Assembly: GCA_014376355.1 (NCBI GenBank)
Contig: JACMRQ010000162.1
Location: 1-45,446 of the forward strand
From: Arcicella sp.
GTDB lineage: Bacteria; Bacteroidota; Bacteroidia; Cytophagales; Spirosomataceae
Direction: 5' to 3'
DNA: 45,446 nt
The translations under genes and the position numbers were made by a program. How positions within the stretch are numbered: the stretch's first letter is position 1; the number at the start of each line of letters is the position of its first letter. Of the stretch, positions 1-45,446 are shown one piece after another. The notes beneath the pieces were generated by a model. The model was not told the origin of the DNA, did no database searches, and saw only the letters and a program-made list of their open reading frames with translations.

Positions 1-3
1 ATC

Positions 4-1974
4 ATGAATCGTTTACAAAAAGAAACCTCCCCTTATTTATTGCAACACGCCCAAAATCCCGTTGATTGGTTTGCTTGGGGAGAGGAAGCTTTGCAAAAAG
101 CAAAAACGGAAAATAAGCCCATTCTGGTTAGTATTGGCTATTCTGCTTGCCATTGGTGTCATGTGATGGAACATGAATGTTTTGAAAAAGAGGAGGTTGC
201 TGAGGTAATGAACCGCTATTTTATAAATATTAAAATTGACCGTGAAGAACGCCCAGATATTGATGCAATCTACATGGATGCTGTCCAAGCAATGGGCGTA
301 CAGGGTGGTTGGCCGCTCAATGTTTTCTTGATGCCCGATGGAAAACCTTTTTATGGAGGAACCTATTTTCCGCAAGAAAACTGGGTTCAGTTATTGAAAT
401 CTGTGAATAATGGATTCGTAAATCATCAAGATGAACTTCAAAAATCAGCCGAAGGATTTACGGAAAATATGCTTTTTAAAGAATCGGCTAAATATGGTTT
501 AGTTTTTGAAAATCAGGAATTTATAAAGGATGATTTAGATAAAATGTATCAAAAATTATCCTCGAATTTTGACGAAGATTGGGGTGGTTTTGAAAGAAGT
601 CCAAAATTTCCAATGCCTTCGGTCTGGCAATTTTTGATGAAATACGCTCATTTGACACAGGATGTGATAGCCTTAAATCATTTAAAATTGACACTGAATA
701 AAATGGCAATCGGTGGAATTTATGACCAATTAGGTGGAGGTTTTGCCCGTTATTCAGTGGATGGAGAATGGTTTTGTCCACATTTTGAGAAAATGCTTTA
801 TGATAATGGACAGTTAGTAAGTTTGTATTCGGAGGCATATACACTCACTGGTGAGGAACTTTATAAAGAAACTGTTTATGAAACAATTGGCTGGTTGAAA
901 AGAGAAATGACCAGTCCAGAAGGTGGATTTTATTCTGCTCTTGATGCTGATTCTGAGGGAGTTGAGGGGAAATTTTATGTTTGGACAAAATCGGAAATTG
1001 AAGCAGTTTTGGGCAATGAAGCGGAAGCATTTTGTGAAATTTATCAAATAACTAAACAAGGAAATTGGGAACATGGCGTAAATATTCTTTGGAAAAATGA
1101 AGGTATTTTAAACTCAAGTCAAAGTCACAATATTCAAAAATTGCTGGAAAATCGAACGGAGAGAATTCGTCCAGGTTTGGATGATAAAATTCTGTGTTCA
1201 TGGAACGGATTAATGCTCAAAGGATTAGTGGATGCTTATCGTGCTTTTGGCGAACAAGATTTCTTAGATTTAGCCTTGCAAAATGCTCATTTTATTCGGA
1301 ATAATTTCTTGATAGATAGCGTATTAGCTCATAGTTATAAAAATGGAGAAACTAAAATTCAAGGATTTTTGGAAGATTATGCTTCTGTGATTGAGGCATA
1401 TTTGAACCTTTATCAAGCCACTTTTGAAGAAAATTGGTTGCATCTTGCCGAGAAATTATCGCTTTATGTTTGCCAAAATTTTTGGGATGAAGAAGACCAA
1501 TTATTTTTCTTCACTGATAAAAATGCGGAAAATTTAATTGTGCGTAAAAAAGAGATTTTTGATAATGTTATTCCAAGTTCTAATTCTATGATGGCACGGA
1601 ATCTTTATACATTGGGACTAATTTTAGACAGAGAAGATTTCAAGGATTTGTCAAAACTAATGTTGGCTAAAATGAAAGACCTTTTACTTAAAAATATTGA
1701 TTATTTAACAAATTGGGCTTGTTTAGCTACTCAAATGGTTACGCCAACGGCAGAAATCGCTTTGGTTGGAACAGATTTTTTGAAATTCAGAAAAGAAGTA
1801 GATTCACGGTATTATCCTAATAAAATTCTAACGGGGACATCTTCTGAAAGCCAATTGCCATTATTAGAAAATCGTACTGCAAAAACCGATGAAACGTTGA
1901 TTTTTGTTTGTTACAATAAGACTTGTCAATTACCCGTGAAAACAGTGGAGGAGGCATTTTTGCAGTTAAAATAA
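4..1974 (+). CDS. Thioredoxin-fold DUF255 protein (YyaL / SPATA20 family)
   Basis: A 656-residue protein, the usual full length for the YyaL/SPATA20 family. The N-terminal 170 residues form a thioredoxin-like DUF255 domain with the signature CHWCHVM (C49, C52), followed by the typical DREERPD and [21 protein letters not shown] stretches (the second at about residues 101-120). The remainder, about 190-640, matches the (alpha/alpha)6-barrel part of the family, with PKFP and [17 protein letters not shown] blocks. No signal peptide is visible, so it is probably cytoplasmic. Biochemical function is poorly established; a redox or sugar-epimerase-like role is only inferred from the folds. The ATG at position 4 is the first codon possible in the window and fits the family's start ([15 protein letters not shown]). 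The upstream region is outside the window. Confidence 0.93.
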
Positions 1975-2023
1975 AACGGAATGATTGAAATTATGTATTT
2001 TGGATAAATTATTTGATAATTAG

Positions 2024-2084
2024 GTAGGGGCGTATAGCATACGCCTAAATTATCAGTATGTGGGCGTATGCTATACGCCCCTAC
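2024..2084. repeat. REP-like inverted repeat with nested hairpins
   Basis: Two perfectly complementary 22-base arms (2024-2045 and 2063-2084) flank a 17-base spacer. Each arm also folds on itself: GGCGTAT-AGC-ATACGCC on the left and its complement on the right. It is therefore either one long hairpin or a pair of small hairpins. The GTAGGGGCGTA outer end resembles interspersed palindromic repeats seen in Bacteroidota and cyanobacteria (recollection, not searched). It lies between the ends of the DUF255 gene (+) and the fucosidase gene (-), so it could also act as a bidirectional terminator. Confidence 0.8.
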
Positions 2085-2188
2085 GGTTTGACTACATTTG
2101 TATTATCAATTAAGTTGTTCTTGTTACTTAGGTAGAATTAACCACTGATAGGGCGAAAAATCACTGTCAGCGGTTAAATCTTAAATTT

Positions 2189-3538
2189 CTACTCCTTACC
2201 TGAAGCCTTATAAAAACCAATCTCCGCCAAATTAATAACGCCCTTAGCTTTATTAATTTTTAACCTAATTTTTGAAGTTTCTATAAGATTCGTTTTCAAC
2301 AATTTTTTGTAGCCAACGGTCGTGGCATCACAAAGATTTTGCCACTTCGAGCCATCCCAATATTGAATGGAAAAGGACTCAATCATTTGCCCTTTGGTGA
2401 TATTTTCTTGTAATAAAACTCGGTCAATTTTAACATTTTGCTTAAAATTTAATTCCCAAAACTGACCAATTTTTAAGTGAATACTTGTCTCTATCTTTTT
2501 ATCCGTTAGAAGATTAGTAGTTTTATTTTTAGCAAGGTTTGTCTTAAAAGTTTCATTCAAAATAGACCTCATTTCCTTGATTGAATTGACATCGGTTTCC
2601 TCAAAAAGTCCAGTTTTATTGGGGGGAATATTTAATAAAAAAAGTCCATTCCTTCCAACAGATTTGTAATATAACTCAACTAATTCTTTTGGGGTCTTAA
2701 CTGTATTATTTTCAGACTTATGAAAAAACCAGCCTTTACGAATAGATACGTCACATTCTGGTGTTATCCATGACTTTCCATTAGCATCCCCAGTGTTTAA
2801 ATATTTTGAATCTGCGTTGCCAATTGCCATACCATCCGTTGTGATAGTTGACCAACAAGTTTCACCCGCAAAACCTGACTCATTTCCAACCCAACGAACA
2901 TCTGGACCAATATCTGAAAACATCACTGCATTGGGTTGTAATTGACGTACAATGTCCCAATATCCTTGAAAATCATACGACATATTTTTAGCATTTTCGC
3001 CCTTTGCACCATCAAACCAAACCTCTGAAATTTTACCGTAGTTAGTCAATAATTCTCTGAGTTGATTTTTGTAGTGATTGTTGTAAGCGTCCGTTCCATA
3101 GGATGCTTCATGCCTATCCCAAGGCGAAAGATACACACCAAATTTTAACCCAGCTTCCCTACAAGCATCGGAAACTTCTTTTACTACGTCACCTTTCCCA
3201 TTTTTCCAAGGGCTATTTTTTACTGAATGATTGGTAAATTTCGACTGCCATAAGCAAAAACCATCATGATGTTTCGCCGTTAGAATTATCATTTTGAAAC
3301 CAGCATCTTTGGCGGCTTTTGTCCACTGATGAGCATCAAAATTAGTAGGATTGAAAATAGAAGGCGATTCTGTGCCATCTCCCCATTCTTTGTCCGTAAA
3401 AGTATTGACTGTAAAATGGGCAAACAGCGTAGTTTCCATTTTTTGCCACTGAATCTGACGAGTACTTGGCAGTACTTGCGAAGAAGATTTTAAAGTAATT
3501 AAGAAGAATAGAAATGCCAAAATTGGATATAATTTCAT
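2189..3538 (-). CDS. Alpha-L-fucosidase, GH29
   Basis: Secreted GH29 fucosidase of 449 residues that removes terminal alpha-L-fucose from glycans. An N-terminal signal peptide (about residues 1-20, ending LKSSSQ) points to periplasmic or surface location. The TIM barrel carries TAKHHDGFCLWQSKFTNHSV (about 87-106), FGVYLSPWDRHE and the nucleophile region EVWFDGAKGE, where D176 is the predicted catalytic nucleophile. The NPPNKTG motif closes the barrel at about 300. Residues 330-445 form a beta-rich C-terminal domain resembling F5/8-type C (CBM32-like) modules. The motif set fits the GH29-B (alpha-1,3/4) group better than GH29-A, by memory only. It stands alone, with no SusC/D nearby. Confidence 0.93.
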   Translation of the reverse strand: MKLYPILAFLFFLITLKSSSQVLPSTRQIQWQKMETTLFAHFTVNTFTDKEWGDGTESPSIFNPTNFDAHQWTKAAKDAGFKMIILTAKHHDGFCLWQSKFTNHSVKNSPWKNGKGDVVKEVSDACREAGLKFGVYLSPWDRHEASYGTDAYNNHYKNQLRELLTNYGKISEVWFDGAKGENAKNMSYDFQGYWDIVRQLQPNAVMFSDIGPDVRWVGNESGFAGETCWSTITTDGMAIGNADSKYLNTGDANGKSWITPECDVSIRKGWFFHKSENNTVKTPKELVELYYKSVGRNGLFLLNIPPNKTGLFEETDVNSIKEMRSILNETFKTNLAKNKTTNLLTDKKIETSIHLKIGQFWELNFKQNVKIDRVLLQENITKGQMIESFSIQYWDGSKWQNLCDATTVGYKKLLKTNLIETSKIRLKINKAKGVINLAEIGFYKASGKE

Positions 3539-3616
3539 AATTTGGATTTAGCGTTAAGAAATAAATTTAGGGGAATTATTATCAATAATACTGTTTTTAA
3601 CTCAAATTTTAACTTA

Positions 3617-4906
3617 TCAATAAATAAATTCCACTCCTTCTGATTCTTTTTTATCAGCATACAAAATGAGTTCCTGCATTTTCCCATCCACTATAAAACG
3701 AATTGCCGAAGTGTTAGCCCCTTCTTTGCCTGTGTTGTTGGCAAAGACCGTTAAAACGTTTCTCTGATATGGTAATAATTTGATTTTCAATTGTTTAGGC
3801 TTATTAAGTAATGTATATTTTTCAAGTATATATTGTCCATTAAAACAGACTGAAACGATGTCTCCATCTTCATTTTCATGGTCAAAAAGTTCCAGACTTA
3901 TTTCTTCCGTTTTGACTTTATAAGTATGTTTAATGATTACTTTTCGTTCCATTTCACAATAAATTTTATCGGTTTTGGGCATGCTTGAATGAGATTTCTG
4001 TAAACGTTTCAAAGGTAGATTATAGGACATTTGAAAACCTATATACGCTCCATTTTCGTGGAAATTACTTGCCCCAGTGGCTTGACTATTAGTATATCCA
4101 GTAATGGTATTCGAAACAAAATATCCCATCGGAATACCCACCCGTATCCCCATATCTAGTGAACGCATGTCGTCTGCACGTCGCCAATAAGTTTTACCAA
4201 TTTCTATAAAAGCAAGGACAGATTTTCGATTAACTACCTCACTTTGAATCTTAAATCCTCGACCGTTAAAAACCCAATCTTCTTGATTATCAGCCGATTT
4301 TTCCAAATAATTCATGGTTTTAAGTCCAAATTGAGCATAATTTCTGGCTTCTCCCCAAAGACTTCTTCCTCTTGATTTTGAGGTATAAGTAATACTTGCT
4401 GAAAGTCCAGAATAACTTAAAGTATTTTGCCAAACAACCGCTTCTTTATTACCCAAATAAAATTGGTAATCATTTTTGATAGAATAACTATGCGGAACAC
4501 AGGCATAATAAACGCCAACTTCCGCTTTAATAATCCTGTCATTTACCAATAATTTTGAAATATTTAAGCCCAAATCGAACGAACCAATTAATCCAAAAAA
4601 TTGGGTTTTCCCTTGATTAGTTGTTGTTGTATTAACAGGGAAAACTGTAAAAGGAAAAGGGGAATAATTGAAAACACTTTGTTGAAAACCTGAGGGAATA
4701 CTGGAAGGTTGTGGTAAACCAAAGGTGAAAATTGTTCCAGATGGTCGAATTCCAATTGTAGTAATTCCTTGTTGATTAGATAGTTGAGCGGTGCAATTGA
4801 TAGTTGATGATGAATAAATAATAAAGATGAAAACGAAAGTAGTTTTTCCCAAAAATATTCTTTTTAGGAAGTTTCTCCAACATAGAAAGGATACGTTATT
4901 TTTCAC
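3617..4906 (-). CDS. Exported protein, probable outer-membrane barrel with C-terminal beta domain
   Basis: I do not recognise a named family. The 429-residue product starts with a basic segment and a hydrophobic stretch (about 18-40) consistent with a signal peptide. Residues 90-300 alternate polar and aromatic residues in short strands (for example AEVGVYYACVPHSY and GIRVGIPMGYFVSNTITGY), as in outer-membrane barrels. The last 110 residues resemble a small beta-sandwich common in Cytophagales exported proteins (LFDHENEDGDIVSVCFNGQY, then LTVFANNTGKEGANTSAIRF). Such domains occur at the ends of OmpA-like and peptidase-like proteins, but no enzymatic motif is visible here. It is in the same orientation as ruvC, about 60 bases downstream of it, with no sign of functional linkage. 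Confidence 0.7.
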   Translation of the reverse strand: MKNNVSFLCWRNFLKRIFLGKTTFVFIFIIYSSSTINCTAQLSNQQGITTIGIRPSGTIFTFGLPQPSSIPSGFQQSVFNYSPFPFTVFPVNTTTTNQGKTQFFGLIGSFDLGLNISKLLVNDRIIKAEVGVYYACVPHSYSIKNDYQFYLGNKEAVVWQNTLSYSGLSASITYTSKSRGRSLWGEARNYAQFGLKTMNYLEKSADNQEDWVFNGRGFKIQSEVVNRKSVLAFIEIGKTYWRRADDMRSLDMGIRVGIPMGYFVSNTITGYTNSQATGASNFHENGAYIGFQMSYNLPLKRLQKSHSSMPKTDKIYCEMERKVIIKHTYKVKTEEISLELFDHENEDGDIVSVCFNGQYILEKYTLLNKPKQLKIKLLPYQRNVLTVFANNTGKEGANTSAIRFIVDGKMQELILYADKKESEGVEFIY

Positions 4907-4966
4907 AAATTGCTGATTGAAAACTGTTAATTATTAATTGTCAATTATCCATTATAATCTATCCAT

Positions 4967-5530
4967 TTATTTAATCCTTTCAGGATTTTCATTGACAAAT
5001 GCACCCCAACCCTTTTTAGTACCTTTCATCGTTGCCATGACGCTCGTACCGTGAAAATGATGGCAAACTGCAATTCCCAACGCATCAGTGGCATCAAACA
5101 TTTTTGCGTCTAATTTCATCTTCAATAATTGGTCTAACATCGCCGCCACTTGTTCTTTGGAGGCATTCCCATTGCCTGTAACTGACTGTTTTATAGTTTT
5201 AGGCGAATATTCCACAATGGGAATTTCTCTCGACAAAGCCGCTGCCATCACCACACCTTGAGCTCTACCCAATTTGAGCATTGACTGCACATTTACCCCA
5301 AAAAAAGGTGCTTCAATTGCCATTTCATCGGGCATAAATTCTTCAATGACACTGATAATTCGTTCATATATTTTCTTTAATTTAATGCCTTGTGTGGTAT
5401 ATTTGCTGACATTGATAACGCCATACTGCAAAACTTGCATTTTATCACCCTTTGCTAAAATTACGCCGTAACCCATGAAACGAGTTCCTGGGTCAACGCC
5501 TAAAATTATTTTTTCCTTTAATTCAGCCAT
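4967..5530 (-). CDS. ruvC: Crossover junction endodeoxyribonuclease RuvC
   Basis: Holliday-junction resolvase working with RuvAB in recombinational repair. The open frame extends upstream to 5608, but the ATG at 5530 (MAELKEKIILGVDPGT) matches the family's length and start, giving 187 residues. In that numbering the acidic metal ligands are D13 (VDPGT), E73 (AIEAPFF), D146 and D149 (DATDALGIAVCHH), which align with E. coli D7, E66, D138 and D141. The conserved LGRAQGV and SPKTIKQSVTGNGNASKEQV blocks are present. The C-terminal tail WGAFVNENPERIK is short and basic. A divergent promoter region with a long inverted repeat separates it from the glycosyltransferase gene. Confidence 0.96.
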   Translation of the reverse strand: MAELKEKIILGVDPGTRFMGYGVILAKGDKMQVLQYGVINVSKYTTQGIKLKKIYERIISVIEEFMPDEMAIEAPFFGVNVQSMLKLGRAQGVVMAAALSREIPIVEYSPKTIKQSVTGNGNASKEQVAAMLDQLLKMKLDAKMFDATDALGIAVCHHFHGTSVMATMKGTKKGWGAFVNENPERIK

Positions 5531-5671
5531 AATGCAAAATACCCACGATTCAAGCCTTAAAACAAGTATTTTATCTAAAAAACTATTTTTGAGAATTAAA
5601 TAAGTCACTTTTGATGTGGAAAGATAACTTTAAATAGTTGTTAAGTGCCAAGATAAAATTAATTAGCATGA

Positions 5672-5740
5672 TACTCATGGCATGACTTATGGTAATTTAT
5701 TCACTATCAATGATTTATAAACTCAGTCATGCCATGAGTA
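5672..5740. repeat. Perfect 16-bp inverted repeat between ruvC and a GT2 gene
   Basis: Arms TACTCATGGCATGACT (5672-5687) and its exact complement (5725-5740) are separated by 37 bases. Each arm contains an internal CATGGCATG half-palindrome, as in REP-type elements. It sits in the 168-base divergent gap, where both flanking genes would have their promoters, so an operator role is possible. Nothing else is recognisable in this gap. Confidence 0.7.
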
Positions 5741-5776
5741 GATTCGCCTAAATAAGCATTCAAAATTACTGAAATT

Positions 5777-6871
5777 ATGATTTTACTGATTATCAACATT
5801 TTATACTTTATTTTTAACTTTGTTTTAATTATTACTTGGTTAAAAATGAGTAATTCAAAACCCTCAAATGTTAATTTAAAAGATACTAAATTAACTATAA
5901 TTATTCCCGTAAGAAATGAAGCTGATAATATTCTAAAACTTTTGCAAGATCTTAATAATCAGAATTATCCGTTTGAGAATTTTGAAGTAATCGTTGCTAA
6001 CGATGGCTCGAATGACAATACCGAACAGCTTGTTTTAGCCTTTCAAGATGCAGCAAAATATGACTTAAAATTATTGAATATTTTTAATGAAAATGAAACC
6101 TCACCCAAGAAAAGAGCCATTAAAAAAAGTATTGAAATTTCTTCGGGTCAATTAATTATTACGACTGATGGTGATTGTCGGGTTTCCATAAATTGGCTCA
6201 CTTCCATCCAACAATGCTTTAAGACTTTTGATGCTAAATTGATAAGTTCGCCCGTAACTTTTACGAACGAAAATGTATTCTTTAATACTGCACAAATTAT
6301 AGAATTTGCCAGTTTAATAGGCTCAGGAGCATGTGCGATGTATTTAAAAAAGCCTAATATGTGCAATGGAGCCAATATTGCTTATACTCGAGAAGTGTTT
6401 GAAGAAGTAGGAGGATTTTCTGGTAATGAGCATTTAGCTTCGGGAGATGATGAGTTTTTAATGCACAAAATAGCAAAGATATATCCAGAGAAAGTGATTT
6501 TTAATTTTGATAAAAGTGCGATTGTATTCACAAAATCTCAACTTGATTTGTTGCGTTTTTACCAACAACGCAAACGATGGGCGAGTAAATGGAAACATTA
6601 TAATGACTGGAAAGTGTCAGTTTTAGCAATCTTTATTTTTACCGTAAATTTGGGAGTAATTATTAGTTATTTTACCTTTAATTTTATTGATTTACTTCTT
6701 AAATTTTCGGCCGAATTTGTCTTTTTATCTTTGATAATCAGTTTTTTAGGTCATCGTAATAAAATAAAATATATTCCCATTATTCAATTATTTTACCCTT
6801 TCTACGTAGTCTTTTTCGGTTTAATTGCTCAAGGAAAAGGCTATCACTGGAAAGGACGTAAATTATCATAA
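5777..6871 (+). CDS. Membrane glycosyltransferase, GT2 family
   Basis: A 364-residue processive-type GT2. A single N-terminal transmembrane helix (residues 1-22) precedes the GT-A domain, which shows LTIIIPVRNEADN, the nucleotide-binding VANDGSND (D76), the metal-binding TTDGDC (D131, D133), the catalytic-base region ASGDDEF (D224/D225) and the acceptor-side QQRKRW (263-268). Two or three hydrophobic helices follow (about 278-355). This architecture extends or transfers sugars across the inner membrane. The deacetylase gene starts 4 bases after its stop, and a second GT2 follows, so the three probably form one operon making or modifying a cell-surface glycan or glycolipid. The substrate cannot be told from the sequence. 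Confidence 0.9.
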   Translation: MILLIINILYFIFNFVLIITWLKMSNSKPSNVNLKDTKLTIIIPVRNEADNILKLLQDLNNQNYPFENFEVIVANDGSNDNTEQLVLAFQDAAKYDLKLLNIFNENETSPKKRAIKKSIEISSGQLIITTDGDCRVSINWLTSIQQCFKTFDAKLISSPVTFTNENVFFNTAQIIEFASLIGSGACAMYLKKPNMCNGANIAYTREVFEEVGGFSGNEHLASGDDEFLMHKIAKIYPEKVIFNFDKSAIVFTKSQLDLLRFYQQRKRWASKWKHYNDWKVSVLAIFIFTVNLGVIISYFTFNFIDLLLKFSAEFVFLSLIISFLGHRNKIKYIPIIQLFYPFYVVFFGLIAQGKGYHWKGRKLS

Positions 6872-6875
6872 ACTT

Positions 6876-7553
6876 ATGTTTATTCACAAAACAAATTTCC
6901 TCATGCGGGCATTTTATCCAGATTTTATTTGGAGAATCCCCACTAAAAAAAAGGAAATATTTCTAACTTTTGATGATGGTCCAATTCCTGAAATTACTGA
7001 ATTTGTTTTGGAAGAATTAAATAAATATCAAGCCAAAGCTACTTTCTTTTGTATTGGTGGAAATATTGAAAAATATCCAGATGTTTTTCAACAGGTTGTA
7101 AATCAACAACATACCGTCGGAAATCATACTTTTAATCATTTGAAGGGATGGAATACTGAAGACGATATTTATGCAGAAAATTTCAAAAAGTGTAAAAATA
7201 TAATCGTTGAACGAGGTGCAAAATTTGATGTTATTGATGCAAATAACGATAATCAGGAATCGAACATTAACCGTCGATTATTTCGTCCGCCTTTTGGTAG
7301 AATTAAAAGAAGTCAAGCCAAAGAAATTTTAAAATCACACGAAATTGTGATGTGGGATGTTCTCACGGGCGACTACGACCAAAACCTTTTAAAGGAGCAA
7401 ATTTTATCAAAAACTTTGAAACATACAGGACAAGGATCAATTGTACTTTTCCACGATAGTATAAAAGCCAGTAAGAATATGATGTACGCATTGCCGAGAG
7501 TTTTAGAACACTTTTCGGAGCAAGGATATAGCTTTAAATCAATTAATTTGTAG
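6876..7553 (+). CDS. Polysaccharide deacetylase, NodB homology (CE4)
   Basis: A 225-residue CE4 deacetylase. The frame is open from 6825, overlapping the GT gene, but the ATG at 6876 is just after the GT stop and gives a normal N-terminus (MFIHKTNFLMRAFYP). Motif 1 TFDDGP provides base D33 and metal ligand D34. Motif 2 GNHTFNH provides H84 and H88. Motif 3 RPPFGR, the MWDVLTGDYD block and the final LFHDS motif are all present, so the metal site looks intact. There is no clear signal peptide, so it may be cytoplasmic or anchored only weakly. It likely removes N-acetyl groups from a hexosamine-containing product of the neighbouring glycosyltransferases. Confidence 0.92.
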   Translation: MFIHKTNFLMRAFYPDFIWRIPTKKKEIFLTFDDGPIPEITEFVLEELNKYQAKATFFCIGGNIEKYPDVFQQVVNQQHTVGNHTFNHLKGWNTEDDIYAENFKKCKNIIVERGAKFDVIDANNDNQESNINRRLFRPPFGRIKRSQAKEILKSHEIVMWDVLTGDYDQNLLKEQILSKTLKHTGQGSIVLFHDSIKASKNMMYALPRVLEHFSEQGYSFKSINL

Positions 7554-7595
7554 AACTGGTTGGCAAGAAATAAGCGTTATTATCTGAGCAATATT

Positions 7596-7689
7596 GTCTG
7601 AATTTGGATTCGTCAGATTAAATGATTTATGAATTTTCGTTGAATTTTAATCCAAAAAATCCATAAATCTCACGAATCCCAGTTCTGAC
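7596..7689. repeat. Imperfect palindromic element between deacetylase and second GT2 genes
   Basis: The ends GTCTGAATTTGGATTCGT (7596-7613) and the complement of 7672-7689 match at 15 of 18 positions. Inside, GATTTATGAATTTT (7624-7637) pairs with AAAAAATCCATAAATC (7655-7670). The whole 94-base element can fold into one long imperfect hairpin. Its minus-strand end reads GTCAGAACTGGGATTCGTG, a string I associate with interspersed repeats in Cytophagales genomes (recollection, not searched). It fills most of the 151-base gap, so it may interrupt or attenuate the operon. Confidence 0.6.
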
Positions 7690-7704
7690 ATAATTTTTAT
7701 AAAT

Positions 7705-8706
7705 ATGAATTACCCAAAAATAACAATCTGGATTGCTGCACGTAATGAAGAAGAAAATATTATAAATTGTCTTCATTCCATAGAAAAACTAAATTATCCA
7801 ACTGAATCTTTACAAGTTTTAATCGGAAATGATCATTCTAATGATAAAACGGAGTCGTTAGTAAAAGAATTTATCAACGATAAATTTTATTTTCAATTAA
7901 TTGATATTCAAAAGGTTATTAATCATCAAAGGGGGAAAGCGAATGTTTTAGCCAATCTCTATGAATACTCAACGGGCGAATATTTCTTGATTTGTGACGC
8001 TGATGTAACTGTTAATCCTGATTGGGTAAAGGGAATGATTGCAAATTTTGAAAAAGATTCAATTGTTGGTCATCAAGTTGGAATTACCTCTATTAAAGGC
8101 AGTTCAATTTGGCATCACTTTCAATCAATTGACTGGCTTCATGCACTGACCTTATTAAAAATTGCAGCTGATTTAAAAATTCCTTTGACTGGGCTTGGTA
8201 ATAATTCAGCGGTAACTCGAGAAGGATACGAGGCAACGGGAGGCTATGCAAAAATCCCTTTTTCAATTACTGAAGATTTTGCATTATTTCATGAAGTTAT
8301 CAAAACTGGTTTTGGGTTTAAAAACACCATAAATCGAGAAGTTTTTAATCAAACTTTACCGATGGTTACACTCAAGGAGTTTTTGCACCAACGTAAACGT
8401 TGGATGGTTGGAGCTTTACAATGTCCTTGGTGGGTAGTTTTTTTATTGTTTTTTCAAGCTCTTTTCCTGCCAATTCTATTGATTATTGGAATTTTTTTTT
8501 CTTGGAAAATTGCTGGAATTTTATGGGTATTGAAATGGGTAAATCAAACTATTACAGTTTTGCCCACCATTATAAAATTAAAAGAATTTCACTTACTTAG
8601 ATACTTATTTTTATACGAATTTTATGCCAATTGGTGGCAAATGACCATGATTCTCTTCTATTATTCCCCCGTAAAAGTGGATTGGAAAGGACGAATTTAT
8701 GAGTAA
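7705..8706 (+). CDS. Membrane glycosyltransferase, GT2 family
   Basis: A second GT2, 333 residues, not closely similar to the one at 5.8 kb. It lacks the N-terminal helix and begins directly with the GT-A fold (ITIWIAARNEEENI). It shows GNDHSND, the DAD metal motif (D98, D100), TEDF with the predicted base D191, and HQRKRW (228-233), so all catalytic motifs are present. The hydrophobic segments at about 243-275 and 300-318 give a membrane-associated C-terminus, as in cellulose-synthase-like or chitin-synthase-like transferases. It sits 12 bases before the tatD gene and ends the glycan cluster. The sugar donor and acceptor are unknown. Confidence 0.9.
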   Translation: MNYPKITIWIAARNEEENIINCLHSIEKLNYPTESLQVLIGNDHSNDKTESLVKEFINDKFYFQLIDIQKVINHQRGKANVLANLYEYSTGEYFLICDADVTVNPDWVKGMIANFEKDSIVGHQVGITSIKGSSIWHHFQSIDWLHALTLLKIAADLKIPLTGLGNNSAVTREGYEATGGYAKIPFSITEDFALFHEVIKTGFGFKNTINREVFNQTLPMVTLKEFLHQRKRWMVGALQCPWWVVFLLFFQALFLPILLIIGIFFSWKIAGILWVLKWVNQTITVLPTIIKLKEFHLLRYLFLYEFYANWWQMTMILFYYSPVKVDWKGRIYE

Positions 8707-8718
8707 ATAACATTAATA

Positions 8719-9477
8719 ATGATAGAAACCCACGCACATATTTACGATGAAGCCTTTGGCGAGGACCGTGAAGAAATGTTGAACAAAGCCTTCACGGCAG
8801 GTATTTCAGAAATATGGATGCCAAATTGCGCTTCAGAAACCATCGAAGGCATGATGGATTTGGCAACAAAATACCCAACCCAATGTCGCCCCATGATGGG
8901 TTTGCATCCATGCTATGTGAAAGAAGATTTTGAAAAAGAATTATACATCGTTGAAGAATGGTTAAATAAAGAAAAATTTATTGCCATTGGTGAGATTGGA
9001 ATGGATTTATTTTGGGATAAAACCTTTATAAAACAACAGGAAGAAGCTTTTTTAACCCAATGTGTCTTAGCAAAAAAGCATAGTCTTTGGATTGATATTC
9101 ACTCTCGAAATGCCTTTTGGGAAACAGTTGCCCTAATTGAAAAAAATGCTGACCCAACCTTAAAAGGAATTTTTCATTGCTTTTCTGGTACCTTAGAAGA
9201 AGCTCAAAAAGCAATTGAATTAAACTTTTTATTAGGCATTGGGGGAGTAGCAACGTTCAAAAATGGTGGATTGGATAAAATTTTGCCCCATATTGATTTG
9301 AAGCATATCGTTCTTGAAACGGATTCTCCTTATCTTGCACCTGTTCCGTACAGAGGCAAACGAAATGAGCCAGTTTATTTGCAAATTATTGCCCAGAAAG
9401 TAGCGGATATGATGCAGATTAGCGTTGAAGCGGTGATTGAGCAGACGACTTTGAATGCGAAAAATTTATTACTATGA
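8719..9477 (+). CDS. TatD-family metal-dependent hydrolase/DNase
   Basis: A 252-residue TIM-barrel amidohydrolase-type enzyme. The predicted metal ligands are all present: H5 and H7 (ETHAHIYD), E92 (GEIGMD), H128 (IDIHSR), H153 (FHCFSG) and D202 (LETDSPYLAP). Family members have 3'-exonuclease or deoxyribonuclease activity and take part in DNA repair and quality control. YcfH/TatD paralogues cannot be separated by eye. The final codons overlap the asparaginase gene by 4 bases (ATGA), indicating translational coupling, a pairing I recall from other Bacteroidota. Confidence 0.94.
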   Translation: MIETHAHIYDEAFGEDREEMLNKAFTAGISEIWMPNCASETIEGMMDLATKYPTQCRPMMGLHPCYVKEDFEKELYIVEEWLNKEKFIAIGEIGMDLFWDKTFIKQQEEAFLTQCVLAKKHSLWIDIHSRNAFWETVALIEKNADPTLKGIFHCFSGTLEEAQKAIELNFLLGIGGVATFKNGGLDKILPHIDLKHIVLETDSPYLAPVPYRGKRNEPVYLQIIAQKVADMMQISVEAVIEQTTLNAKNLLL

Positions 9478-10535
9478 AAACCATTAAAATAAAAACAAAA
9501 GCGGACGGAAAAGATGATGTAAAAGTGCTTGTAATTTATACAGGAGGTACTTTAGGGATGGTTTATGATGCTAAAATGGATAATTTAGTGCCTTTTGATT
9601 TCGCCCAAATTCCAGATAATTTACCCGAAATGGCACGTTTGGATTTTGAGATTTCGGTGCTAACCTTTGATAAACTGCTCGATTCTTCCAACATGAATCC
9701 TGAGACTTGGGTTATGTTGGCGAAAATTATTGAAGAAAATTATGCTAACTATGATTCGTTTGTAATTCTTCACGGCACGGACACGATGGCTTATACGGCT
9801 TCCGCTTTGAGTTATTTGTTAGAAAATCTCCATAAACCAGTCATTTTTACAGGAGCTCAATTGCCCATTGGTGTTGCCCGAACTGATGCGAAGGAAAATT
9901 TTATAACAGCACTCGAAATTGCTTCTGCTCAAACCAATAATCGACCAATTATTTCGGAAGTATGTATTTATTTCAATTCAGTTTTATTGCGAGGAAATCG
10001 TGCCAGAAAACATGAAAGCGTACAATTTAATGCTTTTGAATCAGAAAATTATCCAGTTTTGGCAGAAGCAGGAATTAAAATTGAATATAATAAACCTTAT
10101 CTAAAACATTATGATTCAGAAGCAACTTTGAAAGTTCACCAATATTTGGATGAAAATGTGGTTATTTTAAAATTATTTCCAGGAATTACCGAGAAAGTAG
10201 TTCGTAATATTTTAGAAATCAAAGGATTGAGAGGCGTTGTTTTAGAAACTTTTGGTTCAGGAAATGCCCCAACGGTTGATTGGTTTTTGAAATTAATGAA
10301 AGAATTTGTCGAAAAAGGAATTATAATTTTTAACGTTTCCCAATGCAATGGCGGCCGAGTAACGCAAGGAAGATACCAAACAAGTCAGTATTTGCAAGAG
10401 ATTGGCGTGGTTTCAGGGGCTGATATAACGACCGAAGCGGCAATTACAAAACTAATGTTTGCTTTGGGCCAAAGTGTTGATATTCAAGAAGTTAAAAAAA
10501 TGTTGAAACATTCAATTGCAGGTGAAATTTCATAA
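9474..10535 (+). CDS. ansA: Type I (cytoplasmic) L-asparaginase
   Basis: Hydrolyses L-asparagine to aspartate and ammonia. The 353-residue length and lack of signal peptide fit type I. Catalytic motifs: VIYTGGTLGM with nucleophile T23, and ILHGTDTMAYTAS with T102 and D103 of the second triad. Later conserved blocks include FTGAQLP, RGNRARK, ETFGSGNAP and NVSQCNGG. The N-terminus has a short basic extension (MKTIKIKTKADGKDD) before the core. It overlaps tatD by 4 bases and precedes the gntP-like gene by 21 bases, so the three may be cotranscribed. Confidence 0.95.
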   Translation: MKTIKIKTKADGKDDVKVLVIYTGGTLGMVYDAKMDNLVPFDFAQIPDNLPEMARLDFEISVLTFDKLLDSSNMNPETWVMLAKIIEENYANYDSFVILHGTDTMAYTASALSYLLENLHKPVIFTGAQLPIGVARTDAKENFITALEIASAQTNNRPIISEVCIYFNSVLLRGNRARKHESVQFNAFESENYPVLAEAGIKIEYNKPYLKHYDSEATLKVHQYLDENVVILKLFPGITEKVVRNILEIKGLRGVVLETFGSGNAPTVDWFLKLMKEFVEKGIIIFNVSQCNGGRVTQGRYQTSQYLQEIGVVSGADITTEAAITKLMFALGQSVDIQEVKKMLKHSIAGEIS

Positions 10536-10556
10536 AATAACCATCAAATTAAAAAT

Positions 10557-11903
10557 ATGCTATCTCCATTATTTGTCGCTATTTTATTGATTACCAGTAT
10601 ATTACTGATAGTTATATTGAGTTCTAAATTCAAATTCAATACTTTTTATGTATTGTTTGCCGTAGCTATTTTAGTGGGATTAACGGCTCAATTTTCTGGT
10701 GAAGAAGTTATCAAAAATCTTAAAGCGGGTTTCGGACACACGCTTGAAAAAATTGGATTATTGATTATTTTGGGGACAACATTGGGCGTAATTTTGGATA
10801 AAACCAATGCAACTATCAGTATTGCCAACTATATTCTCGAAAAAACAGGTGAAAAATATGCAGCCGTAGCTATCACATTAATTGGTTTTATCATTGGTTT
10901 ACCCATTTTTTGCGATTCTGGATTTATCGTTTTGAGTGGTTTGCTTTATTCTTTGGGCAAAAAAGTTAAAAACTCACAAGTATTTTTTACTGTTTGTTTA
11001 GCTGGTTCATTATTATCCGTTCATTGCCTTGTGCCTCCGCATCCCGGAATAACCGCCGCTGCGGGTTTAATGAATGTTGAGTTGGGACAAACGATGTTAC
11101 TGGGAATTTTTTTAGCCATTCCTGGAACAATAGTTGCTTATTTTTGGGGTAAATATTCGGGTAAAAAATATCAACATCTGTATTCAGAAGCTGCTGATTT
11201 GCAAGATGATAAGATAGATTTATCATCGTTGAATTTGCCCAAACCACTCCATTCTTTTTTGCCGATCATTGTTCCTATTGCGTTAATCTCGCTTAAATCA
11301 ATTATCCTTTTAAATCCCACAATTTTCTCAGAATCGATTTTAAGTTTAGTAAAATTAGTAGGTGAACCAATTGTTGCCCTTTTTGTGGGTATTTTGATTT
11401 CAATTACCCTTTTTGAGAAATTTGAGAAAGCAAAATTGAATCATTTGTTGGAAACAGCCATTGAAAAAGCGGGACCAATTTTGGCAATTATTGCCATTGG
11501 AGGGGCGTTCGGAGAAATCATTAAAATGTTAGATTTGGGGAAAGTTTTTGGAGCGACCATTACGCAATATCACGTTGGATTGTTGATTCCCTTCATTTTG
11601 ACCGTAATTTTTAAAACTGCACAAGGTTCGTCAACAGTAGCAATTATTTCTTCAGCATCCATTATTTTCCCTCTTTTGCCTTCGTTAGGACTGGATTCTG
11701 AATGGGGACGACAAATTACTTTGATGTCAATGGGAGCGGGGTCGATGATGGTTTCTCATGCTAACGATGCCTACTTTTGGGTAGTTTCAAGATTCGGAAA
11801 TCTTAGTACCGATTTAGCCCTAAAATCTTATACAATTATGACCGTTTTGATGGGAATTACAACTTTCTTGATGGTTTGTTTGGTTCATCTATTTCACAGT
11901 TAA
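10557..11903 (+). CDS. GntP-family permease (gluconate or related sugar acid:H+ symporter)
   Basis: A 448-residue, strongly hydrophobic inner-membrane protein with about 12-14 predicted helices. GntP signatures include IIGLPIFCDSGFIVL, CLVPPHPGITAAA, and near the C-terminus TAQGSSTVAII and SHANDAYFWVVSRF. The family imports gluconate, 2-keto-3-deoxygluconate, idonate, fructuronate or glycerate with protons. No sugar-acid kinase or dehydratase is adjacent, so the substrate is unknown. Its stop codon abuts the convergent marR stop with no intervening base, leaving no room for a separate terminator. Confidence 0.93.
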   Translation: MLSPLFVAILLITSILLIVILSSKFKFNTFYVLFAVAILVGLTAQFSGEEVIKNLKAGFGHTLEKIGLLIILGTTLGVILDKTNATISIANYILEKTGEKYAAVAITLIGFIIGLPIFCDSGFIVLSGLLYSLGKKVKNSQVFFTVCLAGSLLSVHCLVPPHPGITAAAGLMNVELGQTMLLGIFLAIPGTIVAYFWGKYSGKKYQHLYSEAADLQDDKIDLSSLNLPKPLHSFLPIIVPIALISLKSIILLNPTIFSESILSLVKLVGEPIVALFVGILISITLFEKFEKAKLNHLLETAIEKAGPILAIIAIGGAFGEIIKMLDLGKVFGATITQYHVGLLIPFILTVIFKTAQGSSTVAIISSASIIFPLLPSLGLDSEWGRQITLMSMGAGSMMVSHANDAYFWVVSRFGNLSTDLALKSYTIMTVLMGITTFLMVCLVHLFHS

Positions 11904-12350
11904 TCAAACAGTAATATTTGTATAAATCGAATCTAAAATTCTCACAAAAGTTTTATAATCATCATCATTCAAATCTCCCCAACCTTTTCGACGCACTTCT
12001 GCGACAATTGGATAGGCTTCATCAAATTTATTTCTTCCAGCATCTGTTAAAGTAATTTTAAATTTTCGACGATCATTTTCTGCCATCGTGCGTTCTGACA
12101 AGCCTTTTTTTACCAATAAATCAATAATTCTTGTAACGGTTGGTGCGTCTTTTACGGTCATTTCTGCCAATTCATTTTGACTTATTCCCTTGATTTCATG
12201 TCTGTAAATATGGTCTAAAAGTACCCATTGATCAACTGTTAAATCAACTTTTAAATCATCAAATTTCTTTTGTATTTGTTGTCTTATTTTCTTAATTGTT
12301 GTATCAATCTTAAAAAAATAAGCACGGTTTTCGGCAGGATTAGGAGTCAT
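11904..12350 (-). CDS. MarR-family transcriptional regulator
   Basis: A 148-residue winged-helix regulator. The DNA-binding core covers about residues 38-105: ISQNELAEMTVKDAPTVTRI is the helix-turn-helix and LVKKGLSERTMAENDRRKFKITLT is the recognition wing with the family's DxR motif. Flanking helices provide dimerisation. The gene lies 109 bases downstream of phhA on the same strand. A 38-bp interrupted palindrome sits 30 bases upstream of its start, making autoregulation likely. Whether it also controls phhA or the gntP-like gene cannot be read from the sequence. Confidence 0.93.
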   Translation of the reverse strand: MTPNPAENRAYFFKIDTTIKKIRQQIQKKFDDLKVDLTVDQWVLLDHIYRHEIKGISQNELAEMTVKDAPTVTRIIDLLVKKGLSERTMAENDRRKFKITLTDAGRNKFDEAYPIVAEVRRKGWGDLNDDDYKTFVRILDSIYTNITV

Positions 12351-12379
12351 TTTGTATAAAAATAGCGTTTATAAAGTAG

Positions 12380-12417
12380 TTTGGTAAATATTGTTTCAAC
12401 AAACATTATTTACCAAA
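12380..12417. promoter_or_regulatory. Probable MarR operator palindrome
   Basis: TTTGGTAAATATTGTTT (12380-12396) and AAACATTATTTACCAAA (12401-12417) are complementary except at one position, with CAAC between them. The palindrome lies 30 bases upstream of marR, in the phhA-marR gap. Its size fits one or two overlapping MarR dimer sites. Binding itself is inferred from position and symmetry. Confidence 0.7.
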
Positions 12418-12459
12418 TTAACACAATATTAACTTATTAACGAAAAATGTTCCTAAAAA

Positions 12460-13245
12460 TCAGATATTTGCCAATTGATATTTAATTTCTACATCATTTT
12501 GGATAAATATTTTTCGAGGAACATTTACATTCATTCTCGATTCTAATTCTCTTTCAATTTCAGGAATTGAGTTAAATAATTGTTGGTAAGAATCTATTAC
12601 AAAATATTGTTCTTGAAAATGGTCTTTAATAAATGGGGTATCAAAAATTTGACGTACATTGTAATTAAGTCGCTGAGGATGAGTTGATTCTATGCAGTAA
12701 ATGCTTTCACCCGAAGATGATAATATACCTGCTCCATATATCTTTAATTGTCCATTCTCTCTAATTAAACCAAATTCAACGGTGTACCAATAAAGCCGAG
12801 CAATGTATTCAATTGCCTCTTCATTTTCGACAAATCGGAGGGCAATTCGAGCTAATTCTTCTAAAAAATGACAAACTGATTGATTAGATAATAATGGAAC
12901 ATGACCAAATATATCATGGAACATATCTGGTTCTTCTAAATAATCTAATTGATCACGTTTACGCAACCAAGTTGAAGCACAAAATCTTTTGTCTTTCATC
13001 AACTCAAAAAACGGACGATTATCAATTAATCCTGGGACAACATGAATTTGCCAATCCGTTAAATTTTTTAGTAAGACATTGGTTTCCGAATAATTAGGAA
13101 TTTTATCGGCAGAAAAATTAACTTTTTCAATTCCTTCTAAATAGGCAATACTGGCAATGGGTTTCAATTGTTCAATTTGGCGGTTGAAAAGTATCTTCCA
13201 AACTTCAAAGTCTTCTGGCGTGTAAGCTGAATATTCTTGTGTCAT
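12460..13245 (-). CDS. phhA: Phenylalanine 4-monooxygenase (biopterin-dependent aromatic amino acid hydroxylase)
   Basis: Non-haem iron, tetrahydrobiopterin-dependent hydroxylase that converts phenylalanine to tyrosine. The 261 residues equal the catalytic domain alone, as in bacterial enzymes; the animal ACT regulatory domain is absent. The iron ligands are H110 and H115 in PDMFHDIFGHVP and E157 in WYTVEFGLI. The conserved YGAGILSSSGE block at about 169-179 follows. The start MTQEYSAYTPED gives a normal N-terminus. No pterin-4a-carbinolamine dehydratase is in the window. marR lies just downstream on the same strand and may be read from the same transcript. Confidence 0.95.
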   Translation of the reverse strand: MTQEYSAYTPEDFEVWKILFNRQIEQLKPIASIAYLEGIEKVNFSADKIPNYSETNVLLKNLTDWQIHVVPGLIDNRPFFELMKDKRFCASTWLRKRDQLDYLEEPDMFHDIFGHVPLLSNQSVCHFLEELARIALRFVENEEAIEYIARLYWYTVEFGLIRENGQLKIYGAGILSSSGESIYCIESTHPQRLNYNVRQIFDTPFIKDHFQEQYFVIDSYQQLFNSIPEIERELESRMNVNVPRKIFIQNDVEIKYQLANI

Positions 13246-13331
13246 TTTCTTAGATTAAATATTTGTCTGTAAATATAATTAGCATAACAACTATTTGCAA
13301 GCTAAATTAAGTATAAAATATTTTGAACTTG

Positions 13332-13382
13332 GAGGCTTACAAATTTTTTGCAGAATAAATTGAAAAATATTTTGTAAGCCTC
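13332..13382 (-). terminator. Stem-loop between the alpha/beta hydrolase and phhA genes
   Basis: GAGGCTTACAAA (13332-13343) and TTTGTAAGCCTC (13371-13382) are perfectly complementary, with an AT-rich loop of 27 bases that can extend the stem. It begins 10 bases past the hydrolase stop, where a terminator would be expected. No long U-tract follows on either strand, so termination is only inferred. Confidence 0.5.
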
Positions 13383-13392
13383 GTAAAAAATT

Positions 13393-14241
13393 TTAATAAA
13401 CCTCCTTCAAAAAATCCAAGACCGCATTTGTGAAAGCATGATTAGAATCGCCAGCCACCATGTGTCCAGCATCTGAAACGTTCACACTTCGCACATGAGG
13501 AACTTCATCCAAAAATTCTGCCATTATTTTTTCAGAAACCACATCCGACATACCGCCTCGAACAATCATCGTTGGTACTTTCAGATTCTTGGCAGCTTGA
13601 TACATTCGTGCATCGTTTATAATTTGCTGATCGGGTGTAATACTTTTCCAAAGTTCAAGCATTTTCATATCCCAATGCCAATAATATCTTCCATCTGCTC
13701 TCAAACGTAAATTTTTCTCTAATCTTGAATGGTCTTTTGGCTTTGTGCGATTGGGTAAATACGCAGAAACAGATTCGGCTGCTTCTTCAATCGAAGCAAA
13801 ACCATGTTTATTAGATGACATAAAAGCGAAAATTCTTTCAATACCTTTTTGTTCAGCTTTTGGAGCAATATCTACTAAAATAATGGCTGATGAGATTGAA
13901 ATTTCCGACTCCCCTTCAGCAATTAAAGAGGTTAATCCACCCACTGAGGCACCAACCAAGGCAGGTTTTTTGCCAATTTGTTTGATGACTTCCTTCAAAT
14001 CATTACCTAAATCTTCAATATTATAATTTCCCGTTTCTGACCAACTACTATCTCCGTGTCCACGAGCATCCAAAACAATGGAATAGTAACCATTTAAAGC
14101 AAGCGTTTTTGCGGAATCTCCCCAAGAATGCCGAGTTTGTCCGCCCCCGTGAAGAAATACAACAGGTTTATCATCAGGATTCCCGAAAGTGTCAGCAACG
14201 ATAAAAAAATTAGGATAAATTTCAAATTTAGTTGTTTGCAT
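13393..14241 (-). CDS. Alpha/beta-hydrolase fold protein
   Basis: A 282-residue serine hydrolase with the oxyanion region VVFLHGGGQTRHSWG (about 27-41), nucleophile elbow GASVGG (S99), acid D233 (RGGMSDVV) and catalytic histidine H260 (DAGHMVAGD). The triad is complete. A lid-like helical insertion occupies about 120-200. The fold covers esterases, haloperoxidase-like enzymes and C-C hydrolases, and substrate cannot be assigned. No signal peptide, so it is probably cytoplasmic. It is divergent from the SDR gene, with about 150 bases between them. Confidence 0.9.
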   Translation of the reverse strand: MQTTKFEIYPNFFIVADTFGNPDDKPVVFLHGGGQTRHSWGDSAKTLALNGYYSIVLDARGHGDSSWSETGNYNIEDLGNDLKEVIKQIGKKPALVGASVGGLTSLIAEGESEISISSAIILVDIAPKAEQKGIERIFAFMSSNKHGFASIEEAAESVSAYLPNRTKPKDHSRLEKNLRLRADGRYYWHWDMKMLELWKSITPDQQIINDARMYQAAKNLKVPTMIVRGGMSDVVSEKIMAEFLDEVPHVRSVNVSDAGHMVAGDSNHAFTNAVLDFLKEVY

Positions 14242-14392
14242 AATGATTTTTTTAATAAAATTATTTTGAATACGAAGTTATGGTAAAACTATTTCATTCC
14301 GGGATGATATAACGCTAAGAATCTTTATCAAGTAGATATTTTTATCAATTTTATGTTTACTTTTGGCATTCATAAAATAAACAAATATAATC

Positions 14393-15109
14393 GTGTCTAT
14401 CAAAAATAAATCCGTACTAATAACTGGTGCAAGTAAAGGAATTGGGAGAGCCTTAGCTTTACTTTTGGCTAAAAAGGGGGCAAATTTAAGCCTTGTAGCC
14501 CGTGGTGAAATAGAATTGTTGAGCTTAAAAGCCGAAATAGAACTGATTGGTTCAAAAGCTGAAATTTTTATAGGATCAGTAGCAGATGAAGATTTCGTTA
14601 AACAAACCACTGCTTCCATCATTAAATCTTATGGAAAAATTGATGCCCTCGTTAACAATGCAGGTTTCGGGATTTTCGGAAAAGCCACTGAAATTTCAAC
14701 AGCAGATTGGGATTCAATTTATGGGACGAATGTAAAAGGAACTTTCCTTTTTTGTCGTGAAGCCATTCCTCACATGAAAGCCGAAGGAGGTGGACATATC
14801 GTAAATGTAGCTTCAGACGTAGCAAAGAGAGTTTTTGATGGTGGTTCATTATATTGCTCTTCAAAATATGCTCAAGATGCTTTCTCTATGGCATTAAGAA
14901 AAGAAGTTAGAAAAGATGCAATAAAAGTGTCAGTTGTATATTCAGGTTTGGTTGATACTTATTTCCATAGTAGAGAAGAAGGCGATCAACGCCAAGCGGA
15001 ATATTTGAGTTCACAAGATATGGCAGATGCCATAACCTATATTTTGGAAGCCCCTAAACATGTTGTAATCGACGAGTTAATGATTCATCCAATTAGTCAA
15101 GAATATTAA
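14393..15109 (+). CDS. Short-chain dehydrogenase/reductase (SDR)
   Basis: A 238-residue classical SDR with Rossmann motif TGASKGIG (11-18), NNAG (88-91), catalytic S141, and YCSSK with Y154 and K158. The resemblance to 3-oxoacyl-ACP reductase (FabG) is general; R37 after strand 2 (VARGE) suggests NADPH preference. The C-terminal ending, MADAITYILEAPKHVVIDELMIHP, is the arrangement of YdfG/sepiapterin-reductase-like SDRs. The start is GTG at 14393, which puts the glycine-rich motif at the normal distance from the N-terminus. It is not in an obvious operon. Confidence 0.92.
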   Translation: MSIKNKSVLITGASKGIGRALALLLAKKGANLSLVARGEIELLSLKAEIELIGSKAEIFIGSVADEDFVKQTTASIIKSYGKIDALVNNAGFGIFGKATEISTADWDSIYGTNVKGTFLFCREAIPHMKAEGGGHIVNVASDVAKRVFDGGSLYCSSKYAQDAFSMALRKEVRKDAIKVSVVYSGLVDTYFHSREEGDQRQAEYLSSQDMADAITYILEAPKHVVIDELMIHPISQEY

Positions 15110-15151
15110 TCATTTTCTTTCTTATTATTTTAATTTTTAATCCCAGATACA

Positions 15152-15913
15152 ATGAAAGCTGTTTTAATAACTGTGTTAATTTGTAATGTTTTAATTTTTA
15201 ATCTACAAGCTCAAGTTGGCGTGGGAACAAAAGCTCCTAACAAATCCGATATTTATTTTGATGGTTCAAGAAAAATGCTGGATGAAAAGTGGACTTATTG
15301 GGAAGGACCAAGATTAAAAGCATCGCTACCGATTAAATGGTTTATTGTGAAAGATCCCGTTGATGCAGGAACTGCTGTAAATACTAATGATCCCTCAGCG
15401 GCGGGTGGACTTTATGGGGCGGCGGATATTGTTACGAAGGAAAAATTCAAAGATTTTCGCCTCCATGTTGAGTTTTACATATCAAAAGCGGGAGGAAATA
15501 GTGGTGTTTATTTGCAAAATCGCTATGAAGTACAAATCTTTGATGGCGATACAACGTCTCATGGAATCGGTGCTATAATTAATGAAAGCCCATCTGGATA
15601 CAAAGTGTATAACGGAATTGGTAAATGGAATGCGTATGATATTAATTTCCGAGCTGCTCGTTTTAAAGATGGTAAAATGTCTGAAAAACCATTAGTAACC
15701 ATGTACTTCAATGGTAAAAAGATACACAAAAATCAAGCAATCAGTCAAGTTTGGGGAGGTATAAACTCTGGTGTTGATGGTGGAAATAATGATGGAAAAG
15801 GAATTACAAATACACCACAAGGTTTAAAACTTCAAGCTGAAGGACATGATGTTTTGTTTCGTAATGTTTGGATTAGAAAAGTTGATTTAATTAAAGCTGA
15901 TACAAATTTTTAA
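15152..15913 (+). CDS. Secreted DUF1080 (3-keto-disaccharide hydrolase-like) protein
   Basis: A 253-residue exported protein. The signal peptide is about residues 1-20 (cut after NLQAQ). The rest is one DUF1080 beta-jelly-roll, with the typical FKDFRLHVEFYISKAGGNSG, VYLQNRYEVQIFDG and GLKLQAEGHDVLFRNVWIR blocks. Some members of this family cleave 3-keto-glucosides and others are probable carbohydrate-binding modules; activity here is not certain. The gene is 42 bases after the SDR gene and ends at a strong hairpin, so it may be the last gene of that transcript. Confidence 0.9.
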   Translation: MKAVLITVLICNVLIFNLQAQVGVGTKAPNKSDIYFDGSRKMLDEKWTYWEGPRLKASLPIKWFIVKDPVDAGTAVNTNDPSAAGGLYGAADIVTKEKFKDFRLHVEFYISKAGGNSGVYLQNRYEVQIFDGDTTSHGIGAIINESPSGYKVYNGIGKWNAYDINFRAARFKDGKMSEKPLVTMYFNGKKIHKNQAISQVWGGINSGVDGGNNDGKGITNTPQGLKLQAEGHDVLFRNVWIRKVDLIKADTNF

Positions 15914-15924
15914 TTAATTTCTTT

Positions 15925-15976
15925 ATTTTAGCGGGTAATTTAAATTAAAATTTTAGGTTTGATTACTCGCTAAAAT
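15925..15976 (+). terminator. Long stem-loop after the DUF1080 gene
   Basis: ATTTTAGCGGGTAAT (15925-15939) pairs with ATTACTCGCTAAAAT (15962-15976) over 15 bases, with one G-U wobble and a 22-base loop. It starts 12 bases after the stop codon and separates it from the LanB gene at 16020. The U-tract is weak, so it could instead protect the transcript end. Confidence 0.6.
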
Positions 15977-16019
15977 AAATATCTACCTCTCCCTACTTCT
16001 AAAGACAATCCACTCAACG

Positions 16020-19000
16020 ATGTTCCTCAATAAATTAATCGTAAGAACACCCTCCTTACCATTTAATGACGATATTTCTGAAGAATTTTTAAAGCAAATT
16101 CTTAGTAATCTCGTTTTTGCAGAAGCATTGTACTTGGCTTCTCCCGTTCTTTTTCAAGAGGCAATGAATTGGAAAGATGGAAAAATTACTAACCCCAAAA
16201 AACTACTCAAAATACCATTGTCTTTGGGTAAATATTATATCCGAATGTGCAGCAGATGTACACCTTTTGGGCTTTTTGCAGGGTGTGGTGTGATAGAATG
16301 GAGCGACAAAAATAACCTTGAATTATCTTCGGAAAGTAAAAGAAAAACCCGCTTAGATATGCACTATGCGGGGGCATTAGCTCAAAAACTTTCAGAAATC
16401 CCTGCCATTAAATATTCTTTAAAATACACCCTAAACTCAAGTATTTATCGGATTGGAGAAGAAATTCGTTATATCGAATATAGTTATATTGATGGACAGA
16501 GAAAGCACCAAATTAGTTCAATAATTTGGTCGGATTATATTCAATTAGTCTTAGATTTGTGCAAAACTGGTGCAAAGATTCAAGAGATTGTTTTACACTT
16601 AATTGAAGATGATATTTCGGAAGAACAGGCAACTTTTTTCGTTGAACAATTGATTGATTCGCAACTTTTGGTTAGTGAATTAGAACCCTCAATTACGGGC
16701 GAAGAGTTTATTTTACAAATTAAAAAAAATGTAGTTTCAAATAGCCCAATTTCAGATTTATTGACAGTAATCCAAACACAACTGACAAAAATTGATACTA
16801 AAAACAATAATGAAATCTGTGTTTATCGTCAAGTAATTGAATCTATCAAATCCTTTGACATTCCTTTTGAGGAGGGTAAATTATTTCAAACAGATTTAGT
16901 GAAATTGTTTAACAAAACTCAAATCAACTCAGATTATCAATTAATCTTAAAAGAGGTTTTTGATTTATTTAAAAAAATAGCAGTAAGTACTGATAATCAA
17001 AAACTTAAAGAGTTTAAATCTGTCTATTTTAATAGATATGAAACCGCAGAAATTCCGATTTTAATTGCCCTTGATACAGAAGCTGGCATTGGTTACGGAA
17101 ACTCAGGGAAAAGTAAAAATACACCCATTACTGAAGGTTTAAACCTTCCTGTAATTGAAAATAAAAACCTCAATTTCTCTCAAAATCTTTTTCAGCAATA
17201 TTTGCATGAACTATGGATTAAAGCTAATGCCAATGGTTCTTACCAAGTGGATTTAAAAGAAGAAGATTTAAAGAAATATGCTGTAAACTCAATACCAACT
17301 CTTCCCTCAAATTCTATTACCTTTAGGCTGACTGGCGATCAAACATTTCCGATTTATGTAGAGTCAATAGGTGGTTCAAGTGCTGCCAATTTATTGGGAC
17401 GTTTTGCTCATGCTGACCCAGAAGTTCTTGAAATAATTCAAAGTATTACCAATAGTGAACAAGAACAGAATCCAAATGTGATTTTTGCTGAGATTGTTCA
17501 TTTGCCTGAAAATCGAACAGGAAATATTATTTTACATCCTCCGTTTCGGCAGTATGAAATTCCGTATTTAGCTAAATCTTCCTTGTCTGATGAATTCCAA
17601 ATTCCTTTAGATGACTTAATGGTGTCAGTTGATTTGCAACGAGACAAGGTAATATTACGTTCAAAAAAGCTTAACAAGGAAATTGTTCCAAGGCTGAGCA
17701 ATGCTCATAACTATGAGCAAAATTCGTTACCGTTATATAATTTTTTAAGTGATTTACAAACTCAGAACTTTCAAAATAACTTTGATTTAAACTGGTCTTC
17801 AATTGCTTTTGAAGCAGTTTTCTATCCACGGCTAACATACAAAAATGTAGTTATTTCTTTGGCAACTTGGCATTTTGATAGGGAAGATTATATTGAACTA
17901 ATTACTTGCAAATCAAATGATTTGATAAGTAAAATTCAAGCATTTAGAAAGCATTGGAATTTATCAGAACTTTTTGTTTTGGCAGATTTTGATAATGAAT
18001 TATTGGTTAATACGAATAATATTTTGAGTGTTCAAATTTGGATTGATTCTATCAAAAACAGAAATAAAATAAAAGTAAAAGAATTCTTCTATTCCTCTAA
18101 AAATAGTGTTGTAAAAAATGCTTTAGGACAAGGTTTTACCAATCAATTTATCGCTGCTATTATCGACGAAAATACTGTTTATCAAGGTCTTGATGAAGTT
18201 ATAAAAGTAAAACAAAACGAAATTCAACGAAATTTTTCCGTTGGTTCAGAATGGATATATTTTAAATTTTATATGGGAGTAAAAGTAGGTGATAATTTTT
18301 TATCCCAAGCTATAAAACCGCTTACTGAAGAACTAATAAATCAAAAATTGATTGATAAATGGTTCTTTATTCGCTATTCGGACCCTGAAAAACACCTTCG
18401 TTTTAGGGTTCATTTACCCGATTTGGCATCCATTGGAAAAGTGTTTTTATTGGTCAAAGACTTTGTTCAACCATTTGAAAATGAAGGTATTATCTGGAAA
18501 ATTCAAGTAGATTCTTATCAGCGAGAAATTGAACGTTATGGTTCTGACGTAATGGAATTTACGGAAACTCTTTTTTATGAAGACAGTACTGCCGTTATTT
18601 CCATGATTGACCAAACAGTAGGGGAGGAGCGAGAGGTAATTCGTTGGCAGTGGTGTTTAAAAGCGATTGATACTTATCTCAGCGACTTCGGTTTAACGCT
18701 AATTGAAAAGAAGGAGTTAATGGAAAAAATGAAAACGAATTTTGCCAATGAATTTCATTTAGATAAAGCTTTAAAAATTCAATTAGATCAACGTTTTAGA
18801 AATAATCGTACGTTTATTGAACAGATTTTAGCTGATAATCTAAATGAAATTCATGAATATTCTCCGCTTTTTCATGCAATTATTAATAAAAGTAACCGAA
18901 TTGAAAATATAATTGAACAAATTAAATCTCAGAAAAGTAGGGGTGAATTAACGAATTATCTCTACGATACTATCCACATGACCGTAAATCGAACGATTTC

Positions 19001-19085
19001 GGACAATCAAAGATTGCATGAATTGGTAATGTATGATTTTCTTTTTAGGTATTATCAGGCGGAAGTTGCTAAAGGGAAAATATAA
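16020..19085 (+). CDS. Class I lanthipeptide dehydratase (LanB), full length
   Basis: A 1021-residue single-chain LanB. Residues about 1-690 are the glutamylation domain, opening with SLPFNDDISEEF and the signature YYIRMCSRCTPFGLFAGCG (about 72-90). Residues about 740-1010 are the SpaB-C/thiopeptide-type elimination domain, with WIYFKFYMG, KWFFIRYSDPEKHLRFRVH and YQREIERYG. The family uses glutamyl-tRNA to dehydrate Ser/Thr in a precursor peptide. No LanC cyclase, precursor peptide, protease or ABC transporter is visible on either side. The gene is flanked by a DUF1080 gene and, on the other strand, a glycosidase gene. It is either an orphan enzyme working on a remote precursor or a cluster remnant. 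No frameshift or stop interrupts it. Confidence 0.93.
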   Translation: MFLNKLIVRTPSLPFNDDISEEFLKQILSNLVFAEALYLASPVLFQEAMNWKDGKITNPKKLLKIPLSLGKYYIRMCSRCTPFGLFAGCGVIEWSDKNNLELSSESKRKTRLDMHYAGALAQKLSEIPAIKYSLKYTLNSSIYRIGEEIRYIEYSYIDGQRKHQISSIIWSDYIQLVLDLCKTGAKIQEIVLHLIEDDISEEQATFFVEQLIDSQLLVSELEPSITGEEFILQIKKNVVSNSPISDLLTVIQTQLTKIDTKNNNEICVYRQVIESIKSFDIPFEEGKLFQTDLVKLFNKTQINSDYQLILKEVFDLFKKIAVSTDNQKLKEFKSVYFNRYETAEIPILIALDTEAGIGYGNSGKSKNTPITEGLNLPVIENKNLNFSQNLFQQYLHELWIKANANGSYQVDLKEEDLKKYAVNSIPTLPSNSITFRLTGDQTFPIYVESIGGSSAANLLGRFAHADPEVLEIIQSITNSEQEQNPNVIFAEIVHLPENRTGNIILHPPFRQYEIPYLAKSSLSDEFQIPLDDLMVSVDLQRDKVILRSKKLNKEIVPRLSNAHNYEQNSLPLYNFLSDLQTQNFQNNFDLNWSSIAFEAVFYPRLTYKNVVISLATWHFDREDYIELITCKSNDLISKIQAFRKHWNLSELFVLADFDNELLVNTNNILSVQIWIDSIKNRNKIKVKEFFYSSKNSVVKNALGQGFTNQFIAAIIDENTVYQGLDEVIKVKQNEIQRNFSVGSEWIYFKFYMGVKVGDNFLSQAIKPLTEELINQKLIDKWFFIRYSDPEKHLRFRVHLPDLASIGKVFLLVKDFVQPFENEGIIWKIQVDSYQREIERYGSDVMEFTETLFYEDSTAVISMIDQTVGEEREVIRWQWCLKAIDTYLSDFGLTLIEKKELMEKMKTNFANEFHLDKALKIQLDQRFRNNRTFIEQILADNLNEIHEYSPLFHAIINKSNRIENIIEQIKSQKSRGELTNYLYDTIHMTVNRTISDNQRLHELVMYDFLFRYYQAEVAKGKI

Positions 19086-19171
19086 ACTTTGGAAAGTTAT
19101 TTAAACCGATTTTATCTAAATAAAAGTTCTTGTTCCTAAATAATTATTTCTGATTTCTCCATAGAAATGTA

Positions 19172-19197
19172 AACGAAAAGTAAATTCACTTTTCGTT
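19172..19197 (+). terminator. Hairpin downstream of the LanB gene
   Basis: AACGAAAAGT and ACTTTTCGTT form a perfect 10-bp stem with a 6-base loop (AAATTC), about 90 bases past the LanB stop and before the convergent glycosidase gene. The U-rich 3' arm suits a bidirectional terminator. I found no coding signal in the rest of the 202-base gap. Confidence 0.6.
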
Positions 19198-19287
19198 CTT
19201 GAGAAAACATTGAGCTTTGAGGGTTTAATCGGAAAATAATCAACCCCAAAAAAGAAAGTTTGATTTAATTTTTATCATAATTGCAGT

Positions 19288-21033
19288 TTATTTTTTATCA
19301 ATGAGCATACATACGCTTCCCCAAGCAGGAATGGTTACCCTCATTCCATTGGTCGTAATAGCAGATTTTGCTTTTAGCGTTGTATAATCATTTGGTCCAC
19401 CCGCAAGATTACTTGTCCCTGAACCATTTATTTTTACTTTTCTTGAAAACTCTCCATTATCATTTTCACCTTCCAGACTATACCAATAATAACGGTTTCC
19501 AATTCTCATATTTTTCATAATAACTTCAACCGTTTGAGGAACAGCCGAACCATTAATCATTGTAACGCTTGCTTGTCCAGACGAATAAGTTGAACCGTAA
19601 GCTTTAATGCTTGAGTTTCCAGTAACCATTGAATTTACCATTCTGTCACCAAGCGTTTTTTGGAAGAAATACATATAATAAAAAGAAGGTCGCATGGTCC
19701 ATTTATCCACGCCAGGTTCTCCAGTACTGAATAATCCGTGGTCATTCCCATTCTCCCAACCATTCATTAAATCCCAACGAGCTGCCATGCCATACTTATT
19801 TTTGATGGCTTCTCCTTGAATAATTATTGAAAAAAGTCCACTTACATTAGAGACTTGTTGTTTTGAATCTTTCGCCCACATATTCCACTCATCCATCGCA
19901 ATGGGTTTAAGAGTTGCTCCATTATCCTGCAAAGTTTTGGTTACGTACTTCATCATTTCGCCAGGCACAGAAAAGGCAGAAGACAATACAACGGTTGCAT
20001 TTGAATTTTGGTCATAAGGCGTAAAATAATTATGAACAACATAAAAATCTGCCTTATTATTTATGTTTTTCATCATTGTTTCATTCCATGTTTGATTACA
20101 AACGGTTTGCCATGATTGTGGAGCAGAATCAAAAGTTACCGCTCCAATTTGAATCGTTTTTCCAATTTCTTTGGCGGCTTTTTGCATGGAATCTGCGAAT
20201 ACTTGAAAGTGTTTTGCGTATAAACCACCCGTTAAATATTCGGGTTGATTATCTTTATTTAGCTTAGTATCAATACGATAGCCCCATTCCCAATCACCAA
20301 AATTTTCATTCCCAATTTCCCAATATTGTGTTCTACCTTTATCATAACGTACCCAGTCAGCCGCAAGATGTGCAGCAGTTGCTACTGGATTTAAACCCGT
20401 TCCATATCTGGCATAACCATAGTTTACGGTGATTATTCCTCTGTTGTTTGTTTTTTGTAACATACTGTAATAATCATCCAAATTACACTGCCAATTTAGA
20501 TTTGAGAATCCTTGTCTGTATCCAGGGTCATTTTTAGCACCATCTTTATTGGTGATTTTTGCAGGAGCATCGTCTGGAAGCACCCCTTCAGCTTTATTCC
20601 AAAAATAGGTATCGCTACCACTTCCTGCAGGAAAACGAACGATATGAGGATGTAGATTTTTGATTGGTTCCGTAAATTTTGTTTCATTGGCAACAGGCCC
20701 CATCCACCAAACTGCATTGTGTCCGAAAATACTTAAAGGTATTTTCGTTATAATATCTGAAGCATCAACCGTTACAGTATTGTTTGCATTGGCTGGTACT
20801 GTTTCTTCTGTATAGGAAGGGGCAGTGAAAGTTTTAGCTTGCCAATCGTCCAAGAAAAAACCCATAGTAGAAGCAATTTTAGGTTCAACGGCAGGGACAA
20901 TAATAACGGTAGTATCTTTTACAACAGTTACGATTTTATCTTCTTCCTTTTTTGAACATGATAAAACAGTAATCCCTAAAAATAAGGTCAAGGAATAGTT
21001 ACTTATACGTTGATTAATTAATGACATTTTCAT
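19288..21033 (-). CDS. Clan GH-A glycoside hydrolase lipoprotein, arabinofuranosidase-like
   Basis: A 581-residue lipoprotein: signal sequence to about residue 25 with lipobox LSC (C26), then an acidic, valine-rich linker. A (beta/alpha)8 barrel spans about 95-470, with IVRFPAGSGSDTYFW, acid/base E243 in WEIGNENFG and probable nucleophile E382 in IAMDEWNMW. A beta-sandwich of about 100 residues closes the protein. The pattern is nearest to GH51-like alpha-L-arabinofuranosidases, but other GH-A families such as GH39 cannot be excluded by eye. It is the last gene of the SusC/D locus, so it probably acts at the cell surface or in the periplasm on the same polysaccharide. Confidence 0.85.
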   Translation of the reverse strand: MKMSLINQRISNYSLTLFLGITVLSCSKKEEDKIVTVVKDTTVIIVPAVEPKIASTMGFFLDDWQAKTFTAPSYTEETVPANANNTVTVDASDIITKIPLSIFGHNAVWWMGPVANETKFTEPIKNLHPHIVRFPAGSGSDTYFWNKAEGVLPDDAPAKITNKDGAKNDPGYRQGFSNLNWQCNLDDYYSMLQKTNNRGIITVNYGYARYGTGLNPVATAAHLAADWVRYDKGRTQYWEIGNENFGDWEWGYRIDTKLNKDNQPEYLTGGLYAKHFQVFADSMQKAAKEIGKTIQIGAVTFDSAPQSWQTVCNQTWNETMMKNINNKADFYVVHNYFTPYDQNSNATVVLSSAFSVPGEMMKYVTKTLQDNGATLKPIAMDEWNMWAKDSKQQVSNVSGLFSIIIQGEAIKNKYGMAARWDLMNGWENGNDHGLFSTGEPGVDKWTMRPSFYYMYFFQKTLGDRMVNSMVTGNSSIKAYGSTYSSGQASVTMINGSAVPQTVEVIMKNMRIGNRYYWYSLEGENDNGEFSRKVKINGSGTSNLAGGPNDYTTLKAKSAITTNGMRVTIPAWGSVCMLIDKK

Positions 21034-21106
21034 GATTTTTATAAAGTTTTCAATGTGTATTTACAGCAAATTAAAAAATTGTATTATTAATTTCTCAATG
21101 ATTTTA

Positions 21107-24100
21107 TTAAAGCGTCAAGTTTCTCTTATGTCCTTGATAATCAATTATTTCAAGAGACTTTAAGTTCTTTGAAACCAAAATATTTCTTGATGATTGAGAG
21201 AAAAAAGAGGTTCCATAATTAATTTCTCTTTTCCGATTTCTACCATCTTTTAAATGCTCTATCACAACAGCATCTTTTGGTAGAAGTGGTTGAGTTGAAT
21301 ATTTTTTCGACAAACTAAAAGACTTTAATTTACCTCTGTTTTGGGTTGCCATGATCAATGGGTTGCCCTGAGCATTTGTAATGCTGACCAAACCCTTTGC
21401 ATCACCTCCAACTAAAAATCCCGATTGATTTAAAGTGCTTGTTTTAAACGCTCCTTTCCCATTTCCAATCAGTAATAAACCATTAAAAGCATCTAATCTG
21501 CCTACCGATACTTCATTTCCAAAATCATTCCCCACCATTAAAATATCAAGATTTCCGTCATCGTTAAAATCTTCTACTAACATCCCAAAAACTGGGGCAG
21601 TTTGCACTTGAATAGGTAATGAATTAATCTTAAAATTCCCCTTTCCTAAATTTTCTATGTAACTCGAGTTCATATTGTTAGCTTTTAAGATTAAAGCATC
21701 TTTTACATCACTTTTTGATAAAATGCCATAAATATCTGCCGTTGCAAATTTGTTATAATCATCAAATCGTGTTTTGAAAGCGGTTATTTGTTTAATCAAA
21801 TCATCACGGGTATGGAATGGAACTTCGTGTCGTTCTTTATCTTTATCTGGAAAAAATACTGTCGGGATTGCATCATAAAGTCCATCGGAATTAAAATCTT
21901 TTCCATAAATCGTTAAAGGAAATTCATCAGAAACTTTGTTCATGGTATTTATGCCTAAATTCCCTGCAACGTAATCCATATCTCCATCATTATCAAAGTC
22001 ACCCGAAGAAATACTATTCCAAAAGCCTACTTGTGTATTAAGCTCTTGATTTTCAATGCGTTCTAATGATTTTCCTTGATTATTTTTCAATATTGTAATA
22101 GGCATCCATTCGCCTGCAAGTATTAAATCTTGCCAACCGTCATTATCAAAATCTGACCAAAGTGCATCACAAACTAAACCAACATTTTGTAAAGCTGGAG
22201 CAAATTGAGTGGTAATATCAGTAAAATGAATTCCATTTTTACTATCATTTCTCAATACGTAACTACTCACAGGCTTCGGATAAGCATTTACTTCAACTCG
22301 TCCGCCCACAAAAAGATCAAGGTCGCCATCGTGATCAAAATCTGTTGCTTTTACACAGGAACCACTCTTTAAAAATGGAGGTAAAGCTTTTTTATTTTCA
22401 GTAAAATTTCCCTTTCCATCATTTTCATAAAACCTATCTTGGTAAATCATTAAACCAATTGGAGCCTCATTACTTCCACTGACAATGTATAAATCAAGGT
22501 CATTATCTTGATCCGCATCAAATAATAAAACACTTGAATCCTCCGAAAATTTTGTGGCATCTGTTTCACCTTTGATTAAATCCGATTTAGCAAATTTTCC
22601 AGTTTTATTTTGTAATAAAAAAGTCCCTTTATGATTGGTTGAACCTCCAATAAATACATCTTCGATTCCATCCCCGTTTACGTCCCCAACTGCAATAGAT
22701 GGGCCGTATTGTGAGAATTTATGAGGCAATAATTTTTGGATATTAAAATCAATAGCATCAGTTTCTTGATGAACATAATCAATTAGTAATGAGTCACTTA
22801 TGTCATTGAAGAGGGTGAGTTGATGACTATTAACCAATGACTGATCACTGATAATTGCTTTGCTTTCATCCGCAATTAAAATTTGATTTGCTCTTATGTT
22901 TTTATAGCTACTGACTTTGCCACTTTGCCAAGTAATTTTTACTTCATCGACTATTTTTATTTTCCCTAATCCGAAATGGGCAACATTTTCAATTGTTGAT
23001 AAATAGCCTCGATAAGGAGTATTTTCATACACTTGTTTTTCACCATGATTGTAGGAAATATCAATCCAAGCTCCAATTCCGTGGATATTATTGGACAAAC
23101 CTTTGCATTTAATGCGTAAATAATTACTCTCTTCGGGCTTTAACTGAATCGTATTATTCCGATAAACAAAAGCTGAATCGTTAATATTATTTACTACATA
23201 ATCTAAATCACCATCATTGTCTAAATCTGCATAAGCAGACCCATTCGAGAAACTGGGAATATCCATGCCCCAATCCCTTGAAACATCCTCAAATTGAGGA
23301 GGACTTCCACTTATTCCCCCTTTATTTTTGAAAGCATAATTAACTGCTTTCACCGATGGAATCATTTTTGAAAGGTCTTCTAAAGTTAATTGTTGTTGAA
23401 CTGCATTTTGATAACGATAAACCAAATAATCGTGGTCGGTAATATCCTTTGGAAAACCATTAGAAATAATCATATCCCGAAAACCATCATTATCAAAATC
23501 TGTCACCATCGGACACCAACTCCAATCAGTCTCTGCAATTCCTGATAACAAACCCATTTCACTAAAAATAGGTTTTCCAGTGGTAGGATTTATGCCCTGA
23601 TTAACCTGTAATGTATTTCGAGGATACTGATAGTTGTAATGAAATTTTTCATTATTCTGATAGGTTGAATAATTATTAGCAGGAATTACCATTTTTTTTC
23701 GATAATTATCCGCAGGAACCATATCCAAAGCAATAATATCAACCAATCCATCATTATTCAAATCTTCTACATCATTTCCCATGGCTGAGAATGAAGTATG
23801 TTTAAAATATTCAGACGCTTGGTCGGTGAAAGTACCGTTTTTGTTATTTATGTAAAGCAAATCATCGGATAAAAAATCATTTGTTACATAAATATCTTTC
23901 CAGCCATCACGATTAATATCCGTAATATTTACTCCTAACCCATATCCTTCAATCAAAATGCCTGCTTGTTTCGAGACGTTTGTAAAATGCGGTTTAGTAT
24001 TTGTTCCATCATTTTTATATAATCTATCCGTCCGCTTCGATGAACCATCCACAACTTTATTCACATATTTATTGGGATAACGCACTTTTTCCATTTCATT

Positions 24101-24694
24101 TACTAATAAAAAAAGGTCTAAATCTCCATCATTGTCATAATCAAAAAAGGAAGCATTTGTGGTATGGGAAGTATCAGCAATACCATATTCTTTCGCCATT
24201 TCCTTGAAAATTGGCACACCGTCTTTATCAATCCCTTGATTAACATACATCATATTTGCCAATCTGTCAGCTACTTTACTCACCGAAGCACAAACGTAAA
24301 TATCTAAAAGATTATCATTATTAATATCTATCAAGGTTGCTCCTGAACACCATTTTCCTTCTCCAGTTGTTTTACTTTTTTCTGTAACATCCTCAAAATG
24401 AACACTTTCATTTTCATTATTACCTTTATTTAAGTATAATTTATTTTCAACTTGATTACCCGTAAAATAGACATCCACTAAATTATCATTATTGAAATCA
24501 CCCAATGCAACGCCACCACCATTATATACATATTCAAAATTAAAGACATTTCGTGCATTAGTTTCGGTTATTCGATTTGAAAATGTAATGCCTGTATTTT
24601 CAGCGAGTAATCTTGTAAATAATGGTTTGCTTTTCTGCTGACATGAAAAGAAAGTCGTAATAAAGCATATAAGTAGTGGAAATTTATAAGTCAT
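21107..24694 (-). CDS. Giant FG-GAP/VCBS repeat lipoprotein with ASPIC/UnbV domain
   Basis: About 1195 residues from the ATG at 24694; the frame also opens at 24736 (14 residues more). The nearer start places the signal sequence right at the N-terminus, with lipobox FFSC. I count about 14 DxDxDG-type calcium-binding FG-GAP motifs (for example DYDNDGDLDLFL, DLDNDGDLDYVV, DFDHDGDLDLFV), arranged as two propellers. Between them, about residues 510-610, lies an ASPIC/UnbV domain (NNIHGIGAWIDISY, GYLSTIENVAHFGLG, ITWQSGK). Proteins of this kind are frequent beside SusCD pairs in Cytophagales, but their role is unknown. A calcium-dependent surface glycan or protein binding role is inferred. Confidence 0.9.
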   Translation of the reverse strand: MTYKFPLLICFITTFFSCQQKSKPLFTRLLAENTGITFSNRITETNARNVFNFEYVYNGGGVALGDFNNDNLVDVYFTGNQVENKLYLNKGNNENESVHFEDVTEKSKTTGEGKWCSGATLIDINNDNLLDIYVCASVSKVADRLANMMYVNQGIDKDGVPIFKEMAKEYGIADTSHTTNASFFDYDNDGDLDLFLLVNEMEKVRYPNKYVNKVVDGSSKRTDRLYKNDGTNTKPHFTNVSKQAGILIEGYGLGVNITDINRDGWKDIYVTNDFLSDDLLYINNKNGTFTDQASEYFKHTSFSAMGNDVEDLNNDGLVDIIALDMVPADNYRKKMVIPANNYSTYQNNEKFHYNYQYPRNTLQVNQGINPTTGKPIFSEMGLLSGIAETDWSWCPMVTDFDNDGFRDMIISNGFPKDITDHDYLVYRYQNAVQQQLTLEDLSKMIPSVKAVNYAFKNKGGISGSPPQFEDVSRDWGMDIPSFSNGSAYADLDNDGDLDYVVNNINDSAFVYRNNTIQLKPEESNYLRIKCKGLSNNIHGIGAWIDISYNHGEKQVYENTPYRGYLSTIENVAHFGLGKIKIVDEVKITWQSGKVSSYKNIRANQILIADESKAIISDQSLVNSHQLTLFNDISDSLLIDYVHQETDAIDFNIQKLLPHKFSQYGPSIAVGDVNGDGIEDVFIGGSTNHKGTFLLQNKTGKFAKSDLIKGETDATKFSEDSSVLLFDADQDNDLDLYIVSGSNEAPIGLMIYQDRFYENDGKGNFTENKKALPPFLKSGSCVKATDFDHDGDLDLFVGGRVEVNAYPKPVSSYVLRNDSKNGIHFTDITTQFAPALQNVGLVCDALWSDFDNDGWQDLILAGEWMPITILKNNQGKSLERIENQELNTQVGFWNSISSGDFDNDGDMDYVAGNLGINTMNKVSDEFPLTIYGKDFNSDGLYDAIPTVFFPDKDKERHEVPFHTRDDLIKQITAFKTRFDDYNKFATADIYGILSKSDVKDALILKANNMNSSYIENLGKGNFKINSLPIQVQTAPVFGMLVEDFNDDGNLDILMVGNDFGNEVSVGRLDAFNGLLLIGNGKGAFKTSTLNQSGFLVGGDAKGLVSITNAQGNPLIMATQNRGKLKSFSLSKKYSTQPLLPKDAVVIEHLKDGRNRKREINYGTSFFSQSSRNILVSKNLKSLEIIDYQGHKRNLTL

Positions 24695-24785
24695 CAGTTT
24701 GAGATTTAGGAAGTTTAAAATAGGGTTTTGGTTCAATAAAATTTAGTCCCAAATGTCGGCAATATCAATAAATTGGTTAAAGGTC

Positions 24786-24843
24786 TATTAACTAAAAATC
24801 CTTCAATAATCTTTAAATAAGATAGAAGGATTTTTAGTTAATA
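24786..24843 (-). terminator. Perfect 19-bp stem-loop inside the SusC/D locus
   Basis: TATTAACTAAAAATCCTTC (24786-24804) is exactly complementary to 24825-24843, with a 20-base loop. It lies 12 bases after the stop of the IPT lipoprotein gene and before the FG-GAP gene. The U-rich descending arm on the minus-strand RNA suggests partial termination or a processing barrier that separates susC-susD-IPT expression from the two genes below. Confidence 0.65.
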
Positions 24844-24855
24844 ACAATAGTAATT

Positions 24856-26001
24856 TTATTTTTTGATGAACATCACATCATCAAAATATACAGTTTCTGA
24901 TTTGTCAGGACCTTGTAATCTCCAACCGAATTGCTTCAACGTTGTACCAGGATACCAAAAATCTATATCAGCCAAAGCAATTTTATAGTAATTCCAAATT
25001 TTCGGAGCAACTTCAATTTTATTCTTATTTTCAAAATTTCCAAAACCAATTTTTGAAACATCCGATTGAATCCAAAACGAGATTGGAACATTTCCACCTC
25101 TAATTGCAAAAGTTAGATACTTATAGTCGGCTGAATAAGGAATTGAAGGATACCAGTTACTAAAGGCTGCCAAATGCCAGTTACCACCTGCAAAGTTTTT
25201 AGACAACGATTTTTTACCTGCATAAGCTTGATCTGAATTAACAATTAAAGGATCGCCCCACGAATTATTTGCGTAATCTTTTGCAAAATCTTCAGTAAAA
25301 ACTTGTAAAGCGGCATCGGCATTTACAAACTCAATAGTCTTGGTAGTAATCATTCCACTGCTATTGGTAATGTCTAAAGTAACTTGACTTAAATTAGAAG
25401 TTGGAAATCTCAAGACCATTGTTTCATTGCCAATTTTATCTTTTGTTTTAGCAATAACTTTAACTTCGGTTGTTGTACCCGAAAAAACCACACTTGAGAC
25501 ATCGACAAAATTCTTTCCAGTTAAGGTTATATCTCCTCTATCAGCGCCAAAAGTCATTTTATCCGTGGTATAAACGGCAGGTTTTGCAACAACTTTAAAA
25601 TTAAAAGTAGCCTCACCGTGAGAAGTTACAACCCTAAGTTTATTATCGACATCAGCACCCGTTGGAACTGCCCCAGGTAGCGTAATAATTAAATTTTCAT
25701 CCGTATTATAAGTAGGATTGAAAGCGGCATTATACCCATTGAAATAAACATTCAATACGCCCCCAATATTTTGACCATTAATTACCAATAGTTTAAACGG
25801 TTCCGAACCAACAATACTACTATCCTTATGTTTGGCAATTGTATCCAACAAATAAACTCTTGAAATACTTGGCGTTCCAGTTGATACTTTCGGAATCCCC
25901 GTTTCATCTTTACACGATGAAAGGATGGTAATACTCGCCAATATTCCCAAAAAGGCAATTGCGGTAAGTTTACTACCAATATAATTTTTCATTGTTTTCA
26001 T
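24856..26001 (-). CDS. IPT/TIG-domain surface lipoprotein (SusE/F-like glycan-binding protein)
   Basis: About 381 residues from the ATG at 26001; an ATG at 25992 (MKNYIGSK) is equally plausible. The frame also opens at 26040, but that start lies inside a hairpin. A signal sequence ends in lipobox LSSC. Two IPT/TIG immunoglobulin-like domains follow (about 30-125 and 130-215, the second with RGDITLTGKNF). The C-terminal 150 residues, rich in aromatics (WHLAAFSNWYPSIPY, then FGWRLQGPDKSETVYFDDV), look like a carbohydrate-binding jelly roll. Position directly after susD is typical for surface glycan-binding proteins that capture polysaccharide for the SusCD importer. Ligand unknown. Confidence 0.85.
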   Translation of the reverse strand: MKTMKNYIGSKLTAIAFLGILASITILSSCKDETGIPKVSTGTPSISRVYLLDTIAKHKDSSIVGSEPFKLLVINGQNIGGVLNVYFNGYNAAFNPTYNTDENLIITLPGAVPTGADVDNKLRVVTSHGEATFNFKVVAKPAVYTTDKMTFGADRGDITLTGKNFVDVSSVVFSGTTTEVKVIAKTKDKIGNETMVLRFPTSNLSQVTLDITNSSGMITTKTIEFVNADAALQVFTEDFAKDYANNSWGDPLIVNSDQAYAGKKSLSKNFAGGNWHLAAFSNWYPSIPYSADYKYLTFAIRGGNVPISFWIQSDVSKIGFGNFENKNKIEVAPKIWNYYKIALADIDFWYPGTTLKQFGWRLQGPDKSETVYFDDVMFIKK

Positions 26002-26016
26002 TTTTATATTTGTTTG

Positions 26017-26039
26017 TGCAGGAAATTTTATTTCCTGCA
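26017..26039 (-). repeat. Tight hairpin in the susD - IPT lipoprotein gap
   Basis: TGCAGGAAAT (26017-26026) and ATTTCCTGCA (26030-26039) form a perfect 10-bp stem with a TTT loop, between the susD stop and the start of the lipoprotein gene. It probably stabilises the susC-susD part of the transcript after processing. Its presence argues against the upstream start at 26040. Confidence 0.6.
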
Positions 26040-26061
26040 TTATTTCATCAGATGGTTATTA

Positions 26062-27699
26062 CTAAAACTTGTATGGAACGGGTGGTTTCAATAAATTTGG
26101 AGCTTGAGCCGTTTCTGTATCTGGAATTGGTAAATAAAATGCCGTTGAAACTAACTTGAAAGTATTGGTTGTCCGATTTATAAAATTGAATTCACGCTTC
26201 TTTTGGAGTGTGCCAGTACCAGGTTTAATTCTAATGGTGTACGTTCCTCTAATTTGCTTAGCAATAAGATCTATCACCTTTTGTGGATTATAGTAATACA
26301 GCCTTACTAAATTATACCAAGCATCTCCTTCAACGGCAAATTCATAACGTCTTTCTTGCAGCATATCATCAATTGTAAATGAAGTTACTTCTGGTAAAGT
26401 TGCACGTTTACGGATAGCATTGTAATATTTTAATGCTTCTGGATCTGAAGTAGAAGTATTATTTCCTAAAATTGCTTCTGCATAAATTAGATAAACATCC
26501 GCTAAACGTTGCATATAGCTATTATTAGGAGCTGCCTGTTGCTGGCCTAATCCACCATTATCATCTGGACCTCCAACAACGTATTTTTTAAAGTGGGCAA
26601 AAGTTTCATACGCATCATCAGCTGGGATTGGCTCTTTCCATCCACCTTTTGCTTTAATTAATTCTGGATATAAATCGCCAGGAAGCATAAAAGTTGCTTT
26701 TCTTCGTACTGAATCTGCAGGGTCAAGATTAACTAAATAATCATAAGAAGCTCCGTTTGAACCGCCCCAACCATCTTGGAAACCTGTGATTTGACTGTTT
26801 GCTGCAAATTGTGATTGAAACTGATTCCCTGAACCGTAACCACCATTACCAACCCACTGCAATCCAAATAATTGCTCTGGGTTATTATTATTAGCTGTTA
26901 AAAATAAATCTGAATATTTTGGCATTAACTGGAAAGCACTGTTTTTGATAACATCTGCCGCATAAAATTTAGCACTATCCAAATAAGCCTGACTTCTCTG
27001 TCCATTCGTTGAACCCAATCCAGCACGTGTCAAATAAAACCTTGACAACATTCCTTTTGCTGAATAAGCATTCAAACGCCCAGAACCAGCAGTAGAAGTA
27101 GCTGGTAATAAATTTTTGGCTGCTTGCATATCTCGGATGGCAAATTCCCAAACGGTTTCAATCGTATTACGAGTTAAAGTAGTATCTGCTCCTTGCTTTA
27201 AATTATCCGTAATAATGGGAACTGGACCCCAATTCTGAACTAAATAAGAATAGGCAACTGCACGCATATAACGAGCTTCACCAATAGCTCTTCTTTTGGC
27301 TTCTGGTGTTACGGCTGACTTTGCGTAAGTATTGACGTTATATATCAATACGTTCGACTGTGCGATTATCGTAAAAAATGAATTCCAAGAATCTCTTAAA
27401 TCACCATTAGTATTGGAAACAGTAAACTGATAAAATTGTTGCCAGTTTCCGTTGTATGGGCTAATCATATTGCCCGCACGCCCATCACCAAATGATAAAA
27501 GTGACTGCCCGTTCGACCCAAACCAAACTTTATTATACAAAGCAGAGGTTCCAGCCATTAATTCTGAATCAGTATTAAAGAAATTTGGAGCCGTTAAACT
27601 TCCCAGAGGAGGAGTGTCCAAGAATTGTTCTTTGCAACTTGTCAATCCACCAATGGTTAGAGCGACAAATAAGATCTTTATTAAAATATATTTTTTCAT
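26062..27699 (-). CDS. SusD/RagB-family outer-membrane lipoprotein
   Basis: 545 residues from the ATG at 27699 (MKKYILIKILFVALTIGGL); the longer frame to 27747 adds 16 residues before the signal sequence and is unlikely. Lipobox LTSC precedes the mature CKEQFLDTPPLGSLT, the usual SusD beginning. The TPR-like helical scaffold includes EARYMRAVAYSYLVQNWGPV and the C-terminal RagB block includes QERRYEFAVEGDAWYNLVRL, both intact. It is the lid of the SusCD complex, opening over the SusC barrel to capture oligosaccharide. The gap to susC is 84 bases from this start. Confidence 0.95.
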   Translation of the reverse strand: MKKYILIKILFVALTIGGLTSCKEQFLDTPPLGSLTAPNFFNTDSELMAGTSALYNKVWFGSNGQSLLSFGDGRAGNMISPYNGNWQQFYQFTVSNTNGDLRDSWNSFFTIIAQSNVLIYNVNTYAKSAVTPEAKRRAIGEARYMRAVAYSYLVQNWGPVPIITDNLKQGADTTLTRNTIETVWEFAIRDMQAAKNLLPATSTAGSGRLNAYSAKGMLSRFYLTRAGLGSTNGQRSQAYLDSAKFYAADVIKNSAFQLMPKYSDLFLTANNNNPEQLFGLQWVGNGGYGSGNQFQSQFAANSQITGFQDGWGGSNGASYDYLVNLDPADSVRRKATFMLPGDLYPELIKAKGGWKEPIPADDAYETFAHFKKYVVGGPDDNGGLGQQQAAPNNSYMQRLADVYLIYAEAILGNNTSTSDPEALKYYNAIRKRATLPEVTSFTIDDMLQERRYEFAVEGDAWYNLVRLYYYNPQKVIDLIAKQIRGTYTIRIKPGTGTLQKKREFNFINRTTNTFKLVSTAFYLPIPDTETAQAPNLLKPPVPYKF

Positions 27700-27783
27700 T
27701 TTTTGAAGATTTAATTTTTGTTGGATTACTACGTAACTTAAATTCAATAATAACTGTTAGGTAAACTTATTGAATTTGCGTTG

Positions 27784-30700
27784 CTAAAAGTCAAATGCTG
27801 CTGAGAAAGTGTACATTCTTGATGATGGATAACGACCATTATCAAAACCAGGAACTCCCGCCGATGTACCAACTTCAGGATCATAACCACTGTATTTTGT
27901 GATGGTGAAAGCATTTTGAACACCCGATGTTAATCTAATTCCGTTGATTGGCAAATACTTTTTCAAAAATGCCTTTGGAACATTATACGTTAATTGAATA
28001 TTTTTTACTCTCAAATACGAACCATCTTCAACGAATTGATTTGTTGCACGTCCACTATTTCCATAACTTGAATAGGCAATTCGTGGAACATTATACCCTG
28101 GATTTAATAAGGTTAACGATTCATTCAAAGTATTACTACTTGGTTGAGCAAAATTGATGGCTTCTTTGTAAGCGCCATGAATAAAGTTTCTGAAAGCACT
28201 ATTATCAAATTTTAATTGATTAAATACTTGATTTCCATAAACTCCCTGTAAGAAAATTGAAAGGTCGAATCCTTTGTAAGAGAAATTATTAGTAATACCA
28301 AAAGTGAATTTAGGCCAAGGATTACCAATAAAAGTTCTGTCTTTATCGTCAATAACCTGTACATTTTTTCCTAAAACTGGGTCGTAATATTCTGTTTTAT
28401 CAATGTTTACATATTTAATATCACCCACCCATGCTTCTGATGGAGCAATATGAACATTTGTTGGCAAAGCAGCAGTAGTTAAATCTTGATAATTCTGAAT
28501 TAAACCATCCGACTGGTAACCAAAAAATTGAAAAAGAGGTTGCCCAACAATTGAACGAGAAATTACACGACTAAACCAAGGGAAACGGTCAATTATAGCT
28601 CTGTCAGTATTTAATTTTAACAATTTATTTCTATCAAATGAGATATTAAATCCACTTTTCCAGCTAAAACCATCCGCTGATTTTGCTTGAATAGGCGTAG
28701 TATTTATCGAAATACCAATACCTCTATTTTCCATATCACCAATATTTACTCTTGGAGCTCCAATTCCACCTTGTCCAGATGTTCCTGCATAAGCTGGCAA
28801 AGGTAAATCAGTAATCAAATCAGATGTTTTTCTTAAATAAGCATCAAAAACAACATTAACTCTATCTTTAAACATGTGCAAATCAAAACCTAAGTTATAC
28901 GTTTGCGTATTTTCCCATTTGATGTCTGGATTTGGAAATTGACCCGCTAAAAATCCTTGACCTGATTGCGTTGCAGCAGTCGTTAAAGGAGCGTAAGTAT
29001 TTTTTCCATAATATTGACTTCCTGATGACCCAAATTCTGCTCTGATTTTAAGGTCATTAATGGCAACAAGATCCTGCATAAATGGCTCTTTCGATATTCT
29101 CCAAGCGGTAGAAATTGATGGGAAATAACCCCATTTGTTATTGGGTCCAAAAAGGGAAGAAGCATCCGCACGGAAGGAAGCTTGAACTATATATTTATCG
29201 TCATAAATATAATTTACACGACCAAAATACGATTCTTGTGAATTATCCTCTCTTGTACTTGTACTTAAAGATGTTTTTGGATCTCCTAAACTCAATTCAG
29301 AAAGAGCATTATTAGTAAACCCAGTAACTCGGCCTCCTAATTGCTCATAGAAATAGTATTGAGCTTCATGTCCAGCCGTAATTCTAACATCATGACGCTG
29401 TGCAATTTTTTTACTATAAGTTAAGTACTGATTTGTACTCCAATTATAATTATTGCCTGCATATCTCTCCGACGTTGATATTGGATTAGTTGATCCTTGA
29501 GTAAGTGCATTACTTCCGAAAGTATATGAAGGACGAAAAATAGCTCTGGTATCATTGCCATACGAACCATTAAACTCTGCGTGAAAATTGAAATCTTTCA
29601 AGAAAGTAACGTCTGCGAATATAGTTCCAAAGGTTGTAACACGATTATAGTTAGTAGAATTCGTAAAAGCTAAAGCAACTGGATTTGTAATTTTAGCCGA
29701 ATAACTACCATCATTTCTAACATCTTGTGGACCACCGAAACTTCCATCTGGATTATAGACAGGAGCATTTGGTGATTGTTGAATGGCAGTGCTGATTATA
29801 TTATCGTCGTTAATTGATAATTTTTCAGCAGTTCCAGAAATGGATAAGTTTGTTCCAATTTTTAAATAACTACGTAATTTACTTTCTATGTTTACTCTGA
29901 AAGATTTTCTATCAAATCCAGAATTAGGAGCAATCCCTTCTTGATTCATCAATTCAGCTGAAAGGTAATAAGTCGTTTTTTCATTACCACCACTTAAAGT
30001 CAATTGCTGTTTTTTCATAGCAGCCGTTTTAAATAAAGCTGATTGCCAATTTGTGCCTTCACCCAAAATTGATGGGTCAGCAAACTCAGCATTATACCCT
30101 GAACCAACGGATTTTGACCAAGCATTGCTGTAAGTTGCATATTCTCTTAAGTTCATCAAAGGCAATTGTCTTGGCAAACCTTGAAAGTTATACATCGTTG
30201 TGAAACCAACTTTTGCTTCGCCTGCTTTTCCTCTTTTTGTTGTAACCACAATAACACCACTGGCAGCTTTAGAGCCATAAATAGATTGTGCCGAAGGTCC
30301 TGTCAATACATTTAACGATTCAATATCATCAGGGTTTAGACTTGAAAGAACATTTGATTGTCCCTCAGAACCCGAAGAAGGTATTATTTGAACGCCATCA
30401 ATAACATACATCGGCTGACTGTTACCATTAATGGTTGAAAGTCCACGAATATAGATATTTGCTGCTGCCCCTGGTTTTCCTGAATTACCAGTTACATAAA
30501 CGTTTGGTGCTCGCCCTTGAAGTGCTTGGTCAATGGTTGTATTTACTGTTCTTTTTAAGTCAGTTTCAGTGAGATTAGTTTGAGCTCCCGAAAGTGACCG
30601 TTTACTGGCAGTACCGTACCCCACGACTACAACTTCATCAATAGTTGATACATTTTCGAGTAACGAAATATTAATTATTGTCCTGCCAGCAATAGAAACT

Positions 30701-31002
30701 TGCTGAGTAGTCATCCCAACTGATGAAATATTGATTGTACCATTACTTGGAGCAGTAATACTAAATTCACCACTTGCGTTAGTTGTTGTTCCAATGGTTG
30801 TGCCTTTAATGAGAATATTAGCTCCAGGGACTGCTTGATTATCTTGCCCCGCAGTAACTTTTCCAGAAACCTTGATGGTCTGAACATTAGCTTTTTGTGC
30901 AAGAATGCTGAAACTACCAGTCATCATAGTCAGCAAAATAATAAGACTTTTTAATCTTATTAGTTGTGGCGAAGAACCACTGCAATGGAAAATTGTGTGC
31001 AT
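27784..31002 (-). CDS. SusC/RagA-family TonB-linked outer-membrane transporter
   Basis: 1072 residues. A signal peptide (about 1-35, ending SILAQ) precedes a carboxypeptidase-regulatory-like domain (about 43-117), then the TonB-box-like IDEVVVVGYG (121-130), the plug (to about 260; SKRSLSGA, YIRGLSTINGNSQPMYVIDG, SIYGSKAASGVIVVTTKRGK) and a 22-strand type barrel ending in a terminal Phe (FSAAFDF). It imports oligosaccharides with SusD using TonB energy. There is no STN domain, so it is not expected to signal to an anti-sigma factor, consistent with none being encoded nearby. It is the first gene of the locus; its promoter region contains large palindromes. Confidence 0.96.
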   Translation of the reverse strand: MHTIFHCSGSSPQLIRLKSLIILLTMMTGSFSILAQKANVQTIKVSGKVTAGQDNQAVPGANILIKGTTIGTTTNASGEFSITAPSNGTINISSVGMTTQQVSIAGRTIINISLLENVSTIDEVVVVGYGTASKRSLSGAQTNLTETDLKRTVNTTIDQALQGRAPNVYVTGNSGKPGAAANIYIRGLSTINGNSQPMYVIDGVQIIPSSGSEGQSNVLSSLNPDDIESLNVLTGPSAQSIYGSKAASGVIVVTTKRGKAGEAKVGFTTMYNFQGLPRQLPLMNLREYATYSNAWSKSVGSGYNAEFADPSILGEGTNWQSALFKTAAMKKQQLTLSGGNEKTTYYLSAELMNQEGIAPNSGFDRKSFRVNIESKLRSYLKIGTNLSISGTAEKLSINDDNIISTAIQQSPNAPVYNPDGSFGGPQDVRNDGSYSAKITNPVALAFTNSTNYNRVTTFGTIFADVTFLKDFNFHAEFNGSYGNDTRAIFRPSYTFGSNALTQGSTNPISTSERYAGNNYNWSTNQYLTYSKKIAQRHDVRITAGHEAQYYFYEQLGGRVTGFTNNALSELSLGDPKTSLSTSTREDNSQESYFGRVNYIYDDKYIVQASFRADASSLFGPNNKWGYFPSISTAWRISKEPFMQDLVAINDLKIRAEFGSSGSQYYGKNTYAPLTTAATQSGQGFLAGQFPNPDIKWENTQTYNLGFDLHMFKDRVNVVFDAYLRKTSDLITDLPLPAYAGTSGQGGIGAPRVNIGDMENRGIGISINTTPIQAKSADGFSWKSGFNISFDRNKLLKLNTDRAIIDRFPWFSRVISRSIVGQPLFQFFGYQSDGLIQNYQDLTTAALPTNVHIAPSEAWVGDIKYVNIDKTEYYDPVLGKNVQVIDDKDRTFIGNPWPKFTFGITNNFSYKGFDLSIFLQGVYGNQVFNQLKFDNSAFRNFIHGAYKEAINFAQPSSNTLNESLTLLNPGYNVPRIAYSSYGNSGRATNQFVEDGSYLRVKNIQLTYNVPKAFLKKYLPINGIRLTSGVQNAFTITKYSGYDPEVGTSAGVPGFDNGRYPSSRMYTFSAAFDF

Positions 31003-31167
31003 ACGTTAGTTTTTATTTACAGATTTTTTAAAAAATACTAAATATTTATAGAGAATAAAATTCATAGCGTTCACATTATACCCTTAACTAAGTTAAAACT
31101 ATAAATACTATTTTCAGATATCTAAATTTATATAGTACAAAATTGAGATTAAATGAAACAATTTAGA

Positions 31168-31220
31168 TAAGGGTAAACCCTTAATTCATTTTATAAGGGT
31201 TTACCCTTATAAAATGAATT
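31168..31220. promoter_or_regulatory. Nested palindromes upstream of susC
   Basis: Positions 31183-31220 form a perfect 38-bp palindrome: 18-base arms around TT, with AAGGGT...ACCCTT at the centre. A second TAAGGGTAAACCCTTA (31168-31183) is the exact complement of the core at 31194-31209, so two alternative structures can form. It lies about 180 bases upstream of susC in a 643-base gap without genes (31003-31645). An operator for an unlinked regulator is the likeliest role. The rest of that gap shows only AT-rich sequence and one terminator-like hairpin. Confidence 0.65.
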
Positions 31221-31509
31221 TTTGATATTTCTTCACACAGTTAATGATTTACTTTAGTCTTGTGGCTTTGATAATGGGTATAATTAATTTGGTAATACAA
31301 ATACTGATGCTATTTTTCAATAAAATCTTTGGTACAAATTTTACATTTTTTTAATTTTAAAGCACAATACTAATTTGTCAATTATTGGTATAAAATGAAC
31401 AATTGCTTGAAAATGATGATTTTTTCCCCATAGAGCATGACACAAGTAGGTTTCAATTATTACTTTAAAATTAATTATTAGTGGTATTTTAACAACTTAA
31501 TTGAAAACT

Positions 31510-31544
31510 AAAACCCCACCAAAAATTAATTTCGATGGGGTTTT
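31510..31544 (-). terminator. Terminator-like hairpin at the island edge
   Basis: AAAACCCCA (31510-31518) pairs with TGGGGTTTT (31536-31544) around a 17-base loop. On the minus strand the stem is followed by AGTTTTC, so it could end transcription from the repressor gene about 100 bases away. A plus-strand role is also possible. It marks roughly where the phage-like genes begin. Confidence 0.6.
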
Positions 31545-31645
31545 CTGTGTATATGTGGGCTGTATTGGATCACAACCAATACACTTAAGTACCTAACGAT
31601 AAAACGCTTACAAACATAAATCCAGCTTTGGTGCGGTCATTGGTG

Positions 31646-32065
31646 CTACTTATCTAACATCTTCTCCATAAAGGCAACTTGCTTCTCAAGTCTGGAAATC
31701 TCATTATTCTTTCCATCAATAATTGCCTTTAAGTATTCCTCCGAATTTGTCGCAACCTGAGCGACAACAGGAGGGCTATTTTTCACATCAACTTGTTCGC
31801 ATAAATCAGATAATAATAATGGTCCTGATTTACGCACAAACCTATCTCCATTCAGCAAGGGAAATCTTCTTAAAATAGCGTTGAACGATGTAACCCCAAG
31901 GTCACGGTTTTGATTTAAGGCTCCGTAGATACGTGTGGCATCTGCAAAACCTACTTCTTGTGAGAATTGGGCTGCTTTCATGCCAGACCAATCTAAACAT
32001 TCTTGTACTAGTGTCGAAACAGGTAATTCTGAGTTGTAGGATGTCATTTCTAATGTTTTTTTCAT
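31646..32065 (-). CDS. Probable phage-type repressor (helix-turn-helix plus coiled coil)
   Basis: A 139-residue protein with an N-terminal XRE-like DNA-binding region (about 14-72: VQECLDWSGMKAAQFSQEVG, then IYGALNQNRDLGVTSFNAIL) and a C-terminal heptad-rich helix (about 112-137: ISRLEKQVAFMEKMLDK) suited to dimerisation. It lacks the C-terminal peptidase domain of LexA/CI repressors, so induction by RecA-stimulated self-cleavage is not expected. It is transcribed away from the excisionase-like gene, with repeated operator-like sites between them, which is the usual layout of a lysogeny switch. The assignment rests on fold impression and context. Confidence 0.65.
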   Translation of the reverse strand: MKKTLEMTSYNSELPVSTLVQECLDWSGMKAAQFSQEVGFADATRIYGALNQNRDLGVTSFNAILRRFPLLNGDRFVRKSGPLLLSDLCEQVDVKNSPPVVAQVATNSEEYLKAIIDGKNNEISRLEKQVAFMEKMLDK

Positions 32066-32071
32066 TTTTAG

Positions 32072-32134
32072 AGATATTTGTACTATTTAATAGATATTTG
32101 TGTGCTTAAAAAGTATTTTTGTGCTATATTTGTG
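32072..32134. promoter_or_regulatory. Repeated operator-like sites and promoter in the divergent gap
   Basis: AGATATTTGT occurs at 32072-32081 and exactly again at 32092-32101. A variant, AGTATTTTTGTG, starts at 32112 (same 20-base period) and CTATATTTGTG starts at 32124. TATATTTG at 32125-32132 matches the Bacteroidota -7 consensus TAnnTTTG for rightward transcription. The sites lie between the repressor gene and the excisionase-like gene. Confidence 0.55.
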
Positions 32135-32195
32135 AAAGTTACTCAAATAGATGGTACAAATGTACTGCTTAAATTTATTATACCACATTATTAAT

Positions 32196-32522
32196 ATGGA
32201 AAACAATACAGAAACTTATCAGACGGTACTTTTAATCCCTCAAAGTGAGTGGCTATCAGTTAAATCACAACTAAAAGAGTTGCAAGAAAGTACAATATTA
32301 CTAAAAGACAACACACAAAACAATACAGAGGAGAATAATAATAAAATTATTCCATACGATGAAGCGTGTAAATTTTTGGGGATTGGGAAAGAAAGTTTAG
32401 TAAGGGCGAAAAACGAAGGTAGAATCAAGGGAATCCGTGGATATTCCCGAGGATTCAGTTACAAAATGAGTGATTTAATACAGTACAAAAAGAATTTTGG
32501 TAGAAAGGAAAAAGTAGCATAA
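32196..32522 (+). CDS. Small helix-turn-helix (excisionase/MerR-like) protein
   Basis: 108 residues from the ATG at 32196 (MENNTETYQT); the frame is open from 32151, but those 15 residues are hydrophobic and atypical. A helical N-terminus and an Asn/Glu-rich linker precede a winged-helix region at about 52-100 (IIPYDEACKFLGIGKESLVR, then GYSRGFSYKMSDLIQYKKNF), the HTH_17 form found in phage and conjugative-element excisionases. It may be an excisionase, a Cro-like regulator or an activator of the genes that follow. No integrase is in the window to pair with it. Confidence 0.7.
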   Translation: MENNTETYQTVLLIPQSEWLSVKSQLKELQESTILLKDNTQNNTEENNNKIIPYDEACKFLGIGKESLVRAKNEGRIKGIRGYSRGFSYKMSDLIQYKKNFGRKEKVA

Positions 32523-32559
32523 CAGTTTATTTTTATTCATTTACTAACCACAAACCGCT

Positions 32560-33405
32560 ATGTCAGAAATTACAGGGCTGTGGATTCCCTTAGAATATCT
32601 TCACAACGGAAGACTATCAAGAAACGAAATACTTATCATTTCGTATATCAAATACAGAGCTGAATATGGGATTTACAAAGGTGGGAATACTGAAATATCA
32701 AAAGTCTTAATGATTCATAAAGTGAGGGTTTCAGAGTCAATTTCAGGACTACTTTCAAAAGGTTTCTTAGAACGAAGTGAAAATAAATATTATAAAACTT
32801 CTAAAAAATATCTTGACTTAGAAAAGGATATAGTTACGGAAACCGTAACTATTGAAGAAACCGTAAAAGTTACGGAAACCGTAACAAAAAGTTACGGAAA
32901 GCGTAACTCGAAAGTTACGGATTCCGTAACACTATCCTATATAGAAAAAGATTTTAATAATAAGGAGAATAACAATAGTATCGATTCAATCGAAAATGAA
33001 GAAAAACAGATTGACGAAGAGAAAATAAAATTATCTAAAGTTTCACCTAAAAAACCATCATTGCCAGAGATTGAATTCCTCGATTCAGAATTCAAAGATT
33101 TTAATGTTTTTGAAGGGTATTTGCAGAAGGCTCACCCAGAAATTGACACCAGTTTTTATTATCATAAAATTTCATCTTGGATAGACAAAAACACAGGACA
33201 CTTAGCAAAGCGTAAAATTTGGAAAAGTACGGTAAATCAATTTTTAGAAAACGATTACAAGAGAGGTGAATTAGTAACCACAAAATCAAAAGCTAATGGA
33301 AAATCAACAAATTCAAATTATCCAAAACAAGCAAACAGCATTGAGCAACAGGCAACCACCAAAAAACTGGACGACCTCGTTAGTCGATATCTTGCCAAAC
33401 AGTAG
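32560..33405 (+). CDS. Phage-type replication initiator-like protein (lambda O-like layout)
   Basis: A 281-residue protein. Residues 1-90 look like a winged helix (LSRNEILIISYIKY, then STEISKV-type recognition region and LLSKGFLERSENKYY). A low-complexity linker at about 88-125 (VTETVTIEETVKVTETVTKS) is encoded by the iteron cluster. The Lys/Glu-rich middle is followed by a C-terminal helical region (about 175-235: FNVFEGYLQKAHPEIDTSFY) like those of DnaD or replication proteins. N-terminal winged helix, internal iterons and C-terminal loader-contact region recall lambda O. The family is not certain. Its last 110 bases overlap the next gene in another frame. Confidence 0.65.
   Translation: MSEITGLWIPLEYLHNGRLSRNEILIISYIKYRAEYGIYKGGNTEISKVLMIHKVRVSESISGLLSKGFLERSENKYYKTSKKYLDLEKDIVTETVTIEETVKVTETVTKSYGKRNSKVTDSVTLSYIEKDFNNKENNNSIDSIENEEKQIDEEKIKLSKVSPKKPSLPEIEFLDSEFKDFNVFEGYLQKAHPEIDTSFYYHKISSWIDKNTGHLAKRKIWKSTVNQFLENDYKRGELVTTKSKANGKSTNSNYPKQANSIEQQATTKKLDDLVSRYLAKQ
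32833..32930 (+). repeat. Four palindromic iterons inside the initiator gene: candidate replication origin
   Basis: GTTACGGAAACCGTAAC occurs at 32833-32849 and 32869-32885. Variants follow at 32891-32907 (GTTACGGAAAGCGTAAC, one change) and 32914-32930 (GTTACGGATTCCGTAAC, spacer changed). A half-site CCGTAA lies at 32861-32866. Each full unit is a 7-bp inverted repeat around three bases. Starts are 36, 22 and 23 bases apart, so the last three are about two helical turns apart. The cluster is followed by an AT-rich tract, where a duplex could open. Confidence 0.75.
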
Positions 33406-34078
33406 CGGGTTGACTTTGACAGACGACGAAAGCACGGATATTGTCATGAGTTTAACCGATTTGAATTTTGAGATGGCTTTACATGCTGAAAAACTTTACA
33501 AATTGAAATCTACCATCGGAGAAGCCAATATTTTAAAATCAGTTTGTGCATTGCTCAAAATGTTCAGCGATGCAACCAAGGTAAACAAACCGCTTTTAAG
33601 TTCAGAAATTATGATGTGTGCCGATTTTATCATCAAAAAATATACCCACGAATCCATTGCAGATTTTGCCCTTGCACTGAAAGACGGCATTTTTGGAGGT
33701 CACAAATTCTACGGTTCTGTCACCATTGCAGACGTGATAGAAGTCATTGAGAAATACTTTGAAACCAAAGCCCAAAGATTGGAGGAAATAAGCAGAACCA
33801 TGAAAACGTCAGAAAAGACGATTAAAGATAATGGAATTGATAAAATGATACAAGTATATACGCCAGACTATTCAGAGCCACAGGAAGCATTTAAAGATAT
33901 ATTTGAGAGAGAAAGAAGAGAGAAAGCAGGAAATGAATTTAGAAAGTTTCAAGAAAGACTTAAAAAATTAGCTATTACACCCTCAGAATACACAGATTTT
34001 GAACCAATTAACCACCCTCAAAATGACTACTACAACCAAGAAACGCCCCCAATGTTGGATGGACAGGAAGGCAATTAA
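33296..34078 (+). CDS. Unknown phage-type protein in the helicase-loader position
   Basis: A 260-residue protein I cannot assign. It begins inside the preceding gene in a different frame (110-base overlap), starting MENQQIQIIQNKQTALSNRQ. The central part, about 60-165, is a helical domain (LKSVCALLKMFSDATKVNKP, then ADFIIKKYTHESIADFALAL and KDGIFGGHKFYG) and the C-terminus, 170-240, is charged and probably coiled coil (EAFKDIFERERREKAGNEFR). No Walker motif, so it is not an ATPase. Its place after an O-like initiator matches the helicase loader (P) of lambdoid phages, an inference from order only. It overlaps the nuclease gene by 56 bases. Confidence 0.6.
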   Translation: MENQQIQIIQNKQTALSNRQPPKNWTTSLVDILPNSSGLTLTDDESTDIVMSLTDLNFEMALHAEKLYKLKSTIGEANILKSVCALLKMFSDATKVNKPLLSSEIMMCADFIIKKYTHESIADFALALKDGIFGGHKFYGSVTIADVIEVIEKYFETKAQRLEEISRTMKTSEKTIKDNGIDKMIQVYTPDYSEPQEAFKDIFERERREKAGNEFRKFQERLKKLAITPSEYTDFEPINHPQNDYYNQETPPMLDGQEGN

Positions 34079-34466
34079 ACCATCCAACAAAAAGACTGAT
34101 CAGTTGCGAATTGAAGACATTTGTTTGCCCGATGCCAACAGCACAACCACCTCAATTATCACCTATCTAAACTACAACGGTTTTCATGTTTGGCGAAATA
34201 ATACGCACGGTGTTTATGATGTTAAGAAGCAAGTATTCAGGAAGTTACAGTATCAACAACGGGGAGTTTCTGACATCATAGGATATCGTAAAAAAGATGC
34301 AAAGTTTATAGCTATCGAAGTAAAAATTGGTACAGACACAATGTCAGAAGAGCAGGAAGGCTTTTTAATTGGTCTAAAAGAAAGTACAGGTATTTCGATG
34401 GTTGCACAGAGCTTTGATGATTTTCTAAAACGTTGGGAATATCGGAAAGCAAACGGCATGATTTAA
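34023..34466 (+). CDS. VRR-NUC-type nuclease
   Basis: 147 residues from the ATG at 34023; the frame also opens at 33999 (8 residues more). The VRR-NUC version of the PD-(D/E)XK fold is clear: GVSDIIGY with D84, then FIAIEVKIG with E99 and K101, and the trailing SEEQEGFLIGL helix typical of the family. The preceding RNNTHGVYD block probably supplies the first helix and strand. Stand-alone VRR-NUC enzymes are frequent in phages, where they act as structure-specific or Holliday-junction nucleases. It is part of the tightly packed early cluster. Confidence 0.85.
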   Translation: MTTTTKKRPQCWMDRKAIKPSNKKTDQLRIEDICLPDANSTTTSIITYLNYNGFHVWRNNTHGVYDVKKQVFRKLQYQQRGVSDIIGYRKKDAKFIAIEVKIGTDTMSEEQEGFLIGLKESTGISMVAQSFDDFLKRWEYRKANGMI

Positions 34467-34504
34467 CGGAGCATAACCCCAAAACTATAGCATCTTAACA
34501 TTTT

Positions 34505-34711
34505 ATGAAGCCAGACATCAAAAGTATATTTTATCACAATATCTCCAAGAAACGATGTAATGTTATTCACAGAGATTCAAACTTTTACATTGATTCAACA
34601 CCAATCCCAACCGTAATATTTTCAATGGATATGACACCCAGCCAAGTAAGAATATTTACATTAGAACGTTTCGACAAAGAATTTAGCCCAGAATTTACAC
34701 AATCTAAATAA
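34505..34711 (+). CDS. Small hypothetical protein (68 aa)
   Basis: Not recognised. The 68-residue product is basic and beta-rich (FYIDSTPIPTVIFSMDMTPSQ region) with one Cys and no membrane segment. It fits neatly between the nuclease gene (38 bases before) and the next gene (7 bases after) on the same strand, which supports its being real. It could be a small accessory phage protein. Confidence 0.5.
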   Translation: MKPDIKSIFYHNISKKRCNVIHRDSNFYIDSTPIPTVIFSMDMTPSQVRIFTLERFDKEFSPEFTQSK

Positions 34712-34718
34712 CCAAATC

Positions 34719-35285
34719 ATGCAAGAAATTGACATTAAAAAAGTAGAAGTAGGCGAGAAATTTGTAACAATTATCTACGCTAAACAAGAAGCCAGACAAG
34801 GCATTACCATGCCAGTAACCACAAAAAGAAAGTTCCCTTTCAATATCCACGATGAATTAAAGTTGGCATTAGACAACTTAAAAGTGCACTTTGCCCTAAT
34901 TACGGAAGCAATTAAAGTGTCAAAAACACAGTCATTCGAGGGTATCGCAAGTTTACAAGAAATGGAAGGCTTTGAAGTAACTGGATTTGAAGTTAAAAAG
35001 TTAGGGGATAATTTAGGTATTATCATATTCGGACACCGTAAATTGCAAGACGGCAGAACCGTAAAATTTACCACCCCATTTATCAATTTTGATATTGAAA
35101 TTTCTAACTACGAATACACCGAAGCGTTAATCGAATCACTGGATATTGCCAAACAAGAAGCCATCGAATACATCAACGGAAAGTTCCAAATCCAAGGAAC
35201 GCAAGTAGGAGTATTCGATACCCCCGAAGAAACCCCAGTCAAAAAACTACCACAAAAGAAAAAACCAGAAAGAAAAGCAGCCTAA
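34719..35285 (+). CDS. Hypothetical phage-type protein with basic tail (188 aa)
   Basis: No family recognised. The 188 residues form an alpha/beta core (about 1-160) with two internally similar halves in layout: VGEKFVTIIYAKQE... and LGDNLGIIIFGHRKLQDGR..., each followed by a TTKRKFPFN or FTTPFINFD segment. The C-terminus is a proline/lysine tail (PVKKLPQKKKPERKAA). Such a tail suggests nucleic-acid contact. It is the last gene of the early cluster and is followed at once by a terminator. Confidence 0.7.
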   Translation: MQEIDIKKVEVGEKFVTIIYAKQEARQGITMPVTTKRKFPFNIHDELKLALDNLKVHFALITEAIKVSKTQSFEGIASLQEMEGFEVTGFEVKKLGDNLGIIIFGHRKLQDGRTVKFTTPFINFDIEISNYEYTEALIESLDIAKQEAIEYINGKFQIQGTQVGVFDTPEETPVKKLPQKKKPERKAA

Positions 35286-35301
35286 AACATTCATCGCAAA
35301 G

Positions 35302-35330
35302 TCACAGCCATAAACTGTGATTTTTCTTTT
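35302..35330 (+). terminator. Intrinsic terminator after the early phage-like cluster
   Basis: TCACAG (35302-35307) and CTGTGA (35315-35320) form a 6-bp stem with a 7-base loop, followed by TTTTTCTTTT. It ends the 32.2-35.3 kb transcript. The remaining sequence to the hsdM start at 35670 (about 340 bases) is AT-rich with no gene, RNA or clear repeat; it must hold the hsdM promoter, but no exact TAnnTTTG was seen. Confidence 0.75.
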
Positions 35331-35669
35331 ACCCCGCTAAAATATATCAGTTCCAACCAAAAATCAGGTAATTCTGTGCTAAAAACAATCCATTTAATTC
35401 AGTAATATTGATTTTTAAATCTTTACAGAGTTATATGTTTGGATAGTGCAACGCAATTTTAGCCTAAAAATTACCATTAACCCGATGCCTTTCAGCTACT
35501 TAAATAATGTTTTTTAAGGCTATCTACAATAAAATCAAGATAATCAAAAATTAATAAATAGGCTAAGTAAAGTATTTTAAAAACTAACTTTACACCCTAT
35601 TAGGTAACTTTAAATTATCCCCTAAAAAATTAAACAACCCTAATACAACCAAAAGAAATAATATTAATA

Positions 35670-37232
35670 ATGGCAAAAAAAGAACTAAAACAAAAAGGAA
35701 TTGAAGAAACCCTCTGGGAATCAGCCAACAAATTAAGAGGAAGTGTAGAACCAGCCGAATATAAACACGTTGTCCTCGGACTTATATTCCTGAAATTTGC
35801 CAGCGATAAATTTGAAGAACACCGCAAATTAATGATTGATAAAGGGCAAGAAAAATACATCGAAATGCCCGATTTCTATGGCATGGCAAATGTCTTTTAT
35901 TTAGACGAAGAATCTCGCTGGACCTACATCATCAAAAACTCCAAGCAAAACGATATTGCCCTAAAAATTGATACCGCCCTGCACAATATTGAGAAAAATA
36001 ACAAAGCTCTCAAAGGTGCTTTGCCCGACAATTACTTTTCTCGTTTGGGTTTAGACATTACCAAACTCGCTTCCCTGCTCGATACCATCAACGATATTGA
36101 TACCCTCAAAGATAAAGCTCAGGATATTGTGGGCCGAGTTTACGAATATTTCCTTTCCAAATTTGCCTTGGCAGAAGGAAAAGGCAAAGGGGAATTCTAC
36201 ACGCCCAAAAGTATCGTAAACCTCATTGCCGAAATGATTGAGCCATACAAAGGCATCATCTATGACCCCGCTTGTGGCTCTGGTGGTATGTTTGTCTAGT
36301 CGATTAAGTTTATTGAAAACCACCACGGTAACAAAAAAGAAATCTCTATCTACGGACAGGAATATACCAATACCACCTACAAACTGGCAAAAATGAACCT
36401 TGCCATCAGAGGAATTTCGGGCAACTTGGGTGAAAAAGCAGCCGATACTTTTGCCGACGACCAACACAAAGACCTCAAAGCCGATTACATCATGGCAAAC
36501 CCTCCCTTTAACCAAAAAGATTGGCGTGCCGAAAACGAACTAAAAGACGATCCACGCTGGCGAGGATATGACGTGCCACCCAAAAGCAACGCCAATTACG
36601 GATGGATTCTCAACATGGTTGCTAAACTCTCCGACAACGGTGTGGCTGGTTTTATCCTGGCAAACGGTGCTTTGAGTGGTGGCGGTGAAGAATATAAAAT
36701 ACGCAAAACATTAATTGAAAATAACTTGGTGGAAGCCATTGTAGTATTGCCCCAAGATATGTTTTATACTACCAATATCAGCGTAACGCTTTGGATATTG
36801 AACAAAAATAAAAAAGCTCACAGTAGAAGTATCGGTGACCAACAACGCCATTACCGCAACCGTGAAACTGAGATCCTATTTATGGACTTACGCCAAATTG
36901 GCGAACCCTTTGAAAAGAAATTTATTCAATTTAGCGAGCAACAAATCAGCAATATTGGTAAAACCTACCATACTTGGCAACAGGAAATGAAAGGTTACGA
37001 AAATATCCCCGAGTATTGCTACTCAGCTTCGTTTGAAGAAATTGCCAAAAAAGACTTTTCACTCGTTCCCAGCAAATACATCGAGTTTGTAAACCGAGAT
37101 GAAAATATTGATTTTGACGAGAAAATGACCACTTTGCAAAGTGAATTTGCAGATTTACTGAAAGCTCAAGAAAAATCAAAAAGCGATTTACTGGATGTTT
37201 TTAAAGAGTTGGGATTTGAAATTAAAGTGTAA
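35670..37232 (+). pseudogene. hsdM: Type I restriction-modification methyltransferase subunit, interrupted by one TAG
   Basis: The reading frame gives a 520-codon HsdM, normal length, broken only by TAG at 36297-36299 (codon 210). The N-terminal part has the HsdM helical domain and motif I of adenine-N6 methyltransferases (YDPACGSGGMFV), immediately before the stop. The frame resumes as SIKFIENHHGNKKEISIYGQ, and motif IV ANPPFN is at about 276-281. Relatives read GGMFVQS or similar here, so a CAG-to-TAG transition is the simplest history. The ATG at 36393 could start a C-terminal fragment lacking motif I. As drawn, no functional modification subunit is made unless the amber codon is suppressed or the base is a sequencing error. 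Confidence 0.88.
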
Positions 37233-37285
37233 ACTTCAGATCTCAAATAATAGATGATTCCGTAATGCTTATATAAAAACTTAAA

Positions 37286-38206
37286 ATGACCGATAAATTA
37301 GCCTTGATTTCACCGAATGAAATCGAAAATCAAATTTTTACGCTTCGAAACGTTCAAATTATGATAGATTCGCATTTAGCCGAGATGTATGGGATTGAAA
37401 CAAAAGTATTGAATCAAGCGGTAAAACGAAATATTGACCGATTCCCTCCCTCTTTTAGGTTTCAATTAACTGAAGATGAATTTGCTCATTGTGCAAGGTT
37501 ACAAAATATGACCTTGAATGACCATGTAAATTTGAGGTCACAATTTGTGACCTCAAGTTTACATGGAGGAAGAAGATTTCTCCCCTACGCCTTTACAGAA
37601 CAAGGTGTGGCTATGCTCTCTGCCGTACTCAGGAGCGAAACTGCAGTACAAGTGAGTATCCAAATTATGAACGCCTTCGTAGGAATGAGAAAATTGCTCA
37701 TTAATAATGCTGGTTTACTCCAAAGAATTGAAAGCGTAGAAAATAAATTGACGTTAAATGATGCTAATTTTGAACGCATCTTCACCGCCTTAGAAAGTAA
37801 TAATATCACCCCAAAACAAGATATTTTCTTTAATGGACAAATCTATGAAGCATACAGTTTTGTCATAAAACTGATTGAAAAAGCACAAAAAAGTATAGTG
37901 CTGATTGATAATTATGTGGATATTAACGTATTGGATATGCTGGCTAAAAAACAAAATAAGGTAGCCATTACCATTGTTACGCAGCCTTCAACACCACTGA
38001 AACCAATTGATATTAGCAAGTTTAATCAACAATATCCAACGATATTACTGAATCATACCAAAGATTTTCATGATAGATTTTTAGTAATTGATAACCAAGA
38101 ATTATATCATATTGGAGCTTCACTCAAAGACCTTGGTAAAAAATGTTTTGCTTTTTCACTGATTGAAGAAAAACAACTTTTGAGTAACTTATTGAATAAA
38201 TTATGA
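37286..38206 (+). CDS. ORF6N-domain protein with C-terminal PLD-like region
   Basis: 306 residues. The ORF6N DNA-binding domain covers about 10-130, with the typical FTLRNVQIMIDSHLAEMYGI, AVKRNIDRFPPSFRFQLTE, LRSQFVTSS and LPYAFTEQGVAMLSAVLRS. A short helical linker follows. The C-terminal 120 residues (IYEAYSFVIKLIEKAQKSIVL, then KDFHDRFLVID) resemble a phospholipase-D-like fold, though only one HxxxF-type element is clear. Genes of this kind are commonly inserted between hsdM and hsdS in Bacteroidota; their function is unknown. It overlaps hsdS by 4 bases (ATGA), so it is translated with it. Its coding sequence contains a large palindrome at 37522-37566. Confidence 0.85.
   Translation: MTDKLALISPNEIENQIFTLRNVQIMIDSHLAEMYGIETKVLNQAVKRNIDRFPPSFRFQLTEDEFAHCARLQNMTLNDHVNLRSQFVTSSLHGGRRFLPYAFTEQGVAMLSAVLRSETAVQVSIQIMNAFVGMRKLLINNAGLLQRIESVENKLTLNDANFERIFTALESNNITPKQDIFFNGQIYEAYSFVIKLIEKAQKSIVLIDNYVDINVLDMLAKKQNKVAITIVTQPSTPLKPIDISKFNQQYPTILLNHTKDFHDRFLVIDNQELYHIGASLKDLGKKCFAFSLIEEKQLLSNLLNKL
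37522..37566. repeat. 45-bp near-perfect palindrome inside the ORF6N gene
   Basis: The 22-base arms 37522-37543 and 37545-37566 (outer ends CCATGTAAA and TTTACATGG; centre GAGGTCACAA / TTGTGACCTC) match at 21 positions; the exception (37531 opposite 37557) is a T-G wobble. The encoded residues NDHVNLRSQFVTSSLHGG include the family-conserved LRSQ and TSS positions. Chance is unlikely at this length. Confidence 0.75.
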
Positions 38207-39444
38207 AAGCAAATTATAAAAAAATAGGAGAACAAATTCAGCTTGTGGATGAACGAAATAAAGGTTTGCGAGTAAAACAACTTTTGGGTCTAAGTATTTC
38301 AAAACAGTTTATCCCTTCTGTTGCCAATATTATCGGAACGGATATGGAGGGGTATAAAATTATCCGTAAAAATCAATTTGCTTGTAGTACCATGCAAGTA
38401 AGACGAGATAAAAAAATGCCCGTTGCTTTATTACAGCAAGTTGATGAAGCCATTATTTCACAAGCCTATCCAGTTTTTGAAGTAAAAGACAAGAATGAAC
38501 TTTTACCAGAATATTTAATGATGTGGTTTACTCGCTCTGAATTTGACCGTGAGGCTTGTTTTCATGCCGTTGGAGGCGTTAGAGGAAGTTTAGAATGGGA
38601 AGATTTTTGCAATATGAAACTCCCAATCCCATCCATCATCAAACAAAAAGAAATTGTAAAAGAATACAACGTTATCCAAAACCGAATTACCCTCAATCAA
38701 CAACTCATAAAAAAGTTGGAAGAAACTGCCCAAGCTATTTATAAACAATGGTTTATAGACTTTGAATTTCCTGACGAAAACGGAAAATCTTATAAAAGTA
38801 GTGGTGGGGAAATGGTGGAAAGTGAATTGGGGGAGATTCCTTTGGGGTGGGAAGTTAAGAGCTTGTTTGAGTTGATAAATTATAAAAAAGGATTTGCCTT
38901 TAAATCAGAAAACTATAAATCAAGTGGAGTGCCAGTATTCAGAGTTTCCGATTTTACAGATAAATCTATTGACGTTACTAATTGCTACTATTTAGATGAA
39001 TTCATGGCTATTGAGTTAGAACAATATGCCTTGAACACAAATGATATAATTATGACTACTGTTGGTTCTTGGCCAGATAATCCTGCATCTATCGTTGGTA
39101 AAGTTATCATTGTACCTGAACTTGCAAACGATGGATTGCTAAATCAAAATTCAGTTAGATTAAGAGCGAAGGACATTGCTAAACAACTTTTCATTTATTA
39201 CCGATTAATTAGCAAAGATTATTCAGAATTTGTTATTTCAGGTGCACAAGGAAGTGCTAATCAGGCAAGTGTAACATTAGAATATATTTTTAGTTTTAAA
39301 ATAGTTGTTCCAAATAATGTAGATAAATTACTTTTGGCTCTAAACAAAATGAATGAAAATGTTTTGAAAACTAATACTGAGAATCATTTTTTAGTAAAAC
39401 TAAAACACCTACTACTTTCCAAACTCGCCACGATAGAAAATTAA
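38203..39444 (+). CDS. hsdS: Type I restriction-modification specificity subunit
   Basis: 413 residues with two target-recognition domains. The first is about 1-150 (ending LEWEDFCNMKLPIPSIIKQK, the usual TRD close), followed by the central conserved helix (EIVKEYNVIQNRITLNQQLIK...KLEETAQAIYKQWFIDFEFP). The second starts at LGEIPLGWEVKSLFELINY (about 209) and ends before the final distal helix (LLLALNKMNENVLK...HLLLSKLATIEN). Both halves look complete, so the subunit should be able to bind a bipartite site. It is translationally coupled to the ORF6N gene. The recognised sequence cannot be predicted by eye. Confidence 0.94.
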   Translation: MKANYKKIGEQIQLVDERNKGLRVKQLLGLSISKQFIPSVANIIGTDMEGYKIIRKNQFACSTMQVRRDKKMPVALLQQVDEAIISQAYPVFEVKDKNELLPEYLMMWFTRSEFDREACFHAVGGVRGSLEWEDFCNMKLPIPSIIKQKEIVKEYNVIQNRITLNQQLIKKLEETAQAIYKQWFIDFEFPDENGKSYKSSGGEMVESELGEIPLGWEVKSLFELINYKKGFAFKSENYKSSGVPVFRVSDFTDKSIDVTNCYYLDEFMAIELEQYALNTNDIIMTTVGSWPDNPASIVGKVIIVPELANDGLLNQNSVRLRAKDIAKQLFIYYRLISKDYSEFVISGAQGSANQASVTLEYIFSFKIVVPNNVDKLLLALNKMNENVLKTNTENHFLVKLKHLLLSKLATIEN

Positions 39445-39608
39445 TGAAATGGAAATTAATGATTAAACTAAATAGAAGGGTAATTAATGTAATCTCAATA
39501 ATTAGGGATGACGAGTATTGTTATTATCCGTAGGATAATAACAGTTAACAATAAATAATTGTAAAAAGTTGCCTAAGTAGTACCTTATCGTTTTCCAATA
39601 AATAAAAA

Positions 39609-39651
39609 GTCCAGTTTTTTTTATAATAAACTGGACAAAATAGTATATTTG
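39609..39651 (+). promoter_or_regulatory. abiE promoter with overlapping inverted-repeat operator
   Basis: TATATTTG at 39644-39651 matches the Bacteroidota -7 element TAnnTTTG and lies 16 bases before the abiEi start. Just upstream, GTCCAGTTT (39609-39617) and AAACTGGAC (39628-39636) form a perfect 9-bp inverted repeat with a 10-base centre, covering the -33 region. AbiEi antitoxins are known to repress their own promoter by binding inverted repeats. The surrounding hsdS-abiEi gap is 223 bases with no gene. Confidence 0.75.
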
Positions 39652-39667
39652 TATCAGAAATAATACA

Positions 39668-40393
39668 ATGAAAACATCTGATAACATAGCATTTACCATA
39701 GATAGACTACCCAAAGGCTACGTATTCACCTACGTTGATTTTACTACCGAGGTGAATAAAAAGGAAGCAATTATCAAAGCCTTAAATCGAATGACGGCAT
39801 CGGGTAAAATAAGCAAGCTATCCAAAGGCAAATATTATAAACCCGAAAATACTCCTTTTGGTAAACTTCAACCCAATCAAGCACAAATAGTAAAAGACCT
39901 TTTGGAAGACAACGGTAAAGTAATTGGGTATCTTACGGGGTATAGCATTTACAACCAACTGGGTTTAACTACCCAAGTGAGTAATACCATACAAATCGGA
40001 AAAAACGAGATTCGCCCCAACTTCAAACGAGAACGATATTCAATTGCATTCATCAAACAGAAAAATACCATTACCAAAGATAGCGTACCATTACTTCAAA
40101 TATTAGATGCCATTCGCTATATCAGAAAAATACCAGATGCCACCGTTGAGTCTTCGTGCAAACGTTTTTTAGCCATCTTAAAAACCCTCTCAGAAAAGGA
40201 TATTACGTCATTAATTCGATTAGCCACAAAATATCCACCCGCTACCAGAGCTTTATTGGGTGCATTATTAGACCAATTACAACAAACCAGTTTATCCATT
40301 CCTCTTTTAAAAACATTGAACCCCATCACTAAATATAAGCTATCAGGGGCAACAAAAGCATTATCCACTACCGAAAAATGGAATATAATATGA
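39668..40393 (+). CDS. AbiEi-type antitoxin (DUF6088-like)
   Basis: 241 residues. An N-terminal winged-helix (about 5-60, FTYVDFTTEVNKKEAIIKAL and SKLSKGKYYKP) fits the AbiEi antitoxin DNA-binding domain. The middle (about 80-130, GYLTGYSIYNQLGLTTQVSN) is the characteristic AbiEi core. It neutralises the partner nucleotidyltransferase toxin and represses the pair's promoter, whose operator is just upstream. It overlaps abiEii by 4 bases (ATGA at 40390). It is located inside the restriction-modification operon. Confidence 0.85.
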   Translation: MKTSDNIAFTIDRLPKGYVFTYVDFTTEVNKKEAIIKALNRMTASGKISKLSKGKYYKPENTPFGKLQPNQAQIVKDLLEDNGKVIGYLTGYSIYNQLGLTTQVSNTIQIGKNEIRPNFKRERYSIAFIKQKNTITKDSVPLLQILDAIRYIRKIPDATVESSCKRFLAILKTLSEKDITSLIRLATKYPPATRALLGALLDQLQQTSLSIPLLKTLNPITKYKLSGATKALSTTEKWNII

Positions 40394-41379
40394 AACTACA
40401 CGAAAATAAAACGCTATTTAGGCAAGCCGTACAATTCACTGCCGACCAACTAAAAATTGCCTCCATTTATGTAGAGAAAGATTACTGGGTTACTTATGCA
40501 CTTCATACTATTTTCCATAACAACATAGGCAATGATACCGTATTTAAGGGCGGTACTGCTCTATCAAAATGTTATAAGATGATAGACCGATTTTCGGAAG
40601 ATATTGATTTGGTAGTGCTACGCAGAGAGGGAGAAACAGATAGTAAACTCAGAACGAAACTCAAAACTATCAGTCAAGTGATTGGTGAGGTATTACCCGA
40701 AGTTGAGATTGAAGGAATTACCCACAAAATGGGTATGAACCGTAAAACTGCCCATACCTACGAAAAGATGTTTTCAGGTAATTACGGACAAGTAAGAGAT
40801 GTAATTATTCTGGAATCAACGAGGCTTGGCTATCATGAACCATTTACTAACCGAATGGTGCAGTCGTTTGTAGGGCAAATGATGCTTACGAATGGTCAAG
40901 TGAACATAGCGGAAGCCAATGGTTTGATGGCATTTGAAGTACGAGTACTCGAACCAACCCGAACACTCTGCGAAAAAATCATGAGTTTAGTACGGTTTTC
41001 TTACGGTGAAAATCCAATGGAAGATTTGGGAAAGAAAATTCGACACACCTACGACTTACATCAATTATTACAACAAGCCGAGTTTTCGGAATTTCTACAT
41101 TCAACCGATTTTGATGAAATGTTGCTGAAAGTAGCGAACGATGATGTAATGAGTTTTAAAAATAATAATAAATGGTTAATGAATCATCCCTCAGAAGCAC
41201 TTTTTTTCCGAGATTTAGAAAATGTATGGAAAGAGTTAGTTGCCGTTTATAAGGGAGATTTTAGAAATTTAGTTTATGGTGACTTGCCAAACCCAGATGC
41301 AATATTGGCAACCTTAACCAAGATAAAGAAAAGACTGCAAAATATCACATGGACCATAAAAATTGAAACGAACCTATGA
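40390..41379 (+). CDS. AbiEii/AbiGii-type nucleotidyltransferase toxin
   Basis: 329 residues from ATG at 40390 (MKLHENKTLF); an ATG 12 bases upstream is possible, but 40390 gives the usual ATGA coupling with abiEi. Motifs of the DNA polymerase beta-like nucleotidyltransferase fold: EKDYWV, FKGGTALSKCY and RFSEDIDLVV, with the two metal-binding Asp residues at the end. Type IV toxins of this family block growth, for some members by modifying tRNA 3' ends, and give abortive phage resistance. The stop overlaps the hsdR start by 4 bases, so it is coupled to hsdR translation. Confidence 0.9.
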   Translation: MKLHENKTLFRQAVQFTADQLKIASIYVEKDYWVTYALHTIFHNNIGNDTVFKGGTALSKCYKMIDRFSEDIDLVVLRREGETDSKLRTKLKTISQVIGEVLPEVEIEGITHKMGMNRKTAHTYEKMFSGNYGQVRDVIILESTRLGYHEPFTNRMVQSFVGQMMLTNGQVNIAEANGLMAFEVRVLEPTRTLCEKIMSLVRFSYGENPMEDLGKKIRHTYDLHQLLQQAEFSEFLHSTDFDEMLLKVANDDVMSFKNNNKWLMNHPSEALFFRDLENVWKELVAVYKGDFRNLVYGDLPNPDAILATLTKIKKRLQNITWTIKIETNL

Positions 41380-44300
41380 AATTCACCGAAGCACAATTAG
41401 AAAAGACCTTTACAGAAATATTAGGAGATGAAAATTACCGTCATCAATTGGGCAATACCATCGTCAGAACCAACGAAGAAGTATTGATTGTGGAAGATTT
41501 GCTAAATTATTTACTGACCAAATACCAAAGCAAAAACCTCACCATCACCGAAGCAAAATCTATTGTACTTCAACTCAAAACCCTACCCGCCAGCGATTTA
41601 TACGAAAGTAACAAAACCATTATGCAATGGCTCAGCGACGGCTTTATTCTCAAACGAGAAGACCGCAATCAAAAAGATATACTCATTGAACTAATTGATT
41701 ATAAAGGCTTAGAAGCACAATTAATCAGCAATGACTTAGACGAAATTTCCGTTTCAGAACCAACTGTTAGGTATCAAACCGATGGCAATATTTACAAATT
41801 CGTCACCCAATTAGAAATCATTGGCACCGAAAAACGCATCCCCGATGGCATCATCTACATCAACGGTTTGCCCATAGTAGTCTTTGAATTTAAGAGTACC
41901 ATCCGAGAAGAAGCCACCATCTTCACCGCCTTTGAACAACTCACAAAGCGTTACCGCCGAGACATTCCCGAACTCTTCAAATACAACGCTTTCTGTGTCA
42001 TCAGCGATGGCGTAAACAACAAAGCAGGTTCATTCTTTGCTCCCTACGAATTCTTCTATGCCTGGCGTAGAATCTCAGGATTAGCAAAAGACGTGGACGG
42101 CATCAACAGTATGTTTACGCTCGTCCAAGGAATGTTAAACCAAAACCACTTGCGGGATATAATCCGCAACTTTATTTACATACCCGACACCTCCAAAAAG
42201 AACGAGAAAATTGTGTGTCGCTATCCGCAATATTATGCGGCAAAACGCCTATTCGATAACATCAAATTAGCCCAAAAACCCCAAGGAGATGGCAAAGGTG
42301 GTACCTATTTCGGAGCAACAGGCTGTGGAAAAAGCTATACCATGCTCTATTTGGCAAGATTGTTAATGAAAAGCGAACACTTTGAAAGCCCAACCATCGT
42401 CATGATTACCGACCGCACCGACTTGGACGATCAACTATCTGGACAATTCACAAACGCCAAAAGATTTATTGGCGACAACAACATCATGAGTGTTGAAAGT
42501 AGAGAACATTTGCGTGAATTAATTCAAGGTCGCCAGAGCGGAGGTGTATTCCTAACCACCATCCACAAGTTTACCGAAGACACCCAACTACTTAGCGGCA
42601 GAACCAACATCATTTGTATTTCTGATGAAGCCCACCGTAGTCAGGTAAATCTCGACCAAAAAATAAAAGTGAATTCCGAAAAAGGCACTGTCACAAAAAC
42701 CTACGGATTTGCCAAATACCTGCACGATTCTTTGCCCAATGCCACTTTCGTAGGCTTCACAGGCACACCTATTGATGCCACCTTGGATGTATTCGGAAAA
42801 GTAGTAGATGCCTACACCATGACCGAATCCGTTAACGATGAAATCACCGTCAGAATCGTCTATAAAGGCAGAGCCGCCAAAATAGCACTCAATAACAGCG
42901 AATTAGAAAAGATTGAAAAATACTACCAAGAAGTAGCCGAATCAGGAGCCAATGAATACCAAATAGAACAAAGCAAAGAAGAATCAACAAAAATGAATGC
43001 CATCTTAGGCGACCCAAAACGCCTAAAAGCAGTCGCCGAAGACTTTTTGAAACATTACGAAAATAGAATTTCCGAAGGAGCAACCGTAAAAGGCAAAGCC
43101 ATATTTGTGTGTAGCAGTCGAGAAATTGCCTATAATCTCTATAAAAATGTGATAGAATTACGGCCCGAATGGACAGAAATAAAAGTAGCCGCTGATCACG
43201 TTGAAATTTCGGAAGAAGAGCAAAAGAAAATTAAGCCCATCGAGAGAATCAAAATGATTATGACCAGGGGCAAAGATGACGATGCAATACTTTACAAACT
43301 ATTAGGCACCAAAGAACATCGTAAAACATTAGATGCAGAATTCAAAAATGAAAAATCAAACTTTAAAATCGCTATCGTAGTAGATATGTGGCTCACAGGC
43401 TTTGACGTGCCTTTCTTGGACAGTATTTACATTGATAAGCCAATTACCCAACACAACTTAATTCAAACCATTTCAAGGGTAAACCGCAAGTACGAAGGCA
43501 AAAATAAAGGCTTGGTAATAGATTATATCGGCATCAAAACCCAAATGAATTTAGCACTGAAAAAGTACAGCGAAGGCGATAAAGATAACTTTGAAGACAT
43601 TGCCGAATCACTCATTATTGTCAGAAATCATATAGATTTACTGGCAAGATTGTTCCATACATTCGACAGCTCTAAATATTTTAATGGCACAAACACTCAA
43701 CAATTAAATACGCTGAATTTAGCTTCTGAATATACCCAACAAACCAAAAGTCTTGAAACTCGTTTCATGGGTCTAGTAAAACGATTAAAAGCCGCTTATG
43801 ATATTTGTGCGGGTAGTGAACAACTAAAACCAATGGAAAGAGATACTATCCATTTTTATTTAGCCGTTCGTTCCATCGTGTTCAAACTCACCAAAGGTAA
43901 TGCACCCGACACCGCCCAAATGAACGCTAAAGTGCAAGAAATGATTAAAAAAGCCTTGCAAAGTGATGGCGTACAAGAAATTTTTAAACTCGGAGAAGAA
44001 CAGGAAACCGAACAAGACATCTTTGACCAAGATTACTTAGCTAAAATTGATAAAATAAAGTTGCCAAATACCAAAATAAAATTGCTCCAGCAGCTACTCG
44101 CAAAGGTCATTGGAGAAATGAGAAAAGTCAATAAATCAAAGGGCATTAACTTTACTAAAAAAATGCAAAACTTAGTAGAACGCTACAACGAACGTGACCA
44201 AAACGACATCCTACAAAGCGAAGTCCTTGAAGATATGGCGGAGCAAATCACCAATTTAATTTTGGAAGTTCGTCAAGAATTTTCAGCGGGAGACATTCTG

Positions 44301-44591
44301 GGAATTGACTTTGAAGAAAAAGCATTCTACGATATTCTGAGTGAATTATGTGCAAAATACGACTTCAATTATCCAGAAGATAAATTAATTAAACTGGCAA
44401 AAGCCGTAAAAAATTTAGTAGAAAGTCAAGCTAAATTCCCAGATTGGAATAAACGAGACGACATCAAATCGGCCCTAAAAGTCGGCATAATTTTACTACT
44501 CGACGAATTCGGATATCCACCCGTAGAAAGAGACGAAGTGTACGTAGAAATTTTTGAACAAGCAGAAAACTTTAAAAAGAATAATAATTAG
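41376..44591 (+). CDS. hsdR: Type I restriction endonuclease subunit R
   Basis: 1071 residues, full length. N-terminal nuclease domain of the PD-(D/E)XK type at about 150-180 (PDGIIYINGLPIVVFEFKS). The SF2 translocase motor follows: Walker A GATGCGKS (about 312-320), motif Ia VMITDRTDLDDQL, DEAH box (about 416-420), GFTGTPID, VVDMWLTGFDVPFLD and QTISRVNRKYEGKNKGL. The C-terminal helical domain binds the MTase core. It cleaves DNA far from unmethylated sites but needs HsdM2S for recognition, and hsdM here is broken. Codons are overlapped with abiEii. Terminator and hairpin repeats follow the stop. Confidence 0.95.
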   Translation: MKFTEAQLEKTFTEILGDENYRHQLGNTIVRTNEEVLIVEDLLNYLLTKYQSKNLTITEAKSIVLQLKTLPASDLYESNKTIMQWLSDGFILKREDRNQKDILIELIDYKGLEAQLISNDLDEISVSEPTVRYQTDGNIYKFVTQLEIIGTEKRIPDGIIYINGLPIVVFEFKSTIREEATIFTAFEQLTKRYRRDIPELFKYNAFCVISDGVNNKAGSFFAPYEFFYAWRRISGLAKDVDGINSMFTLVQGMLNQNHLRDIIRNFIYIPDTSKKNEKIVCRYPQYYAAKRLFDNIKLAQKPQGDGKGGTYFGATGCGKSYTMLYLARLLMKSEHFESPTIVMITDRTDLDDQLSGQFTNAKRFIGDNNIMSVESREHLRELIQGRQSGGVFLTTIHKFTEDTQLLSGRTNIICISDEAHRSQVNLDQKIKVNSEKGTVTKTYGFAKYLHDSLPNATFVGFTGTPIDATLDVFGKVVDAYTMTESVNDEITVRIVYKGRAAKIALNNSELEKIEKYYQEVAESGANEYQIEQSKEESTKMNAILGDPKRLKAVAEDFLKHYENRISEGATVKGKAIFVCSSREIAYNLYKNVIELRPEWTEIKVAADHVEISEEEQKKIKPIERIKMIMTRGKDDDAILYKLLGTKEHRKTLDAEFKNEKSNFKIAIVVDMWLTGFDVPFLDSIYIDKPITQHNLIQTISRVNRKYEGKNKGLVIDYIGIKTQMNLALKKYSEGDKDNFEDIAESLIIVRNHIDLLARLFHTFDSSKYFNGTNTQQLNTLNLASEYTQQTKSLETRFMGLVKRLKAAYDICAGSEQLKPMERDTIHFYLAVRSIVFKLTKGNAPDTAQMNAKVQEMIKKALQSDGVQEIFKLGEEQETEQDIFDQDYLAKIDKIKLPNTKIKLLQQLLAKVIGEMRKVNKSKGINFTKKMQNLVERYNERDQNDILQSEVLEDMAEQITNLILEVRQEFSAGDILGIDFEEKAFYDILSELCAKYDFNYPEDKLIKLAKAVKNLVESQAKFPDWNKRDDIKSALKVGIILLLDEFGYPPVERDEVYVEIFEQAENFKKNNN

Positions 44592-44629
44592 TTCCCGCTT
44601 TAACTACACTTTTGAAAATAGTTTATGTT

Positions 44630-44716
44630 TCTCGCTCACCCCGATTTGCAATCGGGGTGGTCTGGTTTAGCGACTGTGTCGCAGTTCACAAAAATCTCGC
44701 TCACCCCGATTTGCAA
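44630..44716. repeat. Hairpin-containing direct repeat downstream of hsdR
   Basis: TCTCGCTCACCCCGATTTGC plus AA occurs at 44630-44651 and again at 44695-44716, identical over 22 bases. In the first copy CACCCCGATT (44637-44646) pairs with AATCGGGGTG (44650-44659) around TGC. The second copy lacks the right arm. A small GCGAC-TGT-GTCGC hairpin (44670-44682) lies between. The pattern is REP-like and marks the junction between hsdR and the minus-strand phage-like genes. Confidence 0.65.
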
Positions 44717-44742
44717 CCTCCAACAAAAGAGAGGTTTTCTTT
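44715..44742 (+). terminator. Intrinsic terminator downstream of hsdR
   Basis: AACCTC (44715-44720) and GAGGTT (44731-44736) form a 6-bp stem with a 10-base loop, followed by TTCTTT. It probably ends the restriction-modification operon, and it sits at the convergent boundary with the gene ending at 44750. Confidence 0.65.
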
Positions 44743-44749
44743 TGCCTAA

Positions 44750-44998
44750 TTACCTCACATCAAATGATTTCTCAGCATCAACCGTACACTGACTTATCAC
44801 AACAGCAACCGCAGAAGCAATAGCCAAATACCCAGCAATCGAAATAACCACCGCAGGAAGAGTAACACCACCCGTTAAAATTGCGGTGGCAAAACCACCC
44901 AGAATTAAACCAATATTACGTAGTTTCTTGAAAAACGGCGGACATGGAGCAACAATTCTTTCGGCAATATTCATGTCATTTGGACTTGAAGTATTCAT
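44750..44998 (-). CDS. Small membrane protein, holin-like
   Basis: 82 residues from the ATG at 44998 (MNTSSPNDMNIAER); the frame extends 3 codons upstream only through a TTG. A polar N-terminus with IVAPCPPFFKKLRN precedes two adjacent hydrophobic stretches (about 27-44 and 47-68), then a short polar tail (SQCTVDAEKSFDVR). Proteins of this layout are encoded in Bacteroidota prophages in holin positions (recollection, not searched). The holin role is inferred from size and topology; no endolysin is in view. Confidence 0.55.
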   Translation of the reverse strand: MNTSSPNDMNIAERIVAPCPPFFKKLRNIGLILGGFATAILTGGVTLPAVVISIAGYLAIASAVAVVISQCTVDAEKSFDVR

Positions 44999-45038
44999 AA
45001 TTAACAATGATTTAAGATTAAAATAAGGATTATAAAAT

Positions 45039-45446
45039 TCAATATCGTGCCTTATCTAACAAAGCCTTGGAACTTGTCAAGTCAGATTTACGCTGCCGTA
45101 ATTCAGCTACTTGTTTAGTATTTTCTTGTATAAGTGTTGCCCGAAGGGACACAATGTTTCGCAGTTCATCCGATTGCCTTTGATATCTATTAATTAAGCT
45201 AAAAGACCTATCATTAAAGGATTTAACACTTTCTAAATTGTGATTCATAATGGCGACTTCATCACTCAATTTCTTAGAAACCGTTCGATGTTCAATCAAT
45301 ACCGAAACAAAACCAGTCACACAAGTATCACAAACGCCATTCTGTGTACTTTCAATCCGTTTGTAGTCAGCAATTAACCGACTAAGCGAATCAACACGTG
45401 ATACAGCATTTTCAACGTCAGAAAAACTAATCTGTGAAGTATCTAA
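45039..45446 (-). CDS. Coiled-coil phage-like protein, 5' end outside the window
   Basis: The frame is open from the window edge at 45446 to the stop at 45039 (135 residues visible), so the gene is partial. A GTG at 45320 could look like a start, but coding clearly continues upstream (SFSDVENAVSRVDSLSRLIA). A CDTC pair precedes a hydrophobic turn, then a long coiled coil (about the last 85 residues, LIEHRTVSKKLSDEVAIMNH and onwards). It lies 41 bases upstream of the holin-like gene and is probably in its operon. The Cys pair and long helix resemble phage structural or lysis-linked proteins. No family recognised. Confidence 0.6.
   Translation of the reverse strand, partial: LDTSQISFSDVENAVSRVDSLSRLIADYKRIESTQNGVCDTCVTGFVSVLIEHRTVSKKLSDEVAIMNHNLESVKSFNDRSFSLINRYQRQSDELRNIVSLRATLIQENTKQVAELRQRKSDLTSSKALLDKARY

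Follow-up and report, generated by a model that had tools for sequence, protein, structure and literature searches.

A probable phage-like element with candidate in-gene iterons and a type I restriction-modification slot at the end of an Arcicella contig

Introduction

Variable defence loci of phages or satellites, each flanked by a pair of conserved genes, were described in 2022 (PMC9122126); they are given there as measuring about 1-5 kb and come from E. coli and, in two additional instances, from prophages of Vibrio-type and Bacillus-type. In the O-P-ori region of lambdoid phages (PMC7466680), iterons with inverted-repeat symmetry lie midway through the initiator gene and are adjoined by AT-rich DNA, and another replication gene follows immediately. 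Phage satellites are typically 7 to 20 kb long (PMC13376191, excerpt).

Here we analyzed a 45,446-nucleotide stretch of Arcicella DNA (the window), which is an entire contig ending at 45446, with nothing readable to the right. Its right third (~14 kb) probably belongs to an integrated phage-like element, of which it forms the left end. This element has a putative in-gene origin, a restriction-modification (R-M) slot and lysis genes, and no virion genes were recognised in it. The same element was found in a same-genus genome (G004), split over two contigs. The window genome (G000) and G004 are both fragmented MAGs, and parts of both elements are unassembled. Among the matches listed, at the level of titles and abstract openings and with the subscription literature mostly outside this scope, we found no earlier description of the element family.

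Results

Left junction and integration of the related copy

The host sequence matches a related genome (G006) as far as 31489, and similarity to the G004 element sets in at 31627, leaving a junction zone at 31490-31626 in which attL is expected and which contains a terminator-like hairpin (31510-31544). An earlier note, made from the sequence alone, had placed the edge at 31510, correct to ~120 bp (the true edge lies between 31490 and 31627). The comparison that it suggested for 31.0-31.6 kb did not turn up an unoccupied site matching that of the window copy: at the same position G006, which diverges at 31489, holds unrelated sequence at a contig end, an IS by reading, and the SusC neighbourhood of another genome (G007), included in the empty-site search, shows no synteny with the window flank. 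The window's own integrase and att sites were searched for and not found, and its left end shares direct or inverted repeats of only 10 bp with the right end of contig C261, which carries the right part of the element. A 14-bp match of the left end in contig C213 of the same genome was dismissed as chance after reading of the sequence.

In G004, the element is inserted in the 3' end of a tRNA-Val gene. A 13-bp att core is present at both element ends (attL, L006 1208-1220; attR, L128 5229-5241, in tRNA-Val), and a tyrosine integrase with Phage_integrase, Arm-DNA-bind_5 and Phage_int_SAM_5 domains sits at the right (far) end, so that this copy has the integrase and att sites of a temperate phage. 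The tRNA-Val site is empty in G007. Six left-module proteins are 56-85% identical between the window and G004, as are two lysis-module proteins at 82% and 73%, and the two copies occupy different insertion sites. The proposal that the region is a mobile island is supported by this G004 counterpart.

These data also bear on the possibility of an ordinary chromosomal host defence island with some phage relics. Chromosomes often carry R-M operons and AbiE, and the holin-like family described below is not confined to the element; nevertheless, the other insertion site in G004, the empty site in G007 and the integrase and att core at a tRNA make this reading highly improbable overall, and for the G004 copy it is largely refuted.

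Replication module and candidate origin

All early genes named in the earlier note are present. The leftmost (31646-32065, minus strand; 139 aa) is divergent, 85% identical in G004 and 31% identical to its counterpart in genome G124. It has no PHROG and no meaningful Pfam match, and its position and sequence reading suggest a repressor-like product. The plus strand then encodes an HTH_17/excisionase-like DNA-binding protein (32196-32522; 76% identical in G004) with a Pfam HTH_17 match below cut-off (E=0.002) and weak PHROG excisionase matches, a replication initiator (32560-33405; 56%), a loader-position protein (33296-34078; 63-65%), a VRR-NUC nuclease (34023-34466; 65%; Pfam VRR_NUC 30.7 bits, cut-off 23.8), a small 68-aa product (34505-34711; open frame only, no Pfam or PHROG family) and a phage-type protein of phrog_9513 (34719-35285; 64%), whose gene forms the left border of the cargo slot.

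The initiator has a winged-helix N-terminus and a conserved C-terminus, with weak matches to DnaD_N and phage replication-initiation families (E 0.015-0.018). The sole usable part of its structural model (mean pLDDT 51) was the wHTH at residues about 20-90, and Foldseek returned no match at E 0.001 or better, the weaker ones being winged helices and DnaD N-termini only. The loader-position gene overlaps the 3' end of the initiator gene by 110 bp, and an overlap with an upstream gene was seen in all 17 of the 17 pairs found. Its product gave an unusable model (pLDDT 36) and no match in PLSDB; at two related loci (L073 and L076) an unrelated AAA ATPase gene occupies the loader position.

Four 17-bp palindromic iterons of the GTTACGG-AAA-CCGTAAC type lie at 32830-32931, inside the initiator coding sequence as in lambda O-type origins. 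The iteron GTTACGGNNNSCGTAAC occurs at four places within 32833-32930, compared with a mean of 0.00 in 100 shuffles; the starts are spaced by 36, 22 and 23, and the third copy is an imperfect palindrome. None of 200 synonymous-codon shuffles of the initiator attained the observed repeat count. A coding-embedded repeat excess was present in 19 of 21 related initiators (absent in the other two) versus 3 of 60 control genes, and the iteron sequence varies among relatives. The 80 bp 3' of the iterons (32932-33011) are 76% AT against a gene median of 69%; the stretch just before them (from 32753) is equally AT-rich (79%), so the post-iteron tract is not unique in the gene. In G004 the AT-rich tract directly after the repeats is clearer (80-84% versus a median of 65%). 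Judging from these sequence features, the element appears to have an origin of replication of its own.

In G124, a related set of repressor, initiator, loader, 233-aa and exonuclease genes adjoins genes read as VirB4-like, relaxase and coupling-protein genes. Because of these tra/mob neighbours, the replication module cannot be regarded as a phage-only trait. They also favor an integrative mobilizable or conjugative-type element that gained a phage lysis cassette, as does the ArdA gene of the element, ArdA being also found on conjugative elements. We consider such an origin unlikely, since no relaxase or tra gene was read in the two assembled G004 parts or in C261 and the order of endolysin, coiled-coil and holin-like genes is phage-like.

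Cargo slot and R-M operon

The cargo slot (35427-44716) lies between the replication and lysis modules in both the window copy and G004. At a threshold of E 1e-3, its DNA shows no resemblance to the corresponding 8.4 kb of the G004 element. Both slots hold a type I R-M operon, of 9.3 kb in the window and 8.4 kb in G004. Because these operons are unrelated at the DNA level and carry different embedded defence genes, the slot looks, from the two copies compared, like an exchange site for whole R-M cassettes; the defence cargo announced by the earlier note is thus present and appears exchangeable.

The gene order given there proved real, but the operon lacks an intact hsdM. An in-frame TAG (36297-36299) breaks this gene (35670-37232, plus strand) after motif I (DPACGSGG) and before motif IV (NPPF); the open reading frames 35670-36299 and 36393-37232 are parts of a single gene, in the same frame on either side of this stop. 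Recoding of TAG was ruled out, since the repressor, initiator and hsdR genes all end in TAG. The remaining genes were all found, on the plus strand: an ORF6N-domain protein (37286-38206; Pfam ORF6N 106 bits; PADLOC candidate PDC-S05, 395 bits), hsdS (38203-39444; PADLOC), an abiEi-like antitoxin (DUF6088/AbiEi; 39668-40393; PADLOC and profile matches), an abiEii-like nucleotidyltransferase toxin (40378-41379; Pfam AbiEii 98 bits; PADLOC) and hsdR (41376-44591; HSDR_N, SWI2_SNF2 and a HindI-type C-terminus). The antitoxin gene overlaps the toxin gene, as in type IV AbiE systems. The hsdS gene is open, and hsdR is open over its full length. With hsdM disrupted, the R-M part should be silent in the window genome; AbiE and the ORF6N protein may retain activity.

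The slot ends in palindromic repeats (44630-44716). The hairpins that the earlier note saw here exist, but repeat comparison within and between genomes showed the palindrome to be scattered in the window genome and related genomes, and hence not specific to the island.

Lysis module and right part of the element

The minus-strand genes at the end of the contig agree with the earlier reading of them as holin-like and coiled-coil. The first encodes a two-TM protein (44750-45007; 82% identical in G004) for which sequence reading and position suggest a holin role. The second encodes a coiled-coil, Rz/spanin-like protein (45039-45446) that is cut by the contig end and 73% identical to a 197-aa G004 protein with, by reading, a lipoprotein-type signal at its start. 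Two genes beyond the holin-like gene, G004 encodes a GH108 endolysin belonging to the PHROG endolysin family, so that lysis genes of the kind seen in prophages are present, the holin-like and spanin-like ones by position and reading. Members of the holin-like family occur also in small stand-alone chromosomal clusters.

The right part of the element is represented in the window genome by C261, which is joined to the window by synteny with G004, without an assembled join. Within 7 contiguous kb, C261 carries exonuclease, fibre-like genes, a 243-aa protein, a nuclease and cargo. Exonuclease VIII, YopX and ArdA are among the element genes, and the fibre genes are collagen-like. The 243-aa family has no Pfam or INPHARED match and PHROG and PDB matches of chance strength only; scans of IMG/VR gave nothing except one distant match for this family. 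The small gene at the C261 end (L056 3-674), whose product has no Pfam family at E 1e-5, had been considered as host flank. This was dropped, as the gene lies near a shared hairpin and at the place where G004 has a multicopper-oxidase fragment, and we instead interpret it as marking another cargo position.

As the earlier note stated, no capsid, portal, terminase or integrase was recognised in the island part of the window. Nor was a capsid, portal or terminase recognised in the assembled parts of either element copy, where 31 proteins outside the R-M cargo were scanned with Pfam and/or PHROGs, two more of L128 by profile and the rest by reading. The assembled parts of these incomplete elements contain a regulator, a replication module and, in G004, an integrase, with no virion genes recognised, which would be consistent with a satellite.

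A complete or decayed tailed prophage, with head and tail genes on unjoined contigs, is favored by the prophage-like character of the lysis genes, of exonuclease VIII and of the collagen-like fibres, and the G004 assembly has a gap after the fibre gene. Furthermore, at least one terminase large subunit was found, in one of four 20-kb stretches around related replication modules, among the matches listed for 67 proteins in four genomes; 25 of 60 matched families were listed, and further virion genes may be present. The gaps of the two assemblies, however, fall in different places: the G004 gap region is contiguous in C261 and that of the window genome in G004:C391, with no virion genes recognised in either. 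This pattern, read through synteny, speaks against the presence of virion genes, and we regard a tailed prophage as rather unlikely. The description of the island as an early phage module with defence cargo stands in part: the endolysin, Rz-like, holin-like, exonuclease VIII, YopX and ArdA genes and the one terminase near related modules favor it, but a related replication module belongs to the tra/mob-flanked set of G124.

Discussion

A capsid-less phage-like element, either satellite or remnant, is most likely. In such an element, the repressor would hold the other functions off, and during this time the host would be protected by the slot genes. Upon induction, the integrase and the Xis-like protein would excise it, the initiator would bind the iterons in its own gene and open the adjoining AT-rich DNA, and the loader-position protein would, by analogy with lambda O and P, load the host helicase. 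The lysis genes would then release the element. Given that virion genes were not recognised, the element has probably lost its packaging functions or borrows them. More tentatively, we propose a capsid-less, tRNA-integrated Cytophagales family with a lambda-O-type in-gene origin and its own endolysin cassette, trading complete type I R-M operons and nested defence genes via one slot; its members could be satellites of unknown helpers or viruses with unrecognised coat proteins, such as the 243-aa family of C261.

If true, Bacteroidota have phage-like mobile elements that move entire type I R-M operons as interchangeable units, and the interval bounded by the phrog_9513 and holin-like genes can serve as a marker for finding further defence systems. 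To our knowledge, few phage origins are known in Bacteroidota, and the coding-embedded iterons are a candidate replication origin open to direct test.

As PICI-type satellites do in the source excerpts consulted, the element combines an integrase and tRNA att site (in G004), a divergent regulator and a replication module with no recognised virion genes. Unlike in PICIs, its integrase sits opposite the regulator end; it has its own lysis module, and no packaging or capsid-remodelling gene was recognised. Its size is at least about 25 kb, versus the 7 to 20 kb given as typical for satellites in the excerpt of PMC13376191.

With the lambdoid O-P-ori, the element shares mid-gene iterons with inverted-repeat symmetry, a downstream replication gene and an AT-rich flank that is clear in G004 but modest in the window. 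It differs from lambda in that the Pfam, PHROG and NCBIfam matches included no lambda O family (a comparison by family profiles, not with lambda O itself) and in the 110-bp overlap of the downstream gene with the initiator, this gene being replaced by an AAA ATPase in two relatives.

Parts of the operon have parallels elsewhere. The type I R-M operon of Treponema pTS1 has ORF6N between hsdM and hsdS as in the window, together with a small winged-helix gene, and in the plasmid operon of Chryseobacterium SNU WT5 a block of other genes separates hsdS from hsdR, as here. Unlike either, the window operon joins abiEi-abiEii, between hsdS and hsdR, with ORF6N, between hsdM and hsdS, and its hsdM is broken. 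Finally, like the loci of PMC9122126, the slot is a variable defence locus at a fixed place of a phage-like element; unlike them, it belongs to a Cytophagales element, where it separates the replication module from the lysis module and holds entire type I R-M operons (8.4 and 9.3 kb) that differ between the two copies.

Gene order and the apparently exchangeable cargo slot

The island is a mobile, phage-like element. Contig C411, from an assembly of 4.67 Mb and 524 contigs, makes up the entire window and ends at 45446. From 1 to about 31.0 kb it reads as ordinary chromosome, a block closed on the left of the island by a SusC-like gene (27784-31002) and including a 1021-aa protein (16020-19085) that we take to resemble a lantibiotic-type dehydratase. 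A 17-pair hairpin, AATTCATTTTATAAGGGTTTACCCTTATAAAATGAATT, lies upstream of the SusC-like gene at 31183-31220; it is largely kept in G006, a relative sharing this left flank, partially matched in G007, another relative, and perhaps a regulatory site. From 31.5 kb onward, the gene order described in the earlier note was correct, except that it overlooked the split of hsdM: in the assembled consensus, an in-frame TAG (36297-36299) falls between motif I and motif IV, where a fixed stop and an assembly error are both possible. The hairpin repeats that it reported are due to a palindromic repeat unit at 44630-44716, which is dispersed in the same genome (C162, C150), in many copies in G006, and in G007 and G004.

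A search of 59 genomes (own included) with the initiator returned, besides itself, two matches: one in the same-genus genome G004, at 56% identity, and one in G036 that is short and weak. Contig C391 of G004 shares with the window the repressor, Xis-like, initiator, loader-position, VRR-NUC and phrog_9513 genes (protein identity 56-85%), followed by an R-M operon and then by the holin-like (82%) and coiled-coil (73%) genes. DNA homology between the two copies ends at 35426 in the window (5178 in L006, the C391 stretch) and returns at 44717 (13534). Between these points, the 9.3 kb of the window and the 8.4 kb of G004 have no similarity at E 1e-3, the best chance match being at E 0.019. The window order is hsdM-ORF6N-hsdS-abiEi-abiEii-hsdR, versus hsdR-DUF1016-hsdS-DUF1016-hsdM in G004; the respective HsdM, HsdS and HsdR proteins are 29%, 24% and 23% identical over 272, 283 and 215 columns. 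The G004 DUF1016/YhcG genes are PADLOC candidates PDC-S02, and the window ORF6N is candidate PDC-S05. With two copies compared, unrelated type I operons in one slot between conserved genes are hard to get by chance, and the slot is apparently exchangeable.

In plasmids, ORF6N occupied the hsdM-ORF6N-hsdS placement in one of five contexts inspected (67 records matched) and lay outside R-M operons in the other four. Of three AbiEii contexts inspected (11 records matched), one, in Emticicia oligotrophica, has a type I R fragment immediately after the homologue, which is 80% identical; the other two lie outside type I R-M operons, one adjoining BREX genes. For HsdR (four contexts inspected, 158 records matched), a block of other genes separates hsdS from hsdR in Chryseobacterium, one gene in Psychrobacter and none in Klebsiella, while an E. 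coli record has no listed gene in the stretch preceding hsdR. The nested arrangement is therefore a variant of known practice.

Integration site and right part of the element

Past the point matching the end of the window, C391 carries a GH108 endolysin, a DprA-like SLOG protein, a YopX protein, an exonuclease VIII-like DUF3799 protein and a collagen-like fibre gene. The counterpart of this right part in the window's own genome, contig C261, holds ArdA, a 233-aa protein, a small gene of the YopX region and the exonuclease, together with collagen-like and small genes, a conserved 243-aa protein and a thermonuclease. Synteny with G004 suggests that C261 and the window form one element.

To its left, the G004 copy is flanked by DNA homologous to contig C4 of G007 (pieces of 87% and 95%). 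In G007 an intact tRNA-Val(TAC) comes next; in G004 the homology breaks within the final bases of this tRNA. The second half of the site lies on contig C18 of G004, where a tyrosine integrase (Phage_integrase, Arm-DNA-bind_5 and Phage_int_SAM_5 domains) adjoins a tRNA-Val. A 13-bp core, GTGGTCCCACAAG, stands at both element ends (L006 1208-1220 and, on the C18 stretch, L128 5229-5241) and recurs in a second, tandem tRNA-Val of L128. Thus, given the break, the adjoining integrase and the core at both ends, the G004 copy is tRNA-integrated and carries the integrase at its right end; its two parts, 20.1 kb on C391 and 5.3 kb on C18, give it a length of at least 25.4 kb. The window copy sits at another chromosomal place, next to the SusC-like gene versus a gene reading as a CoA-transferase in G004. 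The left junction of this copy falls within 31490-31626, and searches for its own integrase, attR and empty site found none of them.

A second G004 integrase (C84; L144 1655-3004), 75% identical to that of the element, lies beside a tRNA-Arg, and the genes after it look unrelated. Near the element's integrase, L128 bears fragments of REP-associated transposase (by reading) and multicopper oxidase (Pfam) at 8386-8607 and 7212-7799. This region, where C261 bears another cargo gene, is a possible second cargo position.

Phage, satellite or other

The endolysin, lysis gene order, exonuclease VIII and fibre-like genes are phage-type features, and at least one terminase large subunit occurs among 67 proteins encoded near related replication modules in four stretches (of 60 matched families, 25 are listed). 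No capsid, portal or terminase was recognised in the assembled element parts, and the assembly gaps of G004 and the own genome are each bridged by the other assembly, which together argue against a simple prophage. With six different proteins as queries, IMG/VR gave a sole match, one distant locus for the 243-aa family near genes reading as terminase and portal. In INPHARED, the phrog_9513 gene had two weak matches, and the initiator, loader-position, 233-aa and 243-aa proteins had none.

G124 counts against the module being exclusive to phages. On its contig C117 (L182/L208), related genes for the repressor, initiator, loader-position protein, 233-aa protein and exonuclease have as neighbours two groups read by eye, an AbiEi/AbiEii-looking pair and a set for conjugation (VirB4-like, relaxase, coupling protein). 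The 243-aa family (L056 2112-2843 on C261; also L072, L074, L076 and L077), for which Pfam, PHROG and PDB gave no clear relatives, lies in small chromosomal clusters in 9 of the 119 genomes that were searched. Several of these clusters also contain DUF5675-like, holin-like or thermonuclease genes, and the family may be a lysis or coat module derived from a phage. About 13 kb of contig C61 in G013 (L073/L207) combine a repressor-like gene, an initiator with repeats, an AAA ATPase loader, VRR-NUC, thermonuclease, the 243-aa protein and, by reading, a type I hsdM; the element family may have a further member here.

The replication module and its known counterparts

Within the initiator gene (32560-33405, +), four 17-bp palindromes, one imperfect, lie at 32833-32930. 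They are followed by 80 bases of 76% AT against a gene median of 69%, but a stretch before them is equally AT-rich. The G004 initiator has repeats of different sequence at the same place, followed by the most AT-rich DNA of that gene.

A two-row profile of the loader-position protein (33296-34078, +) found matches in 27 of 390 order-level genomes (own included). For 21 homologs in 20 stretches, our own ORF-picking rule called an upstream partner gene in 17, overlapping in all 17, and none in four. These 17 genes and the initiators of the window, L006, L073 and L076 were compared with synonymous-codon shuffles (200 each), an excess being an observed repeat count reached by at most one shuffle. 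Repeats were in excess in 19 of the 21 (15 with zero shuffles reaching the observed count, four with one), the initiators of L076 and L201 showing none over the shuffles, versus 3 of 60 control genes (from 103 available in the same stretches). Median z was 5.3 for initiators and 0.8 for controls, the latter meaning that the shuffle null is slightly lenient. A 22-nt offset was among the four strongest in six of the 21.

The loader place is taken by an AAA ATPase in L073 (Pfam score above cut-off) and L076 (just under), which supports, short of proof, a loader role for the window's different protein. The initiator's predicted winged helix would fit a lambda-type origin role but is generic. A published account (PMC7466680) places the origin of lambda and Stx phages in the middle of the O gene, with iterons and an AT-rich tract. 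The window's initiator gene shares the mid-gene iterons of this layout, and the AT-rich stretch after them is a candidate counterpart of the tract. The element probably has a lambda-type origin. It belongs to a known kind, the phage or satellite with an antiviral hotspot, within which its possible capsid-less nature is the point of interest.
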